This document shows, piece after piece, positions 1 to 44,509 of a DNA stretch of 44,509 nt (positions are counted from its first letter, which is position 1; every line of letters begins with the position of its first letter). The notes under the pieces were generated by a model that worked only from the letters and a program-made list of their open reading frames with translations, made no database searches and was not told the DNA's origin. Source of the stretch: Spirochaetales bacterium. GTDB taxonomy: Bacteria; Spirochaetota; Spirochaetia; DSM-2461. The stretch lies in assembly GCA_016936555.1 (NCBI GenBank), contig JAFGXR010000050.1, forward strand, positions 1-44,509, in the 5' to 3' direction. The position numbers were made by a program, and so were the translations under genes.

Positions 1-15
1 GTGATTTTCCTTCCT

Positions 16-124
16 CCTCTCCCTCTGGGAGAGGCCGGGTGAGGGTTTATACAAGCCCAAAGGACTTGTGGGTAATAGTATGCTCCCAATGGGAGAAGGG
101 GGTAATCGTTCGCCAGGGTGAGGG
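16..124. repeat. two degenerate hairpin repeat units (REP-like)
   Basis: Two similar units lie side by side. Unit 1 has a perfect 8-bp stem, CCTCTCCC (16-23) and GGGAGAGG (27-34), followed by GGGTGAGGG (37-45). Unit 2 has CTCCC (83-87) and GGGAG (91-95), followed by GGGTGAGGG (116-124). Between them ACAAGCCC...GGACTTGT (51-68) can form a third, imperfect stem. The recurring hairpin-plus-GGGTGAGGG design resembles dispersed intergenic repeat elements of other bacteria. Nothing coding is seen in 1-165. It lies downstream of the binding-protein gene and could also help end that transcript. Confidence 0.5.
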
Positions 125-165
125 CTGGAAAACATACTTTTATCACAAACTCTGTCGGTTCTGAT

Positions 166-1707
166 TTAGTTCTTTCTGTCGTAAGCCGCCTGATAAATGG
201 CCGTCACTTCTTTCAGTCCCATCTTATCGAGCTCCGCGAAAATCTTCGCGAAGTCTGCCGGAGCGTCGGCTCCGATCAGAGCCCTGGAGCTCATTTCAGC
301 CGTGTAGAGATTAATCTGGCTGAGCTTGTCGTCGATGACCATCTGCTCATCTTCGGTGAAGCTGAGAATGGGGAATTCTTCTTCTATGAAGTTATCCATA
401 TAGTCGATACGGGCTTCCGTCGCGATGGCGTTGGCAAACTGCTTTTCGTACTCGATATCCTGCTGAAGACCGATCTTCCACTGCATGCCGTTCGTCACCA
501 GAGATTCGTGGAATCCCATATCGGGGTTGGCTGTAATTTTTTCCGTATAGACCGGGTTGCCGTTTTTCAGTACATAGGTGTCGTTTTCCACTCCGAAGTT
601 CACGTAGCGGCTGCCCTCGGGGCTGAAGATATAGTCCATCATTTTAATCGTGGCTACGGGATCGGGGTTGCTGTGGCTGATGGACCATCCGCCGTCTCCC
701 CGGACTTTGCTCATCTGTATTCTCGTAAAGGGCCTGTCGGCTGTTCCCACGGGAGGGGCCATATGGCGGAGATTGAATCCGGGAATCTCCGATGCGAGGT
801 CGTCATTGATACTGGCCGTAGAGGCGAACCAGTCGTGAATGGCTCCCGCCTGGTCTTTGCCGAGAAGATCGTTTCTGGGATTGCCGGGACGGGTGAGGAT
901 TTCCTGATCGATCAGGCCTTCATTATAGAGTTTGGCAATGTATTTAAGGAAATCAAGGTACTGCGGTTCCGAGGGGCCGTAAACGACCTTCCCGTTCCTG
1001 AGAACCCATCCTGTATCGGCATCGAAGGCGTAGGCCAGGGCGCCGAGGTTGTAGAAGGCGTCATCGCCGCGGCGGCGGAAGATCATGGGAATTTCATCGG
1101 CTTCGCCGTTTCCGTTGGGGTCTCCGGTTTTAAAGGCCTTGAGGACATCGTACAGTTCGTCGGTCGTCGTGGGAACCTCTTTGCCCACAGCTTCGAGCCA
1201 GTCGAAGCGGATAAACCAGCCGCGGGCGGCGTTCAGCGCCGAGAGCATGGGGATGTAGTAGATATTGCCGTCGGATGCCAGGAGCGATTCCCTTACTTTG
1301 GGATCGTCGAGAACGGCGGCTTTCAGGTTGGGGGCGTTTTCCCTGATCAGATCTTCCAGGGGAAGAAAGGCTCCCTGGGCACCGAATTTGTTGACAGAGG
1401 AGAATCCGCCCTTTCCTTCGTAATAGGCCATGACATCAGGCAGGTCGCCGGAAGTCATAATCAGGTTGAACTGCTCGTCTTTCACTTCGGTGCTGATCAG
1501 CGACCAGTTCAGTCTGGTTCCCGTTGCTTCTTCAATTCCTTTCCAGTTGGCCAGAGATTCCGTGTCGACCTGGAGCTCCGCCGCCTTGACGGCCCATACG
1601 TCGAGTTCGACCGGTCCGCCCGAAGAGCCGGACGCTTCCTGGTTTCCCGAAGCGCTGACAAAGCCTATTGTCATAACCATAAGCAGGGGAATAAATATTT
1701 TTTTCAT
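166..1707 (-). CDS. extracellular solute-binding protein of an oligosaccharide ABC importer (LplA/family 1-like)
   Basis: This is a 513-residue protein of the large binding-protein class that partners LplB/LplC-type permeases; such proteins bind oligosaccharides, for example aldouronates, in the periplasm. It starts with a signal peptide, MKKIFIPLLMVMTIGFVSAS, and a low-complexity GNQEASGSSGG linker. No cysteine follows the hydrophobic core, so cleavage by signal peptidase I (VSA|SG) rather than lipidation is expected, as in many spirochaete binding proteins. The start at 1707 is chosen because AGGAG (1711-1716 region) precedes it; a longer frame reaching 1812 has no ribosome site and runs into the permease gene. 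It is the last gene of the regulator-permease-permease-binding protein unit. No ATPase gene is adjacent, which is usual for this subfamily because a shared MsmK-type ATPase can serve. The substrate is unknown. Confidence 0.9.
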   Translation of the reverse strand: MKKIFIPLLMVMTIGFVSASGNQEASGSSGGPVELDVWAVKAAELQVDTESLANWKGIEEATGTRLNWSLISTEVKDEQFNLIMTSGDLPDVMAYYEGKGGFSSVNKFGAQGAFLPLEDLIRENAPNLKAAVLDDPKVRESLLASDGNIYYIPMLSALNAARGWFIRFDWLEAVGKEVPTTTDELYDVLKAFKTGDPNGNGEADEIPMIFRRRGDDAFYNLGALAYAFDADTGWVLRNGKVVYGPSEPQYLDFLKYIAKLYNEGLIDQEILTRPGNPRNDLLGKDQAGAIHDWFASTASINDDLASEIPGFNLRHMAPPVGTADRPFTRIQMSKVRGDGGWSISHSNPDPVATIKMMDYIFSPEGSRYVNFGVENDTYVLKNGNPVYTEKITANPDMGFHESLVTNGMQWKIGLQQDIEYEKQFANAIATEARIDYMDNFIEEEFPILSFTEDEQMVIDDKLSQINLYTAEMSSRALIGADAPADFAKIFAELDKMGLKEVTAIYQAAYDRKN

Positions 1708-1720
1708 TGAGACTCCTTTT

Positions 1721-1766
1721 CCGGGCAATCCCGGTATATTTAAAATCCCGTACAACGGGGGATTTT
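1721..1766 (-). promoter_or_regulatory. tandem intercistronic hairpins before the binding-protein gene
   Basis: The 67-base gap between permease and binding-protein genes holds two stem-loops. The first to be transcribed pairs AAAATCCC with GGGATTTT (ends at 1742-1749 and 1759-1766) and is followed on the transcript by TTTTAAATA. The second is CCGGG-CAAT-CCCGG (1721-1734), just upstream of the AGGAG ribosome site. I infer partial termination or transcript-end protection that sets binding protein above permease levels, as is known for other binding-protein operons; the sequence alone does not show which. Confidence 0.45.
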
Positions 1767-1774
1767 TTTTCTGA

Positions 1775-2659
1775 TCAGCCCTTGACCGAGCCGAGAGTCG
1801 CTCCCTTGACAAAATATTTCTGTATAAAGGGATAGATGACTGCGATCGGCAGCGTCGCCAGAACGATGGCGCCGTATTTGATCACTTCCGCATTGCTGCC
1901 GCCCCTGTTGAGGCTGGCGTCCATTTCCTCTCCCATGGAGGCCAGAACGATAAGCTCTCTCAGTACGACCTGCAGTGGTTGCTTGGTTTCGTCCCTGAGG
2001 AAGATCATGGCCCAGAAGTACCCGTTCCACCGGTTGATGCCGTAGTAGAGGCCTATGGTCGCCAGGGCGGCTCCGGAGAGGGGCAGAACAATTTTCAGCA
2101 GTATGGTGAACTCGCTGGCTCCGTCGAGCCGGGCCGCTTCGAACATCTCCTCGGGCATCTGCTGAAAAAAGGAGCGGAGAAGGATGATGTAATAAGGGAA
2201 GGCGGCGAAGACGATGAGGAGAGCCAGCCTCGTATCGAGCATATGGAGACCCCGGACCACGAGGAACAGGGGGATCATCATTCCCGTTGCCGAAATGAAC
2301 ATGGTCAGGGATATGAAGATATTGATGAAGCGGTAGCCGTTGAATCCCCTCCGGGACATGGGGTAGGCGGCCAGGATTGTAATCGCCAGGTTCACTCCCG
2401 TTCCGAAAAGCGTGTAGAAGATCGTATTGGCGTAGCCCTGCCAGATCCTCTCGTTTCTGAAAAGGATCTTATACCCCTCGAAGCTCAGAGGTCCTTTGGG
2501 GAAGAAGGTGACCTGATTTCTGATGACCATATCGGGATCGGAAATGGAGGCCGATATGGTGAAGAGGAAGGGGTAGAGCATGACGGCGCATATGAGGATA
2601 ACCGCCGCCGCCACAGCGATGGTCCAGAACAGTTCCATTTTACCAGAGGGACGATTCAC
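1775..2659 (-). CDS. carbohydrate ABC transporter permease, LplC/YtcP type
   Basis: This 294-residue integral membrane protein is the second permease of the importer. The first segment, around residues 8-30, is followed by more hydrophobic helices, and the cytoplasmic EAA loop that docks the ATPase is visible as EAARLDGASEFTILLKIVLP near residues 178-197. The start is a GTG at 2659, supported by AAGGAG 7-8 bases upstream; an internal ATG at 2638 lacks a ribosome site. The gene overlaps the end of the preceding permease by 20 bases, which points to translational coupling. The family, represented by Bacillus LplC and YtcP, pairs with LplB-like permeases and imports complex oligosaccharides. Confidence 0.9.
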   Translation of the reverse strand: MNRPSGKMELFWTIAVAAAVILICAVMLYPFLFTISASISDPDMVIRNQVTFFPKGPLSFEGYKILFRNERIWQGYANTIFYTLFGTGVNLAITILAAYPMSRRGFNGYRFINIFISLTMFISATGMMIPLFLVVRGLHMLDTRLALLIVFAAFPYYIILLRSFFQQMPEEMFEAARLDGASEFTILLKIVLPLSGAALATIGLYYGINRWNGYFWAMIFLRDETKQPLQVVLRELIVLASMGEEMDASLNRGGSNAEVIKYGAIVLATLPIAVIYPFIQKYFVKGATLGSVKG

Positions 2660-3557
2660 TTTTCATTCTCCTTGCAATGGCGTTTGATGACAGAACGAGC
2701 ACCAGGGCGACGAATGTTTCGAACAGACCGACCGCCGTGGCGTAGGAGTAGTCCGCATTGACCAGACCTCTTCTGTACACGAGGGTGCTGATCACCTCCG
2801 ATGTGTCGAGGATGACGTCGTTCTGAAGGAGCAGGACCTGCTCGAAGCTGATGCTGATGATCTTGCCCACCTTGATGATGAACATGATGACAATAGTGGG
2901 GATGATTCCCGGAAGGGTGACATGGCGCAGCTGCTGGGGCCTCGACGCGCCGTCGCACCGCGCCGCTTCGTAGAGCGTGGGGTCGATGGCCGTCAGGGCC
3001 GCCAGATAGATGATTGCGGAGAAACCCGATTCCTTGATGATTCTCAGGGACGTGAAAATGCCCCAGAAATATTTCGATTCCTGCATGAAATAGATGCTTT
3101 CCAGTCCGAGCTTCATGCGGAAGGCGTTGATGACGCCGGTGCTGGGGGAAAGCATATTCAGGGCGATCCCCGCCACCACGACATAGGAGACGAAATGGGG
3201 GAGCAGCGTGACCGTCTGAGTGGCTTTCTTGAAGGGCTTGTTCTGGATGCCGTTCAGAAGCAGCGCCAGAATAATCGGCGCCGGAAATCCGAAGGCCAGA
3301 TCGAACAGCCCGATCATCAGCGTGTTTCTCAGGACTCTCCCGAAATAGATGGAGGAGAAGAACTGGCGGAAGTATTCGAGTCCCACCCAGGGGCTCCCGG
3401 CGACGCCTCTGAAGGGGCTGTATCTCTGAAAAGCGATGATGACGCCGCCCATGGGCAGGTATTTGAAGAGCGCGAAATAGAGAATAACCGGAATCAGCAT
3501 GATCCACAGTTCTCTCTGGTTAATCAGGCTCTTTTTCTTTAGTTTGTTCCTTGTCAT
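2640..3557 (-). CDS. carbohydrate ABC transporter permease, LplB/YteP type
   Basis: This 305-residue protein is the first permease of the importer. It has a basic N-terminus, a first helix near residues 18-38 and several further helices. The EAA loop is seen as EAARCDGASRPQQLRHVTLP around residues 197-216. No Shine-Dalgarno sequence precedes the ATG; instead a promoter ends six bases before it, so the mRNA may be leaderless. It is the first gene after the regulator and the 23-bp operator, and it overlaps the next permease gene. Functions with the two downstream genes as an importer; the ATPase must come from elsewhere. Confidence 0.9.
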   Translation of the reverse strand: MTRNKLKKKSLINQRELWIMLIPVILYFALFKYLPMGGVIIAFQRYSPFRGVAGSPWVGLEYFRQFFSSIYFGRVLRNTLMIGLFDLAFGFPAPIILALLLNGIQNKPFKKATQTVTLLPHFVSYVVVAGIALNMLSPSTGVINAFRMKLGLESIYFMQESKYFWGIFTSLRIIKESGFSAIIYLAALTAIDPTLYEAARCDGASRPQQLRHVTLPGIIPTIVIMFIIKVGKIISISFEQVLLLQNDVILDTSEVISTLVYRRGLVNADYSYATAVGLFETFVALVLVLSSNAIARRMKSESSLW

Positions 3558-3563
3558 AAGGAA

Positions 3564-3591
3564 AGAATATCACATTGTAATGATTTGTCAA
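3564..3591 (-). promoter_or_regulatory. promoter of the importer operon (leaderless type)
   Basis: Read on the minus strand: TTGACA (3591-3586), a 16-base spacer, TATTCT (3569-3564), then six bases to the ATG at 3557. Transcription would start at or within a base or two of the start codon. There is no Shine-Dalgarno sequence in between. Confidence 0.65.
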
Positions 3592-3602
3592 CTATTTGTG
3601 TT

Positions 3603-3625
3603 GATAATTGTGCAATACAATTATC
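3603..3625. promoter_or_regulatory. operator for the GntR/LacI-type regulator, importer side
   Basis: A perfect inverted repeat with 9-base arms and a 5-base centre: GATAATTGT - GCAAT - ACAATTATC. It lies 11 bases upstream of the -35 box of the importer promoter and overlaps the regulator's TAA stop codon (3621-3623). A second copy with 18 of 23 identical positions lies before the regulator gene. That pairing makes autoregulation plus control of the importer by this regulator the simplest reading; whether it represses or activates here is open, since the site is upstream of -35. Confidence 0.65.
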
Positions 3626-4733
3626 CGGCGGATCTTTTCTGCCAGCAGGACCTTCTGATAACCAGACTTGTTTCCGATACCCCTTCTTCCCTGCAGGGCG
3701 ATGTCCTGGTAATCAATTCCTTTAAAAGAGACAGGGAGCTGCAGATCAGCTGGTTCCGGTTCACTTTGACAGTCGTGAGCGGAGGAGCGGCCATTTCGGC
3801 CATGAAAAGGTCATCGAACCCGCTGACCGACACTTCCTCGGGGACGCGGATATTCTGTTGATGGAGCAGATCATAGATCCGCAGGGCGCAGATATCGTTA
3901 TAACAGAGGATCGCCGTAGCACCCTTATCAATCAATTCTTTCAATTTCAGAGAGTCTTTATTTGATCCCGGAGTAAAATGGAATTCGGAAATTTCCGGTT
4001 TGGCGTTACGGCAGTTTTCCTCCAGCGTGTTTCCAATTACTTTCAGTCTGTTGTCGTAAACCGATGTCATTTCAAATTCATTGGAAAAGGCAAAAATGAA
4101 TTTTTCATGGCCGAGACTGGCTACATAGGCTGAAAGCTGTTCCAGGCCTCCGTTATCCATCATGACAGAGCCTATTCTCCCGGAAAAGTCTTTGTGGATC
4201 GACCTGTTGATCAATACAAGAGGAATATCGTTCTTTTCAAGAAAATCGATATAGCAATCGGGAAGACTACCCTGAACAAGTGTCCCTTTGGATCGCAAAA
4301 GGATATTTTTCGTCTCTTCCGGAAGAACCGTCTCTCTTTTATCATATACCAGAAGGTGGGGTTCCATTCCCTCTTCCTTCATTTCGTGGAGGTAGTTGAG
4401 ATAGAGTTCTTTTCCGTGATAACCCACGGCCGTATCCTCTCCCCTCAGGTATGATGACCGGGCCTTATCGATAAGCATGGGGATTTCAGGACCCGCCAGG
4501 GCGCTCTTCTTTCCGGTCACCAGGGAACCTGATCCCTGGCGTGAGGCGATTATGCCCAATCCCGCCAGATGGGTTGTCGCCTTATTGGCGGTCTGGGGGC
4601 TGACGCCGTATATTTCCGCCAGTCTTCTCACCGTCGGGATCGCTTCCCCCTCTTTCCAGGTCCCTTTGTTGATCTCATCGATAATCAGATCGGCTATTTG
4701 TATATATTTTTTACTGCTCTGTTCCTGATTCAT
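3621..4733 (-). CDS. GntR-family transcriptional regulator with LacI/periplasmic-binding-like sensor
   Basis: The 370-residue protein has an N-terminal GntR winged helix (about residues 8-75; motifs IPTVRRLAEIYGVSPQTANK and RQGSG in the wing) followed by a C-terminal LacI-type sugar-sensing domain (about 95-350), with the family's late signature VSVSGFDDLFMAEMAAPPLT. Related proteins (AraR-like) bind a sugar effector and regulate uptake genes. It is transcribed with or just ahead of the importer genes, and related inverted repeats sit before both. No ribosome site precedes the ATG; TTGACA lies 29 bases upstream, which would put the transcript start at the ATG. Effector unknown; likely a sugar released from the imported oligosaccharide. 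Confidence 0.88.
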   Translation of the reverse strand: MNQEQSSKKYIQIADLIIDEINKGTWKEGEAIPTVRRLAEIYGVSPQTANKATTHLAGLGIIASRQGSGSLVTGKKSALAGPEIPMLIDKARSSYLRGEDTAVGYHGKELYLNYLHEMKEEGMEPHLLVYDKRETVLPEETKNILLRSKGTLVQGSLPDCYIDFLEKNDIPLVLINRSIHKDFSGRIGSVMMDNGGLEQLSAYVASLGHEKFIFAFSNEFEMTSVYDNRLKVIGNTLEENCRNAKPEISEFHFTPGSNKDSLKLKELIDKGATAILCYNDICALRIYDLLHQQNIRVPEEVSVSGFDDLFMAEMAAPPLTTVKVNRNQLICSSLSLLKELITRTSPCREEGVSETSLVIRRSCWQKRSAG

Positions 4734-4739
4734 TCTTAT

Positions 4740-4768
4740 ATGATGGTTTGATTGTTATATTGTGTCAA
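4740..4768 (-). promoter_or_regulatory. promoter of the GntR/LacI-type regulator
   Basis: On the minus strand TTGACA (4768-4763), 17-base spacer, a weak -10 CATCAT (4745-4740), six bases, then the ATG at 4733. The first two T of the -35 box lie inside the operator arm, so a bound regulator would block polymerase. Confidence 0.45.
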
Positions 4769-4789
4769 GAATTATGCAGTACAATTATT
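4767..4789. promoter_or_regulatory. operator for the GntR/LacI-type regulator, autoregulatory copy
   Basis: AAGAATTAT - GCAGT - ACAATTATT, matching 18 of 23 positions of the perfect palindrome at 3603-3625; the right arm is 8/9 identical. It touches the -35 box of the regulator's own promoter, the position expected for negative autoregulation. Confidence 0.6.
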
Positions 4790-4876
4790 GCTTTTGTGAT
4801 GAAGTAAACTTTGAGAAAGTGTTTGTCACAGCCTCCATTAACCCGTATATTAGAGGGGCTTCCCTCAGGAGGGTTT

Positions 4877-5929
4877 ATGGATTTTTCAGACATTCGTTCC
4901 TATCCGGAAAAAATATTCTCCACATACTGGCATAAGGTCATAGAAGATCCCCATTTCAAAGTCCTTCTGGAACACCTGAGCCGTCATCACCTTAACATCA
5001 GGAACATTGTTTCGTCTCTTAAAAGCCATGACCAGTTCAGGAGCCTGATGATCCAGATGGTCGAACTGCTGGTGATGAAGACTGTCGAAGACATTTCCTT
5101 CAGCGGCACGGCGGAGTTGAAGAAACCTGCGGAAAGCGGGTCGATTTTCATCTCCAATCACCGGAGCACCTCCCTGGATCCCATTCTGTTCAATTACATG
5201 CTTCACGGAGAAACCGGCAATACGGCCTATAATGCCGCCGGAGACAACCTCCTCAATACCTCCTGGCTGGGACACCTGATCCGGCTGAACAGGGGATTCA
5301 TAGTCAAACGCAATGTCGGGGATATGGATCAGAAACTGCACGAAGCGGAAAAGCTCTCCCACTATATCCGCTCCCTCGTCCGGAAAGGGGGAAATGTGTG
5401 GATCGCCCAGCGTAACGGCAGAGCCAAAGACGGAGATGACAGAACGGACTCGGCGGTGCTGGCGATGCTCAAGCTATCCCACAAAGAGAAGAGCTGGGAA
5501 GAATTCAGCCGGGAAATACCCCTTGTGCCGGTCAGCATGAGTTATGAAGAGATCCCTCTCGATACCTTAATTGTCCGGGACCATCTGGGAATGACCGATA
5601 CGAATGATTCCCGGAGGGACAGCGGCCAGATCCTGCAGGAAATCGGCGAGACGAAACGGAAGATTCACATCCATATCTCTCCCCGGGTCATCGGCTCGAA
5701 AAGGGCTGAACTGGTAAAGAAGCTGGATGATAGTATCATAAGCGGTACAAAAATCTGGGAATCCAACAACTATGCGGCCCGTCTTCTCCACAGGCTGGAC
5801 TCCGTAAAAGACAAGCCCGTCCGCTGGCTGAAAGAAAAGCTGAGCAGCCAGGATGAGCTTTTGCGGCACGCTTTGATCAAGCTCTATGCGGCGCCTGTCA
5901 TCAATAGGATGAAACTGGATAATCCCTGA
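4877..5929 (+). CDS. PlsC-like glycerolipid acyltransferase (COG0204 type)
   Basis: A 350-residue protein. The acyltransferase block I reads SNHRSTSLDP around residues 94-103, where His and Asp form the catalytic pair; here five residues separate them (HX5D) rather than the usual four. This spacing fits a subgroup of long acyltransferases in spirochaetes and Bacteroidetes that also has the later motif WIAQRNGRAKDGDD (near 175-188) and LNRGFIVKR (near 138-146). No obvious membrane helix. Expected role: transfer of fatty acyl groups to lysophosphatidate or a related glycerolipid at the inner membrane. Start at 4877 is supported by AGGAGGG; a longer frame from 4811 has none. Divergent from the regulator, so the 143-base gap is shared. 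Confidence 0.85.
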   Translation: MDFSDIRSYPEKIFSTYWHKVIEDPHFKVLLEHLSRHHLNIRNIVSSLKSHDQFRSLMIQMVELLVMKTVEDISFSGTAELKKPAESGSIFISNHRSTSLDPILFNYMLHGETGNTAYNAAGDNLLNTSWLGHLIRLNRGFIVKRNVGDMDQKLHEAEKLSHYIRSLVRKGGNVWIAQRNGRAKDGDDRTDSAVLAMLKLSHKEKSWEEFSREIPLVPVSMSYEEIPLDTLIVRDHLGMTDTNDSRRDSGQILQEIGETKRKIHIHISPRVIGSKRAELVKKLDDSIISGTKIWESNNYAARLLHRLDSVKDKPVRWLKEKLSSQDELLRHALIKLYAAPVINRMKLDNP

Positions 5930-6058
5930 TCGAAATAATCGAGCAAGCCGGTATCTTCCTGTAACCGGTATTGTCTCTTTTCTCTGCAAGTCCCTCTCCG
6001 CTTCGGAATGGTCGGAAACGAGTTCCCTGCTCGCCGATGGAACGGAAGGAGGGGGGGC

Positions 6059-6088
6059 TTGAGAGATGCGACCCGTGCCTGCTATTAT
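6059..6088 (+). promoter_or_regulatory. promoter of the DUF402 gene (leaderless type)
   Basis: TTGAGA (6059-6064), 18-base spacer, TATTAT (6083-6088), five bases, then ATG at 6094. It decides the start of the DUF402 gene, for which no ribosome site exists. Confidence 0.55.
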
Positions 6089-6093
6089 TGACC

Positions 6094-6609
6094 ATGATCC
6101 ACCACACGACAAAATATAACAGCGGTACCCACTACCGTTTTGAAACTCGAAAAATCTATGAATCGGAGAAGATTCTTGCCGTCTATACTCCCTGCGATAC
6201 ACCTTTGAAGAGCTATCGGGGTGAGTTCAACACCCATACGCATATCCTGATGTTTTATTTCAGGGACAGGCTCCACAATATCCATATTCACTGGAATCCC
6301 GACTGGTCGCCCCGGATGCATTACGTCAACATCGCTTCGGAAGCCGACTGGAACGGAGAACAGGTTTCCGCTATTGATCTGGATCTCGATCTGATCCGCT
6401 TTTTCGGAAGCGAAGAGATCATTCTCGATGACGAGGAAGAATTTGAAGAGAACAGCAGCCGTTACAGTTATCCCCCTGATCTGATAGTTCGCTGCCGGAG
6501 GGAAGCAGATCAAGTCAGGGAAGAAATGGGTACCCGCCTCGGTATCTGGAGCGATGAGATCTTCAGCTGGCGGCCGGGAGAGAAGCTCCCCCTTCAGAAT
6601 CTACGCTGA
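6094..6609 (+). CDS. DUF402 family protein (FomD/nucleoside-diphosphate hydrolase-like fold)
   Basis: This 171-residue protein matches the DUF402 family, small proteins some of which (for example FomD and the Staphylococcus Ntdp) hydrolyse nucleotide phosphates using acidic residues. The family's acidic run is seen in AIDLDLDLIRFFGSEEIILD (near 87-106), followed by DDEEEFEEN. A longer reading frame begins at 5971, but its extra 41 residues look non-coding, and a promoter ends five bases before the ATG at 6094, so I use that start. An alternative ATG at 6037 overlaps a GGAAGGAGG stretch and cannot be excluded. Converges with the AIM24-like gene with a 14-base gap. Substrate unknown. Confidence 0.75.
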   Translation: MIHHTTKYNSGTHYRFETRKIYESEKILAVYTPCDTPLKSYRGEFNTHTHILMFYFRDRLHNIHIHWNPDWSPRMHYVNIASEADWNGEQVSAIDLDLDLIRFFGSEEIILDDEEEFEENSSRYSYPPDLIVRCRREADQVREEMGTRLGIWSDEIFSWRPGEKLPLQNLR

Positions 6610-6623
6610 TCCCGCCTTTTCAA

Positions 6624-7418
6624 TCAGAAATTATCCCCGTCGAGGAGATTCCCCAGCATACCGAGAGCCGAGCCTTCTCCTTTGCGTTTTCCGCCGGCGG
6701 ACGGGGCATGGCGGATAATTCGGTCGGCGAGCCGCGAAAAGGGCAGGCTCTGGAGATAGACCGTGCCGTGGCCGCTCAGTGTCGCCAGGAAGAGACCTTC
6801 CCCGCCGAAAACCATCGACTTCAGGCTGCCGGTCTGTTCGATCGAATACTCTATCCCGTCGGTAAAGGCCACCAGGCAGCCCGTATCGAGGCGGAGCTTT
6901 TCGCCGCGCAGTTCCTTTTTGATGATGGTTCCTCCGGCATGGAGAAAGGCTTTCCCGTCCCCCTCCAGTTTCTGAAGGATAAAACCTTCCCCTCCGAAGA
7001 AGCCCGTGCCGATTCTCTTATTCAGCGTTATGGATACTTTCGTCCCCAGGGCCGCGCAGAGAAAAGCATCTTTCTGACAGATCAGCCTTCCGCCCATCTG
7101 CCCCATATCCACGGGTATGATCTTCCCCGGATAGGGAGCCGCAAAAGCCACTTTTTTCTTTCCGGAACCGCGGTTGGTAAAATGGGTCATAAAGATGGAC
7201 TCGCCCGTCAGAACCCGCTTTCCCGCGGAGAAGAGTTTTCCCATAATGGAATCGTCTGCTTCCGTCCCGTCTCCCATTTTCGCTTCGAACTGGATTCCCT
7301 CTTCCATCCAGTTCATGGCTCCCGCTTCGGCAATGACCGTTTCCCCCGGATCGAGTTCCACTTCCACAGTCTGCATATCGTCGCCGAATATTTCATAATC
7401 GATTTCATGGCTTGTCAT
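6624..7418 (-). CDS. AIM24/TIGR00266 family protein
   Basis: The 264-residue protein has the glycine-rich, beta-rich pattern of the TIGR00266/AIM24 family: MNWMEEGI near residue 35, [13 protein letters not shown] near 72-84, the repeated blocks [20 protein letters not shown] (about 137-156) and [17 protein letters not shown] (about 202-218). Eukaryotic AIM24 is mitochondrial; bacterial members have no firm biochemical role, and fold as a double-stranded beta helix. The start ATG directly follows the stop codon of the receiver/ATPase gene (TAA at 7419-7421, ATG at 7418), so the two are probably translationally coupled and functionally linked. The C-terminus is a short Gly/Lys-rich tail. Function not inferred. 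Confidence 0.85.
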
Positions 7419-8330
7419 TTATTTCTTCTCCGTTTCTTTCAAAGGCAGTATCACCTCTACTTTATTGCCTTTTCCCCGGAATTCAAGATGATTTTTAAAA
7501 ATCAGCTTCGCCATGGCCACCCCGCGGCCGTGAAGGTTGAAAATGGCGTCGGGATCAATCTTGAGATATTTTTCGTATTCGAAGCCCGGTCCCCTGTCAG
7601 AAATCATGATTTTTAGCGAACCGCCGCTTTTCTCGAAGTCGACCTTTACTTTCTTGCCGAGGTTTTCACGGGCGGAAAGCCGCTGCCGGATCTCTTCGTC
7701 AAAGCGGTCTTCCATAATCAGTTCCTCTTTCATATCGTATCCGATGCCCAGATTGCCGTGCTCTATGGCGTTGAGGAGAAGCTCCGATAAGCCGATGGAA
7801 GTCCTGTCATAATCTGTGACCTGAGTGAAGAAAGAAGCCACTTTCCGCGCCTCTTCCGGTGTCTCCACTTCGATTTCCCCTTTCCTGATAAAATCGGTTA
7901 TACCGTATACAGTCTCTCCGGTGTTGTCCCTGATCGCCTGGAGGTTATGGTAATCGAAAACAGCTTTTTTCAGGATGGTCGTCAGCACTTCGAGGCTGTA
8001 GGGTTTGGTCATGTAGTAGAAGGCACCCGCTTCTATCCCCTCTATAATGCTTTCCTTATCTTTTTTCCCTGTCTGCATGATGACGGGGATGTCGGAATAG
8101 GCTTCCAGCTGCTTTATCTGTTTCAGCAGCTGGATTCCCGTGATGGACGGGAGAACCCAGTCGAGGATTATCGCCGACAGATCTTTGTTCTTCTCCAGCA
8201 GCTCCAGTCCCGTTTCCCCGTCGTTGGCCGTCAGGGCTGTATAACCTTCCATTTCCAGAAAATCTGTCAGTATCGTTACAAGGGTAGGGTCATCATCGAT
8301 GATGAGAATCTTTTTGTCCGGTTGAGGCAT
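7419..8330 (-). CDS. response regulator with C-terminal RsbW-like ATPase domain
   Basis: A 303-residue protein with two parts. Residues 5-122 are a receiver domain (acidic pocket D12-D14, phospho-acceptor D57 in IILDWVLPS, K109 in MTKPYS). Residues about 150-300 form a GHKL ATPase of the anti-sigma kinase type: N-box ELLLNAIEHGNLGIG, G1 box DRGPGF, and a glycine loop LHGRGVAMAK. There is no DNA-binding domain. Such proteins usually control partner switching, by phosphorylating or sequestering an anti-sigma or STAS-type partner, although no STAS gene is near. The start at 8330 has GAAGGAG six bases upstream; the frame extends to 8381 without a ribosome site. First gene of a two-gene unit with the AIM24-like protein. 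Confidence 0.85.
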   Translation of the reverse strand: MPQPDKKILIIDDDPTLVTILTDFLEMEGYTALTANDGETGLELLEKNKDLSAIILDWVLPSITGIQLLKQIKQLEAYSDIPVIMQTGKKDKESIIEGIEAGAFYYMTKPYSLEVLTTILKKAVFDYHNLQAIRDNTGETVYGITDFIRKGEIEVETPEEARKVASFFTQVTDYDRTSIGLSELLLNAIEHGNLGIGYDMKEELIMEDRFDEEIRQRLSARENLGKKVKVDFEKSGGSLKIMISDRGPGFEYEKYLKIDPDAIFNLHGRGVAMAKLIFKNHLEFRGKGNKVEVILPLKETEKK

Positions 8331-8425
8331 CTTGGCTCCTTCAGGCTGTTCAGCGTTGCGGTAAAACGAAGAGATTTCCATTTAATTGTAGTAGGGAGTC
8401 CGGCAGCTTTCAAATTTTAAGAGTC

Positions 8426-8455
8426 TTGATGAAAACTCATCCTCTGATTTACAAT
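8426..8455 (+). promoter_or_regulatory. promoter of the cysteine-rich PAS gene (leaderless type)
   Basis: TTGATG (8426-8431), 18-base spacer, TACAAT (8450-8455), seven bases, then ATG at 8463. No Shine-Dalgarno sequence lies between. Confidence 0.6.
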
Positions 8456-8462
8456 AGGCCCT

Positions 8463-8966
8463 ATGAAAGTTGAATGCGGATGGTGCGGAATTTCAATGGG
8501 TGAGAGACCGGGACCTGAAAATGAAGTTTCTCACGGCATGTGTTCCGACTGCGCTTTCCGGATGCTCTCCAGGCAGGAAGGGTCTATCAATTCCTTTCTC
8601 GATAAAATGGATTATCCCGTATTGCTTGTCGATTCCGATGTCAATCTGAAATACGAAAACAGGATGCTTCGCGAGCTGACCGGGAAAAATGAGCAGCAGC
8701 TCGAAGAGCGGAAAGGGGGAGAGGTTTTTGAATGCGTCAACTGGCGTAAACCCGGCGGATGCGGAAAGACGATCCACTGCAGCGGCTGTACTCTCCGCAA
8801 CACCGTCGAGAAAACCTATCTCTCGGGAAAACCTTCGACCGATGTTAAAACCACTCTTAAAGTTGTGACGGAGAATGAGGAAAAGCAGATCAGCAGTTTC
8901 ATTTCCACACAGAAGGTCGGGGATTATGTGCTGCTCTCGGTCCGAAAATTCAAAGTGGACGGTTAA
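8463..8966 (+). CDS. cysteine-rich PAS-domain protein
   Basis: A 167-residue soluble protein. The N-terminus carries a zinc-ribbon-like arrangement, CGWC (5-8) and CSDC (27-30). Residues about 42-160 resemble a PAS domain (YPVLLVDSDVNLKYENRML). Inside it is a second cysteine group, FECVNWRKPGGCGKTIHCSG followed by C, four cysteines in about 20 residues, which could hold a metal or iron-sulfur centre or react to redox state. There is no output domain, so it probably signals by binding a partner. The last 17 bases overlap the 3' end of the convergent DUF1295 gene. No partner can be named; the neighbouring receiver/ATPase protein is a candidate by position only. Confidence 0.75.
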   Translation: MKVECGWCGISMGERPGPENEVSHGMCSDCAFRMLSRQEGSINSFLDKMDYPVLLVDSDVNLKYENRMLRELTGKNEQQLEERKGGEVFECVNWRKPGGCGKTIHCSGCTLRNTVEKTYLSGKPSTDVKTTLKVVTENEEKQISSFISTQKVGDYVLLSVRKFKVDG

Positions 8967-9855
8967 ACCATCTTTTCCGCGGCAGCGGGACCAGAATGGA
9001 TACTTTTCCGCGGATTTCCCCGTAACCTTTTTTTCTCTCGAGCTGACGTTTTTCCATCATAGGTATGGAGACGAAAGCAAACTGGCACAACATGATTACC
9101 GGGGCGAAGCCTGTCCAGTATTTTCCGGGAGCCGCCGCCAGGGCGAAGAAATAGAGGCTGAACCAGAAGAGGATTTCACCGAAATAATTGGGATGCCGGC
9201 TGAATTTCCATAAACCCCTGCTTACCGGTTTATCCTTTTCCGCCGATTCCCTGTGCCGGGATAACTGAAAATCGCTGATCCATTCCATGGCAATGGCTCC
9301 GAGAGCCGCACCTGAGGCAATAAAATCCATAATATTCAGAGAGACCGGTCCCGCCGTAATCGCGAAATAGGCGGGAATCATGGATAGAAAAACCAGAACC
9401 GTCGGGAAGATATGAAGACCGAGGAAACTGACCGGCCAGTATAACCGCCCGGTGCTGCCCCTGAGAGAGACAAACCGCCAGTCCTCATGGTTCAGTCCCG
9501 GCCAGGAAAGAGCCCAGTTCGCCGTCAGACGCAACCCCCATAGCCATGTTACAGCCAGAATTAAAATCGGGCGGACTGTGACTCCCGCAGCATTTTGAGC
9601 CGCCATTATCCAGACAGAAAAAATGACCGGAGGCGCGGCGCTCCAGTAGGCATCGTAACAGCTGGAATTATCGGATATGAGACTGAAGATATAGATGGCC
9701 GAGGCAGCCGCCAGATCGGCCAGAAATGCCCTGGTCAGCAGAGAAGAGGTTTCCGGAAGAAAACGCCAGGTCAGCCAGGCTGCGGCGAAGGCGGTTCCGT
9801 AGGCCATCAGAATATAGAGAAAAGAGAGAGTTCGGGAGTTCTTCAGGGTTTTCAT
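8950..9855 (-). CDS. DUF1295 membrane protein (steroid 5-alpha-reductase/isoprenylcysteine methyltransferase-like)
   Basis: A 301-residue, multi-helix membrane protein. It carries the DUF1295 landmarks: SCYDAYWS near 65-72, RLTANWALSWPGLNHEDWRF near 109-128, and the C-terminal SRGLWKFSRHPNYFGEILFW (about 212-231) with the R-H-P-N-Y core that binds the cofactor in the steroid 5-alpha-reductase and ICMT superfamily. Family members reduce double bonds in lipids with NADPH or methylate isoprenyl groups; the precise activity is unknown. Its start has AAGGA upstream and lies two bases after the stop of the molybdopterin oxidoreductase gene, so the two form an operon. A second reductase of related chemistry (ERG4/ERG24 type) lies at the head of the same strand run. 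Confidence 0.85.
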   Translation of the reverse strand: MKTLKNSRTLSFLYILMAYGTAFAAAWLTWRFLPETSSLLTRAFLADLAAASAIYIFSLISDNSSCYDAYWSAAPPVIFSVWIMAAQNAAGVTVRPILILAVTWLWGLRLTANWALSWPGLNHEDWRFVSLRGSTGRLYWPVSFLGLHIFPTVLVFLSMIPAYFAITAGPVSLNIMDFIASGAALGAIAMEWISDFQLSRHRESAEKDKPVSRGLWKFSRHPNYFGEILFWFSLYFFALAAAPGKYWTGFAPVIMLCQFAFVSIPMMEKRQLERKKGYGEIRGKVSILVPLPRKRWFNRPL

Positions 9856-9857
9856 AT

Positions 9858-12056
9858 TTATTCCTTTGTTTCCGCGGGCCGGACATGGATGATAATGCCG
9901 GACAGGTGAGCCATAAGTGAGAGCCTCTCCACATGGCCGGTTCCCGACGGCGTGAGATAATTGACATTGGCTCCTCCTGTCCGGGAAGCCCTGGACAGAC
10001 CGTCGGCGCCCTGATGTCCCCAGCCGAAGGGTATCGCTGCGGCTCCGGGCATCATGTCCTCCGTAAACCGGACGGGAAGAGTTATGGAGCCTCTCTCGTT
10101 GAACACGTCCGCTTCTCTCGATACGCCGCTCTCTATCTCTTCCTCTGTAAATCCCGCTTTTGATCCGTCCAGAGGATTGAGGTAGATATAGTTGCTGTTG
10201 TTTTTCCCTTCAACCAGGGAAGGGGCATTCTGCATAAAGGTGTTGTGGGTCAGAAGCTGGCGCATATTAACGAGCTTGAGGGCATCGGCATGGTCTTTTT
10301 CCCATTGCCATTCCCCTTCCAGCTTGTTCATCGCCCTGATCATCGGTTCCGGGGCCAGATCGACCAGACCGTCTTCGGTGTAAACCCTTTTGCCCAGAAA
10401 GGAACCGGCTCCGTACTGGGGCAGAAGGATGCCGTCGGGATGGTGTCTCATCTTTCTGATTCCCTTTTTCCGGGAGAGCTTTAAGACGATATCGAGGATC
10501 TGTTCGTGGGAGAAGGCCATACCTTTTTCCATAAGGGGGATCTTTTTCAGAAAGCGTCTCAGGCTGAGCCAGTAGTGAATGGCCCGGGAGCCGAAGAACT
10601 TTCCGCCGCTGTAGCGGCACAGCTCCTGGTAGATCCACAATTCGTCTTTTGCCTCTCCCAACGGCTCGATGACTCTGTCCGTATACTGATAGAAGCGCCG
10701 GTGGGTTATGCCCATGAGCGAGTGAAAGAGATAGTTGATATCGGCGTGCTCGAAGGGAGTTATGCCCGGCAGAATGTAGTGGGAGAGATTGCCGGTCATA
10801 TTCCGGAAGATATCGACAGATACAAGCAGTTCAAGGCTTCTAAACGCTTTTTCCGTTTTCGCTGTATCGGGCAGCGTCAGAAGTGGATTCCCCGCGGCGA
10901 CGATCAGGGCTTTGATCTGCCTTCCGCCGGGCGTGAGGATTTCATCGGCCAGAAGCGAACCGGGAAACAGATCGTTCACCGCTTTGAACTCTCCGATCCG
11001 GCTGCTTTTATCGGTCATCATGATACGGTTCTTCGCACCCATTTTCGGGAAGTCCACAAGCCCCTTGTTGACCGTAGTCCCTCCCTTTCTGTCCAGGTTT
11101 CCCGTCATGGCGTTTATGGCTTCGCTGACCCAGAAGGTCAGCGCGCCGTTCCGTCCCATATTGATTCCCGTGGAGCAGTAGATGGAGGCGCCGTCGGCCT
11201 CCGCGAAGGATCGGGCCATATCGCGGATCGATTCCTCGGATATCCCCGACACTTCCGCTGCTTTTTCAGGAGTCCATTCTCTGACGGCGGCCTCGAAACG
11301 GTCGAAGTTCTTCATATAGCGGGAGACCTTTTTGTGATCCACCGCGCCGATTCTGATCAGTTCGCCCGCCAGAGCCAGAAGAAAGAAAATATCCGTGTCG
11401 GGACGGATGGGGACATGCTCTCCTCCCGCCTTGACTGTTTCGGTTTTCCGGGGGTTGATGTTGATGATCCGGCATCCCCTTTCCGAAGCTTCCTTCAGTT
11501 TGTTCATCACATCGGGAACGCCCCGGAAGGACATTTTCGTGGCATAGGGATTGGCGCCCATCATGATAAAGCACCCGGCATTTTCAAAATCCGGCAGGGG
11601 CTGCGTCATGGGGAATCCGTACATATGCTGGGCTGTAATGAATTTATTGGAACAGTCCTGGGTCGCCGAACTGTAGGCGCTGTCCGATCCCAGGCCGATC
11701 AGGAGAGCCTGGGCGAAAAAGGGGTGGAGGAAGCCGAACCCCGCTCCGTTTCCCACGTAGAGCGCTACCGAATCGGGGCCGTGCTCTTTCTGTATCCTGC
11801 GGATTTCCGAGCCGATCTCTCTCAGCGCTTTATCCCATCCCAGGGACTCCCATTCCGTTCCGCTGCGTTTCTGCGGAGAGAGGATTCTGTCGGGAGAATG
11901 AACGATCTCGTGGTACTTCAGACCTTTTCTGCAGGCGAAACCCCTGGATACGACATGGTCCGGATTGGGCCTGAGCGAGGTGATTCTGTTTTCTTCCACT
12001 GTGGCTATTAATCCGCACCCGACATCGCAGATACGGCAGAATGTTTTCTTTTCCAT
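9858..12056 (-). CDS. molybdopterin-dependent oxidoreductase, catalytic subunit with one [4Fe-4S] cluster
   Basis: A 732-residue member of the DMSO-reductase superfamily. The N-terminal cluster motif is C7-X2-C10-X3-C14 and C42 in GFACRKG. A cysteine at 135 in ATQDCSNKF sits where the protein ligand of molybdenum or tungsten is expected. The pterin-binding segments follow (MGANPYATKMSF near 172; TGINMGRNGALTFW near 303), with a C-terminal dinucleotide-binding domain (about 610-730). There is no Tat signal, so it is cytoplasmic. No partner iron-sulfur or membrane subunit is encoded next to it. The substrate is unknown; the adjacent DUF1295 and ERG-type reductases suggest a lipid or isoprenoid substrate. 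AGGA lies seven bases before the ATG. Confidence 0.88.
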   Translation of the reverse strand: MEKKTFCRICDVGCGLIATVEENRITSLRPNPDHVVSRGFACRKGLKYHEIVHSPDRILSPQKRSGTEWESLGWDKALREIGSEIRRIQKEHGPDSVALYVGNGAGFGFLHPFFAQALLIGLGSDSAYSSATQDCSNKFITAQHMYGFPMTQPLPDFENAGCFIMMGANPYATKMSFRGVPDVMNKLKEASERGCRIININPRKTETVKAGGEHVPIRPDTDIFFLLALAGELIRIGAVDHKKVSRYMKNFDRFEAAVREWTPEKAAEVSGISEESIRDMARSFAEADGASIYCSTGINMGRNGALTFWVSEAINAMTGNLDRKGGTTVNKGLVDFPKMGAKNRIMMTDKSSRIGEFKAVNDLFPGSLLADEILTPGGRQIKALIVAAGNPLLTLPDTAKTEKAFRSLELLVSVDIFRNMTGNLSHYILPGITPFEHADINYLFHSLMGITHRRFYQYTDRVIEPLGEAKDELWIYQELCRYSGGKFFGSRAIHYWLSLRRFLKKIPLMEKGMAFSHEQILDIVLKLSRKKGIRKMRHHPDGILLPQYGAGSFLGKRVYTEDGLVDLAPEPMIRAMNKLEGEWQWEKDHADALKLVNMRQLLTHNTFMQNAPSLVEGKNNSNYIYLNPLDGSKAGFTEEEIESGVSREADVFNERGSITLPVRFTEDMMPGAAAIPFGWGHQGADGLSRASRTGGANVNYLTPSGTGHVERLSLMAHLSGIIIHVRPAETKE

Positions 12057-12080
12057 ATAATTGTCCTGAATCGATGTATT

Positions 12081-13841
12081 TTATTTTTCTGTAATGGCTT
12101 TATTCAGTAGACGGCTCAATTCCGCTGTCAAAAAAGGTTTCTTTAAAATGGCAAACAGCCCTTTATCGAGTAGGGCATCCACCTTTTTATCGCTGGTAAA
12201 GCCCGACGCTATAATGACCGGGCATAAGGGGGCCGCCTCATGAATCCTCTGAAAAACTTCCGTACCGTCAATATCGGGCATTATCATATCCAGGACGACA
12301 GCTTTAATTTTACCGCGGTTTTCTTCGAAGAGTCTGATCCCCTCGGTACCGTTCTGAGCTGTAAGTACATCATAGCCCATCTCCTCGAGAAGGGATGTGC
12401 CGGTGATCCGTATCATCTCCTCGTCATCGACCAGCAGAATGGTGCCCGAGCCCCTGACCGGCTCATCCCTCTCTTCTTCAGGCCTGAGGGGCGTCTCTCC
12501 GGAGCTGGGCAGGTAGATATGAAAGACCGTGCCTTTTCCCACTTCGCTTTCCACGGAAATGTGGCCTTTATGATCTTTAACGGTTCCGTAAACCGCCGAT
12601 AAGCCGAGGCCTGCTCCCTTCTCCCGGTCTCTGGTCGAAAAGAAGGGGTCGAAAATTCTGGGAAGAGTCTCCCGGGGGATTCCCGCTCCCGTATCGCTGA
12701 AATCGATCTGAACATATTCTCCCGGCTTCAGGTGGATCTTCCCCTTACCGCTCTCTTCCGCCGACAGAGTTACATTGGAAGTTGTAATCAGTATCTCGCC
12801 GCCCTTTTCCATGGCCTGGGAGGAGTTTATGGCGAGATTGACGAAAATATTCTGCAGCATCCCCGGCTCACCTTTGATCATGGGGTTTTCCGCCAGGTTC
12901 TTAAAGTGGATCTTCACTTTTTTGTCGATGGTTTTCCAGAGGATCATAATGGAGTCGCTGATCAGGTTATGGATATTGAGGGATTTAGATATGGTGAAGT
13001 TTTTCTGGGAGAAGGTGAGGAGCTTGCCGGTCAGTTCATCGGCATTCTGCACAGCCTGGATAATCAGATCCACATACTTCAGGCCCTTTTCATTCAGTCC
13101 GCAGGCCGGCTTTTTCAACAGCTGGGCCGCTCCGATTATACCCCCGAGGGTGTTGTTAAAGTCATGGGCGATGCCTCCGGCGAGCTGTCCGACCGCTTCC
13201 ATTTTCTGAGTCTGGCTCAGCTGCTCCTGGAGTTCCAGTTTTTCCGCTTCGCTCCTGGTCATATGACCGATCATTTCGACAATGTTGACAAGGAACTCGA
13301 GAGCCGTTCTGACCTTTTCTTCCGTGAAAACAGGAACCATTTCATAGGCTTTCAGGTACCCTTCTACATCTTCAATTCCCAGTTCCGCGGCTTGTTTTAC
13401 GAAGTATTCCCGGGGTTTGACATCTCCTTCGAGAAAAAACTGGCCCGTAAAGAAATTCCCCACATGCCTCTCCCCGACTTTGACCGGTATGGCGGCATCG
13501 CAGAGGCCGTTTTTACAGGAATAAATGGTGTATTCCTGATTGGATTCGAGCTTGCTTCCGATATAAATATCGCTTTCGGTACATCTTTGAAGCGCTTTCC
13601 CGTTGACCCGGTGGTAATGGGTGCATATCCGCTGCCACCCCGTGGCCACTATGACGGTGCCGTCCAGTTCCAGCAGGGCGGTGACGAAACCCGTCAGCTT
13701 CGTAAACTGCTCGCAGATGGACGTTATGAAGTCTATATCGATTATTTCCGAGAGATTGTAGTTCCGCTCTTCCAGCTCCTCTATTCGGGCTGAATTGTAA
13801 ATCTTCCTGGTCATTTCCTTTATAGCCTTCTCTATAAACAT
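12081..13841 (-). CDS. PocR-domain hybrid sensor histidine kinase
   Basis: A 586-residue cytosolic sensor kinase. Residues about 30-195 form a PocR-type ligand-binding domain with four cysteines (C73, C87, C109, C114) in ICTHYHRVNG, LQRCTE and SCKNGLCDAA. A short helix leads to the histidine-kinase core: phospho-acceptor H226 in GGIAHDFNN, N-box near 331-342 (NIFVNLAINSSQ), G1 DTGAGIP (383-389) and G2 GAGLGLS. A receiver domain ends the protein (D518 in VVLDMIMPD). PocR domains in other bacteria are linked to sensing small hydrocarbon-derived molecules. No DNA-binding response regulator is adjacent. Start 13841 is tentative: an ATG at 13811 has AAGGA closer by. It lies 27 bases after the sterol-reductase-like gene and upstream of the oxidoreductase gene. 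Confidence 0.85.
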   Translation of the reverse strand: MFIEKAIKEMTRKIYNSARIEELEERNYNLSEIIDIDFITSICEQFTKLTGFVTALLELDGTVIVATGWQRICTHYHRVNGKALQRCTESDIYIGSKLESNQEYTIYSCKNGLCDAAIPVKVGERHVGNFFTGQFFLEGDVKPREYFVKQAAELGIEDVEGYLKAYEMVPVFTEEKVRTALEFLVNIVEMIGHMTRSEAEKLELQEQLSQTQKMEAVGQLAGGIAHDFNNTLGGIIGAAQLLKKPACGLNEKGLKYVDLIIQAVQNADELTGKLLTFSQKNFTISKSLNIHNLISDSIMILWKTIDKKVKIHFKNLAENPMIKGEPGMLQNIFVNLAINSSQAMEKGGEILITTSNVTLSAEESGKGKIHLKPGEYVQIDFSDTGAGIPRETLPRIFDPFFSTRDREKGAGLGLSAVYGTVKDHKGHISVESEVGKGTVFHIYLPSSGETPLRPEEERDEPVRGSGTILLVDDEEMIRITGTSLLEEMGYDVLTAQNGTEGIRLFEENRGKIKAVVLDMIMPDIDGTEVFQRIHEAAPLCPVIIASGFTSDKKVDALLDKGLFAILKKPFLTAELSRLLNKAITEK

Positions 13842-13868
13842 AAGATATGGAAGGCGGTTTTTAAAGTT

Positions 13869-14951
13869 CTAATAGATATAAGGTATGATCCTGTACTTGA
13901 CTTTGCTCTCATACTCTTCCCAGAGGGGGCCGTACTTAAGGGCACACCTTTTATCATCGGCCATCTGCCTGGGGAAGAGAAGCGCCACATAATAGAGGGG
14001 ATAGAGCCAGGGCAGAGGATTCGCCGGGTAGCCGACACTGAGTATGATCCCTGAAGCCATAAGAATTTCCCCAAGGTAATTGATATGGCGGCTCAGACCC
14101 CAGAAGCCGTTTACAAGTAGCGTTTTTTGTCCGTCGCTCAATGTTTCCGGTTTGATTCCCAGAAAGGATTTGTCCGGATGTGTCTTGAAGTAGAATTTCT
14201 GCATATTGGCTCCTCTGGCCAGGCTCCAGCCGGCGAAGAAAAGCAGCACATAGAGAATTCGCAGAATCATATGGGTCCCCGGATCGGGCAGATCAGCCGT
14301 CGCCCAGAGAGCGATAGGGTAGAAATAGGGATAAAAGGCCAGGCAGCCCCATCCCAGCTTGAATCCGGTCCGTTCGGCGAAGAAGTCGTAGGTGTAGAGA
14401 TGGACCTCTTCAAAAGTCAGATACTCGAAGACGAACCAGGAGATCAGGGCGGCGCTGATGAAAACTCCCGGCGAGGCCTGAGTTCCGTATTTCATGTAGT
14501 GATGGGCCGCGGCGCTGAGGGCATTCAATTCGAGCATGATGGCGCCGATCATATAAAGCCACATTTTGGCATCAACCCGTTTTTTGAAAAACTGGGGATT
14601 CTTCAGACGGCCGAAGTAGAACTCGGCAAAGAAGGACTTGCCCGTGGAAGGTCCTGACAGAACGATATAAAGGGAGAACGCCAGACCCATAACCAGGGCT
14701 CCGGCCAGGCTGTATAAACGGACTGTGTAGAGCCAGCTGAACAGTTCCCTGTTCAGAAGCCCGGCGACTATCCAGAGGAGTACCGAAATGACCAGGACTC
14801 TTCTTCCGTTGAGGTGGTATTTGAGTTTTTCTCCCGTTATCTCATCGCTGACATATCCCGTGACCTTCCGTCGGGGTACTATCAGATGGAGCCCTGTGAT
14901 AATCAGGTATATCCCCATCGGGGTCAGAAATCCGGCAATCTGTTTCATCAT
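13869..14951 (-). CDS. ERG4/ERG24-type sterol reductase homologue
   Basis: A 360-residue membrane protein with about eight to ten hydrophobic helices. Both signatures of the ERG4/ERG24 family are visible: DFFAERTGFKLGWG (189-202) followed by FYPYFYP, and LLVNGFWGLSRHINYLGE (278-295). The C-terminus reads CALKYGPLWEEY then VKYRIIPYIY, again family-typical. Eukaryotic members reduce sterol C14 or C24 double bonds with NADPH; in bacteria the acceptor may be a hopanoid, carotenoid or an external sterol. No squalene cyclase or oxidosqualene gene is in the window. There is no ribosome site; a TATTCT box ends six bases before the ATG, so it may be leaderless. First gene of the run with the PocR kinase, the oxidoreductase and DUF1295. 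A second ATG (14948) is an alternative start. Confidence 0.9.
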   Translation of the reverse strand: MMKQIAGFLTPMGIYLIITGLHLIVPRRKVTGYVSDEITGEKLKYHLNGRRVLVISVLLWIVAGLLNRELFSWLYTVRLYSLAGALVMGLAFSLYIVLSGPSTGKSFFAEFYFGRLKNPQFFKKRVDAKMWLYMIGAIMLELNALSAAAHHYMKYGTQASPGVFISAALISWFVFEYLTFEEVHLYTYDFFAERTGFKLGWGCLAFYPYFYPIALWATADLPDPGTHMILRILYVLLFFAGWSLARGANMQKFYFKTHPDKSFLGIKPETLSDGQKTLLVNGFWGLSRHINYLGEILMASGIILSVGYPANPLPWLYPLYYVALLFPRQMADDKRCALKYGPLWEEYESKVKYRIIPYIY

Positions 14952-14957
14952 AGGACC

Positions 14958-14963
14958 AGAATA
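14958..14963 (-). promoter_or_regulatory. -10 box of the sterol-reductase-like gene (leaderless type)
   Basis: TATTCT on the minus strand with six bases (GGTCCT) to the ATG at 14951. The -35 region is weak (TGAAA-type, about 17 bases upstream). Confidence 0.45.
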
Positions 14964-15054
14964 CTATGAAACGGTTTATTTTTCATCAGTTTTCAATTCC
15001 CCTTGAATTCCCTCAATTTTGTTCCTAACATTTATTCATAAGCGAAAAGATGGA

Positions 15055-16788
15055 ATGAAAGAAGAAATCCAAAGGTTAAAAGTTAAAATTGCGGCCATTT
15101 TATATGTCAGCCTCTTCATATGCCTTATTTCCAGTGAACTGATCAATTCATTTCTTAACAACAGATTCGATCTTCTCGGATTCAGCCGGACGGCCAGGCT
15201 CGCCGCCGCTTTCAAACCCACTGTCCTCGTTGTTTACATCATCTTCACATCTACTCTGTATTCCATCATTCTCCGGTACCTCAAGTCGCTTTTCTATTAT
15301 CATACGGGCCGGTTTTCTCCCGGAGAAAATAAAGAGCTGGTTTACAGCCGGGCCCGTAAAGCCGCCGTGGCCATGCCGAAAATGGTCATCATCTTTCAGA
15401 TAACCGTCTGGATCATAGGGACGACGGCCTATTACGCCTTGAAGAAATGGCAGGCTGAAAGCGGCATACCCTATGCTTTCGGCTTGATGCTGAAGATTTC
15501 AAGCGGAGCGCTCGGAGCGCTGTATGTTGTTTTCTTTATCAATCTCATCCTGATGGATTTGAAAAAGAAGCTGAACATGACATCGATACGTCCGGCGGAG
15601 ATCGATAGTTTCGCTAAAAAGCGCGACATGATCGCCATAATCGCCGCGGCATTTTATCTCGTTGTCCAGAGTTCCTATATCGCCTGGTACTATTCCCAGA
15701 AAAGCGAACCTGTAACACTGGGGGAATTCGCCCTGTCGGTCCTGCCTCCGATGATTTTCCTTATGTTAATGAGCATCGGACCCAACCTCATTTCCAGAAT
15801 CGAATTCCGGCTCCATGTGAAGGAAGTGCTGAAAGAGATGGAAATTATCAGCAACCAGAAGGAAATCGGAGAGATCAATCCCATCTATCTGACGAATTTC
15901 GATGAGCTGGGCGAGCTGGCCGATGTGACGAACCGTGTCGTGGAGCGTTTTTCAGGGATCATGCAGAACATAAGCGGAGCCATCAATCACCTGGCCGATT
16001 CGGCGGGAAATCTGAAGAAGGATTCCGATGCCAACGCCCGGGCGACCAACGACCAGGCGACAGCCGTAGCTGAAGTCGTCGCTACCATGGAGGATTCGAA
16101 CCGCCTCAGCCGGTATATGGGTGAGATCGCCGGGGAAGTGGAAGGCCATGCAAAGGAAAACCTGGAGAAAGTCGGCTCCGGTATCGAGGGGATTAAAAAA
16201 TACCTCGATACCATGGAAAAACTGAAGGAATCCAATACGCGTTCCATCAATTTCGTCTTTTCCCTCAACGAAAACATCAAAATGATTATGGATGTGAGCT
16301 TTATCATCAAACAGATCGCCGACCAGGTTAAGATCATTGCCTTCAATGCCGAACTGGAAGCCGCCGCCGCGGGGGAGGCGGGGAAAAACTTTGAAATCGT
16401 CGCTTCGGAAGTGCGCCGCCTGGCCGATAACACAGTAACTGCCGCCTCGGAAATCCGTGAGAAAATCAATTATATCGAGAAGGAGAGCCGCAAGCTCTAC
16501 GATGCCTCGCAGGAGACGACCGACCTGATCGATACGAGCTGGGACCTTTCGCAGCAGACCCAGATCTCTTTTTCCGCCATTCAGGACACGTCGAACGCCA
16601 CGTCTCTCTCCGCCAAATCGATCAGCGACAATATCAAAATGCAGATAGGCGGTTTCGAACAGATCCTCGAGACGATGAAAGAGATCTCCCGCGCCTCGAG
16701 AAGCGTCTCCGAAGGGATAAAAACAACTGCCGTGACGACAACCGGTCTGGAGGAGCTGATCGCTTCCCTGGAGAAGCTGATAAACTGA
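15055..16788 (+). CDS. methyl-accepting chemotaxis protein with six-helix membrane sensor
   Basis: A 577-residue receptor. The N-terminal ~235 residues hold six hydrophobic helices (about 9-30, 52-75, 111-131, 148-172, 197-218 and 231-255) with short loops, so no large periplasmic domain; ligand sensing may be in the membrane. A HAMP-like link is followed by a coiled-coil signalling region (about 310-577). The hairpin tip reads IADQVKIIAFNAELEAAAAG instead of the usual [18 protein letters not shown], a diverged but recognisable form that still should contact CheA and CheW. ATG at 15055 is chosen over an upstream TTG frame start at 15019. The ribosome site is weak. Converges with the gene at 16811. 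Confidence 0.85.
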   Translation: MKEEIQRLKVKIAAILYVSLFICLISSELINSFLNNRFDLLGFSRTARLAAAFKPTVLVVYIIFTSTLYSIILRYLKSLFYYHTGRFSPGENKELVYSRARKAAVAMPKMVIIFQITVWIIGTTAYYALKKWQAESGIPYAFGLMLKISSGALGALYVVFFINLILMDLKKKLNMTSIRPAEIDSFAKKRDMIAIIAAAFYLVVQSSYIAWYYSQKSEPVTLGEFALSVLPPMIFLMLMSIGPNLISRIEFRLHVKEVLKEMEIISNQKEIGEINPIYLTNFDELGELADVTNRVVERFSGIMQNISGAINHLADSAGNLKKDSDANARATNDQATAVAEVVATMEDSNRLSRYMGEIAGEVEGHAKENLEKVGSGIEGIKKYLDTMEKLKESNTRSINFVFSLNENIKMIMDVSFIIKQIADQVKIIAFNAELEAAAAGEAGKNFEIVASEVRRLADNTVTAASEIREKINYIEKESRKLYDASQETTDLIDTSWDLSQQTQISFSAIQDTSNATSLSAKSISDNIKMQIGGFEQILETMKEISRASRSVSEGIKTTAVTTTGLEELIASLEKLIN

Positions 16789-16810
16789 TTAATTCAAATC
16801 CAGGGGAAAC

Positions 16811-17464
16811 TCATTTGAAGGGATAAAAGCTCAGAAGATTGTTATGGCGGTACAGTTCCGGCTTTCCCAATTCGAGAGAGATGTTACAGGCCGACAGGGA
16901 TTCCATAATCTCTCCGGCTTTCTCCACCCATTCCGCCCGGGCTCCGGGGGTCATGGAAACAATCTGGTAAGCCAGAGTTATGCCGTAGGCCTGCTGAGAG
17001 GGATCTTTGAGAAAATCGGGAATCCCGGTCAGTTTAAGTTCTTCTTTTCTATCGGCAGGCCGCAGAAGTAGAACAAATTCACCATCGGCCCGCAATTCCG
17101 TTTTCCACGGGACCATAAGGAAGTTTCCGGGAAGATCACCGGGAATAAATGGCTTTATTGTGTCGTCGAATTTTCTCAAAAGCATATGGAGCGACGACGA
17201 GGGCGGGAAGGTGAAGTTCTGAGAATGAGCCGAGGACCGCAGCTTTGTCTGCAGGTCCAGAAGCATTTTGAGAGAAGGGGATCCCGGCACTGTCCGGCAC
17301 ATCAGGCGGATTCCCGGGAACCGCCTCGGCGATCCGTCCCGGTGAAAACAGGATCCCGCCAGGGGGGTATAGCCTGAATCGGTTTCACCATGACTGACCT
17401 TCTCGGCCATCTGTTTCTGTGCCAGTTCGCGGGTTGAGCGGTTGCATTCTTTCGGTGATAACAC
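16811..17464 (-). CDS. DUF1868-like protein (2H phosphoesterase superfamily)
   Basis: A 217-residue protein that resembles DUF1868, a branch of the 2H (two-histidine) phosphoesterase superfamily. The order of blocks agrees: FHRDGSPRRFPGIRLMC (about 40-56), then TFPPSSSLHMLL (about 85-96), then YGITLAYQIVSM, and a short hydrophobic end. The family's first catalytic motif is normally H-x-T or H-x-S; here it is H-M-L, so catalysis may be impaired, or the match is imprecise. GTG start at 17464 is supported by AAGGAG nine bases upstream. It is divergent from the diguanylate cyclase gene at 17554. Function is unknown; a cyclic phosphodiester substrate would suit the second-messenger neighbours but is only a guess. 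Confidence 0.6.
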   Translation of the reverse strand: MLSPKECNRSTRELAQKQMAEKVSHGETDSGYTPLAGSCFHRDGSPRRFPGIRLMCRTVPGSPSLKMLLDLQTKLRSSAHSQNFTFPPSSSLHMLLRKFDDTIKPFIPGDLPGNFLMVPWKTELRADGEFVLLLRPADRKEELKLTGIPDFLKDPSQQAYGITLAYQIVSMTPGARAEWVEKAGEIMESLSACNISLELGKPELYRHNNLLSFYPFK

Positions 17465-17553
17465 TATTCTGGACTCCTTAAGAATTATTCCTGTTAAATC
17501 TACTGAATTGAATGGTAACAGTAAAGCCGGAATACTCCATATAAGAGGAATGC

Positions 17554-19152
17554 GTGAAAGTGTTAAGAAACAGTATCAGATGGGAGATTTTCTTTAACAG
17601 CATACTGACCGCACTCATCATCCTTTTTATTTTCAGTCTTATCTTCTCCCGCATGCTCCGTCAGGCGGAACTGGACAAAGCCTCGGAGATTATACGCGAG
17701 AGAAATCTGGCTCTTAACTTCTATGTCGATGGTTTTATGTCCAAAATAAATGATTCCATTGAAATCCTGGCAGCGGACCTTCAGGTTCAGAACGGTCCTT
17801 ATCTCGATCCCGCGGAGACCCGGGCCCTGCTGGAACGGTATAAATCCTACAGCTGGACAAACCGGGATATCGCCTATATCTATTCAGCCTATGAAAACGG
17901 ATTGCTTCTTATCAATGATTACGTTGAGCCTGAGGGCTTCAACCCTCTTGAACGGCCCTGGTATATTGCGGCTCAGGAGAAAGCCCCCCACACCTCAATC
18001 GGTGTGCCCTACAGAGAAATCAAAGATAACCAGTGGCTGGTTTCCTCGTCCCGCGCCTTCCCCGGGGGTGTGGTCGTTATTGATGCTTCCCTCGATAAAA
18101 TAGCCGCGCTGCTCGACGAAAGAGCTTCGAGATATGATACGGCCTACAGCCTTATACTCAGCCCCGACTGGAATATACTTATTCACAACAACCATCAGTT
18201 TCTCGGACAATCGATAGCTTCATATATGGATGAGCAGGAGATCTCCGGAAGGGATGAAGGGCGGCTGGAATACAGTCTGGACGGAGTGGATAAAATCGCC
18301 TATTTCAGCCGCAGCGAAATCGCCGACTGGTATATTATGACAGTGGTCAATCTCGATGAGATTCTGTCGCCGCTGCCCAGGATCATTATCCCCCGAATCA
18401 TTCTCATCGCCCTGATTGCCGTTTTTCTCGGACTTATACAGAGCTATTATCTGAGAATCCGGTTTTTCACCCCGATTCAGAACCTTTACAGACATGTGAC
18501 GGATATAATCAACGGAACTGCCGAACCGGAGGAGGAATACGATTATCCCTCCAATGAAATTGGAGTCATTGCTGCAAAGCTGTCAGGCCTTGCGGAAAAA
18601 GAGCTCTACACTCTGTCGCAGGAACTGAAAAAAACCAATATGCTTCTCGAGGAGAAAAACCGGGAACTGGAAATTCTCTCGGCAATCGATAAGCTGAGCG
18701 GACTCTACAACAGACGGCAGATAGATGAGGAACTGGAAAAAATCCATCAGATGTCGAGCCGGTACGGCCGGGGATTTGCCGTTCTTCTTCTCGATCTCGA
18801 TCATTTCAAAGCCATAAATGATAATCACGGACATGCCGCGGGTGATGCTGTCATTAGGGATGTCGGAGACATATTAAGAAGATATCTGCGGCCTACCGAT
18901 ATTGCCGGACGGTGGGGCGGTGAGGAGTTTATTGTTATCAGCCCCGAATGCGATGAACACGGACTGGCCGCTCTGGGGAATAAAATCCTTAAGCTTGTGG
19001 CTGGTTTCCGGTTCTCCGCGGGATTCCATATCACGACCAGCATCGGCGGTGCTCTATCGGGCCGGGATGAATCGCTGGAGGAACTTCTTCTCCGGGCTGA
19101 TCAGAATCTCTATTCGGCCAAGAGAGAAGGCCGCAACCGCTTTATTATGTAA
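17554..19152 (+). CDS. membrane diguanylate cyclase with Cache-type sensor
   Basis: A 532-residue GGDEF protein that makes cyclic di-GMP from two GTP. One helix near 12-33, a periplasmic dCache-like sensor (about 36-270, with the FNPLERPWYIAAQ motif typical of dCache), a second helix near 277-297, a HAMP-like and coiled-coil stretch, then GGDEF (about 365-532). The active site is intact as RWGGEEF (around 454-458) and the inhibitory I-site RxxD (RPTD) is present five residues earlier, so product feedback is expected. GTG start, supported by AGAGGA. Another diguanylate cyclase of similar design lies at 23011. Confidence 0.92.
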   Translation: MKVLRNSIRWEIFFNSILTALIILFIFSLIFSRMLRQAELDKASEIIRERNLALNFYVDGFMSKINDSIEILAADLQVQNGPYLDPAETRALLERYKSYSWTNRDIAYIYSAYENGLLLINDYVEPEGFNPLERPWYIAAQEKAPHTSIGVPYREIKDNQWLVSSSRAFPGGVVVIDASLDKIAALLDERASRYDTAYSLILSPDWNILIHNNHQFLGQSIASYMDEQEISGRDEGRLEYSLDGVDKIAYFSRSEIADWYIMTVVNLDEILSPLPRIIIPRIILIALIAVFLGLIQSYYLRIRFFTPIQNLYRHVTDIINGTAEPEEEYDYPSNEIGVIAAKLSGLAEKELYTLSQELKKTNMLLEEKNRELEILSAIDKLSGLYNRRQIDEELEKIHQMSSRYGRGFAVLLLDLDHFKAINDNHGHAAGDAVIRDVGDILRRYLRPTDIAGRWGGEEFIVISPECDEHGLAALGNKILKLVAGFRFSAGFHITTSIGGALSGRDESLEELLLRADQNLYSAKREGRNRFIM

Positions 19153-19162
19153 AGTCCGGTTT

Positions 19163-19177
19163 TCCGCCTCCGGCGGA
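19163..19177 (+). terminator. weak hairpin after the diguanylate cyclase gene
   Basis: TCCGCC - TCC - GGCGGA, directly after the stop codon, followed by ATTTCC rather than a strong T-run. The 157-base gap up to the cyclase gene is GC-rich in its first half (19160-19240) with several short inverted repeats and looks like a decayed intergenic repeat; nothing coding is seen. Terminator function is uncertain. Confidence 0.3.
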
Positions 19178-19297
19178 TTTCCTTCCGCTCCGGCTCACGT
19201 ATGCCGAGGCGGTCGCTTCTATGGCTCGCTGAACGGGTATTTGCAAACCTTTATGAACTTTGTTGATAATTGTAGCTGATAAATCACCGGTATCGGA

Positions 19298-19303
19298 TAT
19301 ACT
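19298..19303 (+). promoter_or_regulatory. -10 box of the adenylate cyclase gene (leaderless type)
   Basis: TATACT, six bases (GATAAT), then the ATG at 19310. No ribosome site and no clear -35 box. Confidence 0.5.
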
Positions 19304-19309
19304 GATAAT

Positions 19310-20596
19310 ATGAAAAGCTCAAAGCTTTACCTATTCACCTTCATAGGAATTCTCCTCTCTCTGGTTATCGCCGGCGCCCTGGCTGCCCCTTTAGTGATGA
19401 ATTATGTCCGCAAAACCTATGTGACCCTGCAGATCGATGTCAATATGCGGCAGGCCGACAATATGGCCCGGGTTCTGAGGAACCTGCTGGATCAGGGGGA
19501 ATCTCCCGAAATGGTCATCGACAATCTTCAGGCCAGCGTCGAGGGGTCCGAGCTGGACCGGGGCTATCTCTGTATGATCGACAAAGGAGACGGTCAGCTT
19601 CTCTGCCATCCCGACCCCGCAATGATAGGGCAGGCCATCGCTCCCATGGGGCAGACCTTCAGCGATCTTCTGACTCCGGCTTCCGGAGAAAAGCCCTGGA
19701 TCGACAGCATACAGGGCGGCGCCGGGACAGGGGGGCTTCTGGTCTATCCCGATGGCACAGTGGAAATCGATTATTTCACGCCGGTTCCGGGGACGGACTG
19801 GATACTCTCCAGCCACGAGAATACCGCTAGGGTTGAAGGCGAAATCGCCGTTATTCAGAATACACTTCTGGCGGGCTTCGGCCTTCTCGGTCTGCTTATC
19901 GCCTTTCCCGCGTCCTGGGCGGCGAGGAGAGTCAGCCGCCGATATGAGAAAACCATCGAGAAAGAACAGGCGCGGAGCGAAAATCTGCTGCTCAATGTTC
20001 TTCCCGCTCCCATTGCAGCAAGGTTGAAAAATGATGAAAAAGCCATTGCCGATTCATTCGATAGGGTGACTGTTCTTTTCGCCGATATCGTCGGCTTTAC
20101 CAGACTCACCAGAAACTCCGATCCCTCCAAGGTCCTTAAACTTCTGAACACTCTTTTTTCCACCTTTGATGAAATGGCGAAATCCTTTGGCATGGAGAAG
20201 ATCAAGACGATCGGCGATGCCTGGATGGCCGCCTCCGGTCTCCCCGTGGCGGAAAGCCACAATGCCGGAGCCGTGGCGGAACTGGCGCTGGAAATGCAGG
20301 ATTATATGAAGCGCACTTATCTGGATAAAAACAAGCCTTTCTATATCCGCATCGGGATCCACACAGGACCGGCTGCTGCGGGCGTCGTGGGGATCAGCAA
20401 GTTCGCCTATGACCTCTGGGGCGAAACGGTGAACCAGGCGAGCCGTCTCGAATCGACCTGTGAAAAGGGAAAAATCCACGTGAGCGAAGCGTTCCGCGAG
20501 GCGGCAGGAAGGGATTTCAGTTTTGAAGAGAGAGGGGAAATTGAGCTGAAGGGATTGGGGTCTCACAGGACATGGTACCTGACCGGGCGGGGGTGA
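19310..20596 (+). CDS. class III adenylate cyclase with extracytoplasmic sensor
   Basis: A 428-residue membrane cyclase. Helix near 7-29, a short single-Cache-like sensor (about 35-175, DYFTPVPGTDWILSSHEN at the end), second helix near 182-203, then the catalytic domain (about 250-425). Both metal-binding aspartates are seen (FADIVGFT, near 259; KTIGDAWMA, near 303), and the lysine before the second. The substrate-specifying and transition-state stretch YDLWGETVNQASRLES has the Asp typical of ATP rather than GTP cyclases. Predicted product is cAMP. A cytosolic cAMP receptor gene is not in the window. Likely leaderless: TATACT ends six bases before the ATG. Confidence 0.9.
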   Translation: MKSSKLYLFTFIGILLSLVIAGALAAPLVMNYVRKTYVTLQIDVNMRQADNMARVLRNLLDQGESPEMVIDNLQASVEGSELDRGYLCMIDKGDGQLLCHPDPAMIGQAIAPMGQTFSDLLTPASGEKPWIDSIQGGAGTGGLLVYPDGTVEIDYFTPVPGTDWILSSHENTARVEGEIAVIQNTLLAGFGLLGLLIAFPASWAARRVSRRYEKTIEKEQARSENLLLNVLPAPIAARLKNDEKAIADSFDRVTVLFADIVGFTRLTRNSDPSKVLKLLNTLFSTFDEMAKSFGMEKIKTIGDAWMAASGLPVAESHNAGAVAELALEMQDYMKRTYLDKNKPFYIRIGIHTGPAAAGVVGISKFAYDLWGETVNQASRLESTCEKGKIHVSEAFREAAGRDFSFEERGEIELKGLGSHRTWYLTGRG

Positions 20597-20641
20597 AATT
20601 CCAGTATCTCCATTTCTTTTGAAGCGGAATCGGCGAAATTC

Positions 20642-20670
20642 TTGTTTATACAACTAAAGAATCGTAAACT
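20642..20670 (+). promoter_or_regulatory. promoter of the Uma2 gene (leaderless type)
   Basis: TTGTTT (20642-20647), 17-base spacer, TAAACT (20665-20670), six bases GGGAGT, ATG at 20677. GGGAG lies too close to the ATG to work as a normal ribosome site. Confidence 0.5.
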
Positions 20671-20676
20671 GGGAGT

Positions 20677-21279
20677 ATGAAGGATTTGGGACTGCCGCTG
20701 ATAAAAAAAGATGATCACTACACCTATGGTATGTATAAAGACTGGCCTGATGAGGAAAGATGGGAATTGATCCATGGTGTAGCATATAATATGAGCCCCG
20801 CCCCCAGTCGAAAGCATCAGGAAACGCTATCCTGGCTGTTTAGAGAACTTTCCCTTTTTCTCAAAGATAAATCCTGTAAAACCTATTTTGCTCCTTTTGA
20901 TGTGCGGTTACCTGAAGCTGATGAAGCAGATGATGAGGCCATCGATACAGTTGTACAGCCCGATATCGTTGTTTTTTGTGATCTTACCCGTCTCGATGAT
21001 GCCGGGGCGAAAGGCGCTCCCGATATCTGTGTGGAGGTTCTATCACCATCGACAAGCAGAAAAGATCTCTCTGTGAAGTTTGATCTATATGAGCGTCATG
21101 GCGTAAAAGAATACTGGGTTGTGGATCCGGCGGGAGAGTGGTTTCAGGTTTTCTCTATGATAGACAATGGAAAATTTGATGAAGGTCGGTTATTTGTCAA
21201 AGATGGCGTCTTCCAATCCGTTGTTTTGCCCGGGTTTGAGTTGAATACTCAGGAACTGTTCGAATCGATAAAGAACTAG
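20677..21279 (+). CDS. Uma2-family (DUF820) putative endonuclease
   Basis: A 200-residue protein of the Uma2 family, which has a PD-(D/E)XK nuclease-like fold. Visible landmarks are the N-terminal MSPAPSRKHQE, the central VQPDIVVF (about 90-97, first catalytic Asp), EVLSPSTSRKDLSVKFDLYE (about 120-139, Glu and Lys) and KEYWVVDP (147-154). The nuclease assignment comes from fold similarity; a real biological substrate is not established for most members. They are common in multiple copies in cyanobacteria and spirochaetes and are often near mobile or accessory genes, which fits the decayed toxin locus just downstream. Ends five bases before the convergent J-domain gene. Confidence 0.85.
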   Translation: MKDLGLPLIKKDDHYTYGMYKDWPDEERWELIHGVAYNMSPAPSRKHQETLSWLFRELSLFLKDKSCKTYFAPFDVRLPEADEADDEAIDTVVQPDIVVFCDLTRLDDAGAKGAPDICVEVLSPSTSRKDLSVKFDLYERHGVKEYWVVDPAGEWFQVFSMIDNGKFDEGRLFVKDGVFQSVVLPGFELNTQELFESIKN

Positions 21280-21284
21280 ATCAT

Positions 21285-21962
21285 TTAAAGCTTATACCCC
21301 TGCAGATTTTTCAGGAAACAATAGGCATTATTGATTTTAATAAATTCATCTTCCCTGTCGACTGTCAATCCGCCGTTCATATCGGGATGATGGGCTTTCG
21401 CCAGTTTCTTGAATTTGTTCCGGAGCATTTTCCCGTCGAATCCCTGCGGCAGTCCCAGAACAGCTCTCGCTTCCTCCGCCTTGTCCCAGGAGTTCATCAG
21501 CTCCCAGGCTCCGCTGATAAATGATTCGGCCTGTTCACCCGAAATGGCGTCATAATTCTCACTGTCCAGATAGAAATACTTTGCCGAAACATCATCGAGA
21601 GCCAACTCATCTTCAGGTTTGCTGTGAAAATCGCAATAAGTGCCTTCTGTTTCGGTTCGGCAGAAAAAGCCTTCGGGATCGTAATGCCGGCAGTAACCCT
21701 TTCGGGGATAGGGGAGGAGGAAGGTTCTCATAAAGTGGATATGGAGATAGAATCCTTCAGTCGCGTATTCTTTCTGGAGCGAATAGAGTGTGTGGAAGAG
21801 GGCGAAATGTAACTGATAGAGTTCCAGGGCATCGGAGGGTATGGTTTTCAGCCCGAAGGTCGCTCTCATCAGATCTGTTTCATAACAGGGGCTTTTAAGT
21901 CCCGAAAGATAATCCTTAAGTGCGTTCCTGTTCAGCTGTTCCGTTCTGCCTGCAAAATCCAT
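21285..21962 (-). CDS. DnaJ-related protein with C-terminal J domain
   Basis: A 225-residue protein. The first ~150 residues resemble the DNAJ-related N-terminal domain (PF12339-type; LHFALFHTLYSLQ, LHIHFMR, a CRHYDPEGFFCRTETEGTYC cysteine-containing stretch near 91-110). The last ~60 residues are a J domain: LRNKFKKLAKAHHPDMNGG with the essential HPD. J domains stimulate Hsp70 ATPases; the N-terminal part likely selects the client. No zinc-finger or C-terminal substrate domain of classical DnaJ. No clear ribosome site; TAGAAT nine bases upstream is a possible -10 box. Convergent with the Uma2 gene. Confidence 0.75.
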   Translation of the reverse strand: MDFAGRTEQLNRNALKDYLSGLKSPCYETDLMRATFGLKTIPSDALELYQLHFALFHTLYSLQKEYATEGFYLHIHFMRTFLLPYPRKGYCRHYDPEGFFCRTETEGTYCDFHSKPEDELALDDVSAKYFYLDSENYDAISGEQAESFISGAWELMNSWDKAEEARAVLGLPQGFDGKMLRNKFKKLAKAHHPDMNGGLTVDREDEFIKINNAYCFLKNLQGYKL

Positions 21963-22012
21963 CAGAATAATATTCTAATCGATTTCCAGCGAATTCTCTC
22001 TGAAAATTTTCC

Positions 22013-22059
22013 CCGTGAAACGGGTGCCGGGTTTCGGCGTCCTCTTCAATGTTTCACGG
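22013..22059. repeat. inverted repeat with 29-base loop
   Basis: CCGTGAAAC (22013-22021) and GTTTCACGG (22051-22059) are exact inverted copies. The halves resemble parS halves but in the wrong order and far apart. The region 21963-22237 (275 bases, no gene) otherwise turns strongly AT-rich from 22130. It may fold as a hairpin in RNA; no function is assigned. Confidence 0.35.
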
Positions 22060-22163
22060 AAAAAGCTTTTGCGTTCACGTTTATTCCTCTTTCTGAACTT
22101 TATATTGCTGGAAAAGAGTGATCTGTCATAGGGGAAGTATACTCTGTACTTTATATGTAGTTT

Positions 22164-22220
22164 ATATGTGTAATATATTACTCAATATAATTTGATTTAA
22201 TTTAATATGTGTAATATATT
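22164..22220 (+). promoter_or_regulatory. paired direct repeats before hipB, possible antitoxin operators
   Basis: ATATGTGTAATATATT occurs twice, at 22164-22179 and 22205-22220, with 41 bases between the starts, about four helical turns. The core TAATATAT(T/G) is near-palindromic. A further TTATATGT lies at 22151. Repeated AT-rich sites immediately before a HipB-type gene are the expected place for its operator. The GTG start of hipB is 18 bases after the second copy. Confidence 0.45.
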
Positions 22221-22237
22221 GCTACTAAGAGGTTTGT

Positions 22238-22579
22238 GTGGAGTACAGATTTATGACTGATGAAGATATTATCCGGAACCTGGCTGAAAAAGTGGATTCT
22301 CTCCGCATTGCCTCTCGTTTGAAAGATTCGGATATGGAAGCGAAAGCGGGAATATCCCGGAAAACGCTCTACAATTTCAGACAGGGATCGACAGGGATAA
22401 GCTTGAAAAACTTTATTAAGATTCTGAGAGCTCTCGGCGAGCTGGACCGTTTGGAGCGTCTGTTTCCCGAATCGGATTCCTTCAGTCCCCTTGCTGGGAA
22501 AAGCGCTGCTGATCAACCGAAACGTGTCCGTGACAGAGACGGTTCTGCCGGGGATTTCAAGTGGGGAGATGAATCATGA
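22238..22579 (+). CDS. HipB-like antitoxin / XRE-type DNA-binding protein
   Basis: A 113-residue protein with an XRE/Cro helix-turn-helix (about residues 8-70; MEAKAGISRKTLYNFRQG), followed by ERLFPE, a basic linker and a terminal FKWGDES. The layout is that of HipB-type antitoxins, which bind DNA and neutralise the HipA kinase; the C-terminal tail is like the one seen in intact antitoxins, so this gene seems complete. GTG start, AAGAGG five bases upstream. Its end overlaps the remnant of hipA by 11 bases, as is typical of the operon. If the toxin is broken, the antitoxin may now act on other sites, or be a passive survivor. Confidence 0.75.
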   Translation: MEYRFMTDEDIIRNLAEKVDSLRIASRLKDSDMEAKAGISRKTLYNFRQGSTGISLKNFIKILRALGELDRLERLFPESDSFSPLAGKSAADQPKRVRDRDGSAGDFKWGDES

Positions 22580-22910
22580 TGATCATACGAAAAATACGGG
22601 ATTTCTTATGGACCGGACGGGGAAATGGCGGCTCTCTCCGGCTTTCGATCTTGTCTATTCCTTCGACCCGGCAGGAAAGTATACGAAAAATCATCAATGC
22701 TGGCTCAATGGGAAAAATGATGACTTTGAGATAGCAGATCTTTTGAAATTCGGCCGGTTCTGTAATCTCAGCGAAAAACAGAGCCGGAATATTCTCTCCC
22801 GGACCGGCGAAGCTTTTTCAGAATTTTCCGCTTTGGCCGATGAATGGGAACTGCCGGCTTCTCTGAAAAAAACAGTGGAGATGAATCAGCGCAGGCATCT
22901 TTTTATCTGA
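22569..22910 (+). pseudogene. truncated hipA, C-terminal kinase fragment only
   Basis: Only about 113 of the usual ~420-440 residues of a HipA-family Ser/Thr kinase remain. The fragment starts within the catalytic loop: MNHDDHTKNTGFLMD carries the catalytic Asp and metal-binding Asn, then KWRLSPAFDLVYSF (second metal-binding Asp) and the family's C-terminal block (HQCWLNGKNDDFEIADLLKF). The N-terminal lobe, including the ATP-binding P-loop, is missing. The start codon and the overlap with hipB look retained, so an internal deletion joined the first codons to the C-terminal region; ATGATGATC in another frame at 22576 may be the original hipA start. The fragment could still be translated but should not be an active kinase. 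Confidence 0.8.
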
Positions 22911-22959
22911 ATCGGGATAATGTTCTGCAGAATGGTTTTGAAAAGTTTTAAATTTCCAT

Positions 22960-22977
22960 TAATTGTAATTACAATTA
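22960..22977. promoter_or_regulatory. perfect 18-base palindrome before a diguanylate cyclase gene
   Basis: TAATTGT-AATT-ACAATTA, perfectly self-complementary, 34 bases upstream of the TTG start. The arms equal those of the GntR/LacI operators (TAATTGT / ACAATTA), but the centre has four bases instead of five. It is a likely operator for an unidentified or related regulator. Confidence 0.45.
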
Positions 22978-23010
22978 TATTTGATTAAAAGAAATAGAGG
23001 CTAAATCATT

Positions 23011-24603
23011 TTGACCGGAAGATGGATTTTTAAACCCTTTTTCATCTCTTTTACAACTCTGACGTTAATTCTGTTTCTGGTATTTAATCTTCTGTTCAAC
23101 AGCAACTACTCCCGTAAGATCGAGGAAATCAGGATCAATGAAGAGGCGAGGGTTCTCTCTGTAAAGAGAAATATCGAGGAATCCCTGACTCAGGTATATG
23201 CCGATCTGGCTTTTCTCAACGATGTCATTGTCCGTCATCTGGAACACTCAGGTCCTGGCACAACAACCAATCTGGAAGAGAATCTGGTTTCGTTCAGCAT
23301 ACGAAAAGGCATCTATGACCAGATTCGATACATCGATACAGAGGGAAATGAAATTATCCGTATTAACAAGTCCGGTAGCTCAGCTGTCATCGTCGCCCCG
23401 GAACAACTCCAGAACAAGAAAATCCGTTACTATTTTTCATCCACCATGGATCTGGATAAGGGAATGGTTTATATCTCCCCATTGGATCTGAATATGGAAA
23501 ACAATGCGGTGGAGATCCCTTTCAAACCGATGATCAGGTTTGCCGTTCCCGCGATCGACTCGACTGATGAAAGGCGGGGAATTGTTATCCTGAATTATCT
23601 GGCCGGGACGATTCTTGAGCGCCTATCGGATATGCAAAGCAAAACGGAGTGCTGCAGCAATATGCTGCTGAACCGGGATGGCTTCTGGCTGCATTCCGAT
23701 CATTTTTCTGATTTCGCTTTCAGATTCATGTTTCCCGAGCAGGAGCAGATCGGGATTTTCGATTTCTTTCCCGACGAAGCGGAAATGGTTTATTCGAAGG
23801 AAGAAGGAGTGCTTACGACAGGTAAGGGAATCTTTATCTGGAATTCCATTTACCCCGGGAAAGTCTCGGAAGGTTTTTCTGCTTCCGATGATTCCCGCTT
23901 CGTTAAAGAAGCGGAAGACTCCTGCTGGAAAAATCTAAGTTTTATCAACCGGGGGTATCTCGATACTATCCGCAGTGAAACAATAAAAGATGTCTTTTCC
24001 AATTTTCCCATTATTCTGATTATGAATCTGGTCATTTCCCTGCTGATCGCCTATCTTTTTTTCCGGAACCGATCCCAGAAAGTACACATGCAGCATCTTG
24101 CGACAATCGATAGGTTAACAGGCACTATGAACAGGCAGTTCTTTCTGGAAATGGCGGCTAAATCTCTGGGGCTGGTTTCCAGGAACAGCGGGATGGCGGC
24201 GGTTCTCTTTATGGATCTGGACGGATTCAAACCTGTTAACGACACATACGGCCATGATGCGGGAGATTATGTCTTAAAGCAGGTATCATCCCGAATGACC
24301 GGAGCTTTGAGGCAGTCAGACCTTTCCGCCCGCTTCGGCGGAGATGAGTTCGTCGCGCTGCTTTTAAACCTGAAAACGAAAGATGACATACACCTCATTA
24401 TTTCCAAAATCCGGTCGGAAATGGAAGCGCCGATATACTTCCGCAATGACAATCTCTCAATCGGCTGTTCCATAGGATGCGCTGTTTTTCCCGAAGACGG
24501 CGGGACCGTGGAGAAACTGATCGAGCGGGCGGACGGAAGGATGTACGAAGATAAAAGAAAGAGAAAAGGCTACGATTGGGAATCGGGAGAAGATCGGCAG
24601 TAA
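23011..24603 (+). CDS. membrane diguanylate cyclase with double-Cache sensor
   Basis: A 530-residue GGDEF protein. Helix near 9-29, a large periplasmic sensor (about 35-325) of dCache type (IRYIDTEGNEIIRIN; SILE-like loops), second helix near 331-349, then GGDEF (about 362-525). The active site RFGGDEF (around 442-447) and the I-site RxxD (RQSD) are intact, and DLDGFKPVNDTYGHDAGD carries the metal- and base-binding residues. Predicted to make cyclic di-GMP with feedback control. The TTG start follows AGAGG at about 10 bases; no better start is in frame. Convergent with znuA, separated by a strong terminator. Confidence 0.9.
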   Translation: MTGRWIFKPFFISFTTLTLILFLVFNLLFNSNYSRKIEEIRINEEARVLSVKRNIEESLTQVYADLAFLNDVIVRHLEHSGPGTTTNLEENLVSFSIRKGIYDQIRYIDTEGNEIIRINKSGSSAVIVAPEQLQNKKIRYYFSSTMDLDKGMVYISPLDLNMENNAVEIPFKPMIRFAVPAIDSTDERRGIVILNYLAGTILERLSDMQSKTECCSNMLLNRDGFWLHSDHFSDFAFRFMFPEQEQIGIFDFFPDEAEMVYSKEEGVLTTGKGIFIWNSIYPGKVSEGFSASDDSRFVKEAEDSCWKNLSFINRGYLDTIRSETIKDVFSNFPIILIMNLVISLLIAYLFFRNRSQKVHMQHLATIDRLTGTMNRQFFLEMAAKSLGLVSRNSGMAAVLFMDLDGFKPVNDTYGHDAGDYVLKQVSSRMTGALRQSDLSARFGGDEFVALLLNLKTKDDIHLIISKIRSEMEAPIYFRNDNLSIGCSIGCAVFPEDGGTVEKLIERADGRMYEDKRKRKGYDWESGEDRQ

Positions 24604-24628
24604 CTCCCTTTTCTTTTTGAAATGTTGC

Positions 24629-24668
24629 AAAAGTCCCGGATCCTTCAGAGACAAAAGCCGGGACTTTT
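24629..24668. terminator. bidirectional intrinsic terminator between the cyclase and znuA
   Basis: Perfect 11-base arms, AAAAGTCCCGG (24629-24639) and CCGGGACTTTT (24658-24668), with an 18-base loop. T-runs follow on either strand, so it can end both convergent transcripts. Confidence 0.85.
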
Positions 24669-24678
24669 AAAAGGCAAA

Positions 24679-25677
24679 TCAGTGTTTCGAACCCAACCCT
24701 TTCGCTATCTGATTCACGTTGTACTCGAAATAACCCAGATAGGTGTCCCCGGTTTCGCCGGGAGCGGCGAGCGATCCGGTCATAATGGTCAGAAGCTCTA
24801 CGGGATGATCCGCTTCTCCGACCAGAACGGCTCCGAGTTTCTTCATCGAGTCTCCCGCCGTATTGCCGATAAAAACGGCTTTGATCTGATGTTTATCCAC
24901 TTTCTCGATCAGTTCGGAAAAATCCTTTGCCGATACCTCTCCGTTTGTGGAGAAGCTGGGAACCAGGGCTCCGAAATCCTCGAAGCCGTAATCTCTGGCG
25001 AAGTAACCAAAGAGACTGTGATCGCTGACCAGTTTTCTGTCCTTCTCATCGATTTCTGATAGGATGACTCTCGTCCGGCTATCCAGATCCATAAGCTGTT
25101 TTCTGTAGTTTTCGGCATTGGCCCGGTAGGCCGCTGCATGGGCCGGGTCCAGTTCCGACAGGGCGTCACTGATAACTTCCGTCCATGTTACGACATTGAG
25201 AAGGCTTGTCCAGGTATGGGGGTCCTGATCGTGGTGATGGTCTTCAGCCTCATGGTGATCGTCTCCCTCTTCCTGTTGTTCATCTTCGCCATCGTGCTCA
25301 TCTGCATCTTCATCAAAAGCAAGAGGCTGTATCCGTGAAGAAACTTCAACAACTTTGCCTTTGGATACATTCTTTAAAGCATCCAGAAGGGCTTCCTCCA
25401 GACCCAGGCCGCTGACAAAAAGAAGATCGGCTGTTTCGACCATAGCCATTTCCCTTGGTGTAGGCTGATAATTGTGTGGATTCCCTCCCTGGGGGATCAG
25501 CCCTTTTACCGATATATGGTCTCCGGCTATGTTCTGAACCACATCGGTGACGATGCTGGTTGTCGTAACAACAGTGATTTCACTGCTGCTCTCGCCGGCG
25601 CCTGAAGCGGAGAGACCCGCGGAATATAATGCTGAAATCATGAGAGCCACTAATGCTGTTCTATTCATCCTGGTCAT
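24679..25677 (-). CDS. znuA: zinc ABC transporter substrate-binding protein, ZnuA-like
   Basis: A 332-residue periplasmic metal-binding protein of the ZnuA/AdcA family. After an N-terminal signal (cleaved near SASGA; no lipobox cysteine) come the metal-site histidines H68 (GNPHNYQPTPRE), H154 (DPHTWTSLLN) and H220 (SDHSLFGYF). Between the first two is a loop of Asp, Glu and His (about 122-152), the histidine-rich zinc-gathering loop of zinc-type rather than manganese-type members. Start at 25677 has GGAGG just upstream; the longer frame to 25698 runs through the Zur-like box. The permease and ATPase genes (znuB/znuC) are not adjacent, unusual for this family. Downstream of a Fur-family gene on the same strand. 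Confidence 0.9.
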   Translation of the reverse strand: MTRMNRTALVALMISALYSAGLSASGAGESSSEITVVTTTSIVTDVVQNIAGDHISVKGLIPQGGNPHNYQPTPREMAMVETADLLFVSGLGLEEALLDALKNVSKGKVVEVSSRIQPLAFDEDADEHDGEDEQQEEGDDHHEAEDHHHDQDPHTWTSLLNVVTWTEVISDALSELDPAHAAAYRANAENYRKQLMDLDSRTRVILSEIDEKDRKLVSDHSLFGYFARDYGFEDFGALVPSFSTNGEVSAKDFSELIEKVDKHQIKAVFIGNTAGDSMKKLGAVLVGEADHPVELLTIMTGSLAAPGETGDTYLGYFEYNVNQIAKGLGSKH

Positions 25678-25693
25678 AATACCTCCAATTAGA

Positions 25694-25708
25694 TGCAAAT
25701 GATTTGCA
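25694..25708. promoter_or_regulatory. Zur-box-like palindrome before znuA
   Basis: TGCAAAT-G-ATTTGCA, perfect 7-1-7 inverted repeat in the 47-base gap between the Fur-family gene and znuA, just upstream of the znuA ribosome site. A related site (10 of 15 identical, conserved in the TTTGCA half) precedes the Fur-family gene. Bound repressor here would shut the znuA promoter. Confidence 0.65.
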
Positions 25709-25724
25709 ACTGTGTTAAAAAAAA

Positions 25725-26096
25725 TTACTGGCAGGAGCTGCAGAGCCCTGTCAGGGTTATGGTATGGCTTTCCACAAGGAATCCGTCTATTTTCTCTTCG
25801 AAAACCACGCTGTCCTTAAATGGGCAGAGAGGCAAGGGAAAAAACTGATGGCATTTCCGGCAGTGCATATAATGGGTATGCTCCGACCGGGCCTTTGTGT
25901 AATAGCGTTCCATCCCCCGCTCATCGCAGGAGAATACGAAAGAGGCGATATAATGACCCTCTTCGAGATATTGCAGACCCCGGTAGACCGTCGCCAGATC
26001 CATTTCATGGCCGGTTTCGCGGTGGATCTGTCCTGCATTGAGGGGGGATGAGGACTCGATAATGCAATCGTAGATCATTTGCCGCTTTCTGGTCAT
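25725..26096 (-). CDS. zur: Fur-family metalloregulator, probably Zur
   Basis: A 123-residue Fur-family protein. Winged helix in residues 1-70 (HEMDLATVYRGLQYLEEGH), then the dimerisation domain with two CxxC pairs (C79/C82 in HCRKC and C119/C122 in GLCSSC) for structural zinc, plus H73, H75, H78 and H111 for sensing. The neighbour znuA and the two matching palindromes suggest that it senses zinc, but PerR or Fur cannot be strictly ruled out from sequence. The start at 26096 is used because TTGACC-N17-TATCTT ends six bases before it; a longer frame to 26165 crosses the -10, -35 and the palindrome. No ribosome site, so leaderless. Confidence 0.8.
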   Translation of the reverse strand: MTRKRQMIYDCIIESSSPLNAGQIHRETGHEMDLATVYRGLQYLEEGHYIASFVFSCDERGMERYYTKARSEHTHYMHCRKCHQFFPLPLCPFKDSVVFEEKIDGFLVESHTITLTGLCSSCQ

Positions 26097-26102
26097 AGGT
26101 TT

Positions 26103-26131
26103 AAGATAAGATTCATTACTGATAAGGTCAA
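26103..26131 (-). promoter_or_regulatory. promoter of the Fur/Zur gene (leaderless type)
   Basis: Minus strand: TTGACC (26131-26126), 17-base spacer, TATCTT (26108-26103), six bases (AAACCT), ATG at 26096. The clearest leaderless start in the window. Confidence 0.7.
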
Positions 26132-26140
26132 GATAAAAAA

Positions 26141-26155
26141 TGCGATTGGTTTGCA
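26141..26155. promoter_or_regulatory. Zur-box-like site before the Fur/Zur gene
   Basis: TGCGATTGGTTTGCA, a degenerate version of the znuA palindrome, placed nine bases upstream of the -35 box of the Fur/Zur promoter. Position and similarity suggest autoregulation; binding upstream of -35 is also compatible with a second, overlapping promoter. Confidence 0.5.
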
Positions 26156-26247
26156 AAAATATCATAGTTTTAAATGTTTAAGTAATACCAGTAAGTATTT
26201 GTAATCTCCCTATTCCTATACTAAAACTAAAGTTATAGGAGATCGCC

Positions 26248-28152
26248 GTGAAACTTCAGAAAAAAACGATAAGTTTGACTTTGGCAATTTTCATTCTCGG
26301 GCTGTCGGTCTACATCATTTCCAACGTCATAATTTACAACGGGTTAAAAGCACAGCTCGTCAGGGAAGCTGCTGACAAAATCCTGGTCTTTTACAACGAA
26401 GCCATGAATAACAAAGTCGATGTCTGGCAGACAAATGTCATACAGATCGCCCAGAACCCGGCTGTCGTTCAGGGGATGCTCAATCATGATCGAGAGCTTA
26501 TTCATACAGCGATGTCCCAACTGGGTGCGACTTATAAAGAATTTACGCCATACCGCAATGTCAATGTTCATATAGTGGATGCCGATTTGAAATCCTACTA
26601 TAAAAACTGGAATTTCGACTCATACGGAGAGTCTCTTGATCACTCCGATGGATATGCGAGAATAAAGAAGGAACGCACAGCCCTCTCCCGCATGGAAATG
26701 TCCGAAAAAGGGCTCAGGTTGAAAGGGCTGTTTCCCATTCTCAACGGGGATGATTTTCTCGGCGTTGCCAACTTTGAAGGCGGCATCAACTCCTTTACCA
26801 GGGCGCTGGCTCCCAATTATATTGAATTCCTGTATTTTATGGATGCGGACGATATCAGAATCTCTCCTTCTCTGGCGGGGAATCTGAAGCAGGCTGGCTA
26901 TATTCTCAGTCAGTCGGAAGTCAATGAGGATTTCCTCAATTATGTCATTGATCGCAACATTATATCGCAAGTCCTTGAACAGCATTATTTACTCGATGAT
27001 CAGTATCTCTCTGTAGCCGGTCATTTTACAAATTTTGGAGACCGGGAGACGGGACTTTACCTTCTGGGGATGAAGACCGATATAGCCCTGAGAGAACTTT
27101 ACCGTGTCCGGTCCGTCACCTTCACAGCCGGCGGTTTTTTCATCGGGATTTTTGCGGCCTTTCTTTTAACCGTTATCATTTTTCAGAACAGAACCGTGGT
27201 CAAACCTGTCGCAGGGCTCGAAGCACTGAGCAAGCAGATTGCCGAAGGAGACCTCACAAAAGAGTTCCGATACAATTCCCGCGATGAAATAGGCAGTCTC
27301 AGCAGAGCCATGACCAACATAACCATGCGGCTTTCCGACACGGTCAATTCGGTCATAACAAGTTCGAGACAGGTTTCCTCATCGAGTAACGAACTGGCCA
27401 TAGCCAATCAGGACCTATCCTCCCGGACAGAGGGACAGGCCAGCGCGCTGGAGGAAACATCCGCTTCCATCGATGAACTGGCCGTCTCCATCAAATCCAA
27501 TGCGGACAACACTCAGGCCGCCAACAAACTCAGTTCCGAGGCGACAGAGAAAACGGAGAGGGGTACCGCAGCCGTTAACGAGATGGAGAAGGCCATGATT
27601 ACCATCAATGAGTCGAGCAGCAAGATTACTGAAATCATTGAAGTCATCAACAACATAGCCTTCCAGACCAATCTCCTGGCCCTCAATGCATCAATCGAAG
27701 CGGCCCGGGCGGGAGAACAGGGCAAAGGGTTTGCCGTTGTGGCCGTCGAAGTCCGCAAACTGGCCAAACGGTCCGATAAAGCGGCAGGGGAAATCGCTCA
27801 GATCATTAAAGCCAGCAACGAGAAGGTTGAAGAAGGGGTGGGAATCGCCCGCGATGTCGTGGCCGTCCTTGACGAGATAAAAATCGCTTCCAATAAAGTG
27901 GACCTTCTGGTTCAGGAAATCTCCGAAACCTCTCAGCGGCAGCTGATCAGCGTCGACGAAATCAATCAGACCCTGCGGAGCCTCGATGAAAATACCCAGA
28001 AGAACGCGGCCATGGTGGAAGAAGCGGCGGCTGCGACGGAGGAACTTTCCGGCCAGGCCGAAGAGCTCTATGACAGGATTCAGTACTTTAAAACCAGAGA
28101 GGAATCGGACGGGGAGGATTTGGCCTATCTTCCCGAATCCACTGAGAGGTAG
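26248..28152 (+). CDS. methyl-accepting chemotaxis protein
   Basis: A 634-residue chemoreceptor with classical layout. Helix near 8-30, a periplasmic sensor domain (about 31-290, probably dCache), helix near 292-313, HAMP (about 314-366, ending in [13 protein letters not shown]), and the signalling coiled coil with the canonical tip [20 protein letters not shown] (about 471-490). The signalling region retains long heptad repeats with Glu/Gln methylation candidates. No C-terminal CheR-binding pentapeptide. GTG start, with AGGAG seven to eight bases upstream and a TATACT box at 26219. It probably senses an extracellular small molecule. Confidence 0.9.
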
Positions 28153-28184
28153 CGAATAGTTCAGCCGGATTGCTGTTTTATTGA

Positions 28185-28190
28185 TATACT
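28185..28190 (+). promoter_or_regulatory. -10 box of the AraC/GyrI-type gene (leaderless type)
   Basis: TATACT, six bases (TGTCTT), ATG at 28197. No ribosome site; the -35 region is weak. Confidence 0.5.
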
Positions 28191-28196
28191 TGTCTT

Positions 28197-29129
28197 ATGA
28201 TCTCCTACAAGACGCGCATAAACAGAGTTCTTGATTATATGGAAGAAAATCTGGGATCGGAACTGTCTCTGGAAGAATTGGCAGGGATCGCCTGTTTTTC
28301 CCCGTTTCATTTCCACCGTATATTTCTCAGCCAGACAGGAGAACGCCCTTTCGAACTCCTTCAGAGGTTGAGACTGGAAAAGGCGGCAACGCTGCTAACA
28401 GTCCGTCCCGACAGTAAAATCATCGATATTGCCATGGATTGCGGATTTTCCAACGCGGCTTCCTTCTCCAGAGCCTTCAAACAGAAATTCGGAGAGACAC
28501 CAAGCCGGTGGCGATTCACAAAATTAAACAATAGCAATTTGAGCATAGGTCCCCGCAATGAGGATCAAGAACAATCTCCCTGGATCCCCTATATTGAATA
28601 CCGTCAGGGTGTGCAGCTCTGGCGGATGCGCAATAAGGATCTGGAGAGAATTGTGGAAGTGAAAGAGATCGGTTCCCGCAGGCTGGCCTATATCAGGTAT
28701 ACCGGGCCTTATAAAGGGGACGGAAATCTTTTTCAGCGCCTGTGGACGGAATTGTATACCTGTGCGGGAGCGAGGGATGTCATAGAAGAGGATAGCGAAT
28801 ATCTGGCTATTTACCATGATAACCCCGATCTGACTGATGACGGGAAGCTCCGGGTCACTCTGGGGATCTCCACGGGATCTGATTTCGAAGGAGATGAAGT
28901 TCTGGGCGTTCTCCCTTTTGAGGGCGGAAAGACAGCCATGGCTCATTTCAGGCTGAATTCCCGGGAATATCAGGAGGCCTGGGACTGGGTTTACTGTCAG
29001 TGGCTGCCTCAAAGCGGATATGTTCCCGATGACCGGCCGGCTTACGAGCTCTTCCCGAAAGATGATGAAAAAGGGGAGAACGGCAGGTATCCTGTTATTA
29101 TTTGCGTACCCGTTACCGCTGCCTTCTGA
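28197..29129 (+). CDS. AraC-family regulator with C-terminal GyrI-like ligand domain
   Basis: A 310-residue protein in the Rob/SoxS-like class. Two helix-turn-helix motifs in residues 8-105 (ELSLEELAGIACFSPFHFHR and IIDIAMDCGFSNAASFSRAF), then a GyrI-like/effector-binding domain (about 130-308; VKEIGSRRLAYIRYTGPYKG at its start). Members bind hydrophobic or drug-like molecules and activate tolerance genes. First gene of a three-gene unit (16- and 12-base gaps to the next two), which it probably regulates. TATACT ends six bases before the ATG. Confidence 0.88.
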   Translation: MISYKTRINRVLDYMEENLGSELSLEELAGIACFSPFHFHRIFLSQTGERPFELLQRLRLEKAATLLTVRPDSKIIDIAMDCGFSNAASFSRAFKQKFGETPSRWRFTKLNNSNLSIGPRNEDQEQSPWIPYIEYRQGVQLWRMRNKDLERIVEVKEIGSRRLAYIRYTGPYKGDGNLFQRLWTELYTCAGARDVIEEDSEYLAIYHDNPDLTDDGKLRVTLGISTGSDFEGDEVLGVLPFEGGKTAMAHFRLNSREYQEAWDWVYCQWLPQSGYVPDDRPAYELFPKDDEKGENGRYPVIICVPVTAAF

Positions 29130-29145
29130 TAATCAGGAGGATGAA

Positions 29146-29622
29146 ATGAAATATGAATTGCAAAGCATCGGTATGATTGAAACAGGAGAAAGAGGTTTTT
29201 GTATTCGTCTGGAAGAAAACTTCAGGGCTGCTTTGACGGGACTGGAGGATTTTTCCCATGTTCAGGTCTACTGGTGGGCCCATTTATTTGATAAAAGCCA
29301 AATGCGCGGACTGACGACTGTAGATAAGCCCTATGTCAAATCTCCCGATGTTCTGGGCATCTTTGCCACAAGATCCCCGATCAGGCCCAATCCGCTGGCC
29401 ATGACTCTGGTGCCGCTCACTTTTATCGATAAAGAAGAGGGGATAGTCGGACTGGCATTTATCGATGCGGAGCCGGGAACGCCTGTGCTTGATATCAAAC
29501 CATACTACGGAATGGAAAGGGTAAAGGAATTTTCTCTGCCGGCCTGGTGTGCCCATTGGCCCCGATGGTATGAAGATGCGGCTGACTTTGACTGGGAACA
29601 GGAATTTGTTAACGCGAGATAG
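29146..29622 (+). CDS. TrmO/TsaA-like tRNA m6t6A37 methyltransferase
   Basis: A 158-residue protein of the UPF0066/TrmO family, which uses S-adenosylmethionine to N6-methylate t6A at position 37 of tRNA-Thr. Family landmarks: LEDFSHVQVYWWAHL (about 33-47), the SAM-binding stretch GIFATRSPIRPNPLAMTLV (about 71-89) and LDIKPY (about 117-122). It is a minimal version (only the catalytic beta-barrel). The ATG at 29146 has AGGAGG seven bases upstream; the frame upstream of it overlaps the AraC gene. Middle gene of a three-gene unit. Confidence 0.85.
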   Translation: MKYELQSIGMIETGERGFCIRLEENFRAALTGLEDFSHVQVYWWAHLFDKSQMRGLTTVDKPYVKSPDVLGIFATRSPIRPNPLAMTLVPLTFIDKEEGIVGLAFIDAEPGTPVLDIKPYYGMERVKEFSLPAWCAHWPRWYEDAADFDWEQEFVNAR

Positions 29623-29634
29623 GAAGGAGAGACA

Positions 29635-30426
29635 ATGTCCGAACCATTGAATATTGATGAAATCGACTTGAAATATGTTAACGAAGGCAATATCGCCGAA
29701 GAACATATATGCTGTGCCATCGGAAATGACAAAACAAACCGGGCTAGGGGCGATCAGAAAAAGGAATGGTTGAAAGAGCGCTTCGAAAAGGGACACAGAT
29801 TTCTGAAAGCCGATATCCGGGGAAAGGTCTTCATCGAGTACTCACCGGCGGACATCTCCGTATTTCCCCTGGAAGCCGAGGGATACGCGGTCATTCAATG
29901 CTTCTGGGTTTCCGGCCGCTACAAGGGGCATGGGCTTGGGAGAAAACTGTACGATCGTTTCGAGCAGGATTGCCGCAAGGCCGGTTATAAAGGGGTGGCC
30001 GCTGTTGTGGCGAAAACCAAAAAGCCTTTTATGGCCGATAAGAAAGTTCTGACCCATTTCGGTTTTGAAGTTGTGGACCGGGCCGATCCCTGGTATGAGC
30101 TGGCTGCTAAAAAATTCGACATCGACGCTGAAGATCCCCGTTTCTACGACAGTGCCAGAAGGGGAAGAATAACCGGTGCGAAAGGGCTGGACTTCTTTTA
30201 TTCGCCGTCCTGTCCTTTTAATCAGGATTTTACGCGGATTATGTCTGATATTGCGGATGAACTGGGATTCCCGGTCCGGATTCATCAGATGGACAATAGG
30301 GAAAAGCTGAAAGAACTGCCGACTCCCTGGGGGCTCTTCTCCGTTTTTCACGACGGGGAGCTGCTGGCCGTTGAAGTCATGACTGCCCCGAAATTCCGGG
30401 CTCTCCTGGAAACCCGAACCAAATAG
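29635..30426 (+). CDS. GNAT N-acetyltransferase with C-terminal YoaP-like domain
   Basis: A 263-residue protein. The N-terminal ~160 residues are a GNAT acetyltransferase fold, with the acetyl-CoA loop as GRYKGHGLGRKLYDRF (about 97-112) instead of the common Q/R-x-x-G-x-G/A. The C-terminal ~80 residues match the YoaP-like domain (FFYSPSCPFN, about 188-197), a thioredoxin-like fold but with only one of the two redox cysteines. Substrate unknown. ATG with GGAAGGAG upstream. Last gene of the AraC-TrmO-GNAT unit; its TAG stop lies inside the hairpin at 30422. Confidence 0.82.
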   Translation: MSEPLNIDEIDLKYVNEGNIAEEHICCAIGNDKTNRARGDQKKEWLKERFEKGHRFLKADIRGKVFIEYSPADISVFPLEAEGYAVIQCFWVSGRYKGHGLGRKLYDRFEQDCRKAGYKGVAAVVAKTKKPFMADKKVLTHFGFEVVDRADPWYELAAKKFDIDAEDPRFYDSARRGRITGAKGLDFFYSPSCPFNQDFTRIMSDIADELGFPVRIHQMDNREKLKELPTPWGLFSVFHDGELLAVEVMTAPKFRALLETRTK

Positions 30427-30460
30427 GGTGCCGTCGCCAAAATGGCGACTGCACCCTATT
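30422..30460. terminator. strong hairpin across the stop codon of the GNAT-YoaP gene
   Basis: Arms of 18 bases, 30422-30439 and 30443-30460, pair at 17 of 18 positions with a three-base AAA loop. The GNAT stop codon TAG (30424-30426) is inside the stem. It lies between convergent genes, so it can halt both transcripts, but no clean T-run follows on either strand. Confidence 0.6.
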
Positions 30461-30476
30461 GGGTAATGTTTGCGAT

Positions 30477-30995
30477 TTATCCCCGGCGTCCGAACCGTCC
30501 GCCTCCGGCACCGGCTGCAAGCTGTCTCTGGAATGATGCCAGATGGTTTTCCGATCCGTTTTTCAGGAAGGTGAACACTTCCCGGACATCATCGGGAAGA
30601 TCCTGGTCCAGAAACTTCTCGTACATGGCAATGTTGGCTATCTCCGCATCGACGCCGACCTGTGCCGCTTCCGCCAGGCTGGAGGGAATGACCACATGGG
30701 CATCCGTATCGATCCGGGGAATGTCAAAACCGTATGTTTCGTACAGCTTGTTCAGATAGCTGATATGGGTTTCCTCGGATCTGGCGATATTGGCGTAAGG
30801 CCGGTCCACATCGTATTTTTCCATGATCGCCTCATATTCGGCCAGGGCCATGTGTTCATCTTCCATGGCATAGCGGAGCATATCCTCCAGGCTGTAGTTT
30901 TTATCGTCTTTTACGCTGGAAGATCCGATTGTTCCTGCGGAAAGAGCCGCAGCGGTCATAGCTGTCAAAATAATTATCATATTCAGTTTTTTCAT
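30477..30995 (-). CDS. exported DUF2202 ferritin-like protein
   Basis: A 172-residue secreted protein. N-terminal signal peptide (about 1-20), then a four-helix ferritin-like DUF2202 domain (about 33-160) whose helices carry spaced Glu/His pairs that could bind two metal ions: EDEHMALAEYE, RSEETHISYL, AEIANIAMYE and NGSENHLASF. The C-terminus is Gly/Arg-rich (GAGGGRFGRRG). Members are likely periplasmic; metal binding or oxidation is plausible but unproven. AGGAGG precedes the ATG. It is separate from the zinc uptake locus 5 kb away. Confidence 0.85.
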   Translation of the reverse strand: MKKLNMIIILTAMTAAALSAGTIGSSSVKDDKNYSLEDMLRYAMEDEHMALAEYEAIMEKYDVDRPYANIARSEETHISYLNKLYETYGFDIPRIDTDAHVVIPSSLAEAAQVGVDAEIANIAMYEKFLDQDLPDDVREVFTFLKNGSENHLASFQRQLAAGAGGGRFGRRG

Positions 30996-31086
30996 CTCAA
31001 AGCCTCCTGATTGCTTTATGTACTACAAGTTAGGAGAAAGTTATGAACAAACTGTGAACGGAGTATGTCATTTTAATAGCTCCATC

Positions 31087-32979
31087 TCAGGCCGTCACAT
31101 GCTCGAACTGGCTGTTGTACAGGTCTGCATAAAAACCCTTCCGGCTCATCAGCTCGTCATGGCTGCCCTGTTCGATGATATCCCCCTCGTTCATAACGAG
31201 GATGAGGTCGGCGTTGCGGATCGTCGAAAGGCGGTGGGCTATGATAAAGCTGGTCCGTCCCTCCATCAGTCCGTCCATGGCTTTCTGTATCAGAACTTCG
31301 GTTCTCGTATCGACGGAGCTTGTCGCTTCATCGAGAATAAGTATCTTCGGATCGGCGAGAATGGCCCTCGCGATGGTAAGAAGCTGTTTCTGTCCCTGGC
31401 TGATATTGGAAGTCTCTTCGTTGATGACCATGTCATAACCTTCGGGCCAGGTGTGGATGAAGTGATCCACATGGGCGGCTCCGGCGGCTTTTTCCACCTC
31501 TTCATCAGTCGCATCGGTTCTTCCGTAGCGGATATTCTCCCGGACTGTCGAGTTGTATAGCCAGGTGTCCTGCAGCACCATGGCGAAGTTGTTTCTCAGA
31601 TCCTCTCTGGTGAAATCGCGGATATCCATGCCGTCTACGAGAATGGCGCCGCTGTCCACATCGTAATAACGCATGAGCAGCTTGACCATGGTTGTCTTTC
31701 CCGCGCCGGTCGGACCGACGATGGCTATTTTCTTTGCTTCCCCCGCAACGGCGGAGAAGTTTCTGATAACGGGAGTTTTTTTGTCATAGGAAAATCGGAC
31801 ATTTTTAAACTCGACCTCTCCACGGATAGTCTCCGGCTTTAGAGGATTTTCCTTCTCGGCGATTTCCTGCTCCTCATCGAGGAATTCGAAGACCCTTTCC
31901 GCCGCCGCCACGGTCTGCTGAAGCACGTTGCTGATATTGGCTATCTGTGTCAGGGGCTGGGTGAAGTTCCGGACATACTGGATAAATGCCTGAATATCCC
32001 CGATGGTGATCATGTTCCTCACGGCCAGCCAGCCGCCCAGAATGGTGACGGCCACGTAGCTGATATTTCCGAAAACCATCATCAGGGGCATCATAAGCCC
32101 CGACAAAAACTGGCTTTTCCAGGCCGATTCGTGAAGCTCCTCATTAAATACGCCGAACTCCCCGATGCTTTTCTCCTGGCCGTTGAAAGCCTGCATTATG
32201 ATGTGGGCGGAAAACATCTCCTCGATATGTCCGTTGACGTGGCCCAGCGAAGCCTGCTGTTTCTTGAAGTACTTCTGGCTTCTCTTTACGATGAAAGCGA
32301 CGGTTCCCATGGAGAGGGGAATGATCAGCAGGGCCGTGAGGGTCATCCGCCAGTCGATGGAAAACATCATGATAAGGACTCCGACGACGGTGACCACGCT
32401 GGTGATCATCTGGGTCAGAGTCTGGCTCAGGGTCTGATTGATTGTATCCACGTCGTTGGTTATGCGGCTCAGAACGTCTCCGTGGCTGTTCCCGTCATAG
32501 TATTTCAGCGGGATCTTATGCATTTTCCCGGCAATATCTTTTCTGAACCGGTAGGAGAGATCGGCCGAAACGCCCGACATAATCCAGCCCATGATGTAGG
32601 AGAAAAGAGCCGATACGCCGTAGAGGCCGAGGGTTATGAGGAGAATCTGTCGGATCGAGGCGAAGTCTATCTCTCCCGTCCCGGCTATTTTCGCCATAAT
32701 GCCTTCAAAGAGTTTCGTCGTGGCCTGTCCCATGATTTTGGGACCCATAATCATGAAAACCGTAGAAAAGGAGGCGAAAACAAAGACCACCAGAACGGTA
32801 AACCGGTATTTACCCATATAGCGGAGAAGCCGGCCGATACCTTTTTTAAAATCTTTGGCCGATTCGCCTTTCATCATGCCATGGGGGCCCCGGCCGCCAC
32901 CCGGCCTGGGGCCGCGCCTCATGGGTTGATCCATGCTTCCTTTCAGGCTTTCTTTCCTTTTGTCTATATTGTCACTCAT
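31087..32979 (-). CDS. heterodimeric ABC exporter, subunit with canonical ATP site
   Basis: A 630-residue half-transporter with an N-terminal six-helix membrane domain (about 50-350) and a C-terminal ATPase. Walker A GPTGAGKTTM, Walker B KILILDEATSSVD with the catalytic Glu intact, and a deviant signature ISQGQKQ instead of LSGGQ. The N-terminus is rich in Gly/Arg/Lys. It follows the partner gene with a one-base gap. Together they form a TM287/288- or BmrCD-like exporter: this subunit supplies the working Walker B and a weak signature, the partner the reverse. It probably exports drugs or lipids, but the substrate is unknown. Confidence 0.9.
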   Translation of the reverse strand: MSDNIDKRKESLKGSMDQPMRRGPRPGGGRGPHGMMKGESAKDFKKGIGRLLRYMGKYRFTVLVVFVFASFSTVFMIMGPKIMGQATTKLFEGIMAKIAGTGEIDFASIRQILLITLGLYGVSALFSYIMGWIMSGVSADLSYRFRKDIAGKMHKIPLKYYDGNSHGDVLSRITNDVDTINQTLSQTLTQMITSVVTVVGVLIMMFSIDWRMTLTALLIIPLSMGTVAFIVKRSQKYFKKQQASLGHVNGHIEEMFSAHIIMQAFNGQEKSIGEFGVFNEELHESAWKSQFLSGLMMPLMMVFGNISYVAVTILGGWLAVRNMITIGDIQAFIQYVRNFTQPLTQIANISNVLQQTVAAAERVFEFLDEEQEIAEKENPLKPETIRGEVEFKNVRFSYDKKTPVIRNFSAVAGEAKKIAIVGPTGAGKTTMVKLLMRYYDVDSGAILVDGMDIRDFTREDLRNNFAMVLQDTWLYNSTVRENIRYGRTDATDEEVEKAAGAAHVDHFIHTWPEGYDMVINEETSNISQGQKQLLTIARAILADPKILILDEATSSVDTRTEVLIQKAMDGLMEGRTSFIIAHRLSTIRNADLILVMNEGDIIEQGSHDELMSRKGFYADLYNSQFEHVTA

Positions 32980-32980
32980 T

Positions 32981-35113
32981 TTATACTTCCTTGATCGAGA
33001 GCTGGGAGAGAACGATTTCCCTGTAAACCGGGCAGTTTTCCATCAGTTCCTTATGCCGTCCTTTCCCGACAAGTCTTCCGTCGTCGAGAACCAGTATCTG
33101 TTCGGCCTGCATGATCGTGGAGACTCTCTGGGCCACGATGATTCTCGTAGTTCCACCGTATTCCCGTTCCAGTTCCCTCCGCAGCCCGGCATCGGTTTTG
33201 AAGTCCAGCGCGGAAAAGCTGTCATCGAAAATCAGCACGGGACAGTCCTTTATCAAGGCTCTCGCTATGGATAGGCGCTGCTTCTGGCCTCCCGATACAT
33301 TGGCTCCCCCCTGGCTGACAGGAGAGTCGTATCCCTCATCCTTCTTACTGATAAACTCGGTGGACTGGGATATCCGGGCCGCAACTTCCAGTTTCTCCCG
33401 GCCGATTCCTTCGGAGCCGTATGCCAGGTTGCTTTCGATGGTTCCCGCAAATAGCACGCTTTTCTGCGGAACATAGCCGATCTGTTTTCTCAGGTCCGGT
33501 AAGGAGATTGATCTTACATCCAGATCATCTATGAGAACTTTCCCTTCCGATACATCGTAGAAGCGGGGGATGAGGTTGATCAGACTCGATTTGCCGCTTC
33601 CCGTCGACCCGATAATTGCTGTCGTCCCGCCCGGTTCAGCCGTAAAGCTTATATCTTTCAGAGCGTAGTCGTCGGCGCCGGGATATTTGAAGCTCACCTT
33701 ATCGAAACTGATTCGCCCCCGGACCGAATCGGCAAGCTTTGCCGGTTCCGGGGGATTCTTAACGGATCCTTCGGTTTTCAGAACCTCATCGATTCTTCCC
33801 GCCGATACGGAGGCCCTCGGGAGGAAGATGAAAGCCATGGAAAGCATGAGAAAGGACATGACGATCTGCATGGCGTACTGGAGAAAGGCCATCATATCTC
33901 CGACCTGCAGGGAAGATTCAGCCACTTTGTGGGCTCCGATCCAGATAATGGTCAGAGAAAGAATATTCATAATCAGGGTGATAAAGGGCATGAGAGTCAC
34001 CATCAGCCTGTTGACGAAGAGATTGACACCGGTCAGCTCTCTGTTCGCCTTATCGAACCGGTCCTTTTCGAATGACTGTCTGTTGAATGCCCTGACGACA
34101 AGAATTCCGGTCAGCTGTTCTCTGGCAACTTTATTGATTTTATCAACCAGCCCCTGTATGGCTTTGAATTTGGGCAGGGCCACTATCATGACGACACTGA
34201 CGATACCCATAAGGACGAGCACGGCCAGAGCGATGATCCAGCCCATGGAGGGGGCTTTCGTAAAAGCTCTGATAATAGCTCCCGTCGCCATAATCGGAGC
34301 CATGAACATCATGCGCATTATCATAAATGTCACATGCTGGATCTGTACCACGTCGTTGGTATTCCTGGTGATAAGCGAAGCTGTGGAGAAGCGGTCGAAC
34401 TCCGCATTGGAGAAGCTCTCTATTTTCCGGAACAGATCGGAGCGGAGATTCCTCCCCACGCCTGCGGAAACCCGGGCGGCGAGAAACCCGACCGCAATGG
34501 TCGCCGCAGCCGAGATTAATGCAATTATCAGCATAAATCCACCGGTTTTAAGAATATAGCTGCTCTGAAGCTCCGATGAATCCATACCCATCGATTCGTA
34601 CTCTGTTCTGACCGCCTGGAGAGCCATTTGTTCAATCATGGCCGGATCGAAACGGCCGGCGAACTGCTCTTTCATTTTTGCAAGAACCGCCGATCTCTGT
34701 TCATCCGGCATGGCCGTCAGCGCCTCGGGAGTCATGGCGGCATTCCGGTAACCGTCCGATGCGGCGAGTATGAAACTTACCAGGAAACCGGACCGGAACT
34801 CACGATCGGAATTCAGATTTTCCAGCATTCCCTCTTTCAGAACCGCAGGCTCCGCTTCATCGGAAACATTGTAGTAGCGGGCGAACTGCTCTGCTCCGGA
34901 GCTGTCCGAAAGAGATAAGAGTTTGTCTCTGGTCGCCGCTGAAATCTTTTCCGGCACGGGAGATTCGATCCCTCCCTGCTGGAGACCTATATTGACGATT
35001 CTCGACATGTAATCGGGCAGAGCCAGATCCATGTTTACCTGCAGGAACAGGAGAGCGACAGCCAGAACAATGGCCGGTATGTAGGGCCCGTAGTAGCGCA
35101 GAATTTTAAACAC
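32981..35113 (-). CDS. heterodimeric ABC exporter, subunit with degenerate site and extracytoplasmic insert
   Basis: A 710-residue half-transporter. Helix 1 (about 11-31) is followed by an unusually long external segment (about 45-185, rich in Glu/Ala and predicted helical), then helix 2 onwards and an ATPase domain (about 470-700). Walker A GSTGSGKSSL (near 500); signature VSGGQKQR is canonical; in Walker B (PVLIFDDSFSALD) the catalytic Glu is Asp, so its own ATP site should be slow. Combined with the ISQGQ signature of the partner this gives one degenerate and one active site. GTG start, overlapping the MarR stop (TAGTG) by one base. BmrD-type proteins also carry such an insert. Confidence 0.9.
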   Translation of the reverse strand: MFKILRYYGPYIPAIVLAVALLFLQVNMDLALPDYMSRIVNIGLQQGGIESPVPEKISAATRDKLLSLSDSSGAEQFARYYNVSDEAEPAVLKEGMLENLNSDREFRSGFLVSFILAASDGYRNAAMTPEALTAMPDEQRSAVLAKMKEQFAGRFDPAMIEQMALQAVRTEYESMGMDSSELQSSYILKTGGFMLIIALISAAATIAVGFLAARVSAGVGRNLRSDLFRKIESFSNAEFDRFSTASLITRNTNDVVQIQHVTFMIMRMMFMAPIMATGAIIRAFTKAPSMGWIIALAVLVLMGIVSVVMIVALPKFKAIQGLVDKINKVAREQLTGILVVRAFNRQSFEKDRFDKANRELTGVNLFVNRLMVTLMPFITLIMNILSLTIIWIGAHKVAESSLQVGDMMAFLQYAMQIVMSFLMLSMAFIFLPRASVSAGRIDEVLKTEGSVKNPPEPAKLADSVRGRISFDKVSFKYPGADDYALKDISFTAEPGGTTAIIGSTGSGKSSLINLIPRFYDVSEGKVLIDDLDVRSISLPDLRKQIGYVPQKSVLFAGTIESNLAYGSEGIGREKLEVAARISQSTEFISKKDEGYDSPVSQGGANVSGGQKQRLSIARALIKDCPVLIFDDSFSALDFKTDAGLRRELEREYGGTTRIIVAQRVSTIMQAEQILVLDDGRLVGKGRHKELMENCPVYREIVLSQLSIKEV

Positions 35114-35607
35114 TATTTTTCCTCCCCGGATTGTATTTTTTGGTGATGGTGGTGTTTATCGAGAGGTTCGATCTCGCCGAATCTCTCAACAATCCTCTTC
35201 AGGCAGGGCAGCAGTTCCCCCGCTTCCTCCTCGGAGATCTTTCCGACCAGTTCCTCCATCCAGGATGAACGGGCCAGGATAGAAAGTTTGAGGACTTTTT
35301 CCCCTTTGTTGCTGATGCAGTGATTCTTCTTTCTTCTGTCATCGGGATCTTCCCGCCGTTCTATGTATCCGGACTGGACCAGTTTGTCCAGAAGCTGGCT
35401 GACGGCTGAATTGCTGATATCGAGCATGGAACTCAATTCGCTGACCGAGGCTCTCCCGCCTTTGTTGAGTCTGCCCAGTATAAACATCTGGCTGTATGAG
35501 AGATTGTGCTTCCTGGCGAACTGGAAATATCCGCTCATGGACCGGTGCATCAGATAATGGCCCAGCTCCTGCAGGTTTTCCTTCAATTCTTCTCTTTTTT
35601 TTTGCAT
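35113..35607 (-). CDS. MarR-family transcriptional regulator
   Basis: A 164-residue MarR-type winged-helix protein. The DNA-binding part covers about 50-100 (VSELSSMLDISNSAVSQLLD, then RREDPDDRRKKNHCISNKG in the wing). The C-terminus is basic and histidine-rich (DKHHHHQKIQ). It is the first gene of the exporter operon and overlaps it by one base. An inverted repeat sits at the transcription start site, so it most likely represses its own operon and is released by a ligand exported by the transporter. AGGA precedes the ATG by five bases. Confidence 0.9.
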   Translation of the reverse strand: MQKKREELKENLQELGHYLMHRSMSGYFQFARKHNLSYSQMFILGRLNKGGRASVSELSSMLDISNSAVSQLLDKLVQSGYIERREDPDDRRKKNHCISNKGEKVLKLSILARSSWMEELVGKISEEEAGELLPCLKRIVERFGEIEPLDKHHHHQKIQSGEEK

Positions 35608-35619
35608 AAGTATCCTAAA

Positions 35620-35639
35620 TAGTTAAGTTTGCTTAAATA
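35620..35639. promoter_or_regulatory. MarR operator at the exporter promoter
   Basis: TAGTTAAG-TTTG-CTTAAATA: arms match in 7 of 8 positions (TTAAG/CTTAA perfect). It lies directly downstream of the -10 box of the leftward promoter, across the expected transcription start. Confidence 0.6.
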
Positions 35640-35668
35640 AAATAATACACCGCGATTCAGGACGTCAA
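35640..35668 (-). promoter_or_regulatory. promoter of the MarR-exporter operon
   Basis: Minus strand TTGACG (35668-35663), 17-base spacer, TTATTT (35645-35640); a TATTAT at 35647-35642 with a 15-base spacer is an alternative. This transcript has a leader of about 25 bases and an AGGA ribosome site, in contrast to the leaderless starts elsewhere. Confidence 0.55.
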
Positions 35669-35776
35669 TATAAAAAAGAATGTATCTGCGATTCATGTGG
35701 GAATTTGTTCAGGGAAAATTCAGTTACAGGAGTAAAATCCGTAGCTTTTTATTCATATCCGAAGAAAAATCAATTT

Positions 35777-36637
35777 ATGGAAATAGAAATATACAAAGGG
35801 GATATACTTCCCGATACAAAGATCTCAGACATACATCGGGTTATTGATGAGTGCAACCGCCGCGACGGCACATCATATGATTTCGACAGCGGGGATGATT
35901 ACAGGAAGCCCGGAGATCTCAACTATTTTATACTTTACGGAGACGGGAAGCCTCTGTCCGCCCTCTATCTCTTTGTCCCCACTTCGGCCGAGGCCGAAGT
36001 CTATGGTTTCACCGTCCCGGATCAGAGGCGCCGGGGATATATGACTTCCCTGCTGGGGGAGGTGGTTCCGGAGTTGAGACGGCGCTCCATCCCGTCCCTG
36101 CTTTTTGTCTGTGACGGGAAATCGGAAGATGGTGCCGCCTTTATCAAGCGGCGGAAGACGGCTTATGATTTCTCTGAGTTCTCCATGATACTGGAGACTC
36201 CTGTCGGGGCGGAAAATAACAGGGATATAGACATCCGTCCTGTAACTGAAGAAGACAGGCAGGAGCTGATCAGGATCAACGGGGAAGCCTTCAATGAAGA
36301 GAGGAGAACAGTCGAAGAAACGGTCAATCTGTTCTATACATCGGAAAAGAGAGATTTTTATGCGGTAATTCATGACGGGAAGGTCGTGGGGATGATAGGG
36401 CGGTATCTCGAGGAGAACCGGGATTACATTCACGGATTTGCCATGGATGCCTCTGTCCGGGGGCGCGGATGGGGGCAGCAGGCTTTATGGCAGCTGATAG
36501 ATGTATGCCGCCGTTCCGATCCTTCGAAAACAGTGGTTCTGGAGGTGGAATCGGAGAATGAGAGAGCCCTGAATCTCTATAAGCGGTGCGGTTTCCGCCT
36601 CGTTTCCCGGTTCGATTATTACAGAGAGTCTATATAA
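35777..36637 (+). CDS. tandem-domain GNAT acetyltransferase
   Basis: A 286-residue protein with two GNAT folds. The first (about 1-140) has VPDQRRRGYMTSLL (about 80-93), and the second (about 150-286) has the acetyl-CoA-binding VRGRGWGQQALW (about 234-245) and ends in ALNLYKRCGFRLV. In such tandem proteins usually one half is catalytic. Substrate unknown. The start is uncertain: the ATG at 35777 has only a weak GAAGA site; an upstream frame from TTG at 35705 includes AGGAG at 35731 but no good start codon after it. Unrelated in strand or spacing to the exporter operon. Confidence 0.75.
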   Translation: MEIEIYKGDILPDTKISDIHRVIDECNRRDGTSYDFDSGDDYRKPGDLNYFILYGDGKPLSALYLFVPTSAEAEVYGFTVPDQRRRGYMTSLLGEVVPELRRRSIPSLLFVCDGKSEDGAAFIKRRKTAYDFSEFSMILETPVGAENNRDIDIRPVTEEDRQELIRINGEAFNEERRTVEETVNLFYTSEKRDFYAVIHDGKVVGMIGRYLEENRDYIHGFAMDASVRGRGWGQQALWQLIDVCRRSDPSKTVVLEVESENERALNLYKRCGFRLVSRFDYYRESI

Positions 36638-36644
36638 TATTTTC

Positions 36645-36673
36645 TTGCCCGTCCGGATATGCTCTGCTATTAT
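36645..36673 (+). promoter_or_regulatory. promoter of the xylanase gene
   Basis: TTGCCC (36645-36650), 17-base spacer, TATTAT (36668-36673). The expected transcript start falls in the inverted repeat that follows. Confidence 0.5.
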
Positions 36674-36675
36674 TA

Positions 36676-36698
36676 GTTAGTTGAAACTGGAAACTAAC
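36676..36698. promoter_or_regulatory. inverted repeat at the xylanase transcript start (operator or leader hairpin)
   Basis: GTTAGTT (36676-36682) and AACTAAC (36692-36698), perfect seven-base arms, nine-base centre, just before the GGAGG ribosome site. A sugar-responsive repressor site is the favoured reading; an RNA hairpin is the alternative. Confidence 0.5.
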
Positions 36699-36709
36699 CG
36701 GAGGTCTTT

Positions 36710-38401
36710 GTGAAATTGGGGAATATCGCGTTACTGCTTTTGTCTTCTCTGCTGACAGCCTGCGTCACCGCACCGATCGTCAGAGAATTCGGACATGAAA
36801 TTGAAACGGATCTGGAAGCGCTTTCTTCTGTCTATGGAGGCAGCTTTTTAATGGGAGCTGCAGCGGAACCGTATCAGCTCGAGGGGGCCGAAGGGGCTTT
36901 GCTCGCCTACCACTTCAACAGTCTGACGGCGGAAAACGCTATGAAATTCCGCACCATCCATCCCGAAGAGAATACCTACAACTTCGAACCGGCCGATCGG
37001 CTGGCAGCTTTCGCAAAAGAAAACCGCATGAAAATGCGGGGACATACCTTCGTCTGGCACCATCCCGATGAAATCGCTCCCTGGGTATTCGCCGATGAAT
37101 CGGGACAAGCGCGAAGCCGTGAAGAGGTCCTGTCCATCCTGAAAGACCATATGGCCGCACTTATCGACCGTTACGGTGATAGCGTTTATGCCTGGGACGT
37201 GGTCAATGAAGCGGTCGATTTAAGCCAGCCCGATAAAATGAGGCGCACTCCCTGGTACGAGAGCATCGGCCCCGATTATGTCGATCAGGCTTTTCTGCTC
37301 GCCCGGGAACTGTCGCCGAAGGCAAAGCTCTTCCTCAATGATTACGACACCTTCGAGCCGGCGAAAAGGGAGGCCCTCTTTGCTCTGGTAAAAGGAATGA
37401 AAGAAAGGGGAATACCCATAGACGGCGTAGGGCTTCAGCTCCATCTGACTCTTTCCCATCCGCCCCTTGAGGAGATTGAGAAAACGATCGATCTCTTCAG
37501 GACTCTCGACGTGGAGATTCACATCACGGAACTGGATATGTCTCTCTATTCAAGAGAGTTCCAGACCATGGAGGAACCGGACGGCGATTCCCTGATCCGC
37601 CAGGCCCACCGTTATAAAGAGCTGTTCGATATCTTTGTTAAAAATGATGACATCATCAGCAGCGTCACCTTCTGGGGATTCAACGACGGTCATACCTACA
37701 GGACCGGCGAGCCCTACAACCGGCCGGACTGGCCATTGCCTTTCGACTCTGCGATGAAAGCCAAGCCGGCATATTACGGAATCATAGGATCGGCCGATCT
37801 TCCGGAAGATGTGGTTCTGGAAGAACCGCGCCAGAATAAAACCTATCGGGCTCCCGGGGGAACACCGGTCATTGACGGGGAAATCGATCCTGTCTGGGAT
37901 AAGGCACCGGTTGTTCTGACCGATACCCAGGTCATGAGCGCGCCGGGAGCGGTGGCATCGGTCAGAATGCTCTGGGATGAAGAGCACCTCTACATCCTGG
38001 CCGAGGTTAAGGACAGCACGGTGAGCGACAACGCCGACCAGGCGTACATGAACGATTCCTTTGAATTCTTTATCGACGAGCTCAATGACAAAACGGTCGC
38101 TCTGGGCAGCGATGACTGCCAGATCCGTATAGGGCACACCAATGAAATGAGTTTCGGCGGTCAGGGATGGAAGGATAAGATTGAATCGTCGGCTCGGATC
38201 ACCGATGAGGGGTACCGGGTGGAACTGAAGTATATCCTCCAGAAGGTCAAAGGGGATGCCGGACTCACCATGGGGATGGACTTTCAGGTCAACGACAACT
38301 TCGGGAACGCCGAGCGTGAAGGAATCTCCAAATGGAATGACCCCACCAATGAATCGTGGCGCAATACCACGGGCTGGGGAACTCTGGAGCTTGTCGATTG
38401 A
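36710..38401 (+). CDS. lipoprotein endo-1,4-beta-xylanase (GH10 with CBM9)
   Basis: A 563-residue enzyme that hydrolyses xylan chains. The lipobox LLTAC (cysteine near residue 18) indicates a membrane-anchored lipoprotein. GH10 barrel about 40-365: acid/base Glu167 in WDVVNEAVD and nucleophile Glu274 in HITELDMS, with GHTFVWHH near 112-119. The C-terminal ~180 residues are a CBM9-type carbohydrate-binding module (GTPVIDGEIDPVWDKAP, LWDEEHLYILAEVKD, DSFEFFIDE). GTG start with GGAGG five to six bases upstream. It would release xylo-oligosaccharides at the cell surface; the distant ABC importer at 166-3557 is one possible taker. Confidence 0.95.
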   Translation: MKLGNIALLLLSSLLTACVTAPIVREFGHEIETDLEALSSVYGGSFLMGAAAEPYQLEGAEGALLAYHFNSLTAENAMKFRTIHPEENTYNFEPADRLAAFAKENRMKMRGHTFVWHHPDEIAPWVFADESGQARSREEVLSILKDHMAALIDRYGDSVYAWDVVNEAVDLSQPDKMRRTPWYESIGPDYVDQAFLLARELSPKAKLFLNDYDTFEPAKREALFALVKGMKERGIPIDGVGLQLHLTLSHPPLEEIEKTIDLFRTLDVEIHITELDMSLYSREFQTMEEPDGDSLIRQAHRYKELFDIFVKNDDIISSVTFWGFNDGHTYRTGEPYNRPDWPLPFDSAMKAKPAYYGIIGSADLPEDVVLEEPRQNKTYRAPGGTPVIDGEIDPVWDKAPVVLTDTQVMSAPGAVASVRMLWDEEHLYILAEVKDSTVSDNADQAYMNDSFEFFIDELNDKTVALGSDDCQIRIGHTNEMSFGGQGWKDKIESSARITDEGYRVELKYILQKVKGDAGLTMGMDFQVNDNFGNAEREGISKWNDPTNESWRNTTGWGTLELVD

Positions 38402-38474
38402 AAAGGAGATAAAACGGTACACTGAGGTCAAAGTTCCATGCTAGAATAATTCAGTTTAAAAAAGAAGGTAAATA

Positions 38475-40280
38475 ATGGAAAAAACAAGTGTACCCCTGCG
38501 TTCCGACATACCGAAGGAACAGACCTGGAATGCCGAAGCGGTATTCAAAGACAGAGAAGCCTGGAGAAAGGCTTTCGAGGAACTGAAAAAAGAACTCCCT
38601 GAGATTGACGGATTCGAGGGGACTCTCTCGTCCAGTCCGGACAATCTCATTAAATGGCTGAAAAAAGAGGAAGAGCTTTCGCGGAAAGCGGAAAAACTCG
38701 GATTTTACGCCTATATGGCCATGGCGGTTAACGGCGACGACGCCGAAGCCACTTCCATGGTCAGCCAGATCCAGAGCATGAGTGCCGATATGGAAGCCCG
38801 CTCCGCTTTCGCCGATCCGGAAATTCTGTCCATGGACGAGAAACAGCTTCTTTCCTGGATCGGGTCGGAAGAGGGGCTGTCTCCTTTCAGGCACAGCCTT
38901 GAGGATCTGATCCGCACGAGGCCCCATGTCCGCTCCGGCGAAGTGGAAGAGGTCCTGGGCCTTGTGTCCGACCCCTTCGGCAGCGTGGAAATGACCTTTA
39001 ATATGCTTTCCTCTATGGATATGAAGATCGATGATGCAGTTGGTCAGGACGGCGGATCCATGGATGTCACCCAGAGCAATATCGAAGAGATTAAAAAGCA
39101 TCCCGATAGAAAGATCCGCCGGAGCGGCATGGAAAATTATGCCGATGCCTATCTGGGGCTCCGCCATACTTATGCGGGGAATTACATCGCCGCGGCGAAA
39201 CAGGCGGCAACGCTGGCAAAAATCCGGGGATACGATTCTGTTCTCCAGTACAAACTGGCGCCCTACAATATACCGGCAGATGTATTTCACAATCTGATTG
39301 ATACATTCAAGAGCAAGCTTCCCATATGGCACCGCTACTGGGATGTGAAGAGACGGCTTCTGAAGCTCGATGAAATGCGCCCTTACGACATCTGGGCTCC
39401 TCTGACGGAAAAACAGCCGGAATACAGTTTTAAAGAAGCGGTCGATCTGATCGGAAAGGGGATGGCTCCTCTCGGGGAGAAATACGTCAGCACGGTCCGC
39501 AAGGGATGCCTGGAAGACCGCTGGGTCGACTATGGCAGAAACAAAGGGAAAAGCCAGGGCGCTTTTTCATACGGCACCTATGACACCTATCCCTGCATCA
39601 TGCTCAGCTACGACAACACCCTGACGGAGATCAGCACGCTGGCCCATGAGCTGGGGCACTCCATGCACTCCTGGCTGACTCATGAGAATCAGAGCTATTC
39701 CGATTCCCATTACTCCATGTTCGTGGCCGAGGTGGCCTCCAATTTCAACCAGGCTATGGTCCGCGATTACCTTTTCAAAACAAATGACGACAGGGATTTT
39801 CAGCTGGCCGTGATCCAGGAGGCCATGGACAATATCCACCGCTATTTCTTTATCATGCCGACGCTGGCCCGGTTCGAGTTTGAAGTGTACCGACGGCTCG
39901 AAGCAGGCGAACCGCTCAACGCCGACATCCTCCAGGAAATCATGAAGGGATTTTATGCCGAAGGTTACGGCGACGCCCTGAAGGATGATGAGGAGAGAAC
40001 CTCCATCACCTGGGCGACCTTCGGGCATCTGTACGAACCGTTCTACACATTCCAGTACGCCACGGGCATTTCGGCGGCGCACGCTCTCTGTTACGGAATA
40101 CTCGACGGGAAAGAGAACGCTGTGGAAGATTATCTGAAATTCCTGAGTCTGGGCAATTCGGTTTATCCGCTGGAAGCTCTGGCGACCGGCGGTGTGGATA
40201 TGCTCTCGACAGAGCCCGTGGAAGCGGGATTCAAAGTCCTGGAAGCCCTGATCGACCGGCTGGAAAAGCTGATCGACTGA
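38475..40280 (+). CDS. pepF: oligoendopeptidase F (M3 metallopeptidase)
   Basis: A 601-residue cytoplasmic zinc peptidase that cuts short peptides of about 7-17 residues. The zinc motif HELGH is at 391-395 (LAHELGHSMHSW), with the third ligand Glu in AEVASNFNQ about 25 residues later. Length and layout (helical N-terminal half, catalytic C-terminal half) equal full-length PepF. GAAGG lies before the ATG. It is not obviously linked to the xylanase gene upstream (73-base gap). A strong terminator follows. Confidence 0.95.
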   Translation: MEKTSVPLRSDIPKEQTWNAEAVFKDREAWRKAFEELKKELPEIDGFEGTLSSSPDNLIKWLKKEEELSRKAEKLGFYAYMAMAVNGDDAEATSMVSQIQSMSADMEARSAFADPEILSMDEKQLLSWIGSEEGLSPFRHSLEDLIRTRPHVRSGEVEEVLGLVSDPFGSVEMTFNMLSSMDMKIDDAVGQDGGSMDVTQSNIEEIKKHPDRKIRRSGMENYADAYLGLRHTYAGNYIAAAKQAATLAKIRGYDSVLQYKLAPYNIPADVFHNLIDTFKSKLPIWHRYWDVKRRLLKLDEMRPYDIWAPLTEKQPEYSFKEAVDLIGKGMAPLGEKYVSTVRKGCLEDRWVDYGRNKGKSQGAFSYGTYDTYPCIMLSYDNTLTEISTLAHELGHSMHSWLTHENQSYSDSHYSMFVAEVASNFNQAMVRDYLFKTNDDRDFQLAVIQEAMDNIHRYFFIMPTLARFEFEVYRRLEAGEPLNADILQEIMKGFYAEGYGDALKDDEERTSITWATFGHLYEPFYTFQYATGISAAHALCYGILDGKENAVEDYLKFLSLGNSVYPLEALATGGVDMLSTEPVEAGFKVLEALIDRLEKLID

Positions 40281-40301
40281 AAGAATTCTTTATGATTTCA
40301 C

Positions 40302-40334
40302 AACGCGGCGGACAGAGACTCCGCCGCGTTTTTT
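40302..40334. terminator. intrinsic terminator after pepF
   Basis: Perfect 10-base stem ACGCGGCGGA (40303-40312) and TCCGCCGCGT (40320-40329), seven-base loop, followed by six T. It abuts the stop of the convergent flavin reductase gene; the A-rich left side is weak for the reverse direction. Confidence 0.9.
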
Positions 40335-40881
40335 ATGACAGATCCCGTCCTTCCCCATATCCGGTTCCGATATTTTCTCCGATGGAGTAGTAGCGGTTGT
40401 CCAGGCCATAGTGGAGGGACTTGAGATTTCTCATATCCGGTTTATCATCGCGGATTAGATCCTCCCTGACAAAGGTGGCTCTTACCTCTCCGGCATAGAT
40501 GACCCTTTGTTTAATCTGTATCCTCTCCAGTACGTCCACATGGAGATTGACCGGGCAATCGCCCAACCGGACAAAGCCATCTGTTCTCTCCAGCCTGAAG
40601 AGCGGGGTCTTATCCCTGTCCCGGCCCGAATGGATCCCGCAGAAATCCACCTCCTTCATTTGGGAGATTTCCGGGATGTTGATGGTAACTTTCTTTTCCC
40701 TGTCGATCAGTTCGGTAATGAGGTGGTTCTCCTGTGTCGAAAAACCGACCAGAGGGGGATTGAGGCCCATAACCGCCACATCCCCGATGGTTGTGACATC
40801 GCATCGCCCTTCAAATTCGGCACAGAGAAGAACGACGGGAACCCCGTGGAGCAGAGGTGTGCTGCTTATCTGTCTGTTCAT
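40333..40881 (-). CDS. flavin reductase-like domain protein
   Basis: A 182-residue protein of the flavin reductase (split-barrel FMN-binding) family, which reduces flavins with NAD(P)H or transfers electrons as a partner of other oxidoreductases. Landmarks: DVTTIGDVAVMGLNPPLVGF (about 28-47), KKVTINIP (about 64-71) and HSGRDRDKTPLF. Start at 40881 (ATG) has no ribosome site; TAAGAT lies seven bases upstream, which fits a leaderless start. A longer frame extends to 40932 over the -10. Divergent from the MDR dehydrogenase with 61 bases between. Confidence 0.8.
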   Translation of the reverse strand: MNRQISSTPLLHGVPVVLLCAEFEGRCDVTTIGDVAVMGLNPPLVGFSTQENHLITELIDREKKVTINIPEISQMKEVDFCGIHSGRDRDKTPLFRLERTDGFVRLGDCPVNLHVDVLERIQIKQRVIYAGEVRATFVREDLIRDDKPDMRNLKSLHYGLDNRYYSIGENIGTGYGEGRDLS

Positions 40882-40888
40882 AACAAAT

Positions 40889-40894
40889 ATCTTA
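40889..40894 (-). promoter_or_regulatory. -10 box of the flavin reductase gene (leaderless type)
   Basis: Minus strand TAAGAT, seven bases, then ATG at 40881. No good -35 box at normal spacing. Confidence 0.35.
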
Positions 40895-40942
40895 TCATGA
40901 TTCGTTTTCCCCCGGCTCAATTTTCTATACAATGGTACTTAT

Positions 40943-41926
40943 ATGGAAAAAGGTATTTCTTACAGCCGGTGGGGCGGACCGGAAGAGCTTTCCTTCCGAT
41001 CGCTACCCCTCAGGGCCTCTATCGTTCCGGACCGGGAGGTTTTGAAAAAAGGGGAAATTCTCGTTCAGGTCCGGGCCGTATCAATCAATCCCATAGACTG
41101 GAAGATCCTCTCGGGCTCTCAGAGGCCGTTTACCCTGTCCCGTTTTCCCAGGATATTCGGAACCGATTTTTCCGGAACGGTTTATCGCGCCGGAAAGGAA
41201 GCCCGGAGGAATGGGTTCCGGGAGGGGATGGCGGTGATGGGGTTGGTCTCTCCTCTGAATAAGGGATCCGGCCGTCAGTGGCTCAAAGTCCGCGCCGATC
41301 ACTGCCTGATTCTGCCGGAGAACAATTCATTCGAAGATGGCGCGGCGCTGCCCGAAGCCTGTATCAGCGCTCTTCTGGCCACTTCTTTCTCGCGCCGGAA
41401 GAAACCGGGAAAGGTTCTTCTCTTCGGAGCTTCCGGTGGAGTCGGTTCCATTGCTCTGCAGATTCTGGCGTCCCGGGGGTGGGATGTTACGGCGGTTTGC
41501 CGCGATGAACAGAGGATGGTTCTGAAAGAACTGGGCTGCCGCAGGTTTCTGGACCGGCATAGCTGGAAAGAGGACATATCGGGAAAAGGGGAATGGGACG
41601 CCGTTGTTGACTGCCCGGCGGCGGTTATCAGGGATAATCCCGCAGCGCTTCTGAAAAAAGGGGGGGTATACGCTCCGGTTTACATTCCCGATTCATTTAT
41701 TCCCTTTCAGGTGCTCCGGACCTTATTCTGGTTTTTCTCTCCCTATAAAACCGGAATGCTTCTCGGCTATCCCTCGGCGAAACGGATGAAAGAGATCGGG
41801 ATGCTCCTCGGGTCCGGCGCCGTAAAGGCTCTGATCGACAGTGTACACCCGGCGGCAGAGATCCATAAAGCTGTAGAGAAATCCCGGAAAGGCGGAGTTC
41901 TCGGAAAAATTATTGTTACCTTATAA
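40943..41926 (+). CDS. zinc-independent MDR-family NAD(P)H-dependent oxidoreductase
   Basis: A 327-residue medium-chain dehydrogenase/reductase of the quinone-oxidoreductase type. GroES-like N-terminal domain (SINPIDWKILSG, PRIFGTDFSGTV), then a nucleotide-binding Rossmann domain with GASGGVGSIALQ (about 166-177). The catalytic zinc ligands of alcohol dehydrogenases are absent. Substrate could be an enone or quinone. Neighbour of a flavin reductase on the opposite strand. No clear ribosome site; TACAAT lies nine bases upstream, so a very short leader is possible. Confidence 0.85.
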   Translation: MEKGISYSRWGGPEELSFRSLPLRASIVPDREVLKKGEILVQVRAVSINPIDWKILSGSQRPFTLSRFPRIFGTDFSGTVYRAGKEARRNGFREGMAVMGLVSPLNKGSGRQWLKVRADHCLILPENNSFEDGAALPEACISALLATSFSRRKKPGKVLLFGASGGVGSIALQILASRGWDVTAVCRDEQRMVLKELGCRRFLDRHSWKEDISGKGEWDAVVDCPAAVIRDNPAALLKKGGVYAPVYIPDSFIPFQVLRTLFWFFSPYKTGMLLGYPSAKRMKEIGMLLGSGAVKALIDSVHPAAEIHKAVEKSRKGGVLGKIIVTL

Positions 41927-41971
41927 GGAAACTTTCGTATTCTTTGTAAACAAACTGAAAAAGAGGTTTAT

Positions 41972-42688
41972 ATGAAAAAAATATTTCTGGTTCTCCCTGT
42001 TATTCTGCTGTTCTCATGCGCGATGGCAAAGGAGCACGGTACCATTTCAGTCAGCGGCTCGGGGACTGTCATGGCGGCTCCCGATACGGCGCAACTGGCC
42101 GTTTCTGTTTCGGAAATGGCAAAAACGACGAAAGAAGCTCAGATTCTGGCCAACGGGAAAATTTCCCTTGTCACCGAAACATTGAAGAGCGCCGGAATCA
42201 AAATGAAGAATATCACCACCTCTGCCATCCGTTTTTCCAATGATTATATCTGGAATGATCAGACCAGGCGGAACGAAATTGTTGGACAGATCGTCAGCCA
42301 GTCCGTTATGGTCAAGTTCGAGGATCTCAATGATTCTCCCGATCTGCTGGCTTCTGTTCTCGATTCCCTGGGGATGATTGACGGTATCGAGATCAGCAAC
42401 CTCATGTTCTCCATTGCCGATCCCAGGGAGTATTATATCGAAGCGAGGCGGCTGGCCTACGAAAAGGCGGAACAGAAAGGCGAGGAGCTGGCATCCTATG
42501 CGGATCTGAAACTGGGACGTGCCTTGAACATAAACGAAACCGGTACGGGAAGCCTTCCCTACGGCGGTTACGGAATGGTTCAGCGCAATGCCGCGGTGAT
42601 GGAGTACGAAGGGTCGGTTCCATCGGAAATACCGGGCGGCGAGATTTCCATTACCTATGACATCTCTGTCGTTTTTGAAACAAATTAA
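41972..42688 (+). CDS. SIMPL-domain (DUF541) lipoprotein
   Basis: A 238-residue exported lipoprotein: signal MKKIFLVLPVILLFSC with the lipobox cysteine near 16. The rest is a SIMPL/DUF541 domain (GTISVSGSGTVMAAPDTAQL at the start; NITTSAIRFSNDYIWNDQ; ARRLAYEKAEQKGEELASYA). The family forms oligomers at the outer cell surface in some bacteria; its role is poorly known (linked to stress, and to IL-1 receptor signalling in eukaryotes). AGAGG lies before the ATG. It follows the MDR gene on the same strand with a 45-base gap. Confidence 0.88.
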   Translation: MKKIFLVLPVILLFSCAMAKEHGTISVSGSGTVMAAPDTAQLAVSVSEMAKTTKEAQILANGKISLVTETLKSAGIKMKNITTSAIRFSNDYIWNDQTRRNEIVGQIVSQSVMVKFEDLNDSPDLLASVLDSLGMIDGIEISNLMFSIADPREYYIEARRLAYEKAEQKGEELASYADLKLGRALNINETGTGSLPYGGYGMVQRNAAVMEYEGSVPSEIPGGEISITYDISVVFETN

Positions 42689-42708
42689 ATTGTATATGCA
42701 CATTATTG

Positions 42709-42737
42709 TGGACAGCCGGACTGATCGGTGTTTAACT
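42709..42737 (+). promoter_or_regulatory. promoter of the CGGC gene (leaderless type)
   Basis: TGGACA (42709-42714), 17-base spacer, TTAACT (42732-42737), seven bases, ATG at 42745. The -35 begins 21 bases after the previous stop codon. Confidence 0.5.
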
Positions 42738-42744
42738 GAAAGGT

Positions 42745-43182
42745 ATGAAAGTAGCCATTATAATTTGCGATCGCTATAAAAGCTGCGCCGGTGGCAAATG
42801 CTTCCGGGCGCTTCAGAACAGGGAAGGGGCTTTCGACCGTTATGACGCCGACGAACCCCTTGAAATTGCCGGTTACACCAGCTGCGGAGGCTGTCCCGGC
42901 GGCAATATCGAGTATTCTCCCGAAGAGATGAAGAAAAACGGGGTGGATGTCATTCATTTCGCCACGGGATTTCTGGTGGGTTACCCCCCCTGTCCCCATA
43001 TAGATCATTTCAAGGATTTTATAGAATCGCGATACGGGATTCCCGTAGTGACCGGCACCCATCCCATCCCGCAGAAATACCTTCTGGAGCACGAAAAGCT
43101 GGGAACCTGGAAAGATCCGCAGTGGAAAGAGCTTCTGGAACCGGTCCTGTGCAATGAAATTATAAGAAGAGAATATGACTGA
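42745..43182 (+). CDS. CGGC-domain protein
   Basis: A 145-residue protein of the CGGC family (PF08821-type). Cysteine clusters: C9 in IICDRY, C14 and C19 in KSCAGGKC, C47 and C50 in TSCGGCPGG, and C81 in YPPCPH, which suggest a metal or iron-sulfur site. Members occur in anaerobes and are of unknown function. No ribosome site; a promoter ends seven bases before the ATG. Confidence 0.85.
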   Translation: MKVAIIICDRYKSCAGGKCFRALQNREGAFDRYDADEPLEIAGYTSCGGCPGGNIEYSPEEMKKNGVDVIHFATGFLVGYPPCPHIDHFKDFIESRYGIPVVTGTHPIPQKYLLEHEKLGTWKDPQWKELLEPVLCNEIIRREYD

Positions 43183-43194
43183 GTGATGATACAG

Positions 43195-43641
43195 TTATTT
43201 TTCCACAGCTTTTTTAATATCTTGAAGATCAGCTTCGAATGCTTTAATCGTTGAGCTTTTAAACATCCAGCCCATGAGGAAATTTACCAGTCGCGCCCCG
43301 AAGCTAATTATCTCAGCGGAAAATTTCAAGGTGAGCAAGGTGCCTTCAGGCAGTTCCTCCAGATAGAAATCTGTAAAATATTTTGATCCGTGGCTTTCCG
43401 CTTTAACTTTGTAAAATCTGTTCTCTTCAGCTTCCTCTATCCACATGATTTCCGTCGCTTCTTTACCGAACATTTCTCTCGTTTCACGCCATTTCAAACC
43501 GATCAGAGGAGTTCCCTTTTCAAGAATTTCAATCTTTCTAATACCGGAAATAGTATGAATGGAATTCTCAATATCTGCTATGACAGACCAGACTTTTTCT
43601 TTGGGAGCCGATATCTTTGTACTCAATTCAATACTTTGCAT
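43195..43641 (-). CDS. SRPBCC/START-like ligand-binding protein
   Basis: A 148-residue helix-grip-fold protein (polyketide cyclase/AHSA1-like). It begins with the family's IELSTKISAPKEKVWSVIAD, then LIGLKWRETREMFGKEATEI and a final amphipathic helix. These fold around a hydrophobic cavity; the ligand is unknown. CAGGAG precedes the ATG. Convergent with the CGGC gene, 12 bases apart. Confidence 0.85.
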   Translation of the reverse strand: MQSIELSTKISAPKEKVWSVIADIENSIHTISGIRKIEILEKGTPLIGLKWRETREMFGKEATEIMWIEEAEENRFYKVKAESHGSKYFTDFYLEELPEGTLLTLKFSAEIISFGARLVNFLMGWMFKSSTIKAFEADLQDIKKAVEK

Positions 43642-43788
43642 AAATAACTCCTGTAATATTTGATACTTAAATATTAGTCTTTCCTAATAAAAAAACAAAG
43701 TATTATTCGGGCAAAGATAAAACTAAGCTCTCTATGTACAAAAATCCTTTTGCGGTATATATTTTTCTACCCAGAGGAGACTTTATTT

Positions 43789-44163
43789 ATGACGCAGTAT
43801 TTACCCTATATCATCATGGGGATCATTGCGGGTTTTATCATATACCGCTACATTCGCAATGCCGTGACCCTGATGAGCTACAAGGAATTGAAGAGCAAAC
43901 TGGAAAACGGCGATAAATTCGTCCTTCTCGATGTGCGGACCAACAAGGAATACAAGTCTGGCCGCATTCCCGGCTCGAAACATATTTCTCCGGAGAACCT
44001 TCCCGCCAAGCTCAAAAAGACAAACAAGGATGCCTTGATCGTCGTCTATTGCCAGAGCGGGGGGCGTGCCGCCGTTGCTAAGAGAAAACTGGAGTTTAAC
44101 GGCTATACCAATGTGACCAGCTTCGGCGGCGTCCGCCGCTGGAAAGGCGCTCTGGAGAAATAG
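43789..44163 (+). CDS. membrane-anchored rhodanese-domain protein
   Basis: A 124-residue protein with one N-terminal helix (about 4-24) and a cytoplasmic rhodanese domain (about 32-120; LLDVRTNKEYKSGRIPGS and the active loop VVYCQSGGRA with the sulfur-carrying Cys near 89). It transfers or senses sulfane sulfur at the membrane. AGAGGAG lies about eight bases before the ATG at 43789; an upstream in-frame start at 43750 lacks one. Its stop codon is immediately followed by the start of the methyltransferase gene (TAGGTG-type junction, no gap), so the two are coupled. Confidence 0.85.
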   Translation: MTQYLPYIIMGIIAGFIIYRYIRNAVTLMSYKELKSKLENGDKFVLLDVRTNKEYKSGRIPGSKHISPENLPAKLKKTNKDALIVVYCQSGGRAAVAKRKLEFNGYTNVTSFGGVRRWKGALEK

Positions 44164-44509
44164 TGGAGAGAAAATTCAATCCGGGAAAACTGGCCCGGCT
44201 CAATGATCCGGTCCGGCTTGTACAGATTCCCCCGGCTTTTGTCCTGGAAAAGCTGGAGCTTGAAGGATGTTCGGTTCTGGCCGATATCGGCGCGGGAACC
44301 GGTCTTTTCACAAAAGCCTTTCTTGAACTCTGTGGAAGCGGCACGGCTTATGCCGCGGATGTCTCTCCCGTAATGGTTGACTGGATGAAGGAGAACCTCA
44401 CTTCCGGGGCGGGGGAGATCATCCCTCTACTGGTCGATGAAAACACTCTTCCCATCGATAGCGATTCTGTGGATCTGGCTATAATGTTCAATCTGTACCA
44501 TGAACTGGA
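44164..44509 (+). CDS. SAM-dependent methyltransferase, N-terminal part (runs off the window)
   Basis: An open frame of 115 codons without stop begins with GTG at 44164, directly after the rhodanese stop, with GGAG eight bases upstream. It reads ERKFNPGKLARLNDPVRL, then motif I VLADIGAGTGLFTKAF (about 38-53), an acidic end of strand 2 (AADVSPVMVDWMKEN) and PIDSDSVDLAIMFNLYHEL. It is a class I methyltransferase of the UbiE/Methyltransf_11 type. The substrate is unknown. Coupling to a rhodanese suggests a sulfur- or metalloid-related substrate, but that is only a guess. Confidence 0.85.

Follow-up and report, generated by a model that had tools for sequence, protein, structure and literature searches.

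A reduced ERG4/24 reductase, PocR kinase, Mo/W enzyme and DUF1295 gene cluster in a spirochaete, possibly for oxygen-independent remodelling of an acquired lipid

Introduction

Reductases of the ERG4/24 family are usually read as enzymes of eukaryotes or of sterol-making bacteria. In one bacterial member, the delta-14 sterol reductase MaSR1 (PDB 4QUV), catalysis is predicted to depend on Tyr241 and Asp363, of which Tyr241 is the proposed proton donor (PMC12489058). ERG4/24-type reductases also occur in Coxiella, a bacterium without sterol synthesis, where the orphan sterol reductase Stmp1/CBU1206 provides a precedent for action on foreign sterols (PMC8787468). Both this enzyme and CBU1158 are orphans of eukaryote-like type in a bacterium that lives inside cells, whereas the reductase described here falls in a bacterial clade of its own and is coupled to an SDR in its relatives. 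Two further families encoded at our locus have described relatives. One is that of acetylene hydratase and the FdhF-type enzymes; for acetylene hydratase we take the residues that matter to be Asp13 and the cysteine ligand of the metal. The other includes the steroid 5-alpha-reductases PbSRD5A and SRD5A2, which are marked by a QEY motif (PMC7815742).

Here we describe a locus of an uncultured spirochaete that encodes relatives of all three kinds of protein. "The window" denotes the whole 44,509-nucleotide stretch of DNA that was analyzed. It comes from a 4.7 Mb assembly that is 95% complete (G000); the other genomes are likewise given by number.

Results

A tight cluster of four genes

Read from position 14951 to 8950, the minus strand of the window encodes an ERG4/24 protein, a PocR kinase, a Mo/W oxidoreductase (hereafter Mo) and a DUF1295 protein, with intergenic gaps of 27, 24 and 2 bp by ORF reading (Table 1). 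A preliminary description had proposed a tight, one-strand cluster of four genes, and the ORFs, gaps and Pfam domains agree with it. As it stated, two of the products are reductase-type membrane proteins, placed in the sterol/steroid reductase superfamily by Pfam, the 4quv match, residues and fold, and the Mo/W enzyme is by its domains a single-subunit, one-cluster protein without partner, with no signal peptide seen. All of the PocR (1.4e-44), HisKA, HATPase_c and REC domains were found in the kinase by Pfam. The gene that follows DUF1295, encoding REC and HATPase_c_2 domains, may extend the cluster; in the sister species G002 it lies 86 bp downstream of DUF1295. A scan for promoters and terminators across 8300-15200 gave signals that were not above those of shuffled sequence. 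On the plus strand, positions 8463-8966 encode a small protein that contains Cys pairs and a stretch resembling PAS but matches no Pfam family; 17 bp of its ORF overlap the 3′ end of DUF1295, and G002 has no counterpart of it.

Table 1. Features of the cluster and its surroundings in the window.
Feature	Position	Strand	Length	Basis and remarks
ERG4/ERG24-type membrane reductase, divergent clade 1	13869..14951	-	360 aa	Pfam, PDB 4quv match, residue table
PocR-HisKA-HATPase_c-REC hybrid sensor kinase	12081..13841	-	586 aa	Pfam
Mo/W-bisMGD oxidoreductase, one [4Fe-4S] cluster	9858..12056	-	732 aa	Pfam
DUF1295 membrane reductase-fold protein, RHPNYFGE motif	8950..9855	-	301 aa	Pfam, AF2 model
REC + HATPase_c_2 protein, 3′ of DUF1295 on same strand	7419..8381	-		Pfam; also 3′ of DUF1295 in G002
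Scar of 614-aa gene, 71% identical	19151..19243	-	31 aa	tblastn E 3e-8

Gene order, decay and selection in a sister species

In G002, a sister species of the same genus, the order is 614-aa gene, SDR, ERG, Mo and DUF1295, between flanks that are syntenic with the window at 166-8381 and from 19310 onward. The shared proteins are 84% (ERG), 88% (Mo) and 62% (DUF1295) identical. dN/dS for these three genes is 0.06-0.15, with dS near saturation, and from this comparison the three genes are judged to be under purifying selection. Because the order is kept in G002 between syntenic flanks and dN/dS is low, ERG-Mo-DUF1295 exceeds a chance adjacency. The conservation of gene order, by which the preliminary description was to be checked, was therefore found in part: ERG-Mo-DUF1295 recurs in one sister species, but the kinase is missing there, and the four-gene set including the kinase was absent from every other genome searched. 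What is conserved more widely, in three families, is another pair, SDR-ERG.

The ERG-Mo gap of G002, which has no kinase gene, is 132 bp long, and a stretch of 84 bp in it matches window positions 12628-12545 with 72.6% identity (blastn E 1.6e-8). These positions map inside the HATPase domain of the kinase, and the in-frame reading of the stretch is REKGTGLALSSVYGIEIDHKGHITVESA. The scar implies that the common ancestor most likely carried the kinase between ERG and Mo and that the gene then decayed in G002; on account of this HATPase remnant, the idea that the kinase had only recently been inserted in the window lineage was rejected. As G002 has all three enzymes beside its decayed remnant, the kinase is predicted to be dispensable, an optional regulator. 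The earlier proposal that it senses the ligand of the pathway is unsupported for the same reason, and is weakened further by the presence of PocR proteins in nine of the ten genomes checked, several of them without the cluster.

Losses on the window side were also evident. The 614-aa gene lies upstream of SDR in G002, and its scar in the window is the trace left by the rearrangement in which the cluster lost its SDR side. An SDR remnant was sought in the window and none was found; the closest protein of the window genome to SDR is only 29% identical to it. The scar and the lack of a close SDR together indicate that the window lineage has lost both the 614-aa gene and SDR. Where G002 has these two genes, the window carries MCP, 2H-phosphodiesterase-like and GGDEF genes (15019-19152). 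From the G002 order and the kinase scar, the ancestral cluster was most likely SDR-ERG-kinase-Mo-DUF1295.

An SDR gene is coupled to clade-1 ERG4/24 genes

The searches covered 148 relatives and samples of 393 and 395 genomes, some of the relatives being fragmented MAGs. They yielded clade-1 ERG genes in five genomes, the window genome, G002, G003 (a Spirochaetaceae MAG of the same genus), G449 and G515, which span three families of the class. In all four besides the window genome an SDR gene lies directly upstream of ERG (in G003 as shown by tblastn), and the ERG start overlaps the SDR stop in a 4-bp ATGA. The SDRs are 52-59% identical to that of G002, match adh_short and keep, by eye, the glycine-rich and YxxxK motifs. 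On this genomic evidence the conserved unit is judged to be SDR with clade-1 ERG4/24, rather than the four-gene set, and SDR to be the core partner of the sterol-reductase-like enzyme, lost in the window species. Neither Mo nor DUF1295 adjoins ERG in G449 and G515, and in G003 the ERG-then-Mo order is absent, helicase-like genes preceding Mo.

The ERG4/24 protein has an altered active site

The window ERG matches PF01222 over its full length (residues 19-360; 150.8 bits against a cut-off of 27, E 6.7e-44) and aligns full length to MaSR1 with 28% identity (E 1.8e-34). Seven NADPH-site residues of MaSR1 (N316, K319, W352, H357, N359, R395 and D399) are identical in it, R323 is replaced by Lys, and Asp257 is kept in clade 1. 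In contrast to MaSR1, Phe173 stands at the position of Tyr241 and Glu295 at that of Asp363, so that the catalytic pair of a canonical delta-14 sterol reductase (MaSR1/ERG24) is lacking. The same Phe and Glu are present in all four aligned clade-1 genes; clade 2 has Tyr and Asp. The window ERG also differs from MaSR1 in that its host has no sterol pathway and its clade is coupled to SDR in relatives. Since clade 1 lacks Tyr241 and is only 28% identical to MaSR1, a sterol is to be seen as a candidate substrate for this clade and not as an established one. The replacement of Tyr241 by Phe predicts another proton donor or a ketone-activated substrate, which would fit the SDR partner.

Clade 2 (G019, G017, G078, G236, G186 and one of the two G240 genes) is ~50% identical to MaSR1 and keeps both residues. 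Its genes adjoin an EXPERA/EBP gene in G019, G017, G236 and G186; an EBP gene is found also in G000 and G002. In G240 an SDR gene is followed 18 bp on by an EXPERA/EBP gene (L166:4795-6165). NCBIfam models gave no match to either ERG or DUF1295. A bacterial 8,14-sterol reductase reported in 2026 (PMC13277303) was considered as a relative and set aside, being an NTF2-fold protein of another family. An ERG4/24 homologue 32% identical to that of the window is encoded on plasmid p2 of Planktothrix agardhii (L103, 1-14743), together with a squalene synthase family protein, several P450s, Rieske proteins, an SDR and an emopamil-binding protein; by its gene content this looks like a cluster for a triterpenoid or sterol-like metabolite in a cyanobacterium.

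DUF1295 has the predicted fold of steroid 5-alpha-reductases

The DUF1295 protein matches its Pfam family with E 9.7e-45 and by sequence has no match in the PDB at E 0.1. Its AF2 model (pLDDT 91.8) gave VIA Z scores of 15.4 with MaSR1, 12.4 with PbSRD5A, 12.1 with ICMT and 10.7 with SRD5A2, and aligned to PbSRD5A (7c83) over 213 residues with an rmsd of 4.2, which assigns it to the SRD5A fold. It shares the N..GE motif with PbSRD5A and SRD5A2 but differs from them in the QEY site, which is missing, as the QE dipeptide is absent throughout the 301 residues. The superfamily of DUF1295 also includes the ICMT methyltransferases; the fold is shared with ICMT, and the Pfam score for that family is below the cut-off. 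Relatives 45% identical to DUF1295 are fused to EXPERA/EBP in G018 and G020 (L082:2001-3389 and L083:8397-9779), a reductase-isomerase-like arrangement. A literature search joining DUF1295 with steroids found nothing relevant.

The Mo/W enzyme and its loose link to ERG4/24

The Mo protein has all three Pfam domains of the bisMGD family (Molybdop_Fe4S4, Molybdopterin and Molydop_binding), a single N-terminal cluster motif, CxxCxxxC, and no visible signal sequence. It resembles acetylene hydratase and the FdhF-type enzymes in being a single subunit of ~730 aa with one cluster. Asp11, directly after the second cluster Cys, is possibly comparable to Asp13 of acetylene hydratase. It differs from both in falling below the cut-offs of all curated NCBIfam equivalogs (formate dehydrogenase, NasC, PhsA and others), with a best score of 230.7 bits against 666 for Fdh-alpha, and in having its candidate metal ligand in a DC motif whose Asp is conserved across the wider family. 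Asp134 is conserved in nearly all aligned relatives from spirochaetes, sphingomonads, Deinococcus and actinobacteria; in the same alignment Cys135 is limited to the spirochaete group. When a 46% identical relative was aligned to thiosulfate reductase and acetylene hydratase, its Cys fell on the metal-ligand Cys, and when the window protein was aligned to F420 formate dehydrogenase, its Asp fell on the ligand position. Cys135 and the adjacent Asp134 are both candidates for the metal ligand.

Among the 148 relatives the Mo subfamily (at least 59% identity) is found in G000, G002, G003 and G019, each of which also gives a strong ERG4/24 match; G186 and G236, both chosen by their ERG, hold it at 46-47%. 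At 45% identity or above it was found only in genomes with an ERG4/24 gene. At the genus level both of the two Mo genera fall within the three ERG genera of 75, for which the probability by chance is ~0.001, uncorrected for kinship. These counts suggest that Mo is loosely linked to ERG by co-occurrence, without adjacency. A contig search with the Mo protein gave the G003 contig as its sole match. The Mo relative of G019 (L077:5605-8400) carries a C-terminal MobA-like nucleotidyltransferase, so that enzyme and cofactor maturation are joined.

Precursor genes for sterols and hopanoids

No SQHop_cyclase turned up in the ten relevant genomes. Squalene synthase was found in one of them, G019, and in no genome of the genus (G000-G003); controls were positive. 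The lack of sterol and hopanoid synthesis genes, noted earlier for the window, holds genome-wide in this 95% complete assembly. The genus thus seems to have no capacity for sterol or hopanoid synthesis by known routes. As it has neither squalene synthase nor a squalene/oxidosqualene cyclase, the substrate is most likely taken from the surroundings.

Discussion

Our preferred explanation, which we hold tentatively, is that the window cluster is what remains of an ancestral SDR-ERG4/24-PocR kinase-Mo-DUF1295 cluster, and that it may serve to saturate or remodel, with NADPH and without O2, a sterol-like or isoprenoid lipid acquired from outside. It builds on gene content and order, SDR-ERG coupling, the scars, NADPH-site conservation, the predicted DUF1295 fold and the absence of two precursor families; from these we infer the substrate class, the order of reactions, the role of the Mo enzyme and the reductive direction. 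Clade-1 ERG4/24 would be the core of the cluster, an NADPH-dependent membrane double-bond reductase, with DUF1295 as another membrane reductase from its superfamily. Both would pass hydride from NADPH to double bonds of a membrane-embedded polycyclic or isoprenoid lipid, probably a sterol-like or other isoprenoid lipid from the surroundings. The SDR partner would interconvert hydroxyl and keto groups, making or removing a ketone close to the double bond, and the Mo/W enzyme may contribute a redox or hydration reaction that needs no O2. The window species would have lost the SDR step or would perform it with another SDR. Remodelling, detoxification and use of the lipid as an electron sink are candidate purposes. 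The EXPERA/EBP pairings, DUF1295-EBP fusions and SDR-EBP pair indicate that the same enzyme theme is recombined in relatives. Points that speak against our explanation are the Phe at the Tyr241 position and the low identity to MaSR1, the missing QE pair and the ICMT members of the superfamily in the case of DUF1295, the lack of Mo and DUF1295 next to ERG in G449 and G515, and the separate location of Mo in G003, G019, G186 and G236. Of the anaerobic lipid-modifying pathway first proposed, the O2-independent lipid theme is supported, and ligand sensing by the PocR kinase is unsupported.

Other explanations are taken here in falling order of probability. SDR-ERG may be a unit of its own, with Mo and DUF1295 as neighbours that share no pathway with it. 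The pair stands alone in G449 and G515, and Mo lies away from ERG in G003, G019, G186 and G236. We nevertheless consider this unlikely, as the G000/G002 order was kept despite a changed upstream flank and kinase, and the Mo subfamily co-occurs with ERG4/24.

Fatty-acyl chemistry, with SDR as a ketoacyl reductase, ERG and DUF1295 as enoyl reductases and an unusual acyl chain as the product, would resemble eukaryotic very-long-chain fatty acid elongation, in which KCR and TECR are the ketoacyl and enoyl reductases. TECR belongs to the same steroid-reductase superfamily, many 3-oxoacyl-ACP reductases are among the nearest solved relatives of SDR, and the sterol-reductase Tyr is missing from clade 1. 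In Deinococcus QL22 and Mycobacterium branderi, acyl-CoA genes adjoin the homologue of Mo, and the gene next to Mo in G019 encodes an alpha/beta hydrolase. This too is improbable in our view: the window ERG matches ERG4/24 and not Steroid_dh, the cluster holds no condensing enzyme or acyl carrier gene, and related genomes join the same families with EXPERA/EBP.

Doubtful as well is the saturation of polyprenols, quinones or carotenoids, in which the reductases would act on the isoprenoid chains of the cell itself. It would explain the absence of sterol genes; polyprenyl phosphates are, to our knowledge, made by all bacteria, and SRD5A3, of the same superfamily, reduces polyprenol. Yet in bacteria the usual enzymes for saturating isoprenoid chains are flavoprotein geranylgeranyl reductases, and the sporadic occurrence of clade 1, in five of the genomes covered, is unlike that of an essential isoprenoid step.

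Lower still we place a specific form of our preferred explanation, a dedicated O2-independent SDR-reductase-Mo-reductase module by which spirochaetes of anoxic habitats would saturate environmental sterols or similar triterpenoids. De novo synthesis of sterols or hopanoids by the host, which the family names by themselves would suggest, is highly improbable and was rejected, as neither the cyclase nor squalene synthase was found in the genus.

This separate bacterial ERG4/24 clade has an altered active site and, in three families of spirochaetes that are apparently unable to make sterols, is coupled to an SDR; this suggests an unrecognised lipid chemistry. Even in the gut, several enzymes of the conversion of cholesterol to coprostanol were still unassigned (PMC8468837). 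If the substrate is an environmental sterol, the cluster would provide candidate genes for anaerobic sterol reduction and, were the dedicated module described above real, for microbial sterol-to-stanol conversion outside the gut.
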